Source: Saprospiraceae bacterium
GTDB lineage: Bacteria > Bacteroidota > Bacteroidia > Chitinophagales > Saprospiraceae
Length of the DNA: 64,000 bases
Direction of reading: 5' to 3'
NCBI GenBank assembly: GCA_020436935.1
Contig: JAGQWX010000013.1
Coordinates: 1-64,000 of the forward strand
Within the stretch, counting starts at the first letter, position 1. Each line of letters opens with the position of its first letter. Shown one piece after another: positions 1-64,000 of the stretch. The notes beneath the pieces were generated by a model, which was given only the letters and a program-made list of their open reading frames with translations, searched no databases and was not told the DNA's origin. Both the position numbers and the translations under genes were made by a program.

Positions 1-39
1 CTTAGGGAATCACCTTAATCTGAACCAAGCCTTTTTTGT

Positions 40-67
40 AACTTTTTTTGGCGAATGAAAAAAAGTT
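40..67. terminator. Hairpin near the left edge, possible terminator
   Basis: AACTTTTTTT (40-49) pairs perfectly with AAAAAAAGTT (58-67) around an 8-base loop. The arms are A/T-rich, so the hairpin could end a gene lying left of the window, but no such gene is visible. The rest of 1-310 holds no convincing gene; the small reading frame at 111-314 looks like noise. Confidence 0.4.
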
Positions 68-227
68 AGCACAATGCCAGTTATAGGAAAATGTCAGTTT
101 CTTTGGCAGGATGTATTCCATAAATTCACTTTGCTTTAATAATTTTTACACTACCAAATTAATAAACAACATACATTCCATTTACTGGTATAAGAACAAA
201 GCCTTAACCCGAAGTCTCGAGATGCGT

Positions 228-258
228 TCATTTACATCTCATTTACATCATTTTACAT
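228..258. repeat. Short direct repeats upstream of the propeller lipoprotein gene
   Basis: The 11-mer TCATTTACATC occurs twice head to tail (228-238, 239-249), followed by a looser third copy ending TTTTACATA. They lie 50-80 bases before the start at 311 and could be a regulator site. No factor can be named. Confidence 0.35.
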
Positions 259-310
259 ATAGCATTCATCATATTGACAGAATGCTCTTTAGCTTGCAGA
301 AAATTCTTCC

Positions 311-1336
311 ATGAAAATGAATTACAATTTTGCCATCCTTATTTTGAGCATCTGTTTTGTAGCTTGCAAAAAGCAAAACCAACCCCTGCTGACGGATGTA
401 AAAACAGCATCCACATTCCAGAACCCTTTTGTGAATAACGGCCCAAGGGCAATTACCCGCAATGTCATCAAGGATAAAAAGGGCAATTTATGGATGGCAG
501 CTTTTGACGGGGTTTTTAAATACGATGGATCCGGCTTTACCAATGTAATCAGCAAAGTAAGTCAGGACCGCTTCTTTTCTATTTTGGAGGACAGGAAAGG
601 CACTTTATGGTTTGGCTCCATTAATTCAGGCGTCTATTCTTATGACGGGACATCTATCCAAAATTTTACTACCGCAGACGGATTGATCAATAATTTCATG
701 TCCTGGATATATGAAGATAAGAAGGGCAACATCTGGTTTGGGTCCGAGGGAGGCGCAAGTCGGTACGATGGCACCAGCTTCCAAAATTTTATCCTTATTG
801 GTGATGGTATGTATGAAGACAAAGCGGATTTGCCTTTATATGACAACCCTTCGAGCGATGAAGTCACCTCTATCATTGAAGACAAATCAGGCAAATATTG
901 GTTTGCAACGAGAGGTTATACTTTCATTTATAATGGAAAAACATTCATCACCGTTAGCCATGAAAATCAACCATTTAGAAATGTTCGGACCATCTGTGAA
1001 GATAAGAACGGACGCATCTGGCTTGGTGGCAATGATGGCCTTTGGCGTTATGATGGCAAGACATTTATCCGCATCTCTGATAAGTTTACAGGTTATATAT
1101 ATGCTGACAGCCATGGAAACATTTGGACCAGTTCAGAAGGCAGAACTCCTTCAGATAACTGGACCATAAATAGGTTCGACGCCAAAACTCTGGATTCAGC
1201 GGAGCCAACCGTCAATGAAATTCAGCAAGAAAAGCCCATGACTTTTGGAATTGTTGAAGCCAACGATGGCAGCATCTGGTTTGGTGCCCTGGGTGGGGTC
1301 TATCGTTATGATGGAACATCAGTGACTGGTTATTAA
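311..1336 (+). CDS. Lipoprotein with a two-component-regulator-type beta-propeller
   Basis: The first residues form a lipoprotein signal peptide with cysteine in ICFVACKK, so the protein is probably anchored to a membrane facing the periplasm or cell surface. The rest is repeats of about 45 residues of the type EDKxGxxWFG...RYDGtsF, at least six of them. This is the signature of the propeller domains found in the sensory part of Bacteroidota hybrid two-component systems. Here the propeller is alone, with no kinase, transmembrane or output domain. It may bind a ligand or a partner protein; its function is unknown. It stands alone, about 300 bp before the redox cluster. The propeller call is firm; the role is not. 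Confidence 0.75.
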   Translation: MKMNYNFAILILSICFVACKKQNQPLLTDVKTASTFQNPFVNNGPRAITRNVIKDKKGNLWMAAFDGVFKYDGSGFTNVISKVSQDRFFSILEDRKGTLWFGSINSGVYSYDGTSIQNFTTADGLINNFMSWIYEDKKGNIWFGSEGGASRYDGTSFQNFILIGDGMYEDKADLPLYDNPSSDEVTSIIEDKSGKYWFATRGYTFIYNGKTFITVSHENQPFRNVRTICEDKNGRIWLGGNDGLWRYDGKTFIRISDKFTGYIYADSHGNIWTSSEGRTPSDNWTINRFDAKTLDSAEPTVNEIQQEKPMTFGIVEANDGSIWFGALGGVYRYDGTSVTGY

Positions 1337-1574
1337 CAGAAGCTATTAACACCCCAATTTTGCTGGTGAACAACACTCCAATAGAAGGCTTTAAATGCAC
1401 ATTTTCCACACTCAATTGAATAAAATTGATCCATAAGGAGCCTCAAAAAATAGAGAAAGATCTGACAAGAGCGCCCGTATTTGTCACTGGACAAGCCTTG
1501 CATGATATTTATTTCTGATTGACAATCAAAGTTTTACAATAAATTTTTGAAGAAAATAAAGAAATAATTATTTA

Positions 1575-1591
1575 AGTAAGGATTCCTTACT
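1575..1591. promoter_or_regulatory. Palindromic operator (AGTAAGGATTCCTTACT)
   Basis: A 17-base perfect palindrome (8-base arms around a central T) that abuts a TATATTTG -7-like box and lies about 50 bases before the start at 1640. A variant recurs at 1892-1906 before the next gene. The MarR-family gene at 2872 is the obvious candidate binder; this is inference from position and symmetry. Confidence 0.6.
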
Positions 1592-1598
1592 ATATTTG
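1591..1598 (+). promoter_or_regulatory. Candidate -7 promoter box TATATTTG
   Basis: Matches the Bacteroidota -7 consensus TAnnTTTG exactly and touches the operator at 1575-1591, so a bound repressor would block it. No good -33 TTTG was found at the usual spacing, so the promoter is only probable. Confidence 0.45.
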
Positions 1599-1639
1599 TA
1601 TCGACAATAGTGTCAAATTATAAATAAAAAGATTAAAAA

Positions 1640-1873
1640 ATGACAAAATCTATTTTCTATCATGCAGGTTGTCCGGTATGCTTAAGTGCTGAACATGACA
1701 TCATTCAATTAATTGGAGCGGAAAACGTGGAACTTGTTCATATTGGACAAGACCGCAACCGAATCGAAGAAGCTGAGCAGGCAGGGGTAAAATCTGTTCC
1801 TGCTTTACTAACACCAAATGGGAATGTGCTCCACATCAATTTTGGTGCATCCCTTAACGATGTAAAAGGTTAA
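1640..1873 (+). CDS. Small thioredoxin/glutaredoxin-like protein with CPVC motif
   Basis: A 77-residue cytoplasmic protein with the start of a thioredoxin fold: a beta strand (SIFYHAG), a CPVC redox motif at about residues 11-14, and SVPAL with the conserved cis-proline site. It is shorter than thioredoxin (about 105) and close to glutaredoxin length. It probably does dithiol-disulfide exchange or passes electrons to a partner. It is the first gene behind the operator at 1575-1591, and a second operator pair separates it from the gene at 1954. An A-rich stretch precedes the ATG, as is common in this phylum. Confidence 0.7.
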   Translation: MTKSIFYHAGCPVCLSAEHDIIQLIGAENVELVHIGQDRNRIEEAEQAGVKSVPALLTPNGNVLHINFGASLNDVKG

Positions 1874-1891
1874 AAAAATTTATACCATATA

Positions 1892-1925
1892 GTTAGGAAT
1901 CCTTATTTTATTAAGATTCCTAACT
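1892..1925. promoter_or_regulatory. Second operator pair, able to form a hairpin
   Basis: GTTAGGAATCCTTAT (1892-1906) read in reverse matches the 1576-1590 palindrome at 13 of 15 positions. A degenerate third copy, TTAAGATTCCTAACT, follows at 1911-1925. The two together form an inverted repeat with 10-base outer arms (AGTTAGGAAT/ATTCCTAACT). It could be an operator for the gene at 1954, a hairpin between the genes, or both. Confidence 0.5.
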
Positions 1926-1953
1926 TCACTTTATTATTTAAAAAATTAAAAAA

Positions 1954-2691
1954 ATGAAACAATTCTTATTCCTCATCGGATTTTCACTTTTCGCACTCCA
2001 GAGTTTTGCTTGTGACAAATGTAAAAACTACAGCAATGATGATTTTCAAATAAAAAGTGTCAGCGTAAAACACATAAATGAACTCGCGGCCACAGTCTGG
2101 GAAATTACGGTAAAAGGAACTGCGGGAAAAACAACGCCCACACCAGCAGGAAAGCTCAACGGCGCTCCGGTTTTGGGATACGTATTTCCTACCACATTAA
2201 AACCGGCAGATGTTGGATTTGGTCATACCGAAGGCATTTTGGCTCTTGCGCTGACTTCACATCCTGATTTTGATGACACCCCACTCTGGGACGAAAATTC
2301 TGACTTAAATTATGCAAATGACGGCATCATATGGCACCCACATTGGGTCGTTCTGATCGAAGACAAGCGCGTAAAGGGTGGATTATCCGTAAAACAATTT
2401 GACACCAAAGATACAAGTATTGTTTTGCCTCCGACCAATCCTGGAATGCCGATGTATATGGATTCTCCGGGCTTTCAGGTAATCACAAAAGGACACACGA
2501 TAAGTGTAATTGTTCCTGATTACAGGCTAAACAACAATACAGCGTTTTCTTATGATGGAGTTGCTGCCTTCATGCAAGTAAATACAGGTGAAGGTGGCGG
2601 GCACAGTGGTGGAGATCAACCCATGCTGGGTGTATACAGCGTCTTCTCGATCGCCAGCGGTGACTTGTCACTGCCTTATAAAGTAAAGTAA
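1954..2691 (+). CDS. Secreted protein of unknown function, N-terminal CxxC
   Basis: A signal peptide (MKQFLFLIGFSLFALQSFA) is followed at once by CDKCK. The mature part of about 225 residues looks mostly beta-stranded, contains WHPHW near residue 130 and ends with a Gly/His-rich loop (GGGHSGGDQ). The His and Cys residues could bind metal, but no family was recognised. It follows the mini-thioredoxin behind a related operator and is closed by a hairpin at 2705-2739. It is likely part of the same regulated unit and acts in the periplasm or outside the cell. The start is set by the signal peptide. Confidence 0.65.
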   Translation: MKQFLFLIGFSLFALQSFACDKCKNYSNDDFQIKSVSVKHINELAATVWEITVKGTAGKTTPTPAGKLNGAPVLGYVFPTTLKPADVGFGHTEGILALALTSHPDFDDTPLWDENSDLNYANDGIIWHPHWVVLIEDKRVKGGLSVKQFDTKDTSIVLPPTNPGMPMYMDSPGFQVITKGHTISVIVPDYRLNNNTAFSYDGVAAFMQVNTGEGGGHSGGDQPMLGVYSVFSIASGDLSLPYKVK

Positions 2692-2704
2692 AATAATATT
2701 TTTT

Positions 2705-2743
2705 GCCTTGTAAAGTGAGGTTGCTTACTTTTACAAGGCTTTT
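2705..2743 (+). terminator. Rho-independent terminator after the secreted protein gene
   Basis: GCCTTGTAAA (2705-2714) pairs with TTTACAAGGC (2730-2739) and is followed by TTTTG. It ends the 1640-2691 unit before the MarR gene. Confidence 0.75.
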
Positions 2744-2871
2744 GTTTATTTCTGGAGGCTTGTTGCCCCTTATCCAATCAACGCACAGATTAGGTAAAAG
2801 TGTAAAGGCAGAAATACTTCAAACAAGTGTCGCCCTTATTGTCCGATTTAAGCACAAAAAAATCAAACTGA

Positions 2872-3477
2872 ATGAGTAAATCTTCTTTTCATCTAACAGA
2901 GCAAAACCAAAGTATTGAAAGCCGGATTGTAGTTGCCTTGGAGCGGATTTCAGAGGCCTACAGAGTTTTGCTATGGAATGAAAGTAAAGAATATTCACTG
3001 AGTCCGATTCAAATCCAGATTTTAATATTTGTGTCATTTCATTCCAGGGAAAAATGCAGAGTAGGATATTTGGCCAATGAATTCAATATGACCAAAGCTA
3101 CCATCAGTGATAGCGTCAAAGTATTATTATCAAAAGAATTGGTTCAAAAAGAAACAGACCCCATTGACACAAGAAGTTACTTCATTTCTCTCACTGCAGA
3201 AGGACAACAAATAGCCAAAAAAGCATCGTTTTTCGCTTCCTCAATAAAACAGCCAATTGAAAAATTGAGCGAAGAACAAAAATTGATCATGCTAAACGGG
3301 CTGCTGAAATTAATTTATGATTTAAATAAATCGGGAATTATAACCATTCAAAGAATGTGTTTTGCCTGCACAAATTATCAAGCCGAAAACGGGATACATT
3401 ATTGCGCTCTACTGGACAAAAAACTAGCTGAATCAGAAATACGTGTAGACTGCCCCGAATTTGAATCAAAATCATAA
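2872..3477 (+). CDS. MarR-family regulator with a four-cysteine C-terminal tail
   Basis: Residues about 20-150 form a MarR-type winged helix: a dimerisation helix, the recognition region VGYLANEFNMTKATISDSVKVLLSKELV (about 64-91), and a wing with TDPIDTRSYFISLT. Beyond the usual MarR length is a tail with four cysteines, C163-x2-C166, C178 and C194, ending CPEFE. The spacing suggests a bound metal, an iron-sulfur cluster or a redox switch. Upstream lie a CPVC thioredoxin-like gene and a CxxC secreted protein gene, each with a palindromic operator that this protein probably binds. No copy of the operator was found in its own upstream region. Confidence 0.8.
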   Translation: MSKSSFHLTEQNQSIESRIVVALERISEAYRVLLWNESKEYSLSPIQIQILIFVSFHSREKCRVGYLANEFNMTKATISDSVKVLLSKELVQKETDPIDTRSYFISLTAEGQQIAKKASFFASSIKQPIEKLSEEQKLIMLNGLLKLIYDLNKSGIITIQRMCFACTNYQAENGIHYCALLDKKLAESEIRVDCPEFESKS

Positions 3478-3519
3478 TGTTCGATATCATTGCTTCAAAA
3501 GTGTTGATGCAAGGAATTC

Positions 3520-5322
3520 ATGACACAAATACAAATGATTAATATCCCACAAATAAGAATTCACCTTTTATTCACAATCAAAGTCATAGTCATACTGCTT
3601 TTGCTATCCTGTAGGGAAGGACCTGAGATGATGACAAAGCCCAATGTAGTATTGATTGTCTCCGATGACCAGGGCTGGGGTGATTTGAGTATAAACGGAA
3701 ATTCCAACCTGAAAACGCCCAACATTGACCGTCTGGCCAAATAAGGTGTGCAATTCAGCAGGTTTTATGTGAGTCCGGTTTGTTCGCCCACCCGGGCAGA
3801 AATCCTTACCGGCAGATACCACCCGAGAGGAGGCGTTTATTCTACATCGGAGGGTGGTGAGCGCCTCGACCTGGATGAAACTACCATCGCCGAGATTTTT
3901 AAAGCAAATGCATACCACACTGCGGCCTTTGGTAAATGGCACAATGGGAGTCAGGGTCCCTACCACCCCAATAGCCGGGGTTTTGATGAGTTTTATGGAT
4001 TTTGCTCAGGGCATTGGGGCAACTACTTCAGCCCCATGCTCGAAAGAAACACCAAGGTGGTGCATGGCAAGGGATTTATCATCGATGACTTGACTGACAA
4101 TGCACTTGCATTCATAGAAAAAAACAGCAGCGAACCTTTTTTCACCTTATTGGCTTACAATACGCCCCACAGCCCAATGCAAGTGCCTGATCTCTGGTGG
4201 GATAAAATCAAAAATGAAGCTATGGATTCAACCGCAGGACAAGATGTTGTGGAAAATATAGACATGACCAGAGCTGCATTGGCGCTTTGTGAAAACATCG
4301 ACTGGAACGTTGGCAGAATTGTAGATCAATTGGACCGCCTGCAATTGCTCGAAAATACCATCATCATCTACATGTCAGACAATGGCCCCAACAGCTGGCG
4401 GTGGAATGGAGGACTTAAGGGCAGAAAAGGACAGACGGATGAAGGAGGAGTTCGCTCTCCATTTATAGTCCATTGGAAAAACACATTAAAGCCCCAAACC
4501 ACCGACCGCGTAGCAAGCGCCATTGATATTCTTCCCACCCTTCTGGATCTGGCCAATATACCTCATACGCACCCTAAGCCACTGGATGGGATTAGCCTGA
4601 AACCACTTCTTTTTGGCAAGGCCGAATCGTGGAAGGACCGATATGTTTTCAGCCATTGGAATGGAAATGTCAGTGTCAGAAATCAACAATACATACTTGA
4701 TCACACCGACCAACTCTTTGATTTGTTGTCAGACCCCGGGCAAACCAGAAAAATAGAATCCCCTTCTGATTCCTTGCTATCATCTCTTATTGCAGCAAAA
4801 GAAGCATGGAAAAACACCGTATTGGCCGAACTCGATAAAAACAGAAAAGAAATATTCCAGGTGGGATTTGAAAAAAGTCGTTATACCCATCTGCCGGCAA
4901 GAGATGGCAAACCTCATGGCAACATCATCAGGTCCAGCAAATGGCCCAACAGTTCCTTCTTTACAAACTGGAAATCTCTGACAGACAGCATTACCTGGGA
5001 TTGCGATATACTTATAGAAGGCAAATACAGTGCTGTTGTATATTACACATGTGACACACGAACTGTTGGTTCGGTCCTGTCATTAAGTCAAGGTAAAAAT
5101 GAGATCCGGACCAGGATTACTCAGGCACACGACCCTGCTTTTGCCTCTGTTAATTTCGATCGTGTACCGCGCGAAGAATCCTACGAAAAGGATTTTAAAG
5201 CTTTAGACATGGGTGTTGTGAAGTTAGACAAAGGACATCATTCCATTTGTCTGCAAGCAGCAGATTTAAAAGATACCACATTTATAGATTTTCGGTTGTT
5301 GGTTTTAGAGCGCATCGATTGA
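3520..5322 (+). pseudogene. Sulfatase (arylsulfatase family) interrupted by one in-frame TAA
   Basis: One continuous frame of 600 codons encodes a lipoprotein sulfatase, with a single TAA at 3742-3744. Before it are the signal peptide (cysteine in LLLLSC) and the metal-binding start [15 protein letters not shown]. After it comes the formylglycine motif CSPTR, with the cysteine to be oxidised at residue 88, then GKWH, HSPM and SDNGP motifs and a beta-rich tail. Relatives usually have a charged residue before GVQFSRFYVSPVCSPTR, so GAA to TAA by one base change is likely. Restart at the GTG at 3748 would lose the DD metal ligands and the signal peptide. Either a recent pseudogene or a sequence error. 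TAA is not a selenocysteine codon. Confidence 0.85.
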
Positions 5323-5407
5323 GTTCTATTATTGTTGAGGTGGGCTATCTTCTGAAAAGAAAACCTGAGTACATAAACCCTTCAGGTTTCAGTTTGGACG
5401 GAGCACA

Positions 5408-6046
5408 ATGGGGAATATAAAACGAGCATTTTATTGGATTGAATGGACATTCCATATTCCGAGCAGTATACACACAGAAGAAATTACCTCCGAACAAAGC
5501 TTGCATATATTGCAGGTTTGGTTGGCGCTTCCTCCGGAAAAACGATGGGCACCACCTTTCTGGCAGAAAATATTGTTGGAAAATGTTCCTAAAATTCAAA
5601 CTGACCATCATCAAATTTTGGTTTATAGCGGCGAAAGCAATGGCCTGGTTTCTCCATTAAAAAACCATACCCCACTTACACTTGTCGACTTTAAAATCAA
5701 AAAAGGTGGAAAGCTTACACAGGAAATCCCCGCCAATTTCAACGGTTTTATTTACGTGCTTGATGGTGCAGTTGAAGTTGGAGAAAAGGTGGTTGAGGCA
5801 GAGCAAGCCGGTTGGCTGAGCGACGTCGATAGTGATACGATAAGTGAAATCACATTCGTATCCAAATCGGACGAAACCCACTTCGTCCTTTATGCAGCCA
5901 AGTCCCACCAAACGCCCATAGTTACATATGGACCTTTTATCGGCGATTCCATGGAGGACATCAAACGCCTGTATAAGGAATACCGAAATGGGGAAATGCC
6001 CCACCTGAACGACTTACCTCATGAGCAAAAAGTGGAATATGTTTAA
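5408..6046 (+). CDS. Pirin-like cupin protein, apparently missing its N-terminal half
   Basis: The 212-residue frame matches the later part of pirins: IHTEE, the domain junction LHILQVWLALPPEKRWAPPFWQ, a cupin core with FIYVLDGAVEVGE, and a closing YGPFIGDSMEDIKRLYKEYRNG. Typical pirins run 230-300 residues and start with a metal-binding cupin (HPHRG and related motifs), none of which is visible here or in the bases before 5408. The first 20 residues do not resemble pirin, so the start may be artificial. It is probably a degraded gene, in line with the broken sulfatase just upstream. Quercetinase or regulator roles known for pirins should not be assumed. Confidence 0.6.
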   Translation: MGNIKRAFYWIEWTFHIPSSIHTEEITSEQSLHILQVWLALPPEKRWAPPFWQKILLENVPKIQTDHHQILVYSGESNGLVSPLKNHTPLTLVDFKIKKGGKLTQEIPANFNGFIYVLDGAVEVGEKVVEAEQAGWLSDVDSDTISEITFVSKSDETHFVLYAAKSHQTPIVTYGPFIGDSMEDIKRLYKEYRNGEMPHLNDLPHEQKVEYV

Positions 6047-6127
6047 ACACTTTGCAGTTGAGGATTTCTAAAAAATGCTTGATTGAATTACACAGCGATT
6101 TTTTCCAGCAAATCAAGTGGTATCAAG

Positions 6128-6158
6128 AGAAAGAGATTGCCAAAGACAATCTCTTTCT
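6128..6158. terminator. Bidirectional hairpin between convergent genes
   Basis: AGAAAGAGATTG (6128-6139) pairs perfectly with CAATCTCTTTCT (6147-6158), with a 7-base loop. It lies between the ends of the pirin-like gene (+) and the dioxygenase gene (-) and can serve both. Confidence 0.6.
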
Positions 6159-6267
6159 ATACAATGATCTTAAGTAAATTGCTGTGCACTCATCCCATGG
6201 AGCAACGATCATTTTAAAACTTATATAAAAAATATAGTCCTCCAGGTGGCACTTTTAGTAGCAATTG

Positions 6268-7056
6268 CTATGACAAGTCCAAGCCTAAACGGATGGCCCT
6301 TTCTACAGGCGAACAATCTGTATCCTCCTCAGAAAGAGAAAATTCACCTCTTAACAACAAAGGTGGTTGCGCCATGAATTTAGGTGTTATTCCATGATGC
6401 GGCTGGGCAGAATGAACCAGGAAAGGATGACACAAGTAAATGGTCCCCGCCTTTCCGGTGGCATACACTTCCCTTCTTTTCGGCAGCTCATCCAGCCTGT
6501 TTGCAATTTCCATAAAGGAAAGACCTTCATCGCCTTTCTTTGAAAGTAATTGGGCCACATCGACATGAGAACCTTCATAAATGACTGTGGGCGCATCGTT
6601 CTCGGTCACATCGGAATACAAAACCAACATCAGTAGAGCCCTACCTTTCGATTTAACATTGACCCTCCATTCAAAAAAATTACCCGGGTCCTTCCCCGGA
6701 ATGCTCGCATCAACGTGTTTACCAATATCATTCGGCTGCTTATCAGATGGAAATCGGACAGGAAATGTACCAACACTCATGCAAGGAATCCATTTATCCT
6801 TACCGATCAATTGATCAAAAGCAGTAAACAATTTTGGACTATTCACGGATTGGATAAAAGGTTCATCTGAATACATTCCCAAACGAATGACCGGCTCAAG
6901 CCACGTTGAAGGATCCGACTTATCACATGGAAGGTCGTTCCAGAGAATTTCCAATGCAGCATTGGCAATTTCCTTTGAAAATGCACTTTCCAGACGAACA
7001 AAACCACTGGAAATAAATTGCTCAATCTCTGCTTTATTTAACGTTTCTGACATCAT
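6268..7056 (-). CDS. Phytanoyl-CoA dioxygenase (PhyH) family protein
   Basis: A 262-residue protein of the Fe(II)/2-oxoglutarate oxygenase superfamily. The iron ligands are visible as H114-x-D116 (GKHVDAS) and a distal histidine in the CHPFLVHSAQP stretch (His210 or His215). Length and motif spacing fit PhyH-like hydroxylases, which hydroxylate small molecules; the substrate cannot be read. It stands alone on the minus strand, with a terminator hairpin at its 3' end and a long non-coding stretch upstream. The start could be the first or second Met of MMSETL. Confidence 0.8.
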   Translation of the reverse strand: MMSETLNKAEIEQFISSGFVRLESAFSKEIANAALEILWNDLPCDKSDPSTWLEPVIRLGMYSDEPFIQSVNSPKLFTAFDQLIGKDKWIPCMSVGTFPVRFPSDKQPNDIGKHVDASIPGKDPGNFFEWRVNVKSKGRALLMLVLYSDVTENDAPTVIYEGSHVDVAQLLSKKGDEGLSFMEIANRLDELPKRREVYATGKAGTIYLCHPFLVHSAQPHHGITPKFMAQPPLLLRGEFSLSEEDTDCSPVERAIRLGLDLS

Positions 7057-7737
7057 AATTTTGTTTTAAAAAGCCCGCACAGACAACCAGTCCTCCCAAA
7101 TGAACCCAACTATACATCGACTATGTTCAAAAAATTGAATCAATTTTTTTGGCAATTGGAACTCAATATTGGAACAAAGCCCGATTACACAAATAATTAC
7201 TTGTGTTTGCTGTATTACAACCACCATTAGAAAATGTGCAAACTAGATTTTGTGATCATCCGTAGGCTTGTTTTTTTTTAATAAATTGTATGAATAAATT
7301 AAGTGCTCCAAATGCATGAGGCACGCCGCTTAAAGAAATAAGCTTAGACAGAAAAATTAAAGCATTACAGTCATTCTCATCAAACAAAAATAATAATGAT
7401 CTATTAGCCCGCCAAACAAAAGCTGATCAAATTGACAATGAACGGGCGGACCATTAGGCACACCTCAAATCTGAACACAAATACCCTGCAATATTTAGTC
7501 TTTAGGCTACCTCTAAGCCTTGCAATCAGGACCGATATTGATGAATTATTCAAAAAACAGTCAAATATCAAGCTATAAATGCCTGTTATCGAATTACTTG
7601 TACAAAATGAACAGTATATTTTGACATGAATTAATTATATTACCATTTGTAACCAAGAGTATCCTCGGCCGCCACAAGATTAATTGGAATATAAAGCAGG
7701 TATAATCAACAAATCGTCAAACCAAAATTAGAGCGAA
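7057..7737. other. Gene-free stretch between divergent genes
   Basis: About 680 bases with no plausible gene on either strand. It must hold the promoters of the divergent genes at 7056 and 7738. An A/T-arm hairpin (CAAAAAATTG/CAATTTTTTTG, 7128-7151) and a small GGCT...AGCC stem near 7506-7522 are the only structure noted. Confidence 0.5.
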
Positions 7738-8517
7738 ATGATACAGCAAAAAAAATTCACCGGAAACATTATGGCTCTGGCATTAAGTGCTTTGGTGCTC
7801 CCTTGTAGCGCCCAAATGACTTCACATGAACACCATGAAATGCCAACCTCAACGGTAGATTCAGTAAAAACTTATACCACAGTTTTGTCGTGGGACCACC
7901 AACGTTCGCTGTACATAGAAAAAGGCATGTCCGAATTTCAGGCCGATTCCTCAATCGCTGACGAACTTGCAGCACTGGCCAACATGGACCGTACCGCAGG
8001 AGACGACCTCATTGGCCTCCAGGCACCACCTTTCAAATTTGTCGGATGGCTCAACTCCGAACCACTGACCCTGGAAGATCTCAAAGGCAAAGTCGTATTG
8101 GTGCGTTGGTTTACCGACACCTGTCCTTACTGCGCCAGCAGCACACCAGCATTGCGTCAGCTCCACGAAGAATACAAAGACAAAGGCCTCACCATCATCG
8201 GTGTTTTCCACCCAAAAGCAGGAAGAAAAGACCCATTGGATATAAAACGCGTAGAGCAAGTTGTAAAAATCAGGAACTTTAAGTTCCCCATCGCCATCGA
8301 CTGGGATTGGCGCAAAGAAACACTCAAAGACTGGTGGCTCACAGGTCCGGATCGCCCTGCCACTTCGGTCACTTTCATCCTGGACAAGTCGGGTGTCATA
8401 CAGTTCATCCACCCGGGCATGGAATATCACGACGATAACGGATCTGATCAACACACCATGTGCGCCAGTGATATGGGGCGTATAAGGGGGGCTATTGAAA
8501 GGCTGCTTGGGGAGTGA
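7738..8517 (+). CDS. TlpA/ResA-like exported thioredoxin
   Basis: A 259-residue exported protein. The signal region ends LVLPCSAQ, which fits either a lipoprotein (C23) or ordinary cleavage. After a His-rich linker, residues about 95-255 form a redoxin domain: QAPPFKF, LKGKVVLVRWF, the redox pair C129-P-Y-C132, and the strands TIIGVF and ATSVTFILDKSG. The insertion after the first helix, typical of TlpA-like proteins, is present. It probably reduces or oxidises periplasmic disulfides. It stands alone with no neighbouring cytochrome maturation genes. Confidence 0.8.
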   Translation: MIQQKKFTGNIMALALSALVLPCSAQMTSHEHHEMPTSTVDSVKTYTTVLSWDHQRSLYIEKGMSEFQADSSIADELAALANMDRTAGDDLIGLQAPPFKFVGWLNSEPLTLEDLKGKVVLVRWFTDTCPYCASSTPALRQLHEEYKDKGLTIIGVFHPKAGRKDPLDIKRVEQVVKIRNFKFPIAIDWDWRKETLKDWWLTGPDRPATSVTFILDKSGVIQFIHPGMEYHDDNGSDQHTMCASDMGRIRGAIERLLGE

Positions 8518-8922
8518 AGTGAGAGGGGAGGTGGGTAAAGTCGGAGTTTTATTGGTTCAAAGTTGAAACTCAATGGCTTCAATTTGAGATTCAATTTTGT
8601 CAATGTTCTAAAATCGACTTTAAATGATAATAAGATAAATAAAATCTAAATAAATATAGGGCTGCCTAACTATGAAGTAAGGTTTAAACAGCATAGAATT
8701 AGCAAAAATAACGAGGAATCAATCCCAGCAATTCTTTGAATAAATTTATATTTGCCTCAAGCATGAAGGTTTTTATTTCCTCCAAGAAAAGTGGAACATT
8801 CTTACATGCCTTTTTATTATGGATAGTTGTGATCAGGCCCAAAAGTTAATACATGACACTGTAATTTATCATAATAATTTTTAAACGAATTTTGTTTGTA
8901 AGAAATTTAACACAATACATTA
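8518..8922. other. Gene-free stretch before the accessory island
   Basis: About 400 A/T-rich bases with no credible gene. The strongly A/T-rich composition that marks the following genes starts here, so the left border of the island is probably near here. No integrase, tRNA or direct-repeat border was seen. Confidence 0.45.
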
Positions 8923-9318
8923 ATGAAAAAAGTTGAAGTTGTTGCAGCTGTAATCTTTTGGGAAGATTTAGTTCTATGTGTGCAAAGGCCAAAAAATAAA
9001 CTTCATTACATATCTGAAAAATTTGAATTTCCAGGAGGAAAAATTGAAAAAGGAGAGACCAAAGAAGAGGCTTTAGTGCGCGAATTATTGGAGGAATTGA
9101 ATCTTTCAACAAAAATTGAATCTTTTTTTCTTACTGTTGTTCATGAATATCCTGATTTTGAGTTAACCATGCATAGTTATTTATGTAAAGTTGAATCAAA
9201 AGATCTTATACTACATGAACACATTGATAGTAAATGGTTGAAAATTGATGAACTGAGTTCACTTGATTGGGCAGCAGCTGATATACCTATAGTTGAAAAA
9301 ATTATCTTGAATGGATGA
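8923..9318 (+). CDS. Nudix hydrolase (MutT-like)
   Basis: A 131-residue Nudix protein. The Nudix box is clear: G39-x5-E45-x7-R53-E54-x2-E57-E58, with the usual Gly after EE replaced by Asn60. The family cleaves nucleoside diphosphate-linked substrates such as oxidised dNTPs with Mg2+. Its stop codon lies inside the start of the helicase gene (8-base overlap, 9311-9318), so the two are translationally coupled and probably work together. In that setting it may act on a nucleotide made or consumed during defence rather than on 8-oxo-dGTP; this is inference. Confidence 0.85.
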   Translation: MKKVEVVAAVIFWEDLVLCVQRPKNKLHYISEKFEFPGGKIEKGETKEEALVRELLEELNLSTKIESFFLTVVHEYPDFELTMHSYLCKVESKDLILHEHIDSKWLKIDELSSLDWAAADIPIVEKIILNG

Positions 9319-12300
9319 TCTAATCCAAAGTTTCAATCTAAGTTTACAAACAGGGTACATAGATAAATCCATATTATCTAAATTGGAATATCAACCTGAA
9401 TTGCTAGTCAATCAAAAGAATCCACCCATAAAAGTACTCTCAACCATTATACAAGAACTTGAAAATTGTAGTGAGTTCTATATTTCTGTTGCCTTTGTCA
9501 CTACTAGTGGTGTAGCCACTATTATTAACACTCTGAAAGTGCTTGAAAATCGCGGTGTAAAAGGTAAAATATTGGTATCCCAATATTTAAATTTCACTCA
9601 ACCAGAGGCAATGAAACGACTTCTAAAGTTTAAAAATATAGACCTTAGAATTGCTATTTCAGGAAATGCACATACCAAGGGCTATATCTTCAAGAGCAAA
9701 AACTATTATAACTTAATAGTAGGAAGTAGTAATTTAACAGCTCAAGCGTTATCCACAAATAAGGAATGGAATATCAAAATCTCTGCACTTGACAAAAGTG
9801 GGATCGTCGAACGAGTTTTAAATGAATTTCATTTAGATTTTGAAAATGGAAGTTCTGTCACATCTGAATACATTTTGAAATACGAAGAATTATATAAAAG
9901 TCAATTCCTAATTTATCAAAAAAATAGACTCGAACGCTTAACTGAATTTGATTTAAAGAAAAGACCAAATTCAATGCAAGTGGATGCACTATATACTCTT
10001 CAAAAATTAAGGTCTGAGGGTAAAAATAAAGCACTTATAATTTCAGCCACTGGAACAGGAAAAACTTATTTATCGGCATTCGATGCCAAAGCATTCAACC
10101 CAAAGAGGTTGCTTTTTGTTGTTCATCGCCTTACAATTGCCAAAGATTCATTAAATACATTTCAAAGCTTATTTGGCAAAAGTAAAAAAATGGGGTTGTA
10201 TTCAGGGTCTCAAATAGATTTGAATTGTGATTTTATTTTCTCCACAATTCAAACTATTTCTAAATTCAATCATTTGGAGAACTTCACTAAAGATCATTTT
10301 GATTACATAATAATAGATGAATCTCATCGGTCTGGTGCGGATTCCTATCTAAGATTAATTAAGCATTTTTCGCCTAAATTCTTACTTGGAATGACTGCCA
10401 CACCAGAGAGAACAGATGGCAATGATATTTTTCAACTTTTTGACTACAACATTGCTTATGAAATCCGTTTAAGTAGAGCAATGGAAGAAGAAATGTTGAG
10501 TCCTTTCCATTATTATGGGGTAACAGATTTATCTATAAATAATATCGAGGTCGATAACAAATCGGATTTTAGATATTTAATTTCGAGTGAACGTGTTGAA
10601 CGTATTATTGAACATGCGAATTTTTATGGGTGTGATAATGGAATAACCAGAGGATTAATCTTTTGCTCTAGAAAAAATGAAGCAATAGAATTATCTAATC
10701 TATTTAATAAAAAGGGCTTTAAAACTATTGCTTTAACAGGAGATAGTTCTGAAGAAGAAAGAACTAATTCGATAGAGAAATTGGAGACAGACATATTGGA
10801 TGAAAAACTTGATTACATATTTACTGTAGATATATTTAATGAGGGGATTGATATCCCAAAAATTAATCAGATTATCATGCTTCGCCCCACAGAGTCGGCA
10901 ATCATTTTCATTCAACAATTAGGCAGAGGATTAAGAAAGGTTGATGGGAAGGGCTATTTAACAGTGATTGATTTCATTGGAAACTATGAAAATAATTATC
11001 TCATTCCTATTGCTCTATATGGCGATACCTCCTATAATAAGGACTCATTAAGGAAGTTAATTGCAGAAGGCAGTAGAATGATACCCGGAGCTTCAACCAT
11101 CAATTTTGATGAGATCACCAAAGAAAGAATTTTTCAATCTATTGATTCTGCCAATATGCAGAAATTTACTGATTTAAAAAAGGAATATAATCTTTTAAAA
11201 TTCAAGTTAGGTCGCAGGCCAATGATGATGGATTTTATTGATCATGGTTCTCGAGATCCTTTTTTAATTGTAGATTACTCAGATTCATATTATAATTTTA
11301 TTCTGAAAGTTGAAAAAGACCACAATTTAGATTTAACCATACATCAGGTAAAACTTTTGGAGCTGTTTTCTAAAGAAATTAACAATGCAAAAAGAGTTGA
11401 GGAGAGCTTTATTCTCAAAATAATGATCGAACAAGGTAATCTATCTGTGGATTATTTAAGAACCAAGCTTCTTGAGAAATATTTTTATTCCATCACAGAT
11501 GAAACGATTAAATCATGTATATGTAATTTAAATTTTAAGTTTGTTCGAAAGGAAGAAAAAATCATATACCTCAAAAATCACTCACTTCATTTTCATGATG
11601 AATTTTTAGAATCATTGAGCAATCCAACGTTCATTACATTTCTTTTAGATTCTGTAAACTATTCTATTCATACCTTTGATACCTCATATAAAAAAGAAAA
11701 TTTTAAAAATGGATTAATCCTATATAATAAATACAGTCGCAAAGATGTATGTCGACTGCTTAATTGGGAAAAGGATATTAGTAGTACTATTTATGGTTAT
11801 CGCTCTTTTGGTGGAGTTACACCTTGTTTTGTTACTTATCATAAATCTGAGCTAATAGACAACACAATTAATTACAATGATCACTTCATTGACCAATCAA
11901 CGTTTGCTTGGGAATCAAGGTCGAATAGAAGACTTGAAAGTAACGAAATAAAAGATGTAACAAGCTCAAAGCGAATTTTACTTTTCGTAAAGAAACAGGA
12001 TGGTGAAGGAACTGACTTTTACTTTTTGGGTGATGTTTCAATTGTACCTAATTCTGTCGAACAAAGTTACATGCCTGATTCGCATTTACCTGTAGTACAT
12101 TTTAAATTCCACCTTGATCGACCAGTGATTGATAGTCTTTATCGATATATTACTACTGACATATTAAAGCCTAGTCCAAATGTTCAACAAGCCGTTAAGC
12201 AAAGTAAAATTGTTCCAATTCTTGAATCCATAAATGCTGAAAAAGAACTGATAAATCCAATTCCCTTTTATGATTTCTATGCTGCAGCTGGTTCGTTTAG

Positions 12301-12703
12301 TGAAATGCAATCAGAAAAAAATTTTAAGTTTATTGAAGGGCCAAAGAATAGTGAGAATAAGGATTATTTTGCATGCCGAATCGTTGGTGAATCAATGAAC
12401 AGGGTTATTCCAAACGGATCGATTTGTTTGTTCAAAACATATGCTGGAGGTAGCAGAAATGGGAAAATTGTGTTAGTCGAAAACATGGATATTCAGGATC
12501 CCGATTTCAATTCAGCATTTACCATCAAAACCTATTCTAGTGAAAAGTCAGTTTCAGAGGAATCATGGGAACACTTGACTATAGTATTAAGACCAAACTC
12601 ATTTGACAAATCGTATGAAAACATTATCATTACTCAAGAGAACGCATCATCAATGAGAGTTGTGGGGGAGTTTGTTGAAATTTTGAATATAGACAATATA
12701 TAA
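9311..12703 (+). CDS. PLD nuclease / SF2 helicase / DUF3427 / S24-like peptidase fusion
   Basis: An 1130-residue protein with four parts. Residues 40-150 are a phospholipase-D-type nuclease half-site (H121-x-K123, then GSSNLT at 138-143). Residues 220-560 are a superfamily 2 helicase: Walker A ATGTGKT 246-252, DESH 336-339, TAT 362-364, QQLGRGLR 535-542. About 800-955 looks like DUF3427 (KYSRKDVCRLLNW, FVTYHK, FVKKQDGEGTDFYFLG). Residues about 1015-1125 resemble the LexA/UmuD S24 peptidase fold, with GESM Ser1028 and TIKT Lys1073 as a possible Ser-Lys dyad and LRPNS near the end. It starts inside the Nudix gene. A role in defence against foreign DNA is likely but inferred. The gene is much more A/T-rich than the metabolic loci. 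Confidence 0.85.
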   Translation: MDDLIQSFNLSLQTGYIDKSILSKLEYQPELLVNQKNPPIKVLSTIIQELENCSEFYISVAFVTTSGVATIINTLKVLENRGVKGKILVSQYLNFTQPEAMKRLLKFKNIDLRIAISGNAHTKGYIFKSKNYYNLIVGSSNLTAQALSTNKEWNIKISALDKSGIVERVLNEFHLDFENGSSVTSEYILKYEELYKSQFLIYQKNRLERLTEFDLKKRPNSMQVDALYTLQKLRSEGKNKALIISATGTGKTYLSAFDAKAFNPKRLLFVVHRLTIAKDSLNTFQSLFGKSKKMGLYSGSQIDLNCDFIFSTIQTISKFNHLENFTKDHFDYIIIDESHRSGADSYLRLIKHFSPKFLLGMTATPERTDGNDIFQLFDYNIAYEIRLSRAMEEEMLSPFHYYGVTDLSINNIEVDNKSDFRYLISSERVERIIEHANFYGCDNGITRGLIFCSRKNEAIELSNLFNKKGFKTIALTGDSSEEERTNSIEKLETDILDEKLDYIFTVDIFNEGIDIPKINQIIMLRPTESAIIFIQQLGRGLRKVDGKGYLTVIDFIGNYENNYLIPIALYGDTSYNKDSLRKLIAEGSRMIPGASTINFDEITKERIFQSIDSANMQKFTDLKKEYNLLKFKLGRRPMMMDFIDHGSRDPFLIVDYSDSYYNFILKVEKDHNLDLTIHQVKLLELFSKEINNAKRVEESFILKIMIEQGNLSVDYLRTKLLEKYFYSITDETIKSCICNLNFKFVRKEEKIIYLKNHSLHFHDEFLESLSNPTFITFLLDSVNYSIHTFDTSYKKENFKNGLILYNKYSRKDVCRLLNWEKDISSTIYGYRSFGGVTPCFVTYHKSELIDNTINYNDHFIDQSTFAWESRSNRRLESNEIKDVTSSKRILLFVKKQDGEGTDFYFLGDVSIVPNSVEQSYMPDSHLPVVHFKFHLDRPVIDSLYRYITTDILKPSPNVQQAVKQSKIVPILESINAEKELINPIPFYDFYAAAGSFSEMQSEKNFKFIEGPKNSENKDYFACRIVGESMNRVIPNGSICLFKTYAGGSRNGKIVLVENMDIQDPDFNSAFTIKTYSSEKSVSEESWEHLTIVLRPNSFDKSYENIIITQENASSMRVVGEFVEILNIDNI

Positions 12704-12887
12704 CCTAAATATGTTACTTTTTTAGTGTCATTCTTATTCTCCTATTTTCGCAATTACTTTATTGCATCAAATTGAAGAAGTTGTATTAATAACATCAACA
12801 TACTGACGTTGACCTATTTTCACAGCATCCGTTTACTAATAGAAATTGTTCTGATTTTACTTTTCACTATGGGTTAATGTCTGTTTT

Positions 12888-13215
12888 TATAACTTATAAG
12901 GGCATCAATTTTGACATCATTTCGGCTATAAGTGCTCCGATAGTTGCCTATATTCTTTTCAACTCTCTAGGCAATAAGGATAAAATCTTGTTGATCTGGA
13001 ACATTTTTTAACTACTGCTTTTATTGAATGTGGACATTACTGGCATTTTCGCCATTCCCTCGCCTATACAAAAAATAGCCTTCGACCAGCCAAATCTTGC
13101 CATTTTATATTTTCCGTACAATTTATTGCCAACAGTTGTGGTCCTAATGGCGCTATTTGGCCATTTAGTAGTGATCAAGCGATTGATGGTAAAAATAAAT
13201 GCTTCACATGAATGA
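12888..13215 (+). pseudogene. Remnant of a small multi-pass membrane protein
   Basis: Read through one TAA (after LIWNIF), the frame gives hydrophobic stretches and SPIQKIAFDQPNLAI, a pattern I associate with an uncharacterised Bacteroidota membrane protein, ending GHLVVIKRLMVKINASHE. The N-terminal part is missing. The last 53 bases (13155-13207) recur with a few changes at 17017-17069, in a second, hollowed-out relative. Confidence 0.55.
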
Positions 13216-13297
13216 ATTTGATTGAGAGAAGTAATAGCGATTCGCGAATTGGAAACAAACACTATTTATTTCTTCAGTGTAAAATACCGGCATAAAA

Positions 13298-13330
13298 TAA
13301 TAAAGCTGGGCTTCTTCCCGAAGTCAAGCA
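13298..13330. repeat. Degenerate copy of the GGGCTTCTTCCCG hairpin repeat
   Basis: AATAAAGCTGGGCTTCTTCC followed by CGAAG matches better copies at 17791-17840 and 30390-30440. Here, as at 30.4 kb, it lies before the 3' end of a CsgG-like gene, so it seems to have been copied along with it. Confidence 0.55.
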
Positions 13331-13372
13331 CTTCATAAACTATTATTAAGTCAATATCTTGTGGATTCAAAA

Positions 13373-13880
13373 CGATTTTAAGGTATTGATGGCAAAGGAC
13401 AAGCCAAATAGAAAATCATTCTCAGAAGGTATGATGTAAGTATTGATCGTGATATTTAGTTTGCTTGATCTCAATGAAAATCTACTTGTGATGAAGACCG
13501 AACTTTTGATAGCAAAATAATAACGGCAGTTGAGTCTTTTGAATCGGGCAACTTCCGTAGGTAATTCTTTGGTGGTGAGTTCACAATTTACGGTATCGTT
13601 TTTATTGCCTCCTGTTTTTGTACAAGTGTGAAGGTCGTGAATGTGGCAACTTCTAATACATTTTTATTGTCACTGTTACCGTTCAGTATGGAAATATTGG
13701 CCACAAATAGCCCTTGGTCCATGTCGGATATAACTGGTATGGTTTCTACCAAAGCCCGTCACTTGCTTTTACTAAGGTATTGTTTTTCAAACAAGTAACC
13801 AATCTGAAAGTAATACAGCAGGCATCATAACCTCTACAGTTTCCAGAACTTTGTAAGATGTCTGGTATAAGGCTGCCATT
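13373..13880 (-). pseudogene. Decayed partial copy of the CsgG-like gene at 30830-31906
   Basis: Base by base, this stretch follows 30834-31330 with many substitutions and small gaps. Shared blocks include GACAAGCCAAAT, CTTTTGAATCGGGC, GGTATTGTTTTTCAAAC and GGCATCATAACCTC. It corresponds to the C-terminal part on the minus strand; frames are broken and the 5' part is absent. An old duplication fragment beside the helicase genes. Confidence 0.75.
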
Positions 13881-14024
13881 TTCTTTATTATTTGTCTAAA
13901 ACTAGCAGACACTGTCTGTTGAATATATTATAGATACAGTTGCTGGCAATTTTGCATGAATCACATTTATCATTACCTATCCCATTTTTATCCCACATTC
14001 AAGTTTTGTGATTAACTTACCCCT

Positions 14025-16811
14025 GTGGTATTGAAAACTTCCAATCCAATACCTCTGAACAATAGCAATGGTCAAAAAAGTTTGGGTATGTTGACTGAAT
14101 ATCCCCGGGATATAAAATTTAAATACAGCTGGCGAAAATACCAGAAAAGGGTACTGGACAACTTGCAGGAGCATCTCTCGGACGGGCATCTCCACGTGAT
14201 TGCTCCGCCAGGCTCGGGCAAAACAGTCTTAGGACTGGAGGTCGCTGTTCGAATAAATCAGCCAACACTCATTTTGACGCCGACCATAGCCATCCGTAAT
14301 CAATGGATACAACGCTTTTGTGAGCTGTTTCTTCAAACCGACCAGGTACCGGAATGGATTTCTACAGACATTCGCCGTCCTAAATTCATGACCATTGCCA
14401 CCTACCAGGGATTGCACGCAGCTTGCAACAATTTGAAAATTGAGGAGGAAGATCTGGAAGAAGAAACTGAGGAAAAAACTGAGTTCCCTAAATTATCCAA
14501 TCCAAGCTTTGACCTCATTCTTAATGGGCTAAAAGCTCAAAAAATCAAAACGATTGTAGTAGATGAAGCACACCATTTAAAAAATGAATGGTGGCAAACC
14601 ATTTCGAGGATTAAAGAAGGTCTGGAACCAATTATTGTAGGATTGACTGCTACTCCACCCTACGACGTTTCTTTCACAGAATGGCAGCGATATATCGAAT
14701 TAAATGGGCCCGCTGATACTGAAATTTCTATTCCCGAACTGATTGTTGAAGAAGATTTATGTCCACACCAGGACTATGTCTATTTCACATTGCCCACACA
14801 GGAAGAGAAAAAAAACATTGATGACTTCCGGAAGAATATCGATAAGCTATTCTCGGAAATTCAAAATGATGAAATTATTATTCAGGCCATTGAAGAAAGT
14901 CCCATTTGGCAGCAGCCACTTGAACAGCTGGATTGGATTTACAACAATATTTCATACTACTCTGCTTGTTTGATCTTTCTGCATGCGAACCATCGCACCA
15001 TTCCTGAAACACATCTTGAAATTATTGGAGATAAGAATTTTAAAATCCCTGATCTCGATTATGAATGGATAGAAATACTTCTGGATTACTTCCTCTTCAA
15101 AGAGAAGAAAACATTTATACCATATCAAGAACATATAAAAACACTTGAAAACAAGCTTAGAAGAGCGGGAGCCCTTGAAAAAGGGCAAATCAACTTTACT
15201 CAAAACAAAAATACAACCGGCTTTTTGATTTCGAGTCTTAGCAAGTTAAATGGCATCAAAGAAATCGTTGATTTTGAATACCAAAAATTAGGGGAAAAAT
15301 TGAGGCTGGTGATCCTGACAGACTTCATCCGAAAAGAATATTATATCAATGCTGATGAAAATAATTTGCCATTAAATAAAATTGGTGCACTTCCAATCTT
15401 TGAAAAACTCAGACGAGAAAACAGTGATCATAAAAAAATTGCAGTGCTTACAGGTTCTTTGGTCATTCTTCCTTTGAGTGCATTCTCCTCCTTTAAAAAC
15501 AAAGCCGCAAAGAAAGGCATCGTGCAATTCAATTCAAGTCCGGTTCCTTTTGACAAGAATTATATCCTCATCAACCAATCCGAGCAAATCAAACAAGACA
15601 TCGTACACATTGTGACCCAAATTTTTCAACTTGGAGAAATTGAAGTTTTGATTGGTACTAAATCCTTGCTTGGGGAAGGGTGGGATGCCCCGGCAATCAA
15701 CACCTTGATTCTCGCTAGTTTTGTGGGTTCTTTTGTGCTATCCAATCAAATGCGTGGCCGCGCGATCAGGACCCAAAAAGGACATGATGATAAAACTGGA
15801 AACATCTGGCATGTGGTATGTATTGACCCTACTGCTCCAGAAGGTGGCGACGATTTTGATTTATTGAAAAGACGTTTTAAAAGTTTCGTTGGCGTTTCCT
15901 TCAATAAATTGCCTCAGATAGAATCAGGAATAGGAAGGTTAAACCTGTCAGAACATATGCATGAAAAAAAAGTGGTCGCGAAAAAAAACGAAGAAATGTT
16001 TCGCCATGCAGGAGACAGAGAAAGCTTGAAAAAAAGATGGAAAGCTGCCCTTAAAACAGGAAATACACTTGTAGAAGAAATCAAAATTCCTTTTCCATCT
16101 GACATGACCTACAAAACAGTGAAATCTCTGTACTTCAATAGAACCATTGCCTATTTGCTGGCTACTTTAGTTTCAGGAATAATTGGCTTTGTTCTGGACA
16201 TTTTACAGATGCTCGGCAATGGGATGAAACACATAAAATCAACCCAAGAACTTTATATTATTTTAGCGATTATCGGGGCAATAGGGGTGGCAATTTTTGG
16301 GCGGCTCACCTTAAAGACATTAAGGTTGTATTTTAAATACAGGGACATTTCAAAAGACATTCAACACATTGGCAATGCACTTTTAAATTCATTAATTATG
16401 GCCCAAAAAATTAAAACAGATCACAGCAAACTGCACGTACAAACATCAGCTGATAAATTTGGTGCAGTATATTGTCATTTGGTCGGTGGAACTACTTTTG
16501 ATAAATCAACTTTCATCAACGCGTTGACGGAAATTATTGCACCAATTGATAATCCACGTTATATAATTGTCAGAAAAAGCAGATTTATGCTTTTTATAGC
16601 CCAAAAGGATTATCATGCTGTTCCTGAATTGCTCGGCAGAAACAAGAATTTAGCTGAATATTTCCAAAGCCAATGGAAAAAATTTGTTGGCTCATCTGAC
16701 TTGGTTTTCGCCAGGAGTGTTGAAGGAAGAAAATTGATTCTGAAATCAAGAATAAAATCATTGGCGGCGCAATTTGACAAAAAAGTTGAACATGTAAATA
16801 AATGGAGATGA
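14025..16811 (+). CDS. DEAD/DEAH-box (SF2) helicase with two C-terminal membrane segments
   Basis: A 928-residue protein. Helicase motifs: Walker A APPGSGKT 60-67, DEAH 180-183, TAT 208-210, and QMRGRAIR in the second RecA lobe near residue 580. An acidic insert (EEEDLEEETEE, about 140-150) lies before the DEAH box. Two strongly hydrophobic segments at about 705-730 and 742-765 form a likely membrane hairpin, followed by a soluble domain of about 150 residues that I do not recognise. A membrane-anchored helicase is unusual and suggests defence or DNA-uptake work at the envelope. The start is the GTG at 14025 or the ATG at 14088; no clear ribosome site decides. It sits alone among gene remains. 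Confidence 0.75.
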   Translation: MVLKTSNPIPLNNSNGQKSLGMLTEYPRDIKFKYSWRKYQKRVLDNLQEHLSDGHLHVIAPPGSGKTVLGLEVAVRINQPTLILTPTIAIRNQWIQRFCELFLQTDQVPEWISTDIRRPKFMTIATYQGLHAACNNLKIEEEDLEEETEEKTEFPKLSNPSFDLILNGLKAQKIKTIVVDEAHHLKNEWWQTISRIKEGLEPIIVGLTATPPYDVSFTEWQRYIELNGPADTEISIPELIVEEDLCPHQDYVYFTLPTQEEKKNIDDFRKNIDKLFSEIQNDEIIIQAIEESPIWQQPLEQLDWIYNNISYYSACLIFLHANHRTIPETHLEIIGDKNFKIPDLDYEWIEILLDYFLFKEKKTFIPYQEHIKTLENKLRRAGALEKGQINFTQNKNTTGFLISSLSKLNGIKEIVDFEYQKLGEKLRLVILTDFIRKEYYINADENNLPLNKIGALPIFEKLRRENSDHKKIAVLTGSLVILPLSAFSSFKNKAAKKGIVQFNSSPVPFDKNYILINQSEQIKQDIVHIVTQIFQLGEIEVLIGTKSLLGEGWDAPAINTLILASFVGSFVLSNQMRGRAIRTQKGHDDKTGNIWHVVCIDPTAPEGGDDFDLLKRRFKSFVGVSFNKLPQIESGIGRLNLSEHMHEKKVVAKKNEEMFRHAGDRESLKKRWKAALKTGNTLVEEIKIPFPSDMTYKTVKSLYFNRTIAYLLATLVSGIIGFVLDILQMLGNGMKHIKSTQELYIILAIIGAIGVAIFGRLTLKTLRLYFKYRDISKDIQHIGNALLNSLIMAQKIKTDHSKLHVQTSADKFGAVYCHLVGGTTFDKSTFINALTEIIAPIDNPRYIIVRKSRFMLFIAQKDYHAVPELLGRNKNLAEYFQSQWKKFVGSSDLVFARSVEGRKLILKSRIKSLAAQFDKKVEHVNKWR

Positions 16812-16820
16812 GGAAGGAGA

Positions 16821-16850
16821 AATAGGAGCATTGTAATTTCCGCTCCTATT
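16821..16850 (+). terminator. Hairpin just after the membrane helicase gene
   Basis: AATAGGAGC (16821-16829) pairs with GCTCCTATT (16842-16850), ten bases past the stop codon. No T-run follows, so its strength as a terminator is uncertain. Confidence 0.5.
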
Positions 16851-16901
16851 GGACTCAATTAAATCATTTAATTCAAATCTTAATTTATTAGCTCAAGAAA
16901 A

Positions 16902-17077
16902 ATGGAAAGTCTCCCTGCTTATATCAGCCTGTTATTCGATTTAACCGTGATCACTTCCATCATATGGTTTTATATGGCTGGCAAATCGAAAGCTATATTA
17001 GACCATTCGGACAATGATTTGGCCATTTAGTGGTGATCAAGAGATTGATGGTGAAGATAAAAGTTTCACAAGAATAG
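16902..17077 (+). pseudogene. Membrane-protein gene reduced to its two ends
   Basis: An ATG at 16902 opens MESLPAYISLLFDLTVITS, a normal start of a small membrane protein, running to about 17001. The bases 17002-17021 are identical to part of the hairpin at 18002-18021. Then the C-terminus GHLVVIKRLMVKIKVSQE follows one frame off, nearly the same as that of the remnant at 12888-13215. The middle was lost, with a repeat-derived scrap at the join. Confidence 0.65.
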
Positions 17078-17081
17078 ATTT

Positions 17082-17107
17082 AATTCGCGATTCGCGAATC
17101 GCGAATT
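17082..17107. repeat. 26-base perfect palindrome of CGCGAAT units
   Basis: AATTCGCGATTCG (17082-17094) is followed directly by its exact reverse complement. The other remnant has only GCGATTCGCGAATTGGAAA near 13233, so the palindrome grew or was lost on one side. Confidence 0.7.
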
Positions 17108-17122
17108 GGAAATAAACAATAA

Positions 17123-17142
17123 CTATTTTCGACGAGTATATA
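17123..17142. repeat. Solo end of the TATACTTATCGG element family
   Basis: CTATTTTCGACGAGTATAT matches the right end of the element at 30523-30686. No partner end was found nearby. It lies seven bases from the end of the toxin remnant at 17149. Confidence 0.55.
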
Positions 17143-17148
17143 ACCAAA

Positions 17149-17373
17149 CTATCCTAATTTTTTTATAGCCATATTGATTGTTGCCTTGACCTTTTCCCAG
17201 GTAACAGATTGGTCGAAAACTATTGGATCAGCGAAATGTTCTGCATCTTCAAAAAAGCTTAGGCTTTTCACAATATGGAACACAACCAAAAAGAATGATT
17301 CCAGAGTTGGTAGAAGCATCAATCGCCTCAATAATTCCAGTGTTCAGGGTTCAACTGTGCGAGTTTGTAGCAT
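17149..17373 (-). pseudogene. AbiEii-type nucleotidyltransferase toxin gene, hollowed out
   Basis: Read from the ATG at 17373 the frame gives MLQTRTVEP, a TGA stop, then TLELLRRLMLLPTLESFFLV, which matches the usual N-terminus of AbiEii/AbiGii toxins that pair with DUF6922 proteins. The expected GGTAL active-site region and about 150 further residues are missing. The frame goes straight to a normal C-terminus, HIVKSLSFFEDAEHF through SVTWEKVKATI. The toxin is therefore dead twice over, by a stop and by an internal deletion. Its overlap with the partner gene (17328-17373) is kept. Confidence 0.75.
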
Positions 17374-17618
17374 CTAAATTCTTTGATAGGAATGTCAAAA
17401 ATGAGGCTGCAATAAGCAAGAGTTCTTTTATCAAGATATCTAGCGTTAAGCAGCGTGTTTTTTACGGTTTCTCGACCATAAAATTGTAATAAATCTCGAA
17501 ACTCATCCAAGCGTCCACGAGTGGATATGCGCTCAATAATGGAGGCACGATGTCTGATTAAGTCCACATCAGATATGTTGACATCCCAAAATAAAGCAGG
17601 TCTCAATATCAATTGCAT
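17328..17618 (-). CDS. DUF6922-like partner (antitoxin-type) protein, orphaned
   Basis: A 96-residue intact protein: ALFWDVNISDVDL, IIERISTRGRLDEFRDLLQFYGRE, NARYLDKRTLAYCSLIFDIP and the closing CYKLAQLNPEHWNY. This matches the small protein usually encoded just before AbiEii-type toxin genes in Bacteroidota, thought to be the antitoxin or regulator. Its toxin (17149-17373) is destroyed, so the protein is either free to decay or kept as an anti-toxin against related systems. A palindrome at 17680-17697 may be its operator, and CAAAGATA (17636-17643) reads as a -7 box on the minus strand. Confidence 0.7.
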   Translation of the reverse strand: MQLILRPALFWDVNISDVDLIRHRASIIERISTRGRLDEFRDLLQFYGRETVKNTLLNARYLDKRTLAYCSLIFDIPIKEFRCYKLAQLNPEHWNY

Positions 17619-17679
17619 ATATTAAAATTTCAGTACAAAGATACGCACAAAGCAATTGATGTGAAGTTTTATATGTTTT

Positions 17680-17697
17680 AAATTCAAGTTTGAATTT
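17680..17697. promoter_or_regulatory. Palindrome upstream of the orphan antitoxin gene
   Basis: AAATTCAA-GT-TTGAATTT, with perfect 8-base arms, about 60 bases before the start at 17618. Its position fits autoregulation by the antitoxin, which is common in such pairs; inference only. Confidence 0.4.
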
Positions 17698-17790
17698 AAT
17701 CCAAAAATTAGAATATCTACTGATCTTAAATAGATACAGCTAAAAAATCGTTGTAAAAAATCATTCTTTACACTTGTAAAACACGCCCAT

Positions 17791-17840
17791 AAAACAACAA
17801 AGCAGGGCTTCTTCCCGAAACTCTGCTTCTGAAAAACTGG
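17791..17840. repeat. GGGCTTCTTCCCG hairpin repeat, copy 2
   Basis: AACAAAGCAGGGCTTCTTCC then CGAAACTCTGCTTCTG and AACTGGT. Shares about 45 bases with 30390-30440. The GCAGGG and CTCTGC/CCCTGC arms form a stem. Confidence 0.65.
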
Positions 17841-17855
17841 TATGAAGTCAATCTC

Positions 17856-17923
17856 TATATACTTATCGGAAAATGGATTGTCCATTTTAATCATGGGGAC
17901 AAATCTATTTCCGATAAGTATAT
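17856..17923. repeat. MITE-like element, short copy with both inverted ends
   Basis: The left arm (17856-17883) runs TATATACTTATCGGAAAATG and then GATTGTCC. The right arm (17897-17923) starts GGACAAATCTATTTCCG and ends ATAAGTATAT. The arms are about 85% complementary, with only 13 bases between. Sequence just right of it (17930-17995: GTTAAGCCTGGCC, GCAAATGAATTTAGC, AACTGTGACC) matches the inside of the 53450-53678 copy, so this locus is a rearranged larger element. Confidence 0.75.
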
Positions 17924-18001
17924 CTACATTGTTAAGCCTGGCCATGTGGAGCGACAAAAATTCAGCGCAAATGAATTTAGCTCCAAACTGTGACCATTCT
18001 A

Positions 18002-18029
18002 CCATTCGGACAATGATTTGTCCGAATGG
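18002..18029. repeat. Perfect 12-base-arm hairpin
   Basis: CCATTCGGACAA-TGAT-TTGTCCGAATGG. Its first 20 bases are identical to 17002-17021 in the membrane-protein remnant. The rest of 18030-18163 up to the GH32 stop shows nothing notable. Confidence 0.7.
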
Positions 18030-18163
18030 CAAATTTGGTCAATCTATCTTTCAATAGGTAATATTTAGGGATATCAGCCTGACATGGTGGTTGCATCAGT
18101 TGTTTGGCATCTTCCAATAAATGCACACTTCGACAATAACAATGAGCTATGTGTTCTCACGCA

Positions 18164-19783
18164 TCAATGGGCTGCATCTGCCTTATCTGGCCAAATCCTT
18201 GTTAAGTCTGTTGTTGTTCCTTCTATCAATTCAATACTATTTGATCCCTCTATTATTGTCAACTGATTAAAAGGTTCAGATGGAAAAAATATTTGGGTCA
18301 TGACAGTTCTGCCGCTATCGGCAAACAATTCCAATGAGCTTACATCCAGGTATATCAACATATCTATTTCATTCTTGGTATAAGAAGCCAAAGCGGTATG
18401 CTTGCCTGCAAAATCATTTGAAAATGTTGAGTCCCCCGCCTTTGATCTGTCCACAAAGTAGGAAGTGGAGTCGGAATTATAGCCAAAATCAATGTATTCA
18501 TTTTTGCTATTTGACAGCCTTAAAACAATAGATCCACTGGTTGGATTTTTAAACTTGAGGGCAATTTTTTGAAGCGGATGATTTGCAAACGCCGACAATG
18601 TTTTCTCCCCTTCATACAAGCCTGGTTCCAATTTTTTTATTTCACCTTCCAGTGAAACCAATTCTTTCACCGGGTTTGATCTCAATTCAAACTGATTGGC
18701 TGCATAGTGCAGTGTAAGGTTTCTGGGCAGAGTATTTGCACTTCGCCAAACTTCAGTAGGTACCACTTGAGCATAAAGCCAGTTGGACATCCATCCAATA
18801 AACAACCTTCGGCCATCTTCCTTGCTAATGTTGGACCAGGTTACACCGGCATAATTGTCTTTGCCGTGATCGACCCATTTGGCATTTCCAAGTGTTACAT
18901 GGGGAGCAAATCCAACATCAAGTGTAAATTTTTTACCATCGAAATCTCCAACAAAATATTGAGCTGCCGAGCCCCCGTTCGGTCCTCCGGGATTGATGCT
19001 GACCAAGAGCACCCATTTTGTCTCACCGGTTTCTTCTACTGGCATAGGAAATAAATCGGGGCATTCCCATACACCTCCATGTCCTCCATGTTCTGCTCCA
19101 AATTCTCCGGTCTCCTCCCAGGATTTAAAATCAGAAGAGGAATAAAACTTGATTCTGTCATCGGCTGCGAGAGTCATGATCCACTTTTTTTCAGGCTCAT
19201 ACCACATGACTTTGGGGTCTCGAAAATTTTTAATTCCCGGATTTGGAAGAACGGGATTCCCTTCATATTTCTCCCAGCTCCGTCCCTTATCATTGCTGAA
19301 GGCCATGCTTTGGTACTGGAACGTCGTACTTCCGGCTTTCTCCTGATTTACATCATGATGGGTAAATATGGCAATCAAAGGCCCAGTGCCATTGGCGCCG
19401 AGTCCTGATGTATTGTTTTCATCGTATACGGCACTTCCTGAAAATATATACCCCAAAGAATCCGGATAAATTGCAATAGGCAGATGTTCCCAATGGATCA
19501 GGTCGCTGCTCACGGCATGCCCCCAATGCATGGGACCCCAGATCGTAGAATCCGGGTAATGCTGATAAAACAAATGGTATTCACCTTCGAAAAAGACCAT
19601 TCCATTGGGGTCATTCATCCAGTGAGCTTCCGGAGAAAAGTGAAATTGAGGTCGGTGCTTCTCATTCATATAAAAATCATTTTTTAGGTTTTTACCGTTT
19701 TGATCTGCATTGCACGAAAACAAAAAGGGTAAAAAATTGATGAGGAAAATTATCCTTTTCAAGCTTGTATTTGGATTGAACAT
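18164..19783 (-). CDS. GH32 fructan beta-fructosidase (levanase/inulinase type), lipoprotein
   Basis: A 539-residue glycoside hydrolase family 32 enzyme that releases fructose from levan, inulin or sucrose. The lipoprotein signal has its cysteine at 24 (LPFLFSC). Catalytic residues are visible: nucleophile D58 in WMNDPNG, D189 in FRDP as transition-state stabiliser, and E240 in WECPDLFP as acid/base. A five-bladed propeller is followed by the beta-sandwich typical of the family. As a surface or periplasmic lipoprotein it feeds the SusCD pair upstream. It is the last gene of the fructan locus, 416 bases after the susD stop and beyond a large palindrome. Exo- or endo-action cannot be told. Confidence 0.9.
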   Translation of the reverse strand: MFNPNTSLKRIIFLINFLPFLFSCNADQNGKNLKNDFYMNEKHRPQFHFSPEAHWMNDPNGMVFFEGEYHLFYQHYPDSTIWGPMHWGHAVSSDLIHWEHLPIAIYPDSLGYIFSGSAVYDENNTSGLGANGTGPLIAIFTHHDVNQEKAGSTTFQYQSMAFSNDKGRSWEKYEGNPVLPNPGIKNFRDPKVMWYEPEKKWIMTLAADDRIKFYSSSDFKSWEETGEFGAEHGGHGGVWECPDLFPMPVEETGETKWVLLVSINPGGPNGGSAAQYFVGDFDGKKFTLDVGFAPHVTLGNAKWVDHGKDNYAGVTWSNISKEDGRRLFIGWMSNWLYAQVVPTEVWRSANTLPRNLTLHYAANQFELRSNPVKELVSLEGEIKKLEPGLYEGEKTLSAFANHPLQKIALKFKNPTSGSIVLRLSNSKNEYIDFGYNSDSTSYFVDRSKAGDSTFSNDFAGKHTALASYTKNEIDMLIYLDVSSLELFADSGRTVMTQIFFPSEPFNQLTIIEGSNSIELIEGTTTDLTRIWPDKADAAH

Positions 19784-20087
19784 TTTATAGTTTATTTATA
19801 TGGAATTCAAATGTTGTTGAAAATACTGTTAGGAATACGGAAAGTCCATTTTGCATGTGATGATATAATAAATCAGCCCGCCGCATAAAGCCTTTTAAAA
19901 AGCGGTCATGGAGGAAAGGTGCGCTGCAAAAATGCCAACATCAATATAATGTGCAAACCGAACTACCAATAAGCTTAAAACATTGAATATCAAAGGTATA
20001 AATATATATACTCGCAGTAATGCAGCGCTCAACCGGAACTTACGTGTTGCAGCTTCTTACCTCCAATGTTTAATAGAATAATGCATG

Positions 20088-20120
20088 GAAAATGGACAAT
20101 CCATTTTCCGACGAGTACTT
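20088..20120. repeat. Solo end of the TATACTTATCGG element family
   Basis: GGACAATCCATTTTCCGACG then AGTACTT (20094-20120) matches the right end of 30523-30686. It also folds on itself: GGAAAATGGA-CAA-TCCATTTTCC (20088-20110). The remainder of 19784-20199 has no gene. Confidence 0.65.
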
Positions 20121-20151
20121 GCACAAATTAAATCTATTTACCATATCAAAT

Positions 20152-20183
20152 AGAATGATGGTAGAGATCTCTACCATCATTCT
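20152..20183. terminator. 32-base perfect palindrome after susD
   Basis: AGAATGATGGTAGAGA (20152-20167) is followed directly by its exact reverse complement. It starts 17 bases past the susD stop (minus strand). The RNA would form a long stem without a T-run, so it may stabilise or trim the susCD transcript and lower GH32 expression rather than fully terminate. Confidence 0.65.
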
Positions 20184-20199
20184 GCAATTAACAAACGAT

Positions 20200-21912
20200 T
20201 TAATATCCGGGATTTTGTCGATACAATCCCTTTGTAAACGTAATCTCAGCCTGCGGAATAGGCAGATATTCATCCCGTCCTGCAGTAAATTTGGCTGTAC
20301 TTAAGAACGTTCTCCTTACTTTTTCTTTTGAAATATAATCATTCAATACTGGCTCGGCAATGCCCCATCTTACCAGATCAAAAAACCTTGACCCTTCAGT
20401 AGCAAACTCCAGTCGTCTCTCCCATTGAAGTGCTTTAAAGGCAAATTCCTGGGTCCAACCTGTGCTGGAATATGGTTTTACATTATAGTTGGAAGCAAAG
20501 GAACCGTCGGACTTCTTCAACTTAGCTGTACTGTTTGAGGCACGTATTCTGACCTGGTTGATCAAAGGAAGTGCCAAATCTTGCTGCCCCAATTGTATGT
20601 ATGCTTCCGCCAGAATCAATAAAACATCATCGTATCTGAGGATATCGTAATTTTTTGCAGTACCCATGAATGGTCCTAATTTGAAATAAGATCCGCTTGA
20701 TGCCAATTGCTGGAATCTCATGGTATGAAAATTGCCATAAACACCGGCGTCACGCACCCAGCTATTGCTGAAAGGCAGCGTATTGTCATACTTATAAACG
20801 TGTCCTTCAATGCCTACAGTATGATCTAATCTCGGATCTACAGTGGCCTTTGACAAGTCTGCAATTTGATTGTTGAATGTTTCAAAATTTGGCAGCCCAT
20901 TTGCATCGGTTGTATGTGCATTCACTAGGTTTTGACTACCCGCATGAAAACCACAACATCCATATTGCGGGGCTCCATGGGGATAATTCAAGCCATCTTC
21001 ATAGCTCATTCTACCTGCTGTAGTACCATCATTCACCGTAAACTGTATGGCAAATATGGATTCCGGGCCATTTTCTGTTTCAGGTAAAAAGTTATCTGCT
21101 ATATCGGCAGAAAGCATATATTTTCCTGAATTGATCACTGCATTGGCAAGGCTTACGACCTCCTGCAACCTTGATTTGTTGATGTTTACTACCCTGTGAT
21201 TTTCATCTTGTTCATATGCCTGATAAAGTCTCAATTTGGCCAAATAGGCTTGAGCAGCATGTTTGTTTGCTCTGGCTATTTCGGATTGAGAATCTGGTAA
21301 ATTGTCGATTGCAAATTGGAAATCCGAAGCAATTTTATTCCAGGACTCTTCATTTGACAAATCATTTGACACCAGCAAGATTTCTTCCTGGCTGGCATTT
21401 TCGTCAAAGATCGGAATATTTTTATACAACAATTTCATTGTAAAATAGCTGTGTGCACGTAGAAAATGGAGCTCGCCCAACCTTATCTTTTTCTCAGGAA
21501 AAGCAGATTCTTCAAGGCCATTTACCGCCCTCAGCGCAACATTGCACCTGGAGATAGATTTAAATAAATTTCTCCATGTTCTTGTCACAAATGCATCCAT
21601 TGTCGGCTGCACAAGATTATAATGTTCCAATGCATCGATTTCACCAACGTCTCCTGTACCTCCACCGCCTTTATAGGAATCATCAGATCTCACACTGCCA
21701 TAAACCCAATTGCTATATATAGGGCCTATCATATCCCCATTTCCGATGGCAGCATACGCCGAGGTAACCAATCCATCAATCGCTTTGGTGGATGTCAGAT
21801 CGGATGAAGACAATACACCTGTTGGCGTATAATCTAATTCTTTTTCACAAGAGCTGATGGCCAGAATACCAAATGCCAATAAGCCCAATAATATATTTTT
21901 TTTCATGATCAA
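20200..21912 (-). CDS. SusD/RagB outer-membrane glycan-binding lipoprotein (fructan locus)
   Basis: A 570-residue SusD-family protein with lipoprotein cysteine C22 (AISSCEKEL). The N-terminal helical repeats (AYAAIGNGD, RNLFKSISRCNVALRAV, LGELHFLRAHSYFTM) and the C-terminal closure (VLLILAEAYIQLGQ, WERRLEFATEGSRFFDLVRWG, YLPIPQAEI, NPGY) are all present. SusD proteins lie on top of the SusC channel and catch oligosaccharides. Starting 18 bases after susC, it is in the same operon. Next to GH32, fructokinase and a fructose-type sensor, the ligand is probably a fructan. Confidence 0.92.
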   Translation of the reverse strand: MIMKKNILLGLLAFGILAISSCEKELDYTPTGVLSSSDLTSTKAIDGLVTSAYAAIGNGDMIGPIYSNWVYGSVRSDDSYKGGGGTGDVGEIDALEHYNLVQPTMDAFVTRTWRNLFKSISRCNVALRAVNGLEESAFPEKKIRLGELHFLRAHSYFTMKLLYKNIPIFDENASQEEILLVSNDLSNEESWNKIASDFQFAIDNLPDSQSEIARANKHAAQAYLAKLRLYQAYEQDENHRVVNINKSRLQEVVSLANAVINSGKYMLSADIADNFLPETENGPESIFAIQFTVNDGTTAGRMSYEDGLNYPHGAPQYGCCGFHAGSQNLVNAHTTDANGLPNFETFNNQIADLSKATVDPRLDHTVGIEGHVYKYDNTLPFSNSWVRDAGVYGNFHTMRFQQLASSGSYFKLGPFMGTAKNYDILRYDDVLLILAEAYIQLGQQDLALPLINQVRIRASNSTAKLKKSDGSFASNYNVKPYSSTGWTQEFAFKALQWERRLEFATEGSRFFDLVRWGIAEPVLNDYISKEKVRRTFLSTAKFTAGRDEYLPIPQAEITFTKGLYRQNPGY

Positions 21913-21930
21913 TTGCTTAATGATTAATAG

Positions 21931-24900
21931 TTAAAATGATGCGTTGATTCCTAATGTGAAAGTCCTGGGAATGGGTATAGGGTCAAGATCAATTCTCTCA
22001 GGATCAGGACTTAAATAGCTCTTGTCTTTTATCCAGAAAAGATTGTCAGCCATTCCGTAGATTCTTAAACTTGAAAAAACAGACTTCGGAGAAAGGTTGT
22101 AGCCCAACTGCATGTTTCTTAATTTAAAATAAGAGGTGTTGACAATAAAATAATCTGATGTCCTTCCTTCCCCATTGTTGTCTTTTAATGTAAGTGCCGG
22201 TACATTGGTATCTGTATTTTGCGGAGTCCATGCATTAAAGACTCCCGGACCAACATTTTCACGGCCTCTCATGAGATTATTAAAGACAGTATACACATCA
22301 AAACCCTCTCTTCCGGCAACGCCTGAACCAAATAATGTAAAATCAAACATTTTATAGGATAAATCTACTCTAAGGCCATATTCTGCAGCCGGGAGTGTGG
22401 TACCAATCCAGGTTTGATCCAAGGCGTTGATTACTTTATCATTGTTGATGTCTACATATTTGATTCTGCCCGGTCCTGCGCCAATTTGAGTAGGTGCGGC
22501 ATCAACTTCTGATTGTGACTGGAACAAACCATCTGTTTTATATCCGAAGATGTCAAATTGAGAATGTCCTATGATGGTATTCTCCACATTTCCTGGATAA
22601 GCAGGTCGTACTTCTTCCGGGAGATCGGTTATTTTATCCCTAAAGTGGGTAATATTTGCTGTTATATTGTAATTCAAACCATTGGCAACACTTCCTCTGT
22701 ACCCAAGCATAAATTCCCAGCCTTTGTTGGATTTAGAAGCACCGTTTACTGCCCTGGTTTGCCCTTCACCAAGGGTAGCTGCAACTGGAGGAGTAATTAA
22801 AATGCCAGTTGTTTTGCGCGAGAAATAATCAAAAGAGCCGATCAATTTATTGTTGATAAAACCAAAATCTATCCCAGCATTGATTTCATCTGTGGTTTCC
22901 CACTTTAATCCTGAGTTTGGTGCCTGGGTCTGGACAAATCCGGATGGCAGGGTTCCTGTATTGGCTCCGGAAAGAGCATATGCAGTACCGATGTTCATAT
23001 ATTGCTCCCAAAATCCGCCGACAAGTTGCGCCTGTGTAGTACCATATCTCGTATCGAATAATCCAAATCTTGCAAGGTCACCAATCTGCTGGTTTCCAAC
23101 CCGACCTATGCCAACTCTAATTTTCAATTCATCAAACAGGCCATTGTCTGCCATAAAATTTTCTCTATCTATCCTCCAACCCAATGATGCGGCAGGAAAA
23201 ACACCATATCTGTTGTCCTCACCAAATCTGGAAGACCCATCTCTACGAATTGTAATTGCTGCCAGATACTTATCACTATAGTTATAGTCTACTCTGGCAA
23301 ATTGCGAAAATAGCCTGTTTCCTGTAGATCCTCCTGTAACGGTAGTATTTCCAGTGCCCGCATTAAGTGTAAAATACTCCTCTGTTTGCAAAGCATATCC
23401 TTCTTTTTTTGTGGTTTGAAAGTCAAAATCAGTTTTGATAAATTCCGTGCCCACTAAAAATTTCAAATTGTTCTTTTCATTGACATCCCAATCATATCTG
23501 ACCGTATTGGACCATGTGGTGCTTAAATAATGGTTTTGATCAAAAAACAAGCTGTTTGTCGTCCTGTTGAATGCTCCTTCGGAGAAAGTTGGCGTTATCA
23601 CTTTATTCAGAAAGTTGGCATTGTCGGCCCCAATATTTGTCTTAAAAAATAAATTTTTAATGGGTTGAACCTCTAAAAAAGCATTGCCAAATGCACTAAG
23701 TCTGTTTGCATTGTTCCATCGAGCGATGTTTTGCATGTGCAGGGGGTTATTTCTGTCCGAATACCCTGCGCCTGAAGCTCCGGCAAAAGTAATTCCATCT
23801 TTTTGATATACTGGAATGGTAGGCGCCAATGTGACGGCAAGGAAGGTAGTGGACGCACCGCCCAGGTCTCTTGCTGTCAAAGTTTCATTTGAACTTGCCA
23901 CTCTCAAATTCGTACCTAACCTCACCTTGTCATCGAAAGCTCTTGTGAGGGCATTGATGCTGCCACTGAGTCTGTCATACCCGGTGTATTTGAGCATTCC
24001 TGTATTTTTAAGCTGACCAAGATTGATCTCAAGTGAAGAATTTTTATTTCCATAAGAGGCTGTGAAATCATTTTTGGTGATGATGCCTGTTTTATACATA
24101 ACAGATTGCCAATCCGTATCACCCACCGGTGTATTTTGGTCGCCTCCTACAAAAGGTTTTAGAGTGACGCTGTTCAGCACAGGATTTGCGAAGTCATTGT
24201 TCCATGAAAAGTTATAAATGTCGCCATATCCAGCCGCAGGGTCCTGGCCGTCATTCACGGAGGCTTGCCAAAGTGCCTTGCCTCTATCCAAAGAATTAAG
24301 CATCTCAAATCTCATAGATTTTTCTGATTGCGAAGCAATGCTGCTATTGAATTGAAAAGCAACCTTACCATTGGTATCTCCTCCATTTTTTGTGGTAACA
24401 ATGATGACGCCGTTGGAAGCTCTAGCACCATAAATTGACTCGGCTGATGCATCTTTCAACACCTGGACTGAGGCGATATTAGCGGGATTCATGTTTTGAA
24501 AAACTTCCGGACGGGTAGTTGGGATTCCATCGATCACATACAAAGGATCATTGTTTCCCAATGTATTGGCACCACGAATCAAGATTCTTGAGTTGGAACC
24601 ATTGGGAGAACCGTCCTTTTCTATATACAATCCCGGCACTCTTCCCTGCATAGCTTGCATGACGTTTCCAGAACTGTTATTGATCAGGGGTTTCATTTCG
24701 ACCACGGCTACAGACCCTGTTAAATCTTCCTTGCGCTGGGAAGTATATCCTACCACAACGACTTCAGAAAGTATATTCCCCTGATTCAGCGCAATATTTA
24801 TGGCATTCTGATCTCCAATGACCACTTCTGTTGTTTCATAACCAATGTATGATACAATGAGTGACATGCCCTCTTCGGCAATGTTTATGGAAAACGCGCC

Positions 24901-25068
24901 GTCTATGTCAGTAATGGTTCCCTGGTTGGTACCTTTCAACAATATGCTTGCACCAACTAAGGCTTCTCCTGAGCCTGCGTCAGTTACAAGTCCGGTAATG
25001 GCTCTTTGGGCGATGGCCCCCTGCAATGCCAAAAGCATCACAAAAATTAAACACCTTGTTTTTTTCAT
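21931..25068 (-). CDS. SusC/RagA TonB-dependent outer-membrane transporter (fructan locus)
   Basis: Chosen start MKKTRCLIFVML at 25068, because the 16 residues upstream in the open frame carry no signal peptide and overlap the kinase gene. After the signal peptide come a carboxypeptidase-like beta domain (ITGLVTDAGSGEALVGASI), the TonB box region (VVVGYTSQRKEDLTGSV), the plug (LYVIDGIP, SIYGARASNGVIIVTTK) and a beta barrel ending TFTLGINASF. Length of about 1045 residues is normal. It imports oligosaccharides into the periplasm with energy from TonB-ExbBD, which is not in this window. It forms the import complex with the SusD encoded just downstream. Confidence 0.93.
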   Translation of the reverse strand: MKKTRCLIFVMLLALQGAIAQRAITGLVTDAGSGEALVGASILLKGTNQGTITDIDGAFSINIAEEGMSLIVSYIGYETTEVVIGDQNAINIALNQGNILSEVVVVGYTSQRKEDLTGSVAVVEMKPLINNSSGNVMQAMQGRVPGLYIEKDGSPNGSNSRILIRGANTLGNNDPLYVIDGIPTTRPEVFQNMNPANIASVQVLKDASAESIYGARASNGVIIVTTKNGGDTNGKVAFQFNSSIASQSEKSMRFEMLNSLDRGKALWQASVNDGQDPAAGYGDIYNFSWNNDFANPVLNSVTLKPFVGGDQNTPVGDTDWQSVMYKTGIITKNDFTASYGNKNSSLEINLGQLKNTGMLKYTGYDRLSGSINALTRAFDDKVRLGTNLRVASSNETLTARDLGGASTTFLAVTLAPTIPVYQKDGITFAGASGAGYSDRNNPLHMQNIARWNNANRLSAFGNAFLEVQPIKNLFFKTNIGADNANFLNKVITPTFSEGAFNRTTNSLFFDQNHYLSTTWSNTVRYDWDVNEKNNLKFLVGTEFIKTDFDFQTTKKEGYALQTEEYFTLNAGTGNTTVTGGSTGNRLFSQFARVDYNYSDKYLAAITIRRDGSSRFGEDNRYGVFPAASLGWRIDRENFMADNGLFDELKIRVGIGRVGNQQIGDLARFGLFDTRYGTTQAQLVGGFWEQYMNIGTAYALSGANTGTLPSGFVQTQAPNSGLKWETTDEINAGIDFGFINNKLIGSFDYFSRKTTGILITPPVAATLGEGQTRAVNGASKSNKGWEFMLGYRGSVANGLNYNITANITHFRDKITDLPEEVRPAYPGNVENTIIGHSQFDIFGYKTDGLFQSQSEVDAAPTQIGAGPGRIKYVDINNDKVINALDQTWIGTTLPAAEYGLRVDLSYKMFDFTLFGSGVAGREGFDVYTVFNNLMRGRENVGPGVFNAWTPQNTDTNVPALTLKDNNGEGRTSDYFIVNTSYFKLRNMQLGYNLSPKSVFSSLRIYGMADNLFWIKDKSYLSPDPERIDLDPIPIPRTFTLGINASF

Positions 25069-25087
25069 TTTTTGTTTTGTTAAGTAA

Positions 25088-25963
25088 TTAAAAATATTGC
25101 TCAAGAGGAATGGCACCAGCTTTTGATGCTACCTCTGCCCCAAGCCTGCAGCCTTTTTCAAGGCATGCGTCAATAGAAAATCCATTTAAATAGTGATCAA
25201 GAAATCCAGCTAAAAAAGCATCTCCACTTCCTACGGTGTCTACAACCTCTACTTTGATACCTGGAGCATAAAAACTTTCGCCTTTTATATAGGCATCAGC
25301 GCCGTCTTCTCCTTTTGTCAATACGATAAGATGAGGTCCGGCAGCGTCCTCCAGTATCGCCTCAATGGTTTCTGAAGTGGTTTTTTGAAAATATTGTGCT
25401 ATTGTTTCAAGTTCTTCGTCGTTGAGTTTCAACACATCACAATTGCTGATCATCTTCATGATGAAGTCTTTGGAAAAATAAGAGCATCTCAAATTGAGAT
25501 CCAACACTCTGAGCTTGGCATGTTTGGCCATTTGTTCGAGTGTTGACCTATTCTTATCCTCTCTGAGAGCAAGTGTCCCAAATACCAGGGCGCTGGCTTT
25601 AGATATTGTTTCAATAATTTCCGGACTGGATTGGATTTCATCCCATGCGACATGTTCTTTGATCGTATAGCTTGGTTTTCCGGAATTATCCAAACTTACC
25701 TCCACGGTGCTCGTCGGCCTGTTCTGACTGGTCTGTAACAAGCCGCAGTTCACCGGATATTCCTTGAGAACCGATAAAATTTCTTCTCCCAATTCATCCT
25801 TACCTATTGAAGATAAAATATATGACCCGTTGCCCAACAAGGCAAAATGAGCTGCAACATTGAATGGTGCTCCTCCCAATTTTTTACCCTGAGGCAAGAG
25901 GTCCCAAAGGATTTCGCCAAAACAAACTATCGTATTTCTCATCTTATTTTCTGAGGGTTTCAT
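25088..25963 (-). CDS. PfkB-family sugar kinase, probable fructokinase
   Basis: A 291-residue ribokinase-like kinase: CFGEILWDLLPQGKKLGGAPFNVA at the N-terminus (substrate lid and binding), and DTVGSGDAFLAGF near residue 242, with D248 as catalytic base and the anion hole. It fits fructokinases that turn fructose into fructose-6-phosphate with ATP. The ATG overlaps the stop of the transporter gene by 4 bases (ATGA), which supports this start and co-expression. Together the two genes give uptake and trapping of free fructose. Confidence 0.88.
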   Translation of the reverse strand: MKPSENKMRNTIVCFGEILWDLLPQGKKLGGAPFNVAAHFALLGNGSYILSSIGKDELGEEILSVLKEYPVNCGLLQTSQNRPTSTVEVSLDNSGKPSYTIKEHVAWDEIQSSPEIIETISKASALVFGTLALREDKNRSTLEQMAKHAKLRVLDLNLRCSYFSKDFIMKMISNCDVLKLNDEELETIAQYFQKTTSETIEAILEDAAGPHLIVLTKGEDGADAYIKGESFYAPGIKVEVVDTVGSGDAFLAGFLDHYLNGFSIDACLEKGCRLGAEVASKAGAIPLEQYF

Positions 25964-27309
25964 TTTCTATTTGTTACCAGTTGTGCTTCGAGTTCTTCCA
26001 GTGTTTTACCTTTCGTCTCCGGCATTAAAAAAAGGACAAACAACAATTGCAAGAACATGGCGCCTGCAAAAAAGGCAAAAATGGGCCATGGATTGTCTTT
26101 AAATATTCCGTTTTCTGCATCCAAAAACAAAGGCGTGATCAGTGTAATCAGTGCAGCAAAAATCCAATGTGTACTTGATCCGAAAGATTGACCGGAAGCT
26201 CTTACATTGTTGGGAAATATCTCTGATATAAAAACCCATATTACAGCGCCTTGCCCCAGTGCATGGGAAGCGATGAACATGCATATGAAAAACAACAAAA
26301 AGACAGGTGACACACCAACGCAAAAGCCGTATGCAACCATGGCGAGACTTATGATGTAACCAATTGAGCCCCAGAGAAGGAGTGTTTTTCTTCCCAATCT
26401 GTCGATCAGGTACATGCCCAATAATGTAAATACCAGGTTGACAGCCCCGATAGATATGGAGCTAAAAAGCGAATCCTGTGTTGCCAGGCCGGCTCTTTCC
26501 AGGATTTCCGGCGCATAATATAAAATGAAGTTTATGCCTGACAATTGATTGAAGAAAGCCAGTAAGAAGGCCAACAGGATTGGGTATGAATATTTTATAT
26601 TGAAAAAGCCAACACTTTTTTCCACAGCGCTGATTTCTGCAAGTTCGGCTATCGATTTGTCGACATCCATGACTTGCATGCGATTCAGCACCTCTCTCGC
26701 TTCCATTTCTTTGCCTTTGATGAGATACAACCATCTTGGAGTGTCGGGTATACCAAGTACCATCATGCAATAAACAATAGCCGGAATAGCTTCTACTCCA
26801 AGCATTAGTCTCCAATCAATGTCTCCGCCGACACCTTTCAAAAGAAAATTGCTGAAAAATGCAATGAGAATTCCAAAAACGATCATAAACTGATACCTGG
26901 CTACTAAGTTTCCCCTTTTTTCGGCAGGTGCAATTTCTGAAATATAAGTTGGAGCTGCTACAGAAGATGCTCCAACTCCTAAACCACCTATAAATCTGAA
27001 AAATGAAAAAGAAAATGGATCCCATGCAATAGCAGACCCTATTGCGGATACGAGGTACAGGACTCCAATCCAGAACAAGGTCTTTTTGCGTCCAAATTTG
27101 TCACATGGCCACCCTCCAAAGATTGCCCCAATCACTGTTCCCCACAGTGCCATTGACATTATAAAAGTCCCATGAAACAAAGGAGAGGTATGCCAGAGTT
27201 CTTTTATTGGCAAATTTGCACCGGAAATGACGACTGTATCAAATCCAAAAAGAAATCCTGCGAGTGCTACAGTCAAAGACCAATGTCTGATGTTGTTTGT
27301 TGATACCAC
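25960..27309 (-). CDS. Sugar porter (MFS), probable fructose permease
   Basis: A 449-residue, 12-segment transporter of the sugar porter family. Signature motifs: DKFGRKK after TM2, PTYISEIAPAEKRGNLV, the central loop, NQLSGINFILYYAPEI in TM7, DRLGRKTLLLWG, and PETKGKTLEELE at the C-terminus. It brings a monosaccharide, probably fructose freed by GH32 in the periplasm, across the inner membrane, likely with H+. It is the first gene of the transport-kinase-SusCD unit, downstream of a non-coding gap of about 210 bases with possible regulator sites. Confidence 0.9.
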   Translation of the reverse strand: MVSTNNIRHWSLTVALAGFLFGFDTVVISGANLPIKELWHTSPLFHGTFIMSMALWGTVIGAIFGGWPCDKFGRKKTLFWIGVLYLVSAIGSAIAWDPFSFSFFRFIGGLGVGASSVAAPTYISEIAPAEKRGNLVARYQFMIVFGILIAFFSNFLLKGVGGDIDWRLMLGVEAIPAIVYCMMVLGIPDTPRWLYLIKGKEMEAREVLNRMQVMDVDKSIAELAEISAVEKSVGFFNIKYSYPILLAFLLAFFNQLSGINFILYYAPEILERAGLATQDSLFSSISIGAVNLVFTLLGMYLIDRLGRKTLLLWGSIGYIISLAMVAYGFCVGVSPVFLLFFICMFIASHALGQGAVIWVFISEIFPNNVRASGQSFGSSTHWIFAALITLITPLFLDAENGIFKDNPWPIFAFFAGAMFLQLLFVLFLMPETKGKTLEELEAQLVTNRK

Positions 27310-27459
27310 CTGTTATAACGATTTGATGGGCCAAATTTATGGCCAACCAAAAAGTCATCCTTGTGGTTGTGTCCCTAAAGTCTTGAATTTTACATCCCGA
27401 TAATAATTCAAAATAATCAGCTATTTTTCAACACTATACACAATTACAAAAATGTCAAT

Positions 27460-27508
27460 TTATAGTACAAACTATAAAAATGTTGCATCATTCTTCGATA
27501 TTGTTGCA
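27460..27508 (-). promoter_or_regulatory. Candidate binding sites for the hybrid sensor-regulator
   Basis: Between the regulator and the permease gene are an inverted repeat TTATAGT-ACAA-ACTATAA (27460-27477) and two direct repeats TGTTGCA (27481-27487, 27502-27508), 21 bases apart, two helical turns. AraC-type output domains often bind such direct repeats. No footprint or conservation is known here. Confidence 0.35.
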
Positions 27509-27520
27509 CAGCTTCCTATG

Positions 27521-30313
27521 CTAATTCTCGTTTTCCTTTCTAAACTGGCTGGGAGATAGGTTGTACTTTTGTTTGAAAACAGTGGAGAAATAGTCAGGGG
27601 ATGCAAAACCGGATTCATAGGCTATCTCGGAGATGGTCTTTGCTGTTGTTGTAAGCAAGTATTCTGCCTTATTCAGTCTTTTGTTCTGAATAAAATCACT
27701 AATATTTTCTCCAAGCAACGATTTTGTTTTGCGATAAAGTTGAGACCTGGACAAGTTGACCTCTCTACACAAATCATTTATTTGAAACTGTGCATCAGTA
27801 AAATGATCATTGATGTAAGCATTGAGTTTGCCAAAAAAATCTTGATCCAGCTTGTTTATTGAACCATTCTCTTTTAGCTCAATAAAATTTTTATTTACCG
27901 TTTCCTTCAGCAATATTCTATTGTGAATTAAATTTTTAATGGTAGACTCAAGCAATTGGATGTTAAAAGGCTTGGCTATAAATGCTTCAGCCCCAGCCTG
28001 CGATCCCTCTATTTGTTGGTTGATGTCTACCCTTGAAGTAAGAATTATTATGGGAATGTGCGATGTCCGAATGTCATTTTTTAATGCTTTTATTATTTCG
28101 ATGCCTTCCATTCCTGGCAAAGACAAATCGCACAAAATCAGGTCAGGAACCAGGTCTGTAGCCTGGGAGAATCCTTCGTCACCGGTAAACGACTGGGTGA
28201 TGTGGTACTGGCCCTCTAAGTTTCGTCTTAAAAACTGTTGGATCTCTGCATTGTCCTCTATGATGTGCACATGATAGCCGGATCCTGGTTTTATTTCTCT
28301 TTGGTTCTCATTGCCAAGCTGGTAAGAAAGAGACTCATCATAGATGGCATCGTTTGATAAGATATAATCTCTGCTTTGGGAAATTTGACTTTCTGAAAAA
28401 TGCTCATTACCCAATGGCAAACATATGCTAAACCTACTGCCTCTGTTGCGAATGCTTTGTACTGTGATGGTGCCATTGTGTAGTTCTACTATAGACTTCG
28501 AAAGAGACAAGCCTAGTCCTGTGCCAGTAAAGTGTACGTTTTTTGCCTGGTAAAAAGGCTCAAATATTTTCAACAGCTCATCGTCAGAAATCCCAATCCC
28601 CGAATCTTCAACATTTATTTTTGCCAATTTTTCATATTCATCTGATAATATGCTCACAGTGACTGATCCCCCATCTGGTGTGAATTTGAAGGCATTCGAC
28701 AACAAGTTAAAAATCACTTTATCCAATTTATCAGGATCAAACCATAGATCTATTGTTTCCTTTTTTGTAATGATCTCAAATGTTATTTTTCTTTGGTTGG
28801 CAATGGGTTTGAAGGAAGCTCCTATCGCCGTGATGAAATCAACGAGATTGAACTTGGCTACATCCAATTGCATTTTGGCACTCTCTATCTTTCTAAAATC
28901 CATCAATTGATTGATCAATCTGAGCAAGCGAATAGAATTCTGCTGTATTTGCCTTATTTGGGTGGAATTTTCACCATTTTTCCCTTTAGCATTGTTCAAT
29001 TCATCCGTAACTCCGATGATCAGTGTCAATGGTGTACGCAGTTCATGAGATATATTGGTAAAAAAATTGACTTTGGCATTGGTCGCTTCTTTCAACTCTT
29101 CTGACATTTCAACCAATTGTATTTGTTTTTCCATGACTTCCTGATTTTTGGCCGATAAAGCCTGGTTGGCTTTCTGCTTATTTTTCAGGGATTGCCAGAG
29201 GAAAAACCCCATAAATATTGAAGCAAGCAATGAGGCAACCAGCAGGAGTATGAAATTCCTTTGTGTTCGAAATATTTTCTTCAGCGCTGATGTCAAAGAA
29301 ATTTGTTGGTCAATATTTTGCTGCAAACCACTGATTTTTGTCATTTGCAGCTGGATGGTTCTTGCGTTGGACTGGTCGACGACGATAGAATTAATGGTAT
29401 TTTCTTTGGAAAAAGGCAATTTATTCAATATGCCAATGGAGATCAGTATTGATTCTGCTCCTCCTGTCGGATATGAAATTGAAGCATCAATGACTCCTTT
29501 CTCCACCATATTTATACCATTGCCTTCTCCAGGAAGGGCATCGACGCCAACAATGGTAATTTTATCCTCTATTTTTAATTCCGAGAGCCACTCAGAGGCC
29601 TGCCTTGCCATCAAATCTGTATGAGCAAATATTGAATTTGTCTCCGGAAACCTTGAAATTATTGTATTAAAAGTGTCTTTTAAAGCTTCTATTCCAATTT
29701 TGTCCTCGCATGAAGCAAGAAGAAGATCATTGGATGTGCGATCAAACCATGACCGGAATCCCTCCTTCCTTTGTACTGCAGGAGTTATTGTCATGCCCAT
29801 TTGTAATTCTATGGCCTTTACACCTTCAGGGTGTTTCTCTGCGATATAAGTTGCTGCTATTTTTCCAATTTCGAAATTGTCACCGCCTACGAAGGCTGTA
29901 TACAAATTCGATTCTGTTTTACGGTCCACAAGTACCAATGGCAATCCTGTATTATAAATGCTGTCTAAAATTTTACTCAATGGCCCAGCTTCATTTGGGG
30001 ATACGATCAATAGGTCGATTCCGCTTCGAACAAGTCTATGGATGTCCTGGATTTGTTTTTCACTGCTGTTATTTGCCACCGTCATTTCAAATTCCAGCTC
30101 AGGATGGAAGGCCAACTCCCTTTTTATTTCCAGGTTCATAGCATCCCGCCAATTGTCGGCACAACATTGAGAAAAGCCAATTTTAAAAGTTTTTTCGGCA
30201 GACTTTTCAAGGCATCCAAACGAAAACGCCAGGTAAAAGAAACAAACAAAGTGGAAAAATTTTCGCTGAAAGAGCATCAATTGAAGATTTTTTGAAAAAG
30301 CATTCCAGTTCAA
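27521..30313 (-). CDS. Hybrid two-component regulator with sugar-binding-protein-like sensor (fructose type)
   Basis: A 930-residue one-protein signalling system. Order: signal/anchor (start M1 or M13; FSFGCLEK could be a lipobox), periplasmic type I sugar-binding-protein domain about 45-310 (FKIGFSQ, LIVSPNEAGPL, LVLVDRK, VGVDALPGEG), transmembrane segment about 350-372, HisKA with His about 422 (ISHELRTPL), HATPase about 525-640, receiver with Asp about 728 (CDLSLPG), AraC-type HTH about 830-925 (YESGFASPDYFSTVFKQKY). This is the architecture of the Bacteroides fructose sensor BT1754, unlike the propeller-type hybrid sensors. Next to GH32 and fructokinase, fructose is the likely signal and this locus the target. 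Confidence 0.9.
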   Translation of the reverse strand: MNWNAFSKNLQLMLFQRKFFHFVCFFYLAFSFGCLEKSAEKTFKIGFSQCCADNWRDAMNLEIKRELAFHPELEFEMTVANNSSEKQIQDIHRLVRSGIDLLIVSPNEAGPLSKILDSIYNTGLPLVLVDRKTESNLYTAFVGGDNFEIGKIAATYIAEKHPEGVKAIELQMGMTITPAVQRKEGFRSWFDRTSNDLLLASCEDKIGIEALKDTFNTIISRFPETNSIFAHTDLMARQASEWLSELKIEDKITIVGVDALPGEGNGINMVEKGVIDASISYPTGGAESILISIGILNKLPFSKENTINSIVVDQSNARTIQLQMTKISGLQQNIDQQISLTSALKKIFRTQRNFILLLVASLLASIFMGFFLWQSLKNKQKANQALSAKNQEVMEKQIQLVEMSEELKEATNAKVNFFTNISHELRTPLTLIIGVTDELNNAKGKNGENSTQIRQIQQNSIRLLRLINQLMDFRKIESAKMQLDVAKFNLVDFITAIGASFKPIANQRKITFEIITKKETIDLWFDPDKLDKVIFNLLSNAFKFTPDGGSVTVSILSDEYEKLAKINVEDSGIGISDDELLKIFEPFYQAKNVHFTGTGLGLSLSKSIVELHNGTITVQSIRNRGSRFSICLPLGNEHFSESQISQSRDYILSNDAIYDESLSYQLGNENQREIKPGSGYHVHIIEDNAEIQQFLRRNLEGQYHITQSFTGDEGFSQATDLVPDLILCDLSLPGMEGIEIIKALKNDIRTSHIPIIILTSRVDINQQIEGSQAGAEAFIAKPFNIQLLESTIKNLIHNRILLKETVNKNFIELKENGSINKLDQDFFGKLNAYINDHFTDAQFQINDLCREVNLSRSQLYRKTKSLLGENISDFIQNKRLNKAEYLLTTTAKTISEIAYESGFASPDYFSTVFKQKYNLSPSQFRKENEN

Positions 30314-30389
30314 AACAATAAAAATGAACCAACTACAAATTAACTAATATTTGACAAATATGTAGTAGCCAAATATATATAAGCCTCCC

Positions 30390-30440
30390 AATAAAAACAA
30401 AGCAGGGCTTCTTCCCGAAACCCTGCTATTGAAACTGGTG
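30390..30440. repeat. GGGCTTCTTCCCG hairpin repeat, best copy
   Basis: AAAACAAAGCAGGGCTTC then TTCCCGAAACCCTGC and GAAACTGGT. GCAGGG pairs with CCCTGC. Matches 17791-17840 and, more weakly, 13298-13330. It lies in the gap before the hybrid sensor gene. Confidence 0.7.
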
Positions 30441-30522
30441 CATTTCACGCCTCCTCAACAATAAAATGATTGAAGAACAAAATGAAATGTCAAGAAATGT
30501 TTAGAGTATTGTGTTTAGGGTT

Positions 30523-30686
30523 TATACTCGTCGGAAATAGATTTGTCCATTAAACTGCTATCAAAAATAAAAATTTCTGCGTTGTTAAGCCTCGCCGGAG
30601 TGTCCACTCCGTCTGCGTTTAACGCCTTGAACTTTTGATTTTTGCCTGCACATTTTAAAAGGACAATCCATTTTCCGACGAGTATA
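30523..30686. repeat. MITE-like element, 164 bp, both ends intact
   Basis: The left end TATACTCGTCGGAAATAG with ATTTGTCC (30523-30548) is inverted against GGACAATCCATTTTCC with GACGAGTATA (30661-30686). The inside holds GTTAAGCCTCGCC, a CGGAGTG-TCCA-CTCCG stem, and TTTTTGCCTGCACATTTTAA, which recurs in other copies. It encodes no protein. The rest of 30314-30829 is non-coding. Confidence 0.8.
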
Positions 30687-30829
30687 TTTGGTTAAACTGG
30701 TTATTCGGTTAAATTTTTTCAACATAACTTTCAAGAGACGAATGCTGAATTGCACCAAGGCCTGTCTTTACTTAAGCTCATGATTAATAAACCTCTTAGT
30801 TTGTCAATAAACCAACGATTTAAATGGTC

Positions 30830-31906
30830 TTATTTTCTGGTATTGAAACCAAATGACAAGCCAAATCGAAAATCATTCTTAGAAGGTGAAACGTAAGTAT
30901 TGATCGGAATATTGAGTTTACCGGACCTCAATGAAAATCCTGCTGCAATGACGACCGAACTGTTGAGGGCAAAATCTCCGCGGCTGTCGAGCCTTTTGAA
31001 TCGGGCCACTTCAGCAGGCAAATCTTTGGTGACGATTTGCCAGTTACCTGCGTCGTCCTGATAGACTTCTGCTTTTTGTACCAGGCTGAAGGTGGGGCCT
31101 ATGGCAAATTCTACTCCGTTTTTATTGCTCCTGATACCGTTCAGGATGGAAATGCTGGGTACAAATAGTCCCTGGTCCATGCCGGAAATGACGGGTATGA
31201 GTTCTACCAGAGCCTGCCACTTGCCTTCGCTGAGGTATTGTTTTTCAAACTGGTAACCGATCTGGAAGTAATAAGGCAAGGCATCATAACCTCCCTGGTT
31301 TTCGGGTCTTCGCAAGATCTCAGCGTTCAGACCACTGACAAAGGTGTAGCCCATTCGCGGTCCGGAAAGGTTGAGGGTTTTATAATAAGGATTGTTGATG
31401 GCGCTCTCATAACTTTCGCGGTTGGACAAGCTATTGGCGATGACTGCATCATTTTCGATGCCGACCAGGTCATTGACACACAGCGAAATCATGGTGTTGA
31501 TTTTCTCTGGTATGAATATGAATTCTTTTACGACTTCTTTTTCTATAGATGAGGATTTGATGTTGAGCAGTCTGATCCTCAAAAAGAGGGCGTCACCCAG
31601 CTTGTCGGCGCTTCCGGTCAACATAAAGTCTACTCCCAGGCTCTTGCCGGCATTGATCAGACACGATTTGCTGAAACAGGTGGAAGCTGCTACGTCGTCT
31701 TTTTGCAACACTTCCTGGATTTCATAGCGGTCGATAATTTCGTATCTGGAGTGTTTGCTGATCTCTATCCTCAGCAGCTCTGTGAGATCGGCGGTTTGGA
31801 GATTGGTATTGGTGGCGTCAAAGCTGACAACTGCAAGGCGGGGATTTTGGGCAAGCAACAATGTACCCAACAACAACATTAAACTTGAAATGAATAACTT
31901 TTTCAT
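30830..31906 (-). CDS. Secreted CsgG/FlgO-like protein of unknown role
   Basis: Start taken at MKKLFISSLMLLLGTLLLAQ (31906); the 24 residues upstream in the frame are not signal-like. After the signal peptide, residues about 25-150 resemble the CsgG/FlgO/LpoB fold: PRLAVVSFDAT, LTELLRIEISKHSRYEIIDRYEIQEVL, GKSLGVDFMLTGSADKLGD. The second half (about 190-358) looks like an outer-membrane or surface beta domain ending FGLSFGFNTRK. No curli genes are nearby, so a curli role is not supported. A decayed copy of its 3' half lies at 13373-13880. It is divergent from the HTH gene at 32175, about 270 bases away. Confidence 0.7.
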   Translation of the reverse strand: MKKLFISSLMLLLGTLLLAQNPRLAVVSFDATNTNLQTADLTELLRIEISKHSRYEIIDRYEIQEVLQKDDVAASTCFSKSCLINAGKSLGVDFMLTGSADKLGDALFLRIRLLNIKSSSIEKEVVKEFIFIPEKINTMISLCVNDLVGIENDAVIANSLSNRESYESAINNPYYKTLNLSGPRMGYTFVSGLNAEILRRPENQGGYDALPYYFQIGYQFEKQYLSEGKWQALVELIPVISGMDQGLFVPSISILNGIRSNKNGVEFAIGPTFSLVQKAEVYQDDAGNWQIVTKDLPAEVARFKRLDSRGDFALNSSVVIAAGFSLRSGKLNIPINTYVSPSKNDFRFGLSFGFNTRK

Positions 31907-32174
31907 GGCATCATGTTTAAATGAATGAATAATAATTTTTCCCTTATCGGGGCTTTTTTGGTATGAATGATGACACAAATTTAGGGGGCAAATTCATTCA
32001 AAAATTATCTCTTTTTACACCATATTTCATAATTCATCCGATAATTAGCATTTCAAATTATATTTACACAATATCTTTCTATCAATATTCATTAAACAAC
32101 AATCACTGAATAGCTTTTTATGGTTATTTTGCATTTTATAATAATATTTTAAATACAATTTGTAATTTTAGATA

Positions 32175-33152
32175 ATGGACATTCAAAGCAATCTCATGCA
32201 AATGTGCAGACAGAAGAGTGGCAGTGCCGGATTTGCAAATCAGCTGGCCGAGCTCCTCAATGTCAATACAGATGCAGCCTACAGACGCATCAGGGGCACC
32301 ACCCTGCTGACGATCGAGGAAGTGCAACTGATCTGTAACCATTTCAACATTTCCTTTGACGCGGTCATGAATTACGAAAGCAAGATGGTGCCTTTCCAGT
32401 TCAATTCTATGTTCAAGGATAAGTTCCAGATCATAGAATACCTCCAGAATATTGCCCAGGCTTTGCAATCCATGTCTGCACAAAAGACTGCAAAGATGTC
32501 GATGACGGCGATGGACATCCCCTACTTCAGGCAATTCGGCTACAAGGCGTTAAGTAGGTTTAAGATGTTTTTCTGGCAAAGGTCCGTGCTCAACCTCGAA
32601 GCCTACAGGTATAAAAAGTTTGACGCTACCGAGGAAATGGACGATTTTGAGGACATTGCCGAAAAGATCTATTTCTACTATCATGGCATCCCATCCTATG
32701 AAATCTGGGCGCCGGAAACCCTCGACAGTACCCTCAAACAAATACAGTATTACAAAGATTCCGGATTATTTGCATCAGCCGAAGATATTGCCCTGGTATG
32801 CAACAGCATAGATGAGTTGGTCAACAAGCTGGAGCGGGAAGCAGAAATGGGTCAGAAAAAAATTCTCAATGAGTATGGAGCATTGAGTTCCTCTTTTGAA
32901 ATGTACCAGAGTGATATCTTCTTATCCAACAACAGCATCCAGGCTTTCATTGGCGATGAAGTATTCACCTACATCACTTTCAATACTTTCAACCATTTGA
33001 TGACTTATCAACCTGAGTTTTCAGAAGAATGTCGGCTTTGGGTAGAGCAATTGCGGTCCAAGTCGGTATTGTTGTCTGAAGTTTCTGAAAAACTCAGGTA
33101 TCAGTTTTTCGTTGGTCTGCGTAAAAAGGTTGACGATTTGAGAAGACTGTAA
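32175..33152 (+). CDS. XRE/BetR-like helix-turn-helix protein with long C-terminal domain
   Basis: A 325-residue cytoplasmic protein. Residues about 18-60 form an HTH: FANQLAELLNVNTDAAYRRIRGTTLLTIEEVQLICNHFNIS. The remaining 260 residues are mostly helical, with no family I recognise (YKKFDATEEMDDFEDIAEKIYFYYHGIPSYEIW, LVNKLEREAEMGQKKILNEYG). It probably senses something through that part. It is divergent from the CsgG-like gene, which it may regulate, and ends at a terminator shared with the mannonate dehydratase gene. Base composition is like the metabolic loci, so it looks native. Confidence 0.65.
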   Translation: MDIQSNLMQMCRQKSGSAGFANQLAELLNVNTDAAYRRIRGTTLLTIEEVQLICNHFNISFDAVMNYESKMVPFQFNSMFKDKFQIIEYLQNIAQALQSMSAQKTAKMSMTAMDIPYFRQFGYKALSRFKMFFWQRSVLNLEAYRYKKFDATEEMDDFEDIAEKIYFYYHGIPSYEIWAPETLDSTLKQIQYYKDSGLFASAEDIALVCNSIDELVNKLEREAEMGQKKILNEYGALSSSFEMYQSDIFLSNNSIQAFIGDEVFTYITFNTFNHLMTYQPEFSEECRLWVEQLRSKSVLLSEVSEKLRYQFFVGLRKKVDDLRRL

Positions 33153-33165
33153 GCACCAGCAATAA

Positions 33166-33198
33166 AAAAGCCCGAAGTCTTGATGCCTCCGGGCTTTT
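33166..33198. terminator. Bidirectional terminator
   Basis: AAAAGCCCG (33166-33174) pairs with CGGGCTTTT (33190-33198), with A/T runs on both sides, between the convergent ends at 33152 (+) and 33223 (-). Confidence 0.85.
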
Positions 33199-33222
33199 CC
33201 AATATTTCTATTCCAATATATC

Positions 33223-34398
33223 TTAATACTTACGAGCGAGTGCGTATTCGAGACCTCTGATTTCAGCAAGTCCTTTAAGCCTTCCGATGGCAGAATATCC
33301 GGGATAAGTGACCTTGCCCAGATCGTCGAGCATCTTGTGGCCATGGTCTGGCCTCATAGGAATGCTCCTCTTTTCGCGCTGCATGATGGCCAGTGCCTCG
33401 TCAACTATGGCATAAAGGTCGGTATCTCCTTCGAGGTGGTTGGCTTCATAAAAGTTGCCGTTGCCGTCTCTTTTGGTATTTCTGATGTGTAAAAAATGCA
33501 CTCTTGATCCCCATTTCTTCAACATTTCCGGCAGGTTGTTGTCAGGTCTGGCACCGAATGAACCTGTACAGAAACAAAGTCCATTGGCAGGATGTGGCAC
33601 AGCAGCCATAAGGTCTTCAACATCCTGATTGGTACTCATGATTCTGGACAAGCCCAGCACAGAATATGGAGGGTCATCCGGATGAATGGCCATGCCAATG
33701 CCTGCCTCTCCGGCTACCGGAGCAACCTCATTCAGAAAATGAGCCAGATTGGCTTTGAGTTTATCCCTCGTGACGTCTTTATATGTTTCCAGCAATGCCA
33801 ATACTTCTTCTTCTGTAAAAGGAATATCGCTGCCGGGCAGTCCCAGCAATACCGTTCGTCTTACCCTGGCAAGTTCATCAGCAGGCATGGCGTCCAACTT
33901 CGCCTTCAAAGCAGCAATTCTCTCGGGGCTGTGTTCTGTCTGGGCACCGGGTCTCTTCAGTATGAAAAGATCGAATATGTCGTATTCATCTTTGTTGAAA
34001 AAGAGTGCTTCGGCTCCATTGGGCATTTTGTGTTCTACATTGGTGCGTACCCAGTCGAGTACGGGCATAAAATTGTAGGTCACCACCTTGATGCCACAAG
34101 CACCCAGGTTGCGCAGGCTGACTTTATAGTTTTCGATCCATTGGGCGCACTGGCCCTTGCCGGTTTTGATTTCTTCATGAACGGGCAATGACTCCACTAC
34201 CGTCCAGGTAAGGTCGTACTCTGCGACCATATCGATTCTTTGCCGGATAGCTTCAACGCTCCACACTGCACCCACGGGAATGTCGTGAAGGGCAGTAACG
34301 ACACCTGTACATCCTGCCTGTGCAATGTGACTGAGTTTTACAGCGTCATTGGGTCCATACCATCGCATGAGCTGTTCCATTTTATATTGTGCGGCCAT
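33223..34398 (-). CDS. uxuA: Mannonate dehydratase
   Basis: A 391-residue UxuA-type enzyme (EC 4.2.1.8) that dehydrates D-mannonate to 2-keto-3-deoxygluconate. Recognised by MEQLMRWYGPNDAVKLSHI, GVVTALHDIPVGAVW, IAKAG-like substrate loops, MAIHPDDPPYSVLGLSRI, LCFCTGSFGARPDNNLPEM, VHFLHIRN and MRPDHGHKMLDD. The metal-binding His, Cys and Asp residues of the TIM barrel are in those blocks. Length is normal. It follows the SDR gene by 39 bases on the same strand, and the two act in consecutive steps of glucuronate breakdown. Confidence 0.95.
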   Translation of the reverse strand: MAAQYKMEQLMRWYGPNDAVKLSHIAQAGCTGVVTALHDIPVGAVWSVEAIRQRIDMVAEYDLTWTVVESLPVHEEIKTGKGQCAQWIENYKVSLRNLGACGIKVVTYNFMPVLDWVRTNVEHKMPNGAEALFFNKDEYDIFDLFILKRPGAQTEHSPERIAALKAKLDAMPADELARVRRTVLLGLPGSDIPFTEEEVLALLETYKDVTRDKLKANLAHFLNEVAPVAGEAGIGMAIHPDDPPYSVLGLSRIMSTNQDVEDLMAAVPHPANGLCFCTGSFGARPDNNLPEMLKKWGSRVHFLHIRNTKRDGNGNFYEANHLEGDTDLYAIVDEALAIMQREKRSIPMRPDHGHKMLDDLGKVTYPGYSAIGRLKGLAEIRGLEYALARKY

Positions 34399-34437
34399 AA
34401 TGTGTTTGATTTGACGAATAAAAGTAAATGATTTAAT

Positions 34438-35184
34438 CTAAAAGCCAATCGAATTGCCCCCATCAACACAAAGCGATACGCCTGTAATGTAGGAAGCCTC
34501 CTCTGATGCAAGGAAATATACCGCATTGGCTACTTCAAATGGCTCGCCGAGGATGCCCATCGGCGTTCTGGACATGACCTTATTTTTTCTTTCAGGATCG
34601 CTGTCCAGTGCTTTTGCAGACATGGGCGTTCTGATGAATCCCGGAGCTACGGCATTGACCCTGATCCCCATGGGTGCCAACTCAACGGCCATCGCACGCG
34701 TCATACCCTCCAATGCCGTTTTTGCAGCGCTGTAGGAGATGACCTTTGGGATGCCGTACTGTGCCGCCATACTGGTAATGTTGACAATGCTTCCTTTGTG
34801 GCCTCCGGCTACCATCGATTTTACCACTTCGCGACTCAGGCTGAAAATTGCCGTCTGATTGGTGTGAACAATGCGTTGGAATTCCTGATCTTCTACTTCC
34901 AGAAATGGTTTTTTCTGGTTGATGCCGGCGTTATTGATGAGTACATCAATTTTTCCAAACTTACTGGTCAACTCCTCAACAAAAGTGGGAATTTTTTCGA
35001 GCCAATCCATGTCAAACTGCAAACCTGCGACATCGCCTTCTATTGAGGCAACGGCGTCATTGAGCTTTTCAGGATTTCTTCCTGTGATAATGGTTTTATA
35101 GCCCTCCTTTGCAAATCTGGTGGCGATTGCAAGGCCAATACCTGAAGACCCTCCGGTAACAAGGGCCACTTTTTTACTTTCCAT
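34438..35184 (-). CDS. SDR-family oxidoreductase, probable D-fructuronate reductase
   Basis: A 248-residue classical short-chain dehydrogenase. NAD(P) site TGGSSGIG at 10-17, NNAG at 84-87, catalytic S138, Y151 and K155 (YSAAK), PGFIRTPM, and a VDGG C-terminus. Lying between alpha-glucuronidase and mannonate dehydratase genes, it probably takes the place of the usual UxuB and reduces fructuronate to mannonate. By sequence alone it could also be a gluconate 5-dehydrogenase-like enzyme. It is 16 bases after the GH67 stop, so clearly in one operon. Confidence 0.8.
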   Translation of the reverse strand: MESKKVALVTGGSSGIGLAIATRFAKEGYKTIITGRNPEKLNDAVASIEGDVAGLQFDMDWLEKIPTFVEELTSKFGKIDVLINNAGINQKKPFLEVEDQEFQRIVHTNQTAIFSLSREVVKSMVAGGHKGSIVNITSMAAQYGIPKVISYSAAKTALEGMTRAMAVELAPMGIRVNAVAPGFIRTPMSAKALDSDPERKNKVMSRTPMGILGEPFEVANAVYFLASEEASYITGVSLCVDGGNSIGF

Positions 35185-35200
35185 ATTAGATAATTCTGGT

Positions 35201-37357
35201 TTACCACCGTGGCCTGATGCCAGGTGAATAAGGGTAATTTAGATCCTGATAATATTTTAAATCGTGTTCTGGTTGCGGAAGATGAGCAGGTATGGCCTGC
35301 CTGGAAAAAGTTTTGAAGTACGACAAACAGGCATCTCTCCACCATTTGGCTTCGTCTTCCTGAATTTTGAGGTGCATGGCTACCTGCTGAAATCGCTCCT
35401 CGTCGACTTTGCCCTTGAGTTTGTTCCAGTCTGTTACCATAGAAGAAACTCCCTGCACGCCTCGGTTGTATTCCTCACACATTTCTTCCCAAAGAGTTTT
35501 TCCTGTGGACAGCTTCTGGTTCCAGGGTACGTGATGGAACCATAGTAGAAACTTAAGATCTGTTTTGTCAGCACTGGCGTATTGGGCAGCGAATTCGGGG
35601 CTATACTGCTCCAGGGCATTGGTGCCCGTTACAGATCTGTCGAATCCTACGGCCACGCTGTCGGCTTTGTGGTAATAGACACTGGTCCAGTCTGCTCGCG
35701 ACATTCTGCTCACCCAGGGACCAGGACCATAATGGTGGTTTGCCGCCATAATGTGGTGCAAGCCGAGCGGAGTCATGTATTTTACGCACCATTCGTGGGA
35801 GTTTTCCAGGAAGAGTATGGCCGTTTTTTGTACTTCTGCATTGTCAAAAGTCAATCCCGCCCATTCCTGAAAGATTGTTTTGGATTCCATGTATGGATCC
35901 CATGCCAGCCTTCCGAAGGCATACCAGTCCGCCTGCGCGAAAAGATTGCTCGTCCAGTTTCTTTCATTGCCAATGTTGGCAACACCGGCCATTCCGGTAA
36001 GCTCCTGATTGTCCAGGCTGCCATCGATGACCTTTGCCACGAGTGAACCTTTGCCTTTGACATAGGTGTCTGCTTTGAGGACTTCTTCATACATTTTGGA
36101 TAGTCCCACCAAATGGGTACCCTGGCCGAGGTATTCTTTCGTAATCTGAAATTCCATCATGACCGGCGTTTTGGGCATAGCGCCAAAAAGCGGGTGTATA
36201 GGTTCTCTGGGCTGGAAGTCGATGGGGCCGTTTTTGACCTGTACCAACACATTTTTTCTAAACTTGCCATCGAGGGGTACAAACTCATTGTAAGCCTGCT
36301 TGGCCCTGTCGACGGGTTCTTCATTTGAATAAACAAATGCCCTCCACATGACAATTCCTCCAAAGGGAGCGACGGCATCGGCGAGCATATTGGCTCCGTC
36401 GGCGTGGGTCCTGTTGTATTCCTGGGGTCCCGGCTGGCCTTCAGAATTGGCTTTGACCAGGAAGCCTCCAAAATCAGGGATGCGTTTGTAAATTTCTTTT
36501 GTTTTTTCATTCCACCATTGCTGGACTGCCGGGTCCAGCGGATCTGCGGTCTTGAGTCCACCAAGTTCGATGGGAGAACTGAATCTCGCAGTGAGGTACA
36601 ATTTGATGCCATAAGGTCTGAAGATGTCTGCCAGTGCTGCGAACTTGTCCATATAATCGGGCCTGAAAACCAAATAGTTGGCATTGACGTTGGTGACCAC
36701 CGTAGCGTTGATGCCTATTGAGGCATTGGCACGGGCATAGTCTTCATAACGGGGGTCAATATAATCCGGCAACTGATGCCAGTTGAAAATGGAAAATCCG
36801 GCATATCCTCGTTCTATGGTCCTATCCATATTGTCCCAGTGGTTGAGGATTCTGACCTTGAGTTTCGGGTTTTCCAATAGGTTGAGCTTGCTGATGTCTG
36901 CTCCGGAATGGACTGTGCGTAAAAAGTGGAAGGCTCCGTAAAGCAATCCTTTTTCGTCGGTGGCAGCGATGTATATGTTTTTATCCAGAGAAAAAATGGC
37001 ATAGCCCTCATTCTTGATTTCTCCGGTCTTGTTTTTGTTGATGGCCTGGGTGATGGCGGCATTTTCTACCGTCCCTACGATGATTTTTCCGCTGCCCTTT
37101 CCCAATGACATCTGGCTTTCCACCTTGGTATCGAGCATGGAAGAAAGGCCTTTGCTCAGTTCTTTTGCTGCAGTATTTGCTACTTCGCCCTTGTTCAGAA
37201 TGACCAGTGACTTGATTTGAGAAGCGTATTTTTTCCTTATGGTTTTGTTCTCAATTTTGTGGTACCTCAGCCAAAGCGCGTATCCGTCTTCACCTGTTAC
37301 CGAAGAAATCGCTGTGAAAGATAGCCACAGTGCTATAATAAATTTTAATCTAATCAT
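35201..37357 (-). CDS. aguA: GH67 alpha-glucuronidase
   Basis: A 718-residue enzyme with a signal peptide (about 1-22), so exported. Family GH67 removes 4-O-methyl-glucuronate from the non-reducing end of xylan oligosaccharides. Diagnostic blocks: RILNHWDNMDRTIERGYAG, FGGFLVKANSEGQPGP (the general acid Glu region), VQVKNGPIDFQPREP and MEFQITKEYLGQ (the carboxylates acting as base), HHIMAANHHYGPGPW, and RWWHHVPWNQ-like FHHVPWNQKL. It supplies glucuronate to the operon it heads. No xylanase gene is in the window. Confidence 0.95.
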   Translation of the reverse strand: MIRLKFIIALWLSFTAISSVTGEDGYALWLRYHKIENKTIRKKYASQIKSLVILNKGEVANTAAKELSKGLSSMLDTKVESQMSLGKGSGKIIVGTVENAAITQAINKNKTGEIKNEGYAIFSLDKNIYIAATDEKGLLYGAFHFLRTVHSGADISKLNLLENPKLKVRILNHWDNMDRTIERGYAGFSIFNWHQLPDYIDPRYEDYARANASIGINATVVTNVNANYLVFRPDYMDKFAALADIFRPYGIKLYLTARFSSPIELGGLKTADPLDPAVQQWWNEKTKEIYKRIPDFGGFLVKANSEGQPGPQEYNRTHADGANMLADAVAPFGGIVMWRAFVYSNEEPVDRAKQAYNEFVPLDGKFRKNVLVQVKNGPIDFQPREPIHPLFGAMPKTPVMMEFQITKEYLGQGTHLVGLSKMYEEVLKADTYVKGKGSLVAKVIDGSLDNQELTGMAGVANIGNERNWTSNLFAQADWYAFGRLAWDPYMESKTIFQEWAGLTFDNAEVQKTAILFLENSHEWCVKYMTPLGLHHIMAANHHYGPGPWVSRMSRADWTSVYYHKADSVAVGFDRSVTGTNALEQYSPEFAAQYASADKTDLKFLLWFHHVPWNQKLSTGKTLWEEMCEEYNRGVQGVSSMVTDWNKLKGKVDEERFQQVAMHLKIQEDEAKWWRDACLSYFKTFSRQAIPAHLPQPEHDLKYYQDLNYPYSPGIRPRW

Positions 37358-37389
37358 TTGACTCTTACGATTTTAAAATAATTCATTCA

Positions 37390-38080
37390 ACCCATCTCCT
37401 CTTTACCACTCGGCCTCTCAAGGGGTGTTTCTCCATTTCTCTTTAACAATCCATGCCCTCTTACCCCCGACCCCTAAAGGGGTGTTTCCTCTTGCCTTTC
37501 AACTACCTTTGTCCTCTTATCCCCGGCCCCTAAAGAGGTGTTTTTCATTTTCCTTCTACAATCTTTGCCCTCTTACCCCCGGCCCCTAAAGGGGTGTATT
37601 TTCATTTATATTAAACAATCTATGCAACCCATGCAATCCATGCAATCTTTGCCCTTTTACTCCCGGCCCAAAAAGGGGTGTTTCCCCTTGCCTTTCAACT
37701 ACCTTTGCCCTCTTACCCCCGGCCCCTAAAGGGGTGTTTTTCATTTTCCTTCTACAATCTTTGCCCTCTTACCCCCGGCCCCTAAAGGGGTGTTTCTGCA
37801 TTTCTATTAACCAATCTTTCCAACCCATGCGATCTTTGCTTTCTTTGCCCTCTTATCCCGGCCCATAAAGGGGTGTTTTTTCATTTCTCTTCAACAATCT
37901 ATGCCCTCTTTACCCCCGGCCCCTAAAGGGGTGTTCTTCCATTCCTCTTCTATATTCTATGCCACCCATGCAATCTATGCAATCTTTGCCTCCTTTACCC
38001 CCTGTCCCTAAAGAGGTGTTTCTGCATTTCTATTAAACAATCTATGCAACCCATGCGATCCATGCAATCTTTGCATAACA
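37390..38080. repeat. Ten-unit tandem repeat with CCCCTAAAGGGG hairpins
   Basis: Ten imperfect units of about 56 bases, some stretched to about 85, each with TTGCCCTCTTACCCCCGGCC then CCTAAAGGGGTGTTT and a C/T-rich spacer. Units 2-3-4 (from about 37453) and 5-6-7 (from about 37651) are a duplicated triplet; units 3 and 6 are nearly identical. Longer units carry extra CAACCCATGCAATCCATGCA micro-repeats. The CCCCTAAAGGGG core is self-complementary. The array lies between the aldolase stop and the GH67 start, so it is inside the transcribed region if the genes form one operon. It is not CRISPR: the spacers repeat. Confidence 0.9.
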
Positions 38081-38749
38081 TCACCTGTATTTGGCAACTG
38101 CCTCTATGCATGATGCTGTGAGAGATGTGATTTTTTGGGCATCAAAACTGCCATCTTCTTTTTTCACCATGAGATTTGAGCCCATACCCACACAGAATGC
38201 TCCGGCGCCAATCCAGGATTTGATGTTCTCTTCCTGTGGACTCACACCTCCTGTGGGCATAATAGATACATAAGGCATTGGACCTTTAACGGCTTTGATG
38301 AATTCGGGTCCTCCAACTTGCAAGGCAGGGAATATTTTCACCACTTCAACGCCCAGTTCGTGGGCCTTTGCTATTTCTGTTAAAGAACCGCAGCCTGGTG
38401 AAACCGCCACTTTGCGCATATTACAGACTTTGATGACGTCGTCCACAAATATAGGACATACTATAAAATCCGCTCCCAACTGGATGTATAAAGCCGCTGT
38501 TGGGGCATCAACTATTGAACCAACGCCCATTTTCATCTCTGGGATTTCTTTCCTTACCCAATCAATCAATTGGCCAAATACTTCGTGTGCTTTATCTCCT
38601 CTGTTGGTAAACTCAAAGCAACGGGCACCCCCATCGTAACATGCCTTGAGTACTTCTTTGCAGGTTTCTAATTTTCCGTGATAAAATACAGGGACAATAC
38701 CAGTATCGTGCATTGCCTGATAAACTTGAATTCTGCTAAACTTTGCCAT
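38081..38749 (-). CDS. KDPG / 4-hydroxy-2-oxoglutarate aldolase
   Basis: A 222-residue class I aldolase that splits 2-keto-3-deoxy-6-phosphogluconate to pyruvate and glyceraldehyde-3-phosphate. E46 in FEFTNRG and the Schiff-base K138 in VVKIFPA are visible, with the phosphate site IMPTGGVSP. It is the last step of the glucuronate route encoded here. The KDG kinase that must make its substrate is not in the window. It is first in the minus-strand cluster, about 570 bases from the divergent LacI gene, and is cut off from GH67 by the tandem repeat. Confidence 0.93.
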   Translation of the reverse strand: MAKFSRIQVYQAMHDTGIVPVFYHGKLETCKEVLKACYDGGARCFEFTNRGDKAHEVFGQLIDWVRKEIPEMKMGVGSIVDAPTAALYIQLGADFIVCPIFVDDVIKVCNMRKVAVSPGCGSLTEIAKAHELGVEVVKIFPALQVGGPEFIKAVKGPMPYVSIMPTGGVSPQEENIKSWIGAGAFCVGMGSNLMVKKEDGSFDAQKITSLTASCIEAVAKYR

Positions 38750-39317
38750 TGTTATAATTAAAAATGTTGATTATTCTATTGCTCAATACGTTAACCACTT
38801 CCGACATGCTATCTATCCTACAACTCAACGGAATATGCACCATTTCATATTACAATTCAGGCAACAATCTTTCCTTGAACCCGGAATGTACACACCTGAA
38901 TATCGAATCCGCGGCAGCTTTTTATTATTAACAAGAAAAATAATTTTTCAAATAAAATTTAAAATTATGGCCAGCTTTCACAGAAACGACCAACGATTTA
39001 AATTTTAAAACGAAAATAAGTCAATTCCTGAATTTACGAAATCGATTGCGTGAAATTGTATATATAATTTGGTTTCATATCTTTACCATCTTATAAAAAT
39101 CGTATTCCGGTACAAACCATTTGGAAAAGGTATCGACCATGATTATGTATACAGCAAATTTGATCAGGAGATAAACACGGGATTGAGTACATTGGCGATT
39201 TAGGTTGTCGCAGACCGAAACTGGAAGGAGTTGGAAGATCAAAATTTGTATAATGAAAATGGTAGATTCTATTTCAACTGTTATAACTACCTATCAAACA
39301 TTCACACCACATCAATT
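38750..39317. promoter_or_regulatory. Divergent control region of the glucuronate locus
   Basis: No gene. It lies between the aldolase gene (-) and the LacI gene (+), so it holds both promoters and probably LacI operators. GAAATCGATTGC near 39040 has the central CG pair and A/T flanks expected of LacI-type sites, but it is only half convincing. Confidence 0.4.
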
Positions 39318-40355
39318 ATGTCATCTGACCAAAAGAAAAAAGACATCACCATTTATGACTTGGCAGAAGAACTCAAGATTTCCCCATCCACTGTTTCACG
39401 AGCGCTGAATGATCATTTTAGCATTGGCATTGATACGAAGGAAGCAGTCAGAAAACTTGCCAACGAAAAAGGTTACAGGCCCAATGGGATTGCGTCTTCT
39501 CTAAGAACGAATAAGTCAAAAATCATCGGCATTATAGTGTCATGGATCAACCGCCCTTTCCTTTCTACCCTGATTGCGGGAGTTGAAGATGCAGCCAAAG
39601 ATGCCGGCTATCAGGTCATCATTGCACAGTCGCACGATGATGTTACTGTAGAAAAGCAAAACCTGAAGGCCTTGCATGCACTTAGGGTCTCTGCTTTGAT
39701 TGTATCTCTCGCGATGGAGACCAATGATTATTCGCATTTTGAGCAATTCAGAAAGAGCGGTATACCCATCGTATTTGTAGACAGGATTCCTAAACTAGAG
39801 AACATCTCACAAGTCATCATCGACAATTTCGGTGCGGGCTATGCTGCGACAAAACACCTGTTGGATCAGGGATGCAAAAGGATTGCCCACTTCGGGGGCT
39901 CGCGATTTCAGGCGCTTTATGAGGAGCGGATGTTGGGCTATATTACAGCAATCAAAGATGCCGGCATAGAACCTGATCCCCAAATCATTTTTCACGCCAA
40001 TTTCTTAAATGCTGAAGAAGGTGCCCGCATGGCAGAAGCTGTTTTGGCCATGGAAAAAATTCCCGACGGTATTTTTTGTGCGAACGATACTGCAGCTTCC
40101 AGCGCTTTGAAAACTCTGGTGCAGCGAGGCGTCAAAATTCCTGAAGAAATTGCACTGATCGGCTTCAACAATGACCCCATTTGTGAATTTATCGAGCCCA
40201 ACCTTTCCTCGATCAACCACCCTGCCAAAGAAATGGGGCAGACCGCGGTCATGAAAGTATTGGAACTCCTCAATGTAGATGCCAATCTGGGGGAGGTAAA
40301 GCCCCTGGAGACGTATGTGGTGGAAAGGGCGTCGTCGATGAGGAAAAAACTCTGA
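39318..40355 (+). CDS. LacI-family transcriptional regulator
   Basis: Start taken at MSSDQKKKDITIYDLAEEL (39318), which puts the HTH where it should be; the open frame begins 29 codons earlier without merit. The HTH DITIYDLAEELKISPSTVSRALN is followed by the hinge (YRPNGIASSLRT) and a periplasmic-binding-protein-like sensor domain (IIGIIVSWINRPFLSTLIAGVEDAAKDAGY, PIVFVDRI, GCKRIAHFGG, IFCANDTAA, LIGFNND). It very likely represses the divergent aldolase-GH67-SDR-uxuA genes until a uronate or KDG-type inducer binds. Confidence 0.9.
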   Translation: MSSDQKKKDITIYDLAEELKISPSTVSRALNDHFSIGIDTKEAVRKLANEKGYRPNGIASSLRTNKSKIIGIIVSWINRPFLSTLIAGVEDAAKDAGYQVIIAQSHDDVTVEKQNLKALHALRVSALIVSLAMETNDYSHFEQFRKSGIPIVFVDRIPKLENISQVIIDNFGAGYAATKHLLDQGCKRIAHFGGSRFQALYEERMLGYITAIKDAGIEPDPQIIFHANFLNAEEGARMAEAVLAMEKIPDGIFCANDTAASSALKTLVQRGVKIPEEIALIGFNNDPICEFIEPNLSSINHPAKEMGQTAVMKVLELLNVDANLGEVKPLETYVVERASSMRKKL

Positions 40356-40379
40356 ACTTGATAAACAGGCCATTTTTTG

Positions 40380-42761
40380 TCAATAGACGGCTCTGGACAC
40401 TTCTCTCCACTCACTCAGGTCTGACATCCAAATTAATGTGATCACATTGTTGGCGGCCAACTGGAAATTTGCGGTCAACCTGTAATTTGTTGTTCCTGCG
40501 AGGTTACCCGGCATGTATAAGCCTCTATTGGAATCTGCATTGCCTCTCAACACCAGGATGTGACCATCAGCTTCTCCATCGGTGAGGATAAGGTCGGGGC
40601 ACCCGGAACCGCTACATGAAGTACACGATCCGCTCGTGCAAGTCGCTTTAATATACGTCCTGTTTCCAACAGTGAATGTTTGAGTACTTCCCGAACTGGT
40701 CATATTGCTGGAGTATTCATTGTATTTAAGCGCTCCTTTTACACTCCCATCTGCTTCTAAATCTCCGGTTATGCTTAAGTTACCTGCTGGAGTAACTGAA
40801 AGTACATTGATATTTGTAGTTCCATTCCTGAAATAAAAATCGCCGGAAGCACTGCTGTTTTCTATGATAAAATTGGTGCCCGCATAGATTTTTGTATTAT
40901 CTGAGGATGAATTGCTTTCCAGCTTGATGTGGCGGTTGTTGGTGCCGTCTTTAGCTTTTAAATGCAATAACGCCTCTGGCGATTTACCTAAACCCACATT
41001 TCCTCCAACCTGCATATCTCCTCCATGATTTTGAAGAATTAGTTGATTAACAGTTCCGTCATTTCGTGCCATAATTTCATTATTATCCAATAAAATATTG
41101 TTTCCATCAAGATTTCCAACCATTAATATTCCAGAATTGTCTGCCAGACTTGCATCATTGTTCGCCTCCACATGAAGTTTTATTTTTGGAGTCTTTGTGC
41201 CAATACCTATTTTATAAGAAGTGTTGGAGGCGTATAATCTTGCGTCGCTTTCGCTTGTCCATTGCAGATTGCTTAAATTATTGACATCAGCGGGTACTTG
41301 TTGTTTATAATTTTGAAGTTTATCTGGATTGGGGTTGTATACCCAAAAATCATTTAAATGAAAATTAGAATTTAAAAAACCGCAACCCAAATAAGCTTTA
41401 TTGTATACCACGGTTTGAAAAGGCAAGGTTCTTGCCACACCAGGAAAATCTGAAAGTTGCGCCCATTGGTTGCCTGAGGCATCAGGATCAAACTTATAAA
41501 ATAAGGGTTTGATGTCTCCGTCCAAAGTCCCTATACCAACGTATGCTTCCTCATTAATCACAAAACTTACGACTGGGCCACCACCACCGCCTGGATAAGA
41601 TTGTTTGACCTGCCAGGTATTGTCAGATGGATTGTATTCATATAGGTCAGAAATATAGATGCCAGCAGTAGGTCCTCTTCCCATTCCAATATAACCTTTA
41701 TTTCCAATTGCAAAACCTACAGGCCAATTTCTGACAGAGCCGGGAACATTAGCCAGTTGAAGCCACGAGTCGGATGCAGGATTGTATTCCCAAAATTCAT
41801 TGGTATACCCCAAGGATCCATCGCCTCCACCTACATAGACCTTACTCCCAATTACGAAACCGGCTTGATATTCAATTGTACCTCCAGGAAAATTTGATTT
41901 CTGAATCCAGGAATCGTTTTCCGGATCGTATTCCCAAACCTCGCCAGTTGCTAGAGATGCTCCACCAATAATGTATCCCTTACCATCAACAACACAACTA
42001 AATGCACGAGACCTACCATTTGATGGGAAGTTGTTTTTTTGTGTCCATATTTTAGTGGTAACGTCATATTCCCAGAGATCTGTAAAATAGCCAGTCTGGG
42101 GTGACATGCCAGAAAACCCCATACCTGTAATGATCTTATTCCCAAATGTAAAAGTAATCATTCCGTACCTGTTGATAGAAACAGGGATCGAATCAAGTTT
42201 TTGCCAGGTATCTCCCGGTCGTAAAGAGTCTGAAACCATAATTTGCGAGCAGTTTTTCATCCAGCTCTCACCATTAAAAGTGTCTTCACAAAAGTCATCC
42301 GTATTGAATATTTTTAATCCCTGCACAGGACTTGCAATGGCGTCTCTTTGTATTGTCGTCATCCTTGGCATCAAAAAACCCTTGCTTGTGCTGCTGATTT
42401 CCAAAGCAGCGGATGTTGATATTTCGTCACTGCCAATGCCCACATCCTTTAAGGTGTAAATGTCAGCTTCCACATTTTTCATCCATTCATTTCCATCACC
42501 TCCAACTTTCAGCCAAACAGAGCCATCAAAGTAATAAAAACCTTTATTTCCATTATTTTGAAAAACTAGCAAACCCTGTGCAGGATTGGGTATTGATGTA
42601 CGATGTAATGAGTCCATTCTGGGAATCAATAAACCCAAGCTGTCGCTATAAAGCTCTAGCACTGAACTGTTATTTGGGTTATTAGTCCCTATACCTACCT
42701 GCTGGGCAGAAAGGCTCGCAAAAAATACCACAGATATAGCCAATAGTAAAATTCGACTCAT
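40380..42761 (-). CDS. Large secreted Kelch-repeat surface protein
   Basis: Start taken at MSRILLLAISVVFFASLSAQ (42761), a clear signal peptide; the 18 residues before it are not. The N-terminal VGIGTNNPNNSSVLEL...GLLIPRM repeats, seen twice, are typical of Bacteroidota surface proteins that resemble phage tail fibres. Residues about 170-470 form Kelch blades (GYIIGGASLATGEVWEYDP, KVYVGGGDG, EFWEYNPASDSW), probably a six-bladed propeller. A second IGIGT-type stretch and a Cys-rich loop (CTSGSCTSCSGSGCPD) follow. It probably binds a glycan or protein outside the cell. It is third in a minus-strand set, 20 bases after the LytTR gene. Confidence 0.75.
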   Translation of the reverse strand: MSRILLLAISVVFFASLSAQQVGIGTNNPNNSSVLELYSDSLGLLIPRMDSLHRTSIPNPAQGLLVFQNNGNKGFYYFDGSVWLKVGGDGNEWMKNVEADIYTLKDVGIGSDEISTSAALEISSTSKGFLMPRMTTIQRDAIASPVQGLKIFNTDDFCEDTFNGESWMKNCSQIMVSDSLRPGDTWQKLDSIPVSINRYGMITFTFGNKIITGMGFSGMSPQTGYFTDLWEYDVTTKIWTQKNNFPSNGRSRAFSCVVDGKGYIIGGASLATGEVWEYDPENDSWIQKSNFPGGTIEYQAGFVIGSKVYVGGGDGSLGYTNEFWEYNPASDSWLQLANVPGSVRNWPVGFAIGNKGYIGMGRGPTAGIYISDLYEYNPSDNTWQVKQSYPGGGGGPVVSFVINEEAYVGIGTLDGDIKPLFYKFDPDASGNQWAQLSDFPGVARTLPFQTVVYNKAYLGCGFLNSNFHLNDFWVYNPNPDKLQNYKQQVPADVNNLSNLQWTSESDARLYASNTSYKIGIGTKTPKIKLHVEANNDASLADNSGILMVGNLDGNNILLDNNEIMARNDGTVNQLILQNHGGDMQVGGNVGLGKSPEALLHLKAKDGTNNRHIKLESNSSSDNTKIYAGTNFIIENSSASGDFYFRNGTTNINVLSVTPAGNLSITGDLEADGSVKGALKYNEYSSNMTSSGSTQTFTVGNRTYIKATCTSGSCTSCSGSGCPDLILTDGEADGHILVLRGNADSNRGLYMPGNLAGTTNYRLTANFQLAANNVITLIWMSDLSEWREVSRAVY

Positions 42762-42781
42762 TTTTTCAGTTTGTATTTGTT

Positions 42782-43105
42782 CTAATTCAAAATAATTGCT
42801 TTCACTTTGCTCCATTTCGACCTGGAAATAAAGGCTTCTTTACCGTTGCTGAGGCACAACCTTTTTTGCTTTACATCAATGTCGCGTATGCATTTGAGGT
42901 TGATGTAAAATGATTGGTGTACCCGCAGAAAATCCGTACTATCAATTTTTTCGGACCAGTGTTTGAGGGTTTTGGAAGTGAATAACTTTTCTCCGTCTCT
43001 CAAGTGGATTTCTGAGTAATTGCTGGCTGATACCAACATGATGATGTCTTTGAATGGAATTAGTTTGGTCTTACCCCTTTCGTATACTGACAATATTTCC
43101 TTCAT
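42782..43105 (-). CDS. Stand-alone LytTR DNA-binding protein
   Basis: A 107-residue protein that is almost only a LytTR domain: IPFKDIIMLVSASNYSEIHLRDGEKLFTSKTLKHWSEKI, FLRVHQSFYINLKCIRDI, and LSNGKEAFISRSKWSKVK. No receiver domain is present, unlike most LytTR regulators. It lies between two very large surface-protein genes (30 bases after one, 20 before the other) and probably controls them or other surface genes. Input may come through expression level or a partner protein. Confidence 0.85.
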   Translation of the reverse strand: MKEILSVYERGKTKLIPFKDIIMLVSASNYSEIHLRDGEKLFTSKTLKHWSEKIDSTDFLRVHQSFYINLKCIRDIDVKQKRLCLSNGKEAFISRSKWSKVKAIILN

Positions 43106-43135
43106 TTCACCTTGTTTTAATCGGTATTCAATTTG

Positions 43136-46100
43136 TTATGGATGTCTGGCTTTGACTTGGCCATGAACCTCTATGTTACCCGGACCTATGCTTTCCAGGG
43201 CATGGGTTGAAATAAGGTCCGCTGCGTCTAACGTCAGTTTATTTGAAGTCAACTCCAGGAAGAAAGCAGCCTTGTTAACATTGTTCTGAAAATGAAAATT
43301 TACGCCTTTAAACCTTGCACGCACGTTGGGATTCTTCACCCGAATTGGAATCTGAATATTGGTTTGGTCAAATTCCAGGGTCACCCTTTCTACTTCATCA
43401 TTGATAAAATGCAATTCCTGGTAGGACCCTCCATTGCTCAATAAACCATCAATGAGCAAGCTATCAGTGAGCGATATGGTTTCCCCCGCTACATCACTGC
43501 CAAAATGAATGCTGTCGTTGACAAAACAATGGTGCATGATGTATGGCAAACTACCCGGTCCACTGCCCATATTTTCCACAACCATCAATGAGAGTCCGGC
43601 GTCCATTGTATCTACCTGACCATCACAATTATTGTCAATACCATCACAGATTTCAAGTACATTGGGGTGTACGTTGGGATTGTTGTCATCGCAGTCTCCA
43701 ATACCGGTTAGTTCTTGTATGGCAAAGTAATTGGTTACTCTTTCACAACCATGTTCGTCATCTTTCCCGTATCCGTCACCGTCTGCATCAGAATACCAAA
43801 CTTGCCCGGGAAATTCCAACGCATCATTAGGGTCGCAGTCGTTGTAAGACCTGACAAAGCCATTGGGCTGAACAACGCAAGCCGTAAACTTTCCAACGCC
43901 ATTGAAATCTCCAAAGCCATCGCCATCTGTATCCGGATACCAGACAGGACAATACTGCAAGCTTACGTTCGTCGCATTGTAAACAATAACCCAATTGAAG
44001 CTGTCACTGGGCATTCCTGATTTATTGATGGTGGCGAAGGTGTTTATGTATGAAGCTGGCAAAGTTATTAGTTTGTAAATCTGACCTGAGTCCGGCCTGT
44101 ACCCGCCAATGATGGAAAGGTCTAGCGTGCCTCCCAAAGCAGCTGGAGTACCCGTAACTGCCAGGCTATCTTTTTTGAAAACCATGCCCTGGTCATAGCC
44201 CAATTCCATTTGCAATACGCTATTTGCATTGGAAAATTTATTCATACTTAGCGTTCCTGGCGACAAACCCGGTGATACCGTACCAGCGTTGGTAAACTGA
44301 TTGAAACTTATGGCGCCATTTCCGGCAATGGTGCCAAAGTTGGTAAAAACCACTGCCATATTCATGCTGGAGGTGAGTGCAGAACTTTCCGTTTTCATCT
44401 TCCTCAAGATGCCATAATTCTGAAATGAGCCTCCATTGCTGTCCCCATTGAGAAAATCATTAGAGCTCCCAATGACATCTACTGTTTTTCCGGCATCGGT
44501 AATCAAACTTGCGTTGTTGAAAAACGAAAGCGTTGGAACTGTAATTTTGGTATGACCATGTGGGTGCAAGGTTTTCTTTACCAGGTATTTGATTCCTCCG
44601 AAAATGAAGGTGCTGTCGGCTACATGAATGGTGCCGGATTCGGTAGTCCCCCCGAGATTTCCAAATTGCCAGAAAAGTTTGCCGCCCACATTGAGGTCTC
44701 CTAAATTGGACAAAATACCCAGGTTCATGCTGAAATTTCCAAGCGTACTCAGATCAAAAGTATCTTTGATTTCTCCACTGTTATCTACATTATTGAATGT
44801 ATTGGGGATTTTGCTTTGCAATGATGTACCATAAGTACTTTTGAAATCGGGATTGCCAGAAAATGAAACGCTATTTTCCAGTTTAAGAATGGCATTGGAT
44901 TGTAGTTCTATGGATGCTTCAACGTGCAGGCTGGATCCACTCTTGAAAGTGTGCGTCTTGAAGGCACTGTTGGATCCCTGGCTGAAATACAATTTGGCTC
45001 CATTTAGAGAGGAAAGGCTGGAACCACTGTAATGATTGTGGGTTCCACTCAAATACAAAACCCCAGATGAGTTTGATATTTGCCCATGGTTTTCAAGCAA
45101 AGCATTGATTGCGATTGTACTTGGTGAGAGATTATTGATGACACCCCTATTGACTTCGGTTGGCATGGTTGAAGGGGTAAGTGATGACCAGATGTTTCTA
45201 TCTGCTGCCGGGGTATTCTCAATTGTAAAGGTCGCATTTGTGTCAATGATAATGCTACCACCATACTCCACATTAATGTTGCCATAAGGCCAGGATACAT
45301 TTCCTTTAAGCAACAGCGCTTTTTTCTGAAGATATTTGCCAAATGCCGAAGGGATTACCATATCGCCGTTGACTTTTATCGTGTCGCTATTCGTTCCATT
45401 GCCCAGAGATCCACCATTCCAGACAAACCAATTGTTATGGGTGGATTTTCCTGAGTTAGCGAGGCTGCCGGTTGTCACCGATGTAATTCCGTGGACTGTA
45501 ATATTTCTATTGCCAATTAAGTTCCCTCCATTGATGGTGAGGTTACCGTTGATCTCCAGGTCTTGATTACCGCCAAATTGCCCAGCGTTGAGAGTTACGT
45601 CGTTTACCGAGCAGGCGGCATTGATATTGAGTACTGCGTTATTGCCAGACATTACAATGTCTTTGATGTCAAGGCAGGTTTCTACATTTATAGTTCCGCC
45701 GTTTTCATTCCTGATATTGAGACCCGTCGAGCTCGCTCCCGATCCAATGGTAGCATTGCCGGTTTCGGCTACTAAAAACCCTCCGGTAGTGACTTGCTCA
45801 AAACAAGAATTGTATGTGGCTGCACCCTTCCTCACCCTGATTTTGCCTTTTGCTAATTTAAAACACCCCCCTTGATTGGGAGGAGGTTGGGGCGAGTTGT
45901 CACATCCTGCATTTCCACCGTTGCCAGGCTCAATTTCTCCGTCACCGTCTGCAGGATCTGAACCTCCCCCACCTGAATTTCCTCCCCCATGAATTTCATC
46001 ATCCCCGTGAATGATGGGATCTTTTTTTTTCGCCACTGCGTTTGGTCCATCATTCCAAAAATAACTGCCGTGAGTCGGCGTAACGAGTTTGCCTATTGAA

Positions 46101-47596
46101 GCACTAACAAAATTGGTCAATCCCTTATTGTCAATAACAGGTCCTCTTCCATTTCTAAATCGCATTTCTGTTGAATTCATTCTTACGTTCAGCGTTGCAT
46201 TTTCTTGCACGATAATCTTTCCATTAACAGCAAAGCTGAGATCCGGGCATTGCCACTTGCTGTTCCATTTGACATCTATCGTCCTGTCCAATGTATTACC
46301 CGTTGTTCCTTTCAAAATAAACATGGAATCAACGACAGCCTGGCCGGTTCCTACTAGAAAACTGTTGTCTAGTGCCAATCTTGTGACTTCCAAACCAACA
46401 CTGCTTTTGGTAGTACTCTTGAGGCTATGCAGTGTTCTTGAATTGATTTTTCCGTTTCCTTTCAGCACACTGCCATCATTAAGGATAATTTTTCTGACTA
46501 CTACATTAGGGTCTACACCTGCGACTGCAACTTCCAGGACAGAATTGTTGATTTTGAGGGTACCAAAGCCATACACTCTTGCAGTTGGGCTCAAAAGGAC
46601 AGACGAATTGAAAACCAACTTTTGCCCATCATCGATGAAAATACCGAAATTGATGGTTTCCATAGGCCCTCCTTCTCCAGCCGTTTCGTTAGTATTACAC
46701 GTGGTACCCAATTGTGCTGCATTGTAACCGCCAGGATTAAAAGCTTCCAGACCAGAAGTCCAACCATTACCGTCGGCATCATCATCCGTATCATCTTCAT
46801 TTGGTTCAACTTCAGGACAGCTTCCGCATTCTCCGCCACAGTCTATTCCTGTCTCATCTTCATCTTTTCTTCCGTTATAGCAATGGCCCATATTATTTCT
46901 TGAGCCTCCACCATTTTCCAAATTTACCCTGCATACCGTAAAAGAATCCACTCCTCCGAATCCCAGCCCGACGCCCAAATTTTGTAAAAGACCACCTCCA
47001 AAGCTGAATAATAACGATTTGCCGCTTCCATAAAAGCCTTTAGGATTATTGGTTTTATAATTTAAAGCACTTTGATTGTTGATTTTGAAAGTATCATTTT
47101 CAATTAAAAGGGTACCTCCTTTATCAATCGTTGCGACATTGTTCCCTCCAAGCAATGGATCAACTGTAAAATCAAGTAATCCACCGCTCCACATTCCTCC
47201 ACCCTGAAGTACAATCTTATTCCCAATCTTCTTAGTCCCAGAATTCAAGAAGTTGGCATAACCGCCAACGATGATGGTATCACTTCCGAATAGTGTACCT
47301 GCATAAAATACAAAATCACCCGTGACCAACAAACGTTCCCCGGCATTGATTTGACCGCTTTGCATGATGAGACGGGAGATGGTAGCCCGTGTATCCATGA
47401 CTACCGTCCCCGAATTTATAACAACAGTATCCAATGCAGTTGGAACGAAACCACCCATCCAAGTAGCAGTACTGGTCCAGTTGCCGCCAGCCACTGTGCT
47501 TGTAATTGTTGAGGCATGAAGCCAAAAGACAATTAGAGAAAAAAATAGGGTGGTTAAACATCTAAAAAATGGGATAGTATAATATTTATTTCGCAT
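43136..47596 (-). CDS. Giant secreted adhesin-like protein with MopE-type metal-binding motifs
   Basis: A 1486-residue exported protein. After the signal peptide comes GGNWTSTATWMGGFVPTALDTVVI, the start of many beta-helix adhesins; the next 1200 residues are low-complexity beta repeats rich in Asn, Gly and Ser. Asp-rich insertions occur at about 255 (DEDETGIDCGGECGSCPE) and 535. At about 1225-1330 are MopE-like putative metal-binding repeats: DTDGDGFGD, DADGDGYGKDD, GDCDDNNPNVHPN, CDGIDNNCDGQVD. A calcium-binding surface fibre is likely. It ends at GQVKARHP without the C-terminal sorting domain usual for type IX secretion, so it may be clipped or anchored by another route. Confidence 0.75.
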   Translation of the reverse strand: MRNKYYTIPFFRCLTTLFFSLIVFWLHASTITSTVAGGNWTSTATWMGGFVPTALDTVVINSGTVVMDTRATISRLIMQSGQINAGERLLVTGDFVFYAGTLFGSDTIIVGGYANFLNSGTKKIGNKIVLQGGGMWSGGLLDFTVDPLLGGNNVATIDKGGTLLIENDTFKINNQSALNYKTNNPKGFYGSGKSLLFSFGGGLLQNLGVGLGFGGVDSFTVCRVNLENGGGSRNNMGHCYNGRKDEDETGIDCGGECGSCPEVEPNEDDTDDDADGNGWTSGLEAFNPGGYNAAQLGTTCNTNETAGEGGPMETINFGIFIDDGQKLVFNSSVLLSPTARVYGFGTLKINNSVLEVAVAGVDPNVVVRKIILNDGSVLKGNGKINSRTLHSLKSTTKSSVGLEVTRLALDNSFLVGTGQAVVDSMFILKGTTGNTLDRTIDVKWNSKWQCPDLSFAVNGKIIVQENATLNVRMNSTEMRFRNGRGPVIDNKGLTNFVSASIGKLVTPTHGSYFWNDGPNAVAKKKDPIIHGDDEIHGGGNSGGGGSDPADGDGEIEPGNGGNAGCDNSPQPPPNQGGCFKLAKGKIRVRKGAATYNSCFEQVTTGGFLVAETGNATIGSGASSTGLNIRNENGGTINVETCLDIKDIVMSGNNAVLNINAACSVNDVTLNAGQFGGNQDLEINGNLTINGGNLIGNRNITVHGITSVTTGSLANSGKSTHNNWFVWNGGSLGNGTNSDTIKVNGDMVIPSAFGKYLQKKALLLKGNVSWPYGNINVEYGGSIIIDTNATFTIENTPAADRNIWSSLTPSTMPTEVNRGVINNLSPSTIAINALLENHGQISNSSGVLYLSGTHNHYSGSSLSSLNGAKLYFSQGSNSAFKTHTFKSGSSLHVEASIELQSNAILKLENSVSFSGNPDFKSTYGTSLQSKIPNTFNNVDNSGEIKDTFDLSTLGNFSMNLGILSNLGDLNVGGKLFWQFGNLGGTTESGTIHVADSTFIFGGIKYLVKKTLHPHGHTKITVPTLSFFNNASLITDAGKTVDVIGSSNDFLNGDSNGGSFQNYGILRKMKTESSALTSSMNMAVVFTNFGTIAGNGAISFNQFTNAGTVSPGLSPGTLSMNKFSNANSVLQMELGYDQGMVFKKDSLAVTGTPAALGGTLDLSIIGGYRPDSGQIYKLITLPASYINTFATINKSGMPSDSFNWVIVYNATNVSLQYCPVWYPDTDGDGFGDFNGVGKFTACVVQPNGFVRSYNDCDPNDALEFPGQVWYSDADGDGYGKDDEHGCERVTNYFAIQELTGIGDCDDNNPNVHPNVLEICDGIDNNCDGQVDTMDAGLSLMVVENMGSGPGSLPYIMHHCFVNDSIHFGSDVAGETISLTDSLLIDGLLSNGGSYQELHFINDEVERVTLEFDQTNIQIPIRVKNPNVRARFKGVNFHFQNNVNKAAFFLELTSNKLTLDAADLISTHALESIGPGNIEVHGQVKARHP

Positions 47597-47669
47597 GGCA
47601 AAATTGAACTATTTGGTTTTTAATATGGATTAGCCTGACACATTCTTATGACACATCAATGGGATATTA

Positions 47670-48053
47670 TCATTTCTCTTTAATTGGAATATCCAATAGC
47701 AGACGACATTCTTTATTACAATTTTCTAAATTGCGCACCCCTGTATCAAATGCATCATTACAAGGTTTGGTCCTTTTTTTATATTCATCCATAATTCTTC
47801 TTACACATTCAATTCGATTTTCAACGGGCACATGAAAACATACTTCCAAGTCCGGCAAATCAAGTGATTCAATGCATGCATCCCTTGTTTGAATCAATTC
47901 ATCTAATTGAGGTAAATCATAGCACTTTTCAATACAGTCTTCAAAATCATAAGCGATATCCAGACCTGTATCAGCCTTGAGTGTTCTTGCAATTAAAAAA
48001 CCTGCCGCAAGAGCAAAAATTGCTGTCAAAACGAGTTTAACGTTACTGTTCAT
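47670..48053 (-). CDS. Small exported cysteine-rich protein, unknown function
   Basis: A 127-residue protein with an N-terminal hydrophobic segment (VLTAIFALAAGFLIA) that is a signal peptide or anchor. The rest is acidic and helical with eight cysteines in pairs (DCIEKC, ACIESL, VCFHVP, ECVRRI, PCNDAF, NCNKEC), suggesting disulfide-linked helical hairpins. No family was recognised. It lies about 75 bases upstream of the giant adhesin gene on the same strand and could be its partner. Confidence 0.6.
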   Translation of the reverse strand: MNSNVKLVLTAIFALAAGFLIARTLKADTGLDIAYDFEDCIEKCYDLPQLDELIQTRDACIESLDLPDLEVCFHVPVENRIECVRRIMDEYKKRTKPCNDAFDTGVRNLENCNKECRLLLDIPIKEK

Positions 48054-48456
48054 AATTTGATTATTTTGGAGTTAAATATTACTATTTAGAGGTTCAGGTC
48101 AATATGCACATGAATTGTTGTTGAATAATGCAAAACCATATCATTGAGTAATCTTCCTCCTGGCAACCCTTGGGAGTCAGAAGATTATTTTAATCATTAT
48201 TTACTTTTATTGTTAATGCTTAGCTGTATTTAGATTGATAAAAATGGGTATAGGTGAATAGTTACCTTCTATTTTGAAATTTGAATGGAATAAATCATCA
48301 GATTCGTTTATCAAATTCATTATCACAAATTTCCAAGAATCAATTCGCTCGCACAATACTGCATATGCGGTATATTTCAATTTTTAATTTTAGAAATGCC
48401 AATAAATTGTGTTGGGAATTATTAGATTTATCCAACATACTCTGCTTAGCTTCTAA
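48054..48456. other. Gene-free divergent region before the first histidine kinase
   Basis: Holds the palindrome at 48355-48374 and the promoters of the genes at 48053 (-) and 48457 (+). The small reading frame at 48281-48580 overlaps the kinase gene in another frame and is not taken as real. Confidence 0.5.
48355..48374. promoter_or_regulatory. Palindrome upstream of histidine kinase 1
   Basis: AATACTGCA-TA-TGCGGTATA: 9-base arms with few mismatches, about 80 bases before the start. Nearly the same palindrome is found at 51910-51929 before the second kinase gene. Probably a shared operator, perhaps for the response regulator at 50481. Confidence 0.55.
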
Positions 48457-50331
48457 ATGTCAAAACAAATATTTATTTATAGTGTATTTTGTTGTTTTCT
48501 TCTGTTCCAAGCCAGAGGTCAGGAAACGTCATTGTATGGTTATGAGGTCAAAAAACCATTGGTTATTGACCAGTCTTTGATTAATTATGAGACTTCAAAT
48601 CACTTGAATATTTTCAAGACAGAAAAAGCTGTCAATTCCGGTCATATCTTTATTTCACAGCTTAAGATTAAAAGTGATGAAATTGAGGAAATAAAATTTT
48701 TTGACGACAACAAGGCATCCTATTGGTTATTGTTGACTTTTCACCTTCCTCAGGACAGCTCTTCAGACATTGTATTTTCATTGCCTGGAGGACAGCAAGA
48801 TTCTCTTTGGGTTCTGGATAAAAATTTGAATGTTACCCAGGCACATAAAATCCCATACAAAAACTTCCGCATCGACCACACCGAAAAAATTGCCTCTGCG
48901 GATCCCAGAGGTCTTGGTTTACATTTGACACATAAAGAATCTTACATCCTAACGCATCTGAAGACTTACAGATATGGGGCAATGCAGATACCTAGGATCA
49001 GCAGTGCAGAAAAATATGAGCCATGGTTTTTTAGGAAAATGCTTTTTACAACCTTGTTTTTTCTTTTTATTACAGGATTAGAGGTAGGAATGATACTGTA
49101 TTATTTGTTACAATACGTGGTCCTTCGGCACAAATATTTAATTTACTATATCCTCTATGTCGCATTTCAAATGTTGCCAAATCTCGATTATTTTTTATGG
49201 ACGTTTTCAGATGCAGTGCCGGTACCCTACTCATGGTTTAATTTTAAAGTGTTTCACCTGGTTTCAATCATTTTAAGTTATGTTCTCTTTTTGAAGTCAT
49301 TTTTTGATCAAAAACTTCGTTTGCTGGAACTATCCTATAAATTAATGCTCCCTTTAACAGTCACCTTATTTGTCATTGATCTGTTTTTGTTGAATAAAGG
49401 AAATGAATTTCTAAGTTACCAGTTTTACGCTTACTTCAGATCCTTTGCCAGCTTGTTTTGCCTGCTCATGACCATTGCCATCGCATTCGTATACAAATTG
49501 CGCAATTATTATTTATTGATATTTGGAATATTGTGCATTGTAATTACTGAAATCATTGGCTGGTTTTTCTTTGGTGAAATCCGTTCCGTTATCATCAATA
49601 TGGGCATCATACTCGAATATTTGTGTTTTTCGCATTTGATCAATTTAAAGATGAGGGATCAGGAAACTGAGCGTAAGAAATTGAAAATCGAAAATATCGA
49701 ACTCATCCATCAACAACAAAATATGAAGACATCCTTGGCCCAGGATATTCATGATGAAATTGGCTCCGCGATAACCAAACTCAACCTGGAAATGCACCTG
49801 GATAAATCAAAATCTGAAATTAAAGGTTTAAATCAAACCATAGAAAAGTACCAAAGGCATCTGTCAAAAGTGTCGGAAGGATTAAGAGAACTGGTCAATG
49901 TCATCGATGATAAAACAGAAGACTATCTAAACTTAGCTTCTTCTCTCAGACTGATTGCTTCCGACTATCTGGCAAATACATCTGTAAAATTGGAATTTGT
50001 TAAAGAAGACAATGGCCAAAATTTCGAAGTTCAAAAATCTGTAAAAAGAAATTTGTTGGCCATACTAAAAGAGTCTCTCCAAAATATTTTAAAACACAGT
50101 CATGCACAACATGTAATCATAAAATTGGGGTTTGACGGAGAATGGCTTTTATTTGAAATTAAAGACGATGGAATTGGAATGAAATTGGATTTGGAAATGA
50201 TTCCAGGCACTGGATTAAAGAACATTGTACAAAGAAGCAAAAAAATCAATGGGAAAATCAATTTAATTTCTGAGCAGACTCATGGTACAACGGTAAGTTT
50301 AAAAATACATAGGGATGAACTGTTGGTTTAA
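48457..50331 (+). CDS. Membrane sensor histidine kinase (7TMR-DISM type)
   Basis: A 624-residue kinase. The signal peptide (about 1-22) is followed by an extracytoplasmic beta domain of about 170 residues and seven or so membrane segments between about 193 and 395 (MLFTTLFFLFITGLEVGMILYYLL and on), the 7TMR-DISM layout. A coiled coil follows, then HisKA_3 with H432 (LAQDIHDEIGSAITKLNLEM) and an HATPase with NILKHSHAQH and DDGIGM. This kinase type phosphorylates NarL-type regulators, and one is encoded 150 bases downstream. The signal sensed cannot be read. Confidence 0.88.
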   Translation: MSKQIFIYSVFCCFLLFQARGQETSLYGYEVKKPLVIDQSLINYETSNHLNIFKTEKAVNSGHIFISQLKIKSDEIEEIKFFDDNKASYWLLLTFHLPQDSSSDIVFSLPGGQQDSLWVLDKNLNVTQAHKIPYKNFRIDHTEKIASADPRGLGLHLTHKESYILTHLKTYRYGAMQIPRISSAEKYEPWFFRKMLFTTLFFLFITGLEVGMILYYLLQYVVLRHKYLIYYILYVAFQMLPNLDYFLWTFSDAVPVPYSWFNFKVFHLVSIILSYVLFLKSFFDQKLRLLELSYKLMLPLTVTLFVIDLFLLNKGNEFLSYQFYAYFRSFASLFCLLMTIAIAFVYKLRNYYLLIFGILCIVITEIIGWFFFGEIRSVIINMGIILEYLCFSHLINLKMRDQETERKKLKIENIELIHQQQNMKTSLAQDIHDEIGSAITKLNLEMHLDKSKSEIKGLNQTIEKYQRHLSKVSEGLRELVNVIDDKTEDYLNLASSLRLIASDYLANTSVKLEFVKEDNGQNFEVQKSVKRNLLAILKESLQNILKHSHAQHVIIKLGFDGEWLLFEIKDDGIGMKLDLEMIPGTGLKNIVQRSKKINGKINLISEQTHGTTVSLKIHRDELLV

Positions 50332-50352
50332 TTTTTTTAACTATAACCGATT

Positions 50353-50432
50353 TATACTTGTAGGAAATAGATTTATCCACTTAATTTTTGCCTGTATAAT
50401 TAAAATCGGCAATCCATTTCTTTATAAGTATA
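50353..50432. repeat. MITE-like element, 80 bp, decayed
   Basis: TATACTTGTAGGAAATAG with ATTTATCC (50353-50378) is inverted against GGCAATCCATTTC with TTTATAAGTATA (50408-50432). TTTTTGCCTGTATAATTAAA inside matches the subterminal part of the 30523 and 53450 copies. It lies between the kinase and its probable regulator. Confidence 0.7.
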
Positions 50433-50480
50433 TACTGATGATCATTTTTAAACCATCAAAAAATTGAAATTATTCATATC

Positions 50481-51116
50481 ATGGAAAAGAGCATTGTGCG
50501 TGTTTGTCTGGTAGAAGACGATGATGAAATCAGAAAACTGACCAGGGAAGTTATAGAGCTTTCTCCACTAATCACCTGTACCACCGAATATTCGTCAGGT
50601 GAAGCATTTATCAGGGATGCATCAACCTTGAAGACAGATGTAGTGTTGATGGATATTGGATTACCTCAAATCACTGGTACAGAGTGCGTAAAGCACTGCA
50701 TGATGCACAATTATGATCTGAATTTTATCATGTACACCACCCACTTTGATCCTGCAGAAGTTTTTGAAGCGCTCAGAGTAGGTGCAAAAGGGTATATACT
50801 GAAGGACAGTGAATCTCACAAATTGGTGGAGGACATTCTTGAAATGCATCATGGTGGTTCACCTATGTCGCCACAAATCTCCAGAATGGTTCTGGAGTCA
50901 TTTAATCAATATGCCAAGACCGATAACAACATCAACAAGCTGACCAAACAGGAAAAAGAAATCTTATTTGACCTGGATCTTGGAATGAATTACAAGGAAA
51001 TTGCGGCTTCCAGATTTATATCGCCCAATACGGTGAGGACGCACATCAGAACTATTTATGAGAAGTTGCACGTGCATTCCAAGCTGGAGGCTATAAGAAT
51101 GTTGAAGAACAAATAA
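50481..51116 (+). CDS. NarL/LuxR-type response regulator
   Basis: A 211-residue regulator. The receiver domain has acidic D13-D15 (VEDDDEI), phospho-acceptor D58 (VVLMDIGLP), and a Lys in YILKDSESH. The LuxR-type HTH at about 143-205 is LTKQEKEILFDLDLGMNYKEIAASRFISPNTVRTHIRTIYEKL. It is a natural partner for the HisKA_3 kinases at 48457 and 52054. The palindrome shared by both kinase promoters may be its site. An MITE-like element separates it from the first kinase gene. Confidence 0.92.
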   Translation: MEKSIVRVCLVEDDDEIRKLTREVIELSPLITCTTEYSSGEAFIRDASTLKTDVVLMDIGLPQITGTECVKHCMMHNYDLNFIMYTTHFDPAEVFEALRVGAKGYILKDSESHKLVEDILEMHHGGSPMSPQISRMVLESFNQYAKTDNNINKLTKQEKEILFDLDLGMNYKEIAASRFISPNTVRTHIRTIYEKLHVHSKLEAIRMLKNK

Positions 51117-51238
51117 ATGATGGGGTATGCAGGTTATTATGTTATGCATTTACAAGTTTATCCAGATATAGCGTTAGAAAATCACTCAGTTATTCTTCTT
51201 AAACTTAAACGCTAAATAGTAAGTATTTGCAGTATTTA

Positions 51239-51808
51239 TCAATTCAAATGATCTGGAATACTATCTGCGGCTACCTTTGGTGCTACATCCCAGAAAGCTG
51301 AAACATTGACGATCTTCCATCCATCACTTTCTTTTTCCATCAGCCTTGTCTCCTGACTTACTCTGTAATACTTTTTCTCGCTGTCCGCATTGTATTGCCG
51401 CCAAATCAGATAGGCTGCGTTTGTTCCAAAAAATTTCACAGTAGGTTTTGTGGCTATAAAATCAGGATGGATGACATTTTTCCCATTTTCATAATAGGTC
51501 TCAATCCAGGATTTCCCTTGTTTATTGATGGCTTCCCAACTTACAGCAGCGTCTGAAGTTCCATCACTGTTGTTCCAGGCCTGCATGGCATACTCTGCAT
51601 GGGACCAGTTGCTTGCCCAGCACTCATAATTGCCTTCAAAAAAACATTTGGTTTCGTTTTCAATCACTTTCATGATGGCTGCAAGTTCCAGATCTTCATC
51701 AAAGACCACAGTTTTTTCTGAATCCTCACCGCCTTCTTTTTTCACATTATTACAAGAAAAAGAGAATCCTACGAATAGGACAAATATACAAAAAATACAG
51801 TTCTTCAT
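51239..51808 (-). CDS. Lipoprotein with SnoaL/NTF2-like domain
   Basis: A 189-residue protein with lipoprotein cysteine in FSFSCNN. The rest fits the NTF2-like fold: helix (AAIMKVIENETKCFFEGNYECWASNWS), WNNSDGTSDAAVSWEAINKQGKSWIETYY, and three strands (TVKFFGTNAAYLIWRQYNA, KYYRVSQETRLMEKESDGWKIVNVSAFWDV). Such proteins bind small ligands or act as scaffolds; the function is unknown. It is divergent from the second kinase gene and shares the intergenic palindrome with it. Confidence 0.7.
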   Translation of the reverse strand: MKNCIFCIFVLFVGFSFSCNNVKKEGGEDSEKTVVFDEDLELAAIMKVIENETKCFFEGNYECWASNWSHAEYAMQAWNNSDGTSDAAVSWEAINKQGKSWIETYYENGKNVIHPDFIATKPTVKFFGTNAAYLIWRQYNADSEKKYYRVSQETRLMEKESDGWKIVNVSAFWDVAPKVAADSIPDHLN

Positions 51809-51909
51809 TCCTTCAATTTTTTATTAGCAAACTATTTGATTTACAATGAGTTTCTCCCCTTGGATATCTTTCCCTTCGCGTAAAATTGATGCATATAATT
51901 GACTCCTGC

Positions 51910-51929
51910 AATACTGCATTTGCAGTATT
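51910..51929. promoter_or_regulatory. Palindrome in the divergent promoter of histidine kinase 2
   Basis: AATACTGCA-TT-TGCAGTATT: perfect 9-base arms, then a T-run. It matches the site at 48355-48374. A half-site, TGCAGTATTT, is also seen at 51228-51237. It lies between the SnoaL-like lipoprotein gene (-) and the kinase gene (+). Confidence 0.6.
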
Positions 51930-52053
51930 TTTTGGTCGAATTTTGCTAAACTGCCTGCCATTTTTCCTTTTAAAAAAAATATATGCAAACAAACGCGGAA
52001 GGCCGGATATTAAATCTTACTTTTAAAATGATGTCATATAATGGTACAGGAAT

Positions 52054-53373
52054 ATGTGGACATTCTACATCGAGGAATTTTATCACGTACTTCAGGGAGT
52101 ACTGGTTTTTCAGCTTTTGTTTTTCTACTTTATTTTTAGGATGACCAAAAGAGTTGAAGTCAAGTACTACTGTGTCTATTTATTGTTCGCGCTGCTCTAT
52201 TATTTTATCAACGGGCCAAAAACCTTTTTTAACATTCCAGATGATTTGATATTTGATTCCCCGATTTATGTCAAGATCAATTATTTCCTGTTGGCTGCCA
52301 GCATATACTTTTATTTGGTCTTCCTTATTACACTTTTTGAACCCAAACATAACCCACTATTTGAAAAAATAGCAAAAATTACAAAAATCAGCATTCTTAT
52401 TTTGCTTGTGTTGTTTTATATTCTTCCATTCTTCAATGTTTCAAGGTCATTAATATTTTATACTACACACCTGGTAACATTACCATTTGCAGTATATACG
52501 ATTTATCATATTGGGTTTAAAAAAAGCCAGTTCTATTTATTCATACAACTGGGTATACTTTTTAATGTTGTCGGATATTTGATAAGCCTGCTGATGATAT
52601 TGCGCTACAATACCGGAATCAGACTTTTTGCCTTAGATGAATATCCACTGATCTGGATGCGCGTCGGAACTTTATTTGATATATTCTTTTTTCAATTGGC
52701 CATCATCTGGAGATGGTACGAGCAGGAAAAGGAATTAACGACAAAGGATCTGAAGTCACAAATTGAGGTGGAGCGTTTGAGAAATCAAATCAGCCAGGAA
52801 ATCCATGACGATATTGGGAGCACCCTGTCAAAAATCAACCTTACCAGCTTTCTTGCCTCCAAAAAATTGTTGGCCAATGAAGTTTTTGATGTTTCCACTA
52901 CATTTTTGAACATTCAAAAGTCCAGCCAGGAAATGATGACAAATCTCAAAGAAATCGTTTGGTCAATTGACAGGGAAAACAAATTTGACAGCGACGTATT
53001 TGCAAGGATTGAAGAATATGCCACGACGATGTGTGCAACCAAGGATATGAAAACGGTTTTTTCTTTTAAGCACGATCCAACCATTGAATTAAATATCAAT
53101 GTCAAATATCATTTATTTCTCATCAGTAAAGAAGTGATAAATAATGCTGTCAAATACAGCAATGCCAAAAATTTCCGGATCTCCACATTTAGTGATGACA
53201 AAAATTGCATTTTGACATTGGCGGATGACGGTCAGGGTTTTGATCCTCAAACCGTCCAGGAAGGTGTGGGACTCAAAAGCATTAAAAACCGTTCAATGAA
53301 AATCAAATCTGAATTAAAAATTCAAACTGAATTAGGAAATGGTACGGTAATCTCTGTAAATATTCCAATCTAA
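52054..53373 (+). CDS. Membrane sensor histidine kinase (HisKA_3 type)
   Basis: A 439-residue kinase with about seven membrane segments in the first 225 residues, no large outer domain, a short coiled coil, HisKA_3 with H251 (SQEIHDDIGSTLSKINL) and an HATPase (VINNAVKYSNAKNF, DDGQGFD, GVGLKSIKNR). It is smaller than the kinase at 48457 but similar in the catalytic half, so it may address the same regulator at 50481. It has its own palindrome-bearing promoter and a terminator hairpin after it. Confidence 0.87.
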   Translation: MWTFYIEEFYHVLQGVLVFQLLFFYFIFRMTKRVEVKYYCVYLLFALLYYFINGPKTFFNIPDDLIFDSPIYVKINYFLLAASIYFYLVFLITLFEPKHNPLFEKIAKITKISILILLVLFYILPFFNVSRSLIFYTTHLVTLPFAVYTIYHIGFKKSQFYLFIQLGILFNVVGYLISLLMILRYNTGIRLFALDEYPLIWMRVGTLFDIFFFQLAIIWRWYEQEKELTTKDLKSQIEVERLRNQISQEIHDDIGSTLSKINLTSFLASKKLLANEVFDVSTTFLNIQKSSQEMMTNLKEIVWSIDRENKFDSDVFARIEEYATTMCATKDMKTVFSFKHDPTIELNINVKYHLFLISKEVINNAVKYSNAKNFRISTFSDDKNCILTLADDGQGFDPQTVQEGVGLKSIKNRSMKIKSELKIQTELGNGTVISVNIPI

Positions 53374-53412
53374 GTACACATTACATATTGAGATGAATTA
53401 ATTTAATAAAAT

Positions 53413-53439
53413 GACTCCGGAATTACCCATCCCGGAGTC
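53413..53439. terminator. Terminator after the second kinase gene
   Basis: GACTCCGG (53413-53420) pairs with CCGGAGTC (53432-53439). On the minus strand a T-rich stretch follows, so it may serve both strands. Confidence 0.65.
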
Positions 53440-53449
53440 AAAGTCTTAT

Positions 53450-53678
53450 TATACTTATCGGAAAATGGATTGTACATTTTAATCATGCAGGCAAAAATGC
53501 AAAGATGCTATGGAGCAACCGCTAGAACATTTGTCTTAGCTGTGACACGGAGGTCACAGTTCGGGGCTAAATTCATTTGCGATGATTTTTTTAACGCCCC
53601 TCATGGCGAGGCTTTCTAACGAAGATATTTGTAATTTTGACAATGATTATGTGGACAAATCTATTTCCGATAAGTATA
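53450..53678. repeat. MITE-like element, 229 bp, longest copy
   Basis: The left end TATACTTATCGGAAAATGG with ATTGTAC (53450-53475) is inverted against GGACAAATCTATTTCC with GATAAGTATA (53653-53678). Inside is a nested stem CTGTGAC-ACGGAG-GTCACAG within TTAGC/GCTAA (53536-53570), and GGGGCTAAATTCATTTGC, whose reverse matches 17961-17980. It encodes no protein. It lies between the kinase terminator and a gene remnant. Confidence 0.8.
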
Positions 53679-53703
53679 ACCAAATCGTCTTTATTTCAAA
53701 TTG

Positions 53704-54423
53704 TTATTGTTCAGTTTTTCCTCCAATCCGCCATGTGATTCCACCAAGTTGCTCATTTCTATAAAACTGTTTTAGCCTCAGGAAGAAGTGCTGTTTGTGG
53801 TATTGTTTTGGAATGGATACCAGTAGCCTGCATCGTTTCTGATACGCTGCCTTCAATTTGAGGCCTTTCATGATGGTGGACGAATAAGGATTCAGGTAAG
53901 CAAGGGCAGTGCCGGTTTTTTTGTCGACTTTGATGATCTGCACACATTTTGATATTTGTCTGTACAAATCCAATGGGAATTCCTAGTTGACTGCGCGTGG
54001 ATCATTGGCAGCATCGACAAAAGGCAGTGGTGCAGGTACGTACAAATACGAATTTTCAACGATGTTTTTCCAGGAATCAACTTCCTCCTTAATTTCTACC
54101 AATTTTTTGGCATCTCCGAATTCAATTCTGAAATAATTGAAGAAATTTCCCGGCTTATAAGTTTCATCAGTGGCAATCGCCTTCCTGACCCACTCATTAA
54201 TTTTTTGAGTGGAGAATGCATCGTAATGAGGCACCATTTTCAGGCCTGGAAACTTTGATTTCAATTTTTCCCACCCTTCGAATTGATATTTGATCAATTG
54301 TTTTTCAATGGGGTTTTCATAGTTGAGTTTCAATTTTCTGTTGAACCTGAGCACAATATGCGGTAGTTCGCTTTTGACAATGTCTTCATGCTTATCCAGC
54401 ATGAATTCCAATTCCTTTAACAT
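53704..54423 (-). pseudogene. Gene with middle lost and a stop at the join, S8-protease-like start
   Basis: From 54423 the frame gives 146 residues ending YLYVPAPLPFVDAANDPRAVN, then TAG at 53983. Without any shift in frame it goes on as EFPLDLYRQISKC to a natural-looking end, GGITWRIGGKTEQ, at 53704. The VPAP...NDPR end of the first part looks like the region just before the catalytic domain of secreted subtilases; no catalytic D, H or S block is present. Best reading: the two ends of a larger gene joined by deletion. The family call is weak; the broken structure is clearer. Confidence 0.5.
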
Positions 54424-54915
54424 GATTGAATTTTTTGGGGTTAATAAATATAAATGTTTTTGCTTCTGGCAAAACCAAGGGGTGAGTTCATCAAACTTTC
54501 AGTGGGTTTTGCCATTTGGCTTTTTTGTCACATCAAAATTAAGGTGAGATGGAAGACGTGTAAATATAACTTTGGTTATATGTACGCATTGAAAAGAAGA
54601 TTTCAAGCTGACGCATTGGGAAAAATCCAATTCCCTAAAAGTATTTAAACCCTGGTGACTGAAAAAAAAGACCAATTCAATAGCCGCAATGGGGATGCCT
54701 GATTAAGAAAATCCTTGCAGGGCATAAATCCAGGATGGACCAAAATTTTGAGAAATTTATTCAGAAAAAATTATACCTGATTACTTGCTTCCCTTCAATC
54801 TTACTTTTGGAACAAGAACCATTAACCCAGAATATTTTTGCTAAAACATTATAATTAAATCAAACCATTTTTAATTTTATCTCATTACTAACTGATCTAA
54901 ATAAATACTTTTCGA
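54424..54915. other. Gene-free stretch before the RDD protein gene
   Basis: About 490 bases with no convincing gene; the frames at 54323-54648 on the plus strand look random. It should hold the promoters for both neighbours. Confidence 0.45.
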
Positions 54916-56115
54916 ATGCCCTATTTAATATCATTCCTACTTTATATTAAAAGATTACCCATATATCCAAGATTTATTGGTGTTATTTTGGCATTGGTGG
55001 GTCTTATAGTTTCGATACCTGACCTCCACTTTAATCTTACCCAGAAAGAAGTTAAAACTTTCACTATCGAAGAGCTCAATAGCATGTCCAAATCAGACAT
55101 ACCAAGATATGTAAAAATTGAGGGACCAGTCGTGACGTCAAATACATATGTTGAGCAATCTACAAAAAAGAATCCTAACATTTGTGACCTATATTATCCG
55201 GTGTACGATTTAGCATCAGTAAAAATTGATTTAGTCGATGCATTTGAAATCGCGTTGAAAGATAGTAGTATGGTACAGGAAGCCATTGATAGTTCAGGTA
55301 AGTTTTTCACCATTCGCAATACCGATAAAGAATTATGTCTTCTGATAATAAAGGAAGAAAGAGTAGTTAAAAAGGAAAATTTGAAAAAACAAGACTCTTT
55401 AGATTACAACGTCTTTGAGGTTGAAGGAAGATTTGATGCGAAAGACGTCTTGCCTATGTCCGTAAGAAAATTGTTTGAAAAAGAAGGAGTTCTTATCAAA
55501 GAAAAAGTAATTGTTCTAGTAAAAGACAAAAAAAGTTTTTCAAACTCTGCTTCCATTTTACTTATTCTTGGGAGCTTGCTGCTTGGTTCTATATCAGTAC
55601 TTTCTTTTTTTCCAACAAAATCACTTGTCAATATTGGAAACAATACATCAACGCAGATTTATCCAGGTAATACGAGTAAGGATGTATTACAAGAAATTGA
55701 CAATTACAAAGACTATGTTGGAGAAAAAACCAGTTCAGGAAAGTCTATTCTGCCAAAAAGGATTATTGCGTACATCATTGATGCTATTATTCTAATTCTA
55801 TGTTCAATGGTAGTCAATAAATTTTTACCATTCTTACCTATAATCTTCTTTTTATATGTTCCGTATTTCGTATTGTGTGAATATTTTATGGACGGCATGA
55901 CTATTGGGAAAAGGGTATTAAAAATTAAGACGGTAACCTTGAAAAATCATGAAAACTCCCAAAAAAGTCGGATTTTATTAAGGAATTTTTTCAAAGGTCT
56001 ATTGTTCCCATATCATTTCCATTATGTTGTTATCTTTTTCTTCAGTGAAAGGCAACCTCTGTATGATTTAATCGTAAGAACAACTGTTAAAGAGGCTGAA
56101 AATAGATCTTATTGA
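54916..56115 (+). CDS. RDD-family membrane protein with a large extracytoplasmic insert
   Basis: A 399-residue protein: one membrane segment near 17-37 (FIGVILALVGLIVSI), a soluble domain of about 170 residues, a second segment near 212-232 (ASILLILGSLLLGSISVLSFF), then an RDD domain from about 275 (LPKRIIAYIIDAIILILCSMVVNKF, GMTIGKRVLKIKTVTL, RNFFKGLLFP, LYDLIVRTTV). RDD proteins are poorly understood; some are linked to Na+/H+ exchange. Its 3' end overlaps the convergent lipoprotein gene by 29 bases. Confidence 0.8.
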   Translation: MPYLISFLLYIKRLPIYPRFIGVILALVGLIVSIPDLHFNLTQKEVKTFTIEELNSMSKSDIPRYVKIEGPVVTSNTYVEQSTKKNPNICDLYYPVYDLASVKIDLVDAFEIALKDSSMVQEAIDSSGKFFTIRNTDKELCLLIIKEERVVKKENLKKQDSLDYNVFEVEGRFDAKDVLPMSVRKLFEKEGVLIKEKVIVLVKDKKSFSNSASILLILGSLLLGSISVLSFFPTKSLVNIGNNTSTQIYPGNTSKDVLQEIDNYKDYVGEKTSSGKSILPKRIIAYIIDAIILILCSMVVNKFLPFLPIIFFLYVPYFVLCEYFMDGMTIGKRVLKIKTVTLKNHENSQKSRILLRNFFKGLLFPYHFHYVVIFFFSERQPLYDLIVRTTVKEAENRSY

Positions 56116-56467
56116 ATAAAGCATCAAACTCCAGCCCATTGACCATCAACCTGTTATCCTCAATTTGAATTTTTTGCTCAACAATGTTCAAATCAACTTC
56201 CTTCGATTGAGAATAAAGTTTTTTGAATTCCGCAGTCAGGTCCAGATAATATTGCTTGTGGTTTTTACGGTTTACGTAGTCAAGATTCATCCAAACTTTC
56301 CTGGTTACTTCTGAATCCTTTTCCTTCATATTCTCCTTGACGATTTTCATGATCATTTTATCAAGATACAAGTCTGAAAAGCTAAAGCCAGAAGAACCGG
56401 AATCCTGGCAGGACATACATCCCAACATAAAAAGGAATAGGATAAGGGGTGAATTGGAATTTTTCAT
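56087..56467 (-). CDS. Small lipoprotein of unknown function
   Basis: Start taken at MKNSNSPLILFLFMLGCMSC (56467), which gives a proper lipoprotein signal. The mature part of about 105 residues is helical and charged (DLYLDKMIMKIVKENMKEKDSEVTRKVW, YYLDLTAEFKKLYSQSKEV), ending IEDNRLMVNGLEFDALFNKIYF. No family was recognised. It overlaps the convergent RDD gene at the 3' end. Confidence 0.6.
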   Translation of the reverse strand: MKNSNSPLILFLFMLGCMSCQDSGSSGFSFSDLYLDKMIMKIVKENMKEKDSEVTRKVWMNLDYVNRKNHKQYYLDLTAEFKKLYSQSKEVDLNIVEQKIQIEDNRLMVNGLEFDALFNKIYFQPL

Positions 56468-56556
56468 AAGTTTTTGCATTAAATTTAAATAAATACAAGT
56501 ACCCAACAAATTATTGCACCCAAAAATATTAAAAATCGAAAGTTTCGGGATTTACA

Positions 56557-57699
56557 TCAAACTCCATCACTTCGCAGGGTAAGTCTCAGGCTGAGATATC
56601 CAATTCCTCCTGCGACAATGGAAGAAATCAATATGATGAATTTGGCACTATTGATCAATGTCGGCTCGTCAAAAGCGAGTAAGGTGATGAATATAGACAT
56701 GGTAAAACCAATGCCTCCTAAGAATCCGACGCCCAACACGGATTTCCAATTGATGTCATCCGGAAGATTGCTGATCTTTAATTTGACAGCCAAATAAGCC
56801 ATCAAAAAGATGCCCATAGGTTTACCGAGGATGAGTCCTGAACCTATGCCTATGCTATAAGCCGCTGTGAAAACATGGCCCAGATTTCCACTCAATGGGA
56901 TGGCTGTATTTGCCAGTGCAAAGACCGGAAGCACAAAAAATGCAACGGGTTTGTGCAAAAAGTTTTGCAGGATATAGGAGGTGGATTTTTCGCCTCCATC
57001 GCCGAATGGGATGGCAAATGCCAACAAAACCCCGGTGATGGTCGCATGAACGCCTGAGTTGAGCATAAAGTACCACATGGCTATTCCGGCCATCAGATAT
57101 GGGATCAGATTCCTCACCTTCAATCTATTGAGGACCAATAGTCCCAGAAAAATGCCCAGGGCCCAAAGGAGATTGCTCCAGATGATGGTTTTGGTGTAAA
57201 ATAGGGCTATAATAATAATAGCACCTAGGTCGTCAATGACGGCTAGCGCAGTAAGAAATACTTTGAGTGAGGTGGGAACCCTGTTGCCAAGAAGGGATAA
57301 AATACCCAAGGCAAAAGCAATGTCAGTAGCCATGGGAATACCTGCCCCCGATTGGGTATCTGTACCATAGTTGAAGTACATGTACAGACCGGCAGGCACA
57401 ACAATACCACCAACAGCTGCAAACAATGGCAACATGGCATCTCTCAGACTGGCAAGCTCTCCGATGTAGATTTCTCTTTCCAACTCCAGGCCGATCAATA
57501 GAAAAAAGACCGTCATAAGGCCATCATTGATCCAGTGCTCTATGCTATGCCCTGCATACATAGTCTGCCAAAAGCTTACGTATGCCTCACCGAAGCCAAC
57601 GTTTGTCAAAATAAGGGAAATTGCAGTGCATGCGATCAACAAAAGACCTCCTGCTCTTTCGCTTTCAAAGAAGTCTGTAAAAAGTTTTGTCAGCAACAT
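56557..57699 (-). CDS. nhaA: Na+/H+ antiporter NhaA
   Basis: A 380-residue NhaA antiporter that exchanges Na+ (or Li+) for H+ across the inner membrane. Key residues match the E. coli protein: D126 in IPMATDIAFALG, and the D156-D157 pair in VIDDLGAIIIIALFY. It begins with FFESERAGGLLLIACT and holds GLELEREIY and GKPMGIFLMAYLAVKL. Length is normal. A single gene, 73 bases upstream of DinB on the same strand, with nothing to show regulation. Confidence 0.95.
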   Translation of the reverse strand: MLLTKLFTDFFESERAGGLLLIACTAISLILTNVGFGEAYVSFWQTMYAGHSIEHWINDGLMTVFFLLIGLELEREIYIGELASLRDAMLPLFAAVGGIVVPAGLYMYFNYGTDTQSGAGIPMATDIAFALGILSLLGNRVPTSLKVFLTALAVIDDLGAIIIIALFYTKTIIWSNLLWALGIFLGLLVLNRLKVRNLIPYLMAGIAMWYFMLNSGVHATITGVLLAFAIPFGDGGEKSTSYILQNFLHKPVAFFVLPVFALANTAIPLSGNLGHVFTAAYSIGIGSGLILGKPMGIFLMAYLAVKLKISNLPDDINWKSVLGVGFLGGIGFTMSIFITLLAFDEPTLINSAKFIILISSIVAGGIGYLSLRLTLRSDGV

Positions 57700-57772
57700 A
57701 TCCTATCAACGATCTAAACCGGCCTATGTTTGATCGTCAGGTGTTTAATACTGATTTATAGGATAAAGAACT

Positions 57773-58240
57773 TTATTTAACAAGTTTGGTCAATGCCAAA
57801 ATGGTACCCGTATGATATCCTTCGTGGTAAAGCAGGAACTCAATGGCTTCGTCTATGGACTGTATCTCAATATCATACACCCTTAGGATATTTGGAGATG
57901 GCGTGTATGCTCCGTATGATGATCCAGAATAATCTTCATTCAGAAAATCTATAGATTCCTTAAAATCTGCTTTTATCTTTTGGATCTCCGGGAGAGAAAG
58001 GAATCGGTCAGGCTTTGTATTGGTAGAAAATGGTGTATAAAAATCCATGGACAACTTTGGTTCAAGACCGGCCCGCAAATAACAAAGGGCTTGCTGTGCG
58101 CAAATCAAATGCGCCAGATTCCAGGCTATGTTGTTGTTGAAACCTTCAGGCACTTTATTTAATTGGTTTTCATTAAGGTCTTCTATCTGAGCCAGAATAA
58201 AATGTCTTACCTTTTTTAACTTGTCAATTTTTGAATCCAT
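57773..58240 (-). CDS. DinB-family (four-helix, metal-binding) protein
   Basis: Start taken at MDSKIDKLKKVRHFI (58240). The four-helix DinB fold is recognised by IAWNLAHLICAQQAL (first His) and YHEGYHTGTILAL (two His near the end), which together bind a divalent metal. In related proteins these act in thiol transfer or hydrolysis; the substrate is unknown. It lies in a run of minus-strand housekeeping genes. Confidence 0.82.
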   Translation of the reverse strand: MDSKIDKLKKVRHFILAQIEDLNENQLNKVPEGFNNNIAWNLAHLICAQQALCYLRAGLEPKLSMDFYTPFSTNTKPDRFLSLPEIQKIKADFKESIDFLNEDYSGSSYGAYTPSPNILRVYDIEIQSIDEAIEFLLYHEGYHTGTILALTKLVK

Positions 58241-58350
58241 TACTGTCCTTTTCCAGCCACAAAATTGCAACCAAATCAACACGGATTAAGGGGGCGAATT
58301 GGCCAATTTCACTTGTGTTTTAAGACAAGGATAAAAATGCAAAAAGTCTT

Positions 58351-58809
58351 CTATTCCTCAGTACCATTTAATTGTTCTGCCAATCCTATAAGAATGCCTT
58401 CGACACCTCTGATGTAGCAAAGTTTGTACATGTTCTCGTAATTGACAATTTCTCCGACCAAAGCAGCTCCATATTTTTTGAGCCTTTCAACAAGTTCTAC
58501 CACATTGCTGACGGCGAACATGACGCGCAAATAACCGTAGGCGTTAACAGGGGCATTGCGATGGTCATTAAGTGGTTCGGGATAGATGTATTGACACAAT
58601 TCCAACTTGCTGTGTCCATCAGGAGTCACCATCATGGCTATTTCTACCACCTGGTCTGGTACTCCCGTGACGAGTCCTGACCATTCTCCTTCAATTTTTG
58701 CCCTTCCCTGTAATGTCAGACCAATTGCTTCGAAAAAGGCTATAGCATTGTCCAATGATTCTACTACAATGCCCATATTGTCCATGCGCAAAAGTGTGCT
58801 TTGTTCCAT
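58351..58809 (-). CDS. VOC/glyoxalase-fold protein
   Basis: Start taken at MEQSTLLRMDNMGIVV (58809). Two beta-alpha-beta-beta-beta modules: MDNMGIVVESLDNAIAFFEAIGL, then HSKLELCQY; YGYLRVMFAVSNVVELVERLKKYGAALVGEI, then YKLCYIRGVEGILIGLAEQL. Glu residues (LELCQY) could bind metal, but the first usual His is Asn or Met, so it may be a binding protein rather than an enzyme. Its start is 8 bases after the membrane-protein stop, so the two are co-transcribed. Confidence 0.82.
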   Translation of the reverse strand: MEQSTLLRMDNMGIVVESLDNAIAFFEAIGLTLQGRAKIEGEWSGLVTGVPDQVVEIAMMVTPDGHSKLELCQYIYPEPLNDHRNAPVNAYGYLRVMFAVSNVVELVERLKKYGAALVGEIVNYENMYKLCYIRGVEGILIGLAEQLNGTEE

Positions 58810-58816
58810 GATCGGG

Positions 58817-59392
58817 TTAATAATGATTTTTTGAAATTGAATAATATAAATAGCTCCCAAACAGAATTTCAATGATGCCTCCGGTCATTGCAACACTTGC
58901 AGGTCCGATACCAATATAAAAAAGCAGAAATGCCGTCAGTGCGAGGACGCCTCCAAAAAGCCAATATGTTTTTAACCCATAAATGGTATTAAAAGTCAAA
59001 TAACGTCCTCCAATGATCAACATCATGGCCAGAAAAAATAAGTTTTCGTCCTGCTTTGCCAACAAAAAAGCCAGTGGTATACATAATAACATGAAGACAG
59101 TTCCCTCTAGTGCCAGCTTTCCCAATGGATTGCTTTTATCATGGTTTCCTCTAAATCCCAGGAGTTTGAGCATTGCCATAGATAGTGGCTGGATCAGCAT
59201 TCCACCAAAAAAAAGTGCCCACATGCCATACATAGCAGATGAATAATTGCCTATGGCAGATGCAACGACCCAAATGGTTCCAGAGACCAGAGCTCCAATG
59301 GCGCCATTGCCATATGCATTGCGCATATCCTCTTGAGCAAATGCTATGGCGTCCTTGGTTTGATTTAATTCGGTTGAAGGTTTTAGTGACAT
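58817..59392 (-). CDS. Six-segment membrane protein (possibly DUF7010)
   Basis: A 191-residue protein with about six hydrophobic segments (ALVSGTIWVVASAI, MWALFFGGMLIQPLSMAML, GTVFMLLCIPLAFLLA, LFFLAMMLIIGG, YWLFGGVLALTAFLLFYIG, AVAMTGG-like end). AQEDMRNAYGNGAIGALVSG at the start recalls the DUF7010 family; that match is from memory. No function is known. Followed by the VOC gene in the same transcript. Confidence 0.6.
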   Translation of the reverse strand: MSLKPSTELNQTKDAIAFAQEDMRNAYGNGAIGALVSGTIWVVASAIGNYSSAMYGMWALFFGGMLIQPLSMAMLKLLGFRGNHDKSNPLGKLALEGTVFMLLCIPLAFLLAKQDENLFFLAMMLIIGGRYLTFNTIYGLKTYWLFGGVLALTAFLLFYIGIGPASVAMTGGIIEILFGSYLYYSISKNHY

Positions 59393-59547
59393 AAATGTTG
59401 ACTGTTAGTGTATCTTAAGGAGGTGAATGATCGTATTGTTATCGGAAATTGGAATGAACCAAATCGATAAATTTTGGTGTGAAAATTACGTATTTTTTTT
59501 AGAAACTTTTTCGAAGGTTCTATCCCATTTTCGGCCGGACCAACTTC

Positions 59548-59574
59548 ATATACTTATCGGAAATAGAAGTATCC
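59548..59574. repeat. Solo end of the TATACTTATCGG element family
   Basis: ATATACTTATCGGAAATAG then AAGTATCC matches the left end of the 30523 copy; no right end was found in the next 170 bases. The gap 59393-59734 is otherwise empty except for a hairpin. Confidence 0.6.
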
Positions 59575-59629
59575 AATGAATATCATCAGCCTTATTTTAT
59601 TGAAAATATAATCTGAAAGTTTCTAAAAG

Positions 59630-59664
59630 AAAATGGCAATGATCTTTAAGACCACCGCCATTTT
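59630..59664. terminator. Hairpin after the symporter gene
   Basis: AAAATGGC (59630-59637) pairs with GCCATTTT (59657-59664), with T-runs on both sides, about 70 bases past the symporter stop (minus strand). Confidence 0.5.
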
Positions 59665-59734
59665 TTATTTTATCGTAACTGTTCAGCTATATCCAATTTT
59701 GATCAAAAATGGTCTATTTTATCTTAAACCAATT

Positions 59735-61351
59735 CTAACCTCTGAAATAAACCAGAATAGAAATGATGACTACCGCAAGTACTACAGATACAAGGATATC
59801 GACCATGGAGTAACTGTTTTTTGCTGCAGTTTTTTGTTCAGCTGTCAATGTTCCAAAAGTAAGACCGGCAATCTGACTTTCTGCAGGTGGAGCCGTCATC
59901 AAACTGACCGCTATACAAACCACAACACATGCCAAAAACATGAATACAGCCATATGGGCAAAATTGATGGTGGCGAAATCGTGCCAGATTCCGCTACCTC
60001 CCTCATCCATGCCCAATTCTGCAATGATCCTCAATGTGCCCATGATCAAACCAAAGAAAAGGGTTGCAATCGCCCCCTGAGCATTGATTCTTTTCCATAA
60101 TATACCAAGAAGGAAAACACAAGTTATGGGCGGTGCAATATATGATTGAACACTCTGCAGGTAATTGTATAAAACTCCGCCACCAATTTTTTGCATGATG
60201 GGGATCCACAACATGCCCAGAATAACTATGAAGCCAGTAGCCACCTTTCCAATGTTTACCAGTCGTTTTTCTGGTGTGTTTGGATTTAATTTTTTAAAGA
60301 TATCCACTGTAAAAAGAGTCGATGCAGAATTGAATACTGAGGCCAACGAAGACATCAATGCCGCCATCAATCCACCAGCTACCAACCCTTTAATTCCAGC
60401 AGGCAACAAATGTTGGACCATTGCCGGGAAAACCTGGTCTGATTTATCATAGTCGAGCACACCTTTCAACTTCAAACCATAGGCAATGATACCCGGTAAT
60501 AAAAAGATGAACACAGGAAGTATCTTAAGATATGCCCCAAAAATAGCACCTCTCCTGCCTATCTCAATGTTGTGCGCTGCCAGCGTACGTTGCACTATAT
60601 ACTGATCCGTACACCAATACCATATACCGACAACGGCACCGCCAAATACCAGCCCTGTCCATGGATAATCCGGATCAGACGATGGTCTCCACATATTAAA
60701 ATGTTCGCTGCCAACGGTCGCCCTCAATTCTCCAAATCCTCCTATTGCCTGCAATCCCAGATAAGTAATAAAGACCGAACCGAGGATAAGCACCACCGTC
60801 TGGAAAGTCTCTGTATAAACTACAGCCCTCATACCGCCAAGGATGGTGTATAAACCTGTAAGCACAACAATGCCTATCGCTCCATACAGAAAAGGGATAT
60901 TCAACAATTGCGATACCACAATACCTCCTGCATAAATGGTGACGCTCACTTTGGTCAAAACATAACCAACGATAGAAAATATTGATAAAAACCACCTTGA
61001 CCTGGAATCAAATCTTTTCTCTAAGAATTCCGGCATTGTAAAGGCCCCGCTCCGCATGTAAAACGGCAAAAACAGCCATCCCAGCAAAAGCACGATCCAC
61101 GCATGCAATTCATAATGAGCCATTGGCATACCTGATTCAGCACCTGAACCTGCCAGACCAACTACGTGCTCAGAACCAATATTTGACGCAAAAATCGATG
61201 CACCAATTACAAACCAACCGATGTTTTTACCGGCCAGAAAATATTCTTCAGTTGTATCGTTTTTTTGCCTTGTCACCCAAAAGGCAATTCCCAGAAGGAT
61301 GATGAAGTACCCTGACAGTACGACCCAATCTAATGTGGCAAATGTTGTCAT
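59735..61351 (-). CDS. Sodium:solute symporter (SLC5/SSS), sugar type
   Basis: Start taken at MTTFATLDWVVLSGYF (61351). A 538-residue symporter with about 14 membrane segments, close to the bacterial Na+/galactose transporter vSGLT. Visible blocks: EEYFLAGKNIGWFVIGASIFASNIGSEHVVGLAGSG (Na+ and sugar path), YEMHAW-like YELHAWIVLLLGW, GGMRAVVYTETFQT, WYWCTDQYIVQRTLAA, MSSLASVFNSASTLFTVDIFKK. It imports a sugar or uronate with Na+. The AAACG repeats upstream (61505-61549) look like LacI-type operators. It may serve the SusCD pair that follows on the same strand upstream. Confidence 0.9.
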   Translation of the reverse strand: MTTFATLDWVVLSGYFIILLGIAFWVTRQKNDTTEEYFLAGKNIGWFVIGASIFASNIGSEHVVGLAGSGAESGMPMAHYELHAWIVLLLGWLFLPFYMRSGAFTMPEFLEKRFDSRSRWFLSIFSIVGYVLTKVSVTIYAGGIVVSQLLNIPFLYGAIGIVVLTGLYTILGGMRAVVYTETFQTVVLILGSVFITYLGLQAIGGFGELRATVGSEHFNMWRPSSDPDYPWTGLVFGGAVVGIWYWCTDQYIVQRTLAAHNIEIGRRGAIFGAYLKILPVFIFLLPGIIAYGLKLKGVLDYDKSDQVFPAMVQHLLPAGIKGLVAGGLMAALMSSLASVFNSASTLFTVDIFKKLNPNTPEKRLVNIGKVATGFIVILGMLWIPIMQKIGGGVLYNYLQSVQSYIAPPITCVFLLGILWKRINAQGAIATLFFGLIMGTLRIIAELGMDEGGSGIWHDFATINFAHMAVFMFLACVVVCIAVSLMTAPPAESQIAGLTFGTLTAEQKTAAKNSYSMVDILVSVVLAVVIISILVYFRG

Positions 61352-61504
61352 AAAGAAGTTGTTTTGATTTGAAATTTTCGTAAAAGCAAACAAATAAACA
61401 AACTTATTTGATCAATAAGAAAAATATGTGAAGCATTAAACGGGTATGTTGAATTTGCAACAATATTCTTAAAATTTCATGGTTGGGGGAGAGGCAAAAT
61501 GAAT

Positions 61505-61549
61505 TAAACGTTTTTAAACGTTTTTAAACGTTTAAAAACGCTTAAAAAC
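61505..61549. promoter_or_regulatory. AAACGTTT repeats, candidate LacI-type operators
   Basis: Five AAACG units follow one another at 10-base steps (61506-61549), three in the form AAACGTTT. A centre of CG between A and T runs is the classic LacI-family operator core, and 10-base spacing puts the units on one face of the helix. It lies about 155 bases before the symporter start. Confidence 0.5.
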
Positions 61550-61591
61550 GGATATATAATTGATATTCAGTATTTTATGGGGTTTATCAAC

Positions 61592-61625
61592 AAAAAGTGG
61601 TCAGACGCACGTCTGACCACTTTTT
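61592..61625. terminator. Strong bidirectional hairpin
   Basis: AAAAAGTGGTCAGAC (61592-61606) pairs perfectly with GTCTGACCACTTTTT (61611-61625) around GCAC. A/T runs on both sides allow it to work on either strand. Confidence 0.75.
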
Positions 61626-61642
61626 GACTAAAGCACAAAAAA

Positions 61643-61672
61643 AACCGGGTGAAGTTCACAATCCACCCGGTT
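61643..61672 (-). terminator. Rho-independent terminator of the second susCD operon
   Basis: On the minus strand AACCGGGTG (61672-61664) and CACCCGGTT (61651-61643) form the stem, followed by a run of eight T. It lies about 110 bases past the susD stop and in front of the second hairpin at 61592-61625. Confidence 0.85.
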
Positions 61673-61782
61673 AAAATTCACATCTAAAATTGAAATTCTT
61701 TTTCTTAAGACTTATAGCAATAAACTTTTTTATTTCAACCTAGATCGATTCTGAATTTGTAAAATGCTCTCACAATGCTTTA

Positions 61783-63594
61783 TTAGTAACCAGGGTTCTG
61801 AGGGAAGGCCGGACCTTCTACCACCCTGTCGATTTGTGATTGTGGAATTGGTCTGAGCGCATGGAAGTCCTGGATATTAGGCGCAGCCTCAGGGTTCCAA
61901 AGTTTTACTCTTCTGACCAATGATTTGGTTCTTACCAAGTCGTGCCATCTCATCCACTCACCAAAAAGCTCTCTGGTTCTTTCATCAAGGATGAAGTCAA
62001 TGTCGACATCGTTTGCTGTGATTTCCATGGCCGTTGCTGCTGCTGCGTTTTGCTCAGCAGTATTGGTTTTGCGGAATGCAGCACGTCTTCTGATGACGTT
62101 GAGCAATTCTGCTGCTTTGGCCTTATCTCCAGCCTGGAGATATGCTTCGGCACCGATCAGATACACTTCTGCAAATCTTGTGATGACCACTGGCCTTGTT
62201 GAGGGGTCATTGATGTTTGTACCCCTGCTTGGATCCATAAACTTCTTTAAAGCAGGGAAGATATCTGACTTCCACATGCTTGGTGTGACCACGATTCCTT
62301 TGAAAGGTCTTGTACCAATAAACTGTGGTGCACCTTCAACCTCAAAATCAGGGAACCAAACCGCAGTATCCACACCAACAGTCAAGGTATAACCAAATCC
62401 TCTTTTGTTGTTGGCGGCAGTAGCTGAGTTGGTAATGGCTGTATTGGCTATGTAGGTGGTATAAAATGAACTAGCAAATCTTGAATCAATGTCTCTGTTC
62501 ACAAAAGCTTGTTCCATGAAATATTGTTTTCCAGCATTAGATCCGGAGCTTGCTTTGATGGAGTTTGGACGCATCCTTATGTAAGGTCTTCCATAAAATG
62601 CATCCCTTACCATACCCGCTGGTGCAGCGTTGGTCAATACGCCAGATGCATTGAGATAAGAATTCAACCCGGATACAGCAGGGTAGTTCCAGTTGGTAAA
62701 CCAAGGAGTAAGGTTTTGTGCAGCTCCACCGGAAGCAGCTCCACCCACTGTATAATAACCAAACTTTGGATCATTGGTATGATCACTAACAAACATGGTC
62801 TCTTTACCATAGTCATTTGCCGGAACAAAAGCGTCGGCAAAATCCTGCCAAAGGTCCAAGCCGTATGTTGCTTTCTCTGCGATGATCTCACTGCACAACT
62901 TAGCAGCTTCTGCATAATCTGCCTGGCTGTTGGTTTGCCATCCTCTGGTCAACAAAGCTTTGGCAAGGAAAAATTTAGCTACAGGTTTTGTCGCTGCTTT
63001 ACCCAAAAATGGAGCTGTTGGTTTATCAGGAAGGTCTGCGGTTGCATCTCTAAAATCCTGAATGACTTGCTCATACACTTTTGACGCAGGGTCTCTTTGT
63101 GCTGCCTGTGAAGCAGTTGTAATAAATTCTGTATGTAATGGAACATCGCCCCATGTTTGAACAAGATAGAAATACCAAAAACCTCTGAGGAATTTTGCCT
63201 GAGCCAGGTATTGTTTTTTGATATTTTCCGGCTCATTGATTTCTGCACCAAATTTCAATACACCATTCAGGGTGTTGATATCAGTGAAGGCTACGCCCCA
63301 GGCAGAACCAAAGTTGGTGGAATTGAGACCATTGTAGGTATAAGCTGTACCACCGCCGGCACTGGCACCTCTGACAATCTCGTCAGTACCTGCCATCATT
63401 TCAACGGTAAAACCTTCTGTTCCCCATTGACCTCTGATGTCATTGTAAACTCCGGCTATACCTCCCAATACACCAGCTGCACTGTTGAATAAAGAAGGTA
63501 CAATTTGTGATTGTGGGTGCTCCTCAAGGATGTCTCCACAACCAAATGAAGAAAAAATCAGAACAGCTAATATTGATAATTGTATTTTTTTCAT
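61783..63594 (-). CDS. SusD/RagB outer-membrane glycan-binding lipoprotein, second locus
   Basis: A 603-residue SusD protein with lipoprotein cysteine C19 (SSFGCGDIL). FLRGFWYFYLVQTWGDVPLHTE, YLIGAEAYLQAGDKAKAAELLNVIRRRAA, FILDERTRELFGEWMRWHDLVRT and the final IPQSQIDRV...NPGY are standard. It differs much from the fructan SusD, so the ligand is different and unknown. It starts 11 bases after the susC stop and ends before a double terminator. Confidence 0.92.
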   Translation of the reverse strand: MKKIQLSILAVLIFSSFGCGDILEEHPQSQIVPSLFNSAAGVLGGIAGVYNDIRGQWGTEGFTVEMMAGTDEIVRGASAGGGTAYTYNGLNSTNFGSAWGVAFTDINTLNGVLKFGAEINEPENIKKQYLAQAKFLRGFWYFYLVQTWGDVPLHTEFITTASQAAQRDPASKVYEQVIQDFRDATADLPDKPTAPFLGKAATKPVAKFFLAKALLTRGWQTNSQADYAEAAKLCSEIIAEKATYGLDLWQDFADAFVPANDYGKETMFVSDHTNDPKFGYYTVGGAASGGAAQNLTPWFTNWNYPAVSGLNSYLNASGVLTNAAPAGMVRDAFYGRPYIRMRPNSIKASSGSNAGKQYFMEQAFVNRDIDSRFASSFYTTYIANTAITNSATAANNKRGFGYTLTVGVDTAVWFPDFEVEGAPQFIGTRPFKGIVVTPSMWKSDIFPALKKFMDPSRGTNINDPSTRPVVITRFAEVYLIGAEAYLQAGDKAKAAELLNVIRRRAAFRKTNTAEQNAAAATAMEITANDVDIDFILDERTRELFGEWMRWHDLVRTKSLVRRVKLWNPEAAPNIQDFHALRPIPQSQIDRVVEGPAFPQNPGY

Positions 63595-63605
63595 TGATCT
63601 AGATT

Positions 63606-64000
63606 TTAAAATTTAAGGTTTACACCAAATGTAAATTGTCTTACAGGTGGGTTATTCAAACTTACTGTAATTTGTCTTCCTGGTACACCATTTCCAATGA
63701 CTTGTCCATTGGCATTACCGTTATTACCTTCAGGATCAATAGCTAAACCCTCTCTTACCAATGGTGAATATATAATGAATGGATTTGTTACGTTGAGGTA
63801 AACTCTTGATCCAGAAATACCCGCCTTCTTAGCAAATGCATTGTTAAATGTGTAACCAAGGTTCATACTTCTCATTTTGATGAATGAACCATCTCTGTAT
63901 TGAAGCACAGAACCAAAGTCAGGAATACCACCGTTTGCATCAGGTCTTGGGAAAGTATTCGATGGATTTTCAGGAGTCCAATAGTCCACTTTATACTGAT
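63606..64000 (-). CDS. SusC/RagA TonB-dependent transporter, C-terminal end only
   Basis: The open frame runs off the right edge of the window. The visible 131 residues are the end of a SusC barrel: YKVDYWTPENPSNTFPRPD, GSFIKMRSMNLGYTF, GSRVYLNVTNPFI, and closing PVRQFTFGVNLKF. YWTPENPSN is a common SusC block before the last strands. It pairs with the SusD just downstream. Confidence 0.92.
   Translation of the reverse strand, partial: QYKVDYWTPENPSNTFPRPDANGGIPDFGSVLQYRDGSFIKMRSMNLGYTFNNAFAKKAGISGSRVYLNVTNPFIIYSPLVREGLAIDPEGNNGNANGQVIGNGVPGRQITVSLNNPPVRQFTFGVNLKF

Follow-up and report, generated by a model that had tools for sequence, protein, structure and literature searches.

A SauUSI-type restriction enzyme with a LexA-like C-terminal tail, paired with a predicted modified-dCTP Nudix hydrolase, in a Saprospiraceae bacterium

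The systems closest to the gene pair described here have been studied separately. SauUSI of S. aureus (PDB 7clg) is a type IV, 5-methylcytosine (5mC)/5-hydroxymethylcytosine (5hmC)-dependent restriction enzyme whose chain stops after its SRA domain and whose 5mC pocket is formed by Y831/F841/I842/D858/W868. A Nudix protein of the PDC-S07 family, listed by PADLOC as a candidate for defence and with no stated mechanism found in the literature consulted, has been described next to homologues of SauUSI in Streptococcus (PMC7641849), and in S. suis PDC-S07 was co-located with type IV RM in 23 of 23 cases (PMC12813430); the pairing of PDC-S07 Nudix with type IV restriction is already known, previously without an explanation. 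Among Nudix enzymes characterised on their own, which include E. coli NudG, 3GWY of Bacteroides fragilis (Q5LBB1) hydrolyses 5-Me-dCTP and 5-hydroxymethyl-dCTP with kcat/Km of 4.8e6 and 4.4e6 M-1 s-1, respectively, and favours both over 5-OH-dCTP by about 50-fold (PMC5158307). These substrates are the free forms of the bases cut by SauUSI. Finally, LexA, UmuD and CI carry a C-terminal S24 autoprotease on a DNA-binding repressor or a polymerase subunit (determinants: PMC8565304).

The pair lies in the window, by which we mean the whole stretch of 64,000 nucleotides analysed from contig JAGQWX010000013.1 of a Saprospiraceae bacterium. Its two reading frames fall where the initial annotation had placed them, overlapping by 8 bases (9311-9318), and Pfam assigns every domain it had claimed: NUDIX in the shorter protein, and PLDc_2, ResIII, Helicase_C, DUF3427 and Peptidase_S24 in the longer. 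The residues singled out in the latter (H121, E337, S1028) sit where catalytic residues are expected, and none of them varies among 18 homologues. The features are:

8923..9318, + strand: Nudix hydrolase, PDC-S07 / 3GWY-like, 131 aa (PADLOC PDC-S07 9.7e-47; PDB 3GWY 2.3e-37)
9311..12703, + strand: type IV restriction enzyme of the SauUSI family, 1130 aa, ending in an S24/LexA-like tail (7clg, Pfam)
9428..9835, + strand: PLD-family nuclease domain, aa 40-175, with H121/K123/N141/E152 invariant (Pfam, homologue alignment)
9959..11161, + strand: SF2 DNA translocase motor, aa 217-617, with Walker A K251 and DEsH E337 (boundaries by SauUSI analogy)
11162..11725, + strand: helical coupler, about aa 618-805 (alignment to SauUSI; SauUSI boundaries PMC7913695)
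11726..12154, + strand: SRA target-recognition domain (end of DUF3427), aa 806-948 (SauUSI 5mC pocket, 18 homologues)
12155..12259, + strand: variable linker, aa 949-983 (low pLDDT; 1 of 37 columns invariant over aa 949-985)
12260..12685, + strand: S24 peptidase / LexA C-terminal-domain-like tail, aa 984-1125 (PF00717, LexA fold)
12287..12292, + strand: predicted scissile bond A993-G994 (FYAAA-GSFS; AAG in 18/18 SauUSI tails)
12392..12394, + strand: predicted catalytic Ser1028 (GESM; invariant)
12527..12529, + strand: predicted catalytic Lys1073 (TIKTY; invariant)

Residues 2-948 of the large protein align with residues 2-952 of SauUSI (E 2.5e-231), in the order PLD, SF2 motor, coupler and SRA on a single chain that SauUSI-type enzymes require. 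Over this span the protein is a full-length SauUSI, type IV and 5mC/5hmC-dependent, with cleavage activity predicted from the sequence. The PLD catalytic set (H121, K123, N141, E152) is kept in 18/18 relatives, with H121 aligned to SauUSI H119; the 5mC pocket residues (Y830, F840, V841, D857, W867) are likewise invariant in all 18, and V841 in place of SauUSI I842 is a conservative change. Among the ORFs tested in the 3.7-18 kb interval none has a methyltransferase domain, and absence of a cognate methyltransferase fits the SauUSI type. The initial annotation was right to propose a two-gene defence unit, but the set for which it could name no characterised system is a known one, the nuclease being SauUSI and the Nudix PDC-S07.

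Unlike S. aureus SauUSI, the large protein continues beyond its SRA domain for ~180 aa that include a LexA-like autoprotease. Such a tail on a SauUSI-type nuclease is new, in that it is unreported in the literature searched. PF00717 is present in 18/18 relatives, and a model of the tail (pLDDT 77.5) matches E. coli LexA with Z 13.3 over 123 residues at 3.0 A (Foldseek 1.2e-5). Against PDB sequences phmmer returned no match for the tail and a profile search only chance matches; it is Pfam, fold and motif that identify the tail as LexA-like. Together with the fold, the Ala-Gly bond and Ser-Lys dyad of the LexA/UmuD/CI autoprotease are all present, here on a restriction nuclease; the S24 part is a complete LexA-type module, for which self-cleavage is predicted. 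The full-length model (pLDDT 66) is too poor to place the tail relative to the nuclease. Tailed proteins fall in more than one place in the SauUSI tree, and we therefore make no claim of one tail origin. Restriction does not depend on the tail, since most SauUSI homologues do without one.

The smaller protein matches the whole PDC-S07 family model and carries a Nudix box in which Asn replaces one Gly. Its closest solved relative is 3GWY, and by analogy it is probably a 5-methyl-dCTP/5-hydroxymethyl-dCTP pyrophosphohydrolase, with the proviso that 50% identity to 3GWY does not guarantee the substrate. Identity to E. coli NudG is 33%, and both relatives share D118, a NudG-type residue also found in one MutT-like paralogue that has no adjacent SauUSI-type gene. 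In a tree with few columns and many unresolved forks, 3GWY falls among Bacteroidota partner Nudix proteins with support of 85-93.

What is seen at the locus is far beyond chance, given the end-to-end SauUSI match and the recurrence of the arrangement across several phyla. A Nudix gene lies at most 250 bp away at 78 of 83 collected SauUSI-type genes (one of them fused), and 1 bp upstream of the canonical SauUSI in S. aureus. Of 395 Bacteroidota genomes, 9 have a 3GWY-like Nudix and 9 a high-scoring match to full-length SauUSI, and the two sets coincide. Five genus-mates lack the pair, which marks it as accessory and not as part of a vertically inherited core; at E 1e-60 the gene flanking it upstream is without a close match in genus-mates. 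As the initial annotation had noted, the pair is AT-rich (GC ~31%, compared with mostly 38-44% in the rest of the window), although the 48-57 kb region is AT-rich too. Its further argument, that toxin and helicase genes around the pair speak for an island, fails: PADLOC on the 40 other window ORFs of at least 100 aa gave one weak helicase match, and the defence-island reading is rejected for this window. Inspection of the neighbours showed metabolic genes, one DUF6922 gene and the weak-match helicase. In the relatives' 85 flanking ORFs the commonest matches were PDC-S05/S23 candidates, with 3-5 members each. No SOS box (CTAA-N5-TTAG) occurs upstream of the pair, the window holding fewer matches than its shuffles, and in standard scans neither promoters nor terminators were in excess.

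An HsdR and several GIY-YIG/SLFN-g3 nucleases carry the same S24 tail. Each of six tailed GIY-YIG/SLFN-g3 nucleases is preceded by a ~110-aa gene; three of three such partners tested match MazG-like PF12643, and for the single partner searched against the PDB, DCTPP1/RS21-C6 is nearest. DCTPP1 also hydrolyses 5-Me-dCTP. The GIY-YIG/SLFN-g3 and DCTPP1-like pair forms an independent parallel to SauUSI and Nudix.

We consider it moderately probable that the locus provides a two-layer defence against DNA containing 5-methyl- or 5-hydroxymethyl-cytosine, acting on both the nucleotide pool and the DNA, with a LexA-type tail that removes the nuclease after damage. The SRA domain would flip out the modified cytosine, the SF2 motor would translocate and paired PLD domains would break the DNA. 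The co-translated Nudix, if it shares the 3GWY substrates in this bacterium, would hydrolyse the free precursors 5-Me-dCTP and 5-hm-dCTP, starving phages that build modified DNA and also keeping modified bases out of host DNA, where the chromosome would become a target. The tail may switch the nuclease off after DNA damage: RecA filaments formed after DNA breaks would most likely stimulate cleavage between A993 and G994, and the shortened nuclease, ending in ...AAA, would present a ClpXP-like C-degron and be removed, a built-in restriction alleviation. Conservation of AA-G may, however, reflect only protease specificity and not a degron. ClpXP-mediated alleviation of the EcoKI HsdR is similar in that a translocating nuclease would be removed after DNA damage, and an HsdR-S24 fusion exists; it differs in that for EcoKI no degron was identified and self-cleavage is not described.

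The direction of the proposed switch could be the reverse: the S24 tail would keep the nuclease silent, and its release would be triggered by RecA filaments on DNA that is invading or damaged. UmuD is activated through S24-type self-cleavage of this kind, and the tail directly follows the SRA reader, which it could block. We nevertheless regard an ON switch as unlikely: SauUSI, which lacks a tail, works as a single chain (PMC3874153), the tail is missing from most homologues, and the conserved AAA at the new end suits disposal better. The tail might instead not cut itself, serving as a dimerisation or regulatory domain or cleaving another protein in trans. LexA C-domains form dimers, and the cleavage loop of the tail model has low pLDDT and is not reliably modelled; retention of the scissile AA-G bond and of both catalytic residues, Ser and Lys, in 25/25 tails on three different host proteins makes this role rather improbable as well.

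For the Nudix, two other roles compete with pool-level defence. It may serve only to protect the host by clearing salvaged 5-Me-dCTP, leaving phages without any direct effect, which we rate a serious possibility that falls short of being probable. What it probably hydrolyses corresponds to the target of the nuclease itself, and SauUSI is rarely found without it; against this, the kinases reported for 5-Me-dCMP and 5-hm-dCMP are phage-encoded (PMC10742078), and the modified pool should therefore arise mainly during infection. A general sanitiser of 8-oxo-dGTP or oxidised nucleotides, adjacent to the nuclease by chance or for repair, is suggested by the roughly equal scores of the NCBIfam MutT and NudG models. 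The ~50-fold preference of the closest characterised relative against 5-OH-dCTP, the Asp that replaces MutT's Asn (D118) in 89/89 partners and the near-universal pairing make it very improbable.

The preferred reading, two-layer defence with a self-removing nuclease, gives a concrete reason for the widespread, unexplained pairing of PDC-S07 with type IV restriction: modified cytosine would be removed from the pool and from DNA. A further gain is a directly testable account of what could hold a modification-dependent nuclease in check when it has no protective methyltransferase, namely a built-in SOS-type switch. We propose only tentatively that a general rule applies in Bacteroidota and beyond, whereby modification-dependent nucleases would be paired with matching destroyers of modified dNTPs (Nudix or DCTPP1-like), and a mobile LexA-type autoprotease tail would put several restriction nucleases, among them type I HsdR, under the control of RecA for self-deletion when the chromosome breaks. 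If true, nucleotide-pool policing would join restriction biology, linked to RecA signalling, and the finding would point to a second, unrelated system of the same design.

The gene pair comprises two overlapping open reading frames, whose positions and Pfam matches bear out the gene arrangement and domain content proposed in the initial annotation; the only further defence gene returned by a PADLOC scan of the window is a weak helicase match outside the pair:

8923-9318, plus strand: Nudix ORF, 131 aa (Pfam NUDIX)
9311-12703, plus strand: large ORF, 1130 aa (Pfam PLDc_2, ResIII, Helicase_C, DUF3427, Peptidase_S24)
14025-16811: XPB/ResIII-like helicase, 928 aa, with weak similarity to PbeA

The two genes of the pair overlap by 8 bases, and GC content across them is ~31%, compared with mostly 38-44% in the window. 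The large protein had been read as a helicase-nuclease without a named family, but it falls within a characterized one, because SauUSI (PDB 7clg, residues 2-952) aligns to its residues 2-948 at full length (E 2.5e-231) and its catalytic and pocket residues are invariant; the PADLOC mREase_IV model also matches (6.1e-241). SauUSI is a single-chain type IV restriction enzyme composed of a PLD nuclease, SF2 motor, coupler and SRA reader, which targets S5mCNGS and accepts 5hmC in place of 5mC (PMC7913695). Among the window's protein and its 17 tailed homologues (51-78% identical to it; 18 proteins in all), no change is seen in PLD residues H121, K123, N141 and E152, in the Walker and DEsH residues, or in the residues of the 5mC pocket, Y830, F840, V841, D857 and W867 (Y831, F841, I842, D858 and W868 in SauUSI). 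By every feature tested the large protein is a SauUSI-family type IV enzyme, differing from SauUSI in an added C-terminal domain.

This tail, the last ~145 residues, matches PF00717 in 18/18 tailed proteins. In its predicted structure (pLDDT 77.5) the tail has its nearest matches among the C-terminal domains of LexA (Foldseek 1.2e-5; VIA-align Z 13.3 over 123 residues, 3.0 A). RecA-mediated self-cleavage depends on a Ser-Lys dyad and a bond between Ala and Gly (PMC8565304), and the predicted equivalents, A993|G994, S1028 and K1073, are present and invariant in the 18. When 296 Bacteroidota genomes were searched with the tail profile, the module also turned up on proteins of two further kinds: six genomes encode it on a helicase protein of ~730 aa (GIY-YIG plus SLFN-g3 in the 3 tested), and one genome on a type I HsdR subunit. 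Pooling all three kinds, AA|G, Ser and Lys are kept in 25/25 tails. The HsdR-like protein (L153:5036-8584; VAAG, RSM, VKR) is encoded in a multi-gene locus with more restriction-like genes. Tailed proteins extend to Balneolota, and in the SauUSI tree they are spread over more than one clade, which suggests that the tail was transferred or was gained and lost repeatedly.

A ~110-aa gene precedes each tailed ~730-aa protein on the same strand (6/6), and the 3 tested match Pfam MazG-like PF12643. In these loci (L147-L152) a DCTPP1/MazG-like gene is adjacent to a GIY-YIG - SLFN-g3 helicase - S24 gene in 6/6 cases (e.g. L148:4786-6978 with 6978-7307). For the two pairs scanned, no PADLOC model matched the MazG-like proteins, and the nucleases gave weak matches only. 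Of the MazG-like proteins, the one compared with PDB structures is nearest to DCTPP1/RS21-C6, which likewise hydrolyses 5-Me-dCTP. Together with the Nudix next to the SauUSI type, this gives a parallel: two unrelated tailed nucleases each have as neighbour a protein from a family with 5-Me-dCTPases among its members, the two families being unrelated as well.

The window Nudix matches the PADLOC candidate defence family PDC-S07 (9.7e-47). Among relatives gathered from public genomes, with neighbours scored by script, such a Nudix lies within 250 bp of 78/83 SauUSI-type genes. On the nuclease's strand it is upstream in 65 of the 78 and downstream in 2, and in 9 it is downstream on the opposite strand; in one case (Clostridium algoriphilum) it is fused to the nuclease N-terminus. 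For other ORFs of the same loci the count is 29/378, which includes the nuclease's own partner. Within 395 sampled Bacteroidota genomes, the 9 with a high-scoring full-length SauUSI match are the same 9 with a Nudix like 3GWY, a Bacteroides fragilis structure (cut-off E 1e-25). In an S. aureus record (L126:4953-7836) the Nudix is one base upstream of canonical SauUSI, a copy whose first 497 residues are those of 7clg and which is frameshifted later. The gene pairing itself was already noted in earlier papers, remarked in passing for MutT homologues adjoining SauUSI homologues in Streptococcus (PMC7641849) and for PDC-S07 with type IV RM in S. suis (23/23 cases, PMC12813430). The SauUSI structural paper does not mention a Nudix (PMC7913695), and a literature search on Nudix and type IV restriction returned no paper on the pairing by title or abstract. 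The novelty is the tail and the substrate match between Nudix partner and nuclease.

Related Nudix genes occur in other arrangements. In a genus-mate genome (L114:1252-3637) the gene after a PDC-S07-type Nudix encodes a protein of 658 aa that contains an SLFN-g3 helicase domain and is a further partner of the nuclease-helicase-like kind. On a Treponema saccharophilum plasmid (L129:3598-5420) a PDC-S07 Nudix overlaps an AbiLi-like AAA ATPase, with two cytosine methyltransferases encoded close by, and in Collinsella aerofaciens (L130:5001-5990) a related Nudix is fused to the mismatch endonuclease Vsr. Vsr repairs damage arising from 5-methylcytosine.

The pair is absent from five genus-mates and the other same-family genomes of the sample and present in another genome of the family (G162), and is therefore accessory and not part of a vertically inherited core. 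The suggested defence island did not hold up: beyond the weak helicase PADLOC finds no other defence gene in the window, and no enrichment is demonstrated in the flanks of 13 tailed relatives, since their commonest matches, the PDC-S05 and PDC-S23 candidates, occur in few members. Between nuclease and helicase, ~1.3 kb (12704-14024) contains no ORF of at least 90 aa and is possibly degraded sequence. Further along, 18164-27309 may be a fructan-type utilisation locus, with a GH32 enzyme by Pfam and surrounding ORFs that by eye look SusD/SusC-, sugar kinase- and transporter-like.

On the computed identities, pairing, fold and catalytic sets we build the following scheme. DNA breaks, including the enzyme's own cuts in host DNA, would give rise to RecA filaments, which would stimulate cleavage at A993|G994 and leave the nuclease with an ...AAA end. 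An end in Ala-Ala is similar to the ClpXP signal of the ssrA type and is reminiscent of what is known to happen to LexA once it is cleaved. Removal of HsdR by ClpXP after DNA damage is known restriction alleviation (PMC12707154), for which the degron was not found (PMC4231737). On the opposite reading, tail cleavage may activate the nuclease.

The closest solved relative of the window Nudix is 3GWY (E 2.3e-37, 50% identity), which in a nucleotide panel has kcat/Km values of 4.8e6 M-1 s-1 on 5-Me-dCTP, 4.4e6 on 5-hydroxymethyl-dCTP, 8.5e4 on 5-OH-dCTP and 6.7e6 on 5-Me-CTP (PMC5158307). 5-Me-dCTP and 5-hydroxymethyl-dCTP are precursors of precisely the bases SauUSI cuts. A tree of modest resolution places 3GWY among Bacteroidota partner Nudix proteins. 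Asp occupies the NudG D118 position in 89/89 partner sequences, where MutT has Asn; the specificity of this residue is no more than moderate, since the genome carries at another place a MutT-like paralogue that has it too and has no SauUSI-type gene beside it. Nudix and nuclease would together attack modified cytosine at two levels. The main benefit of the Nudix could be phage starvation or host-chromosome protection, and we favour a role during infection, because the reported 5-Me-dCMP and 5-hm-dCMP kinases are phage enzymes (PMC10742078).
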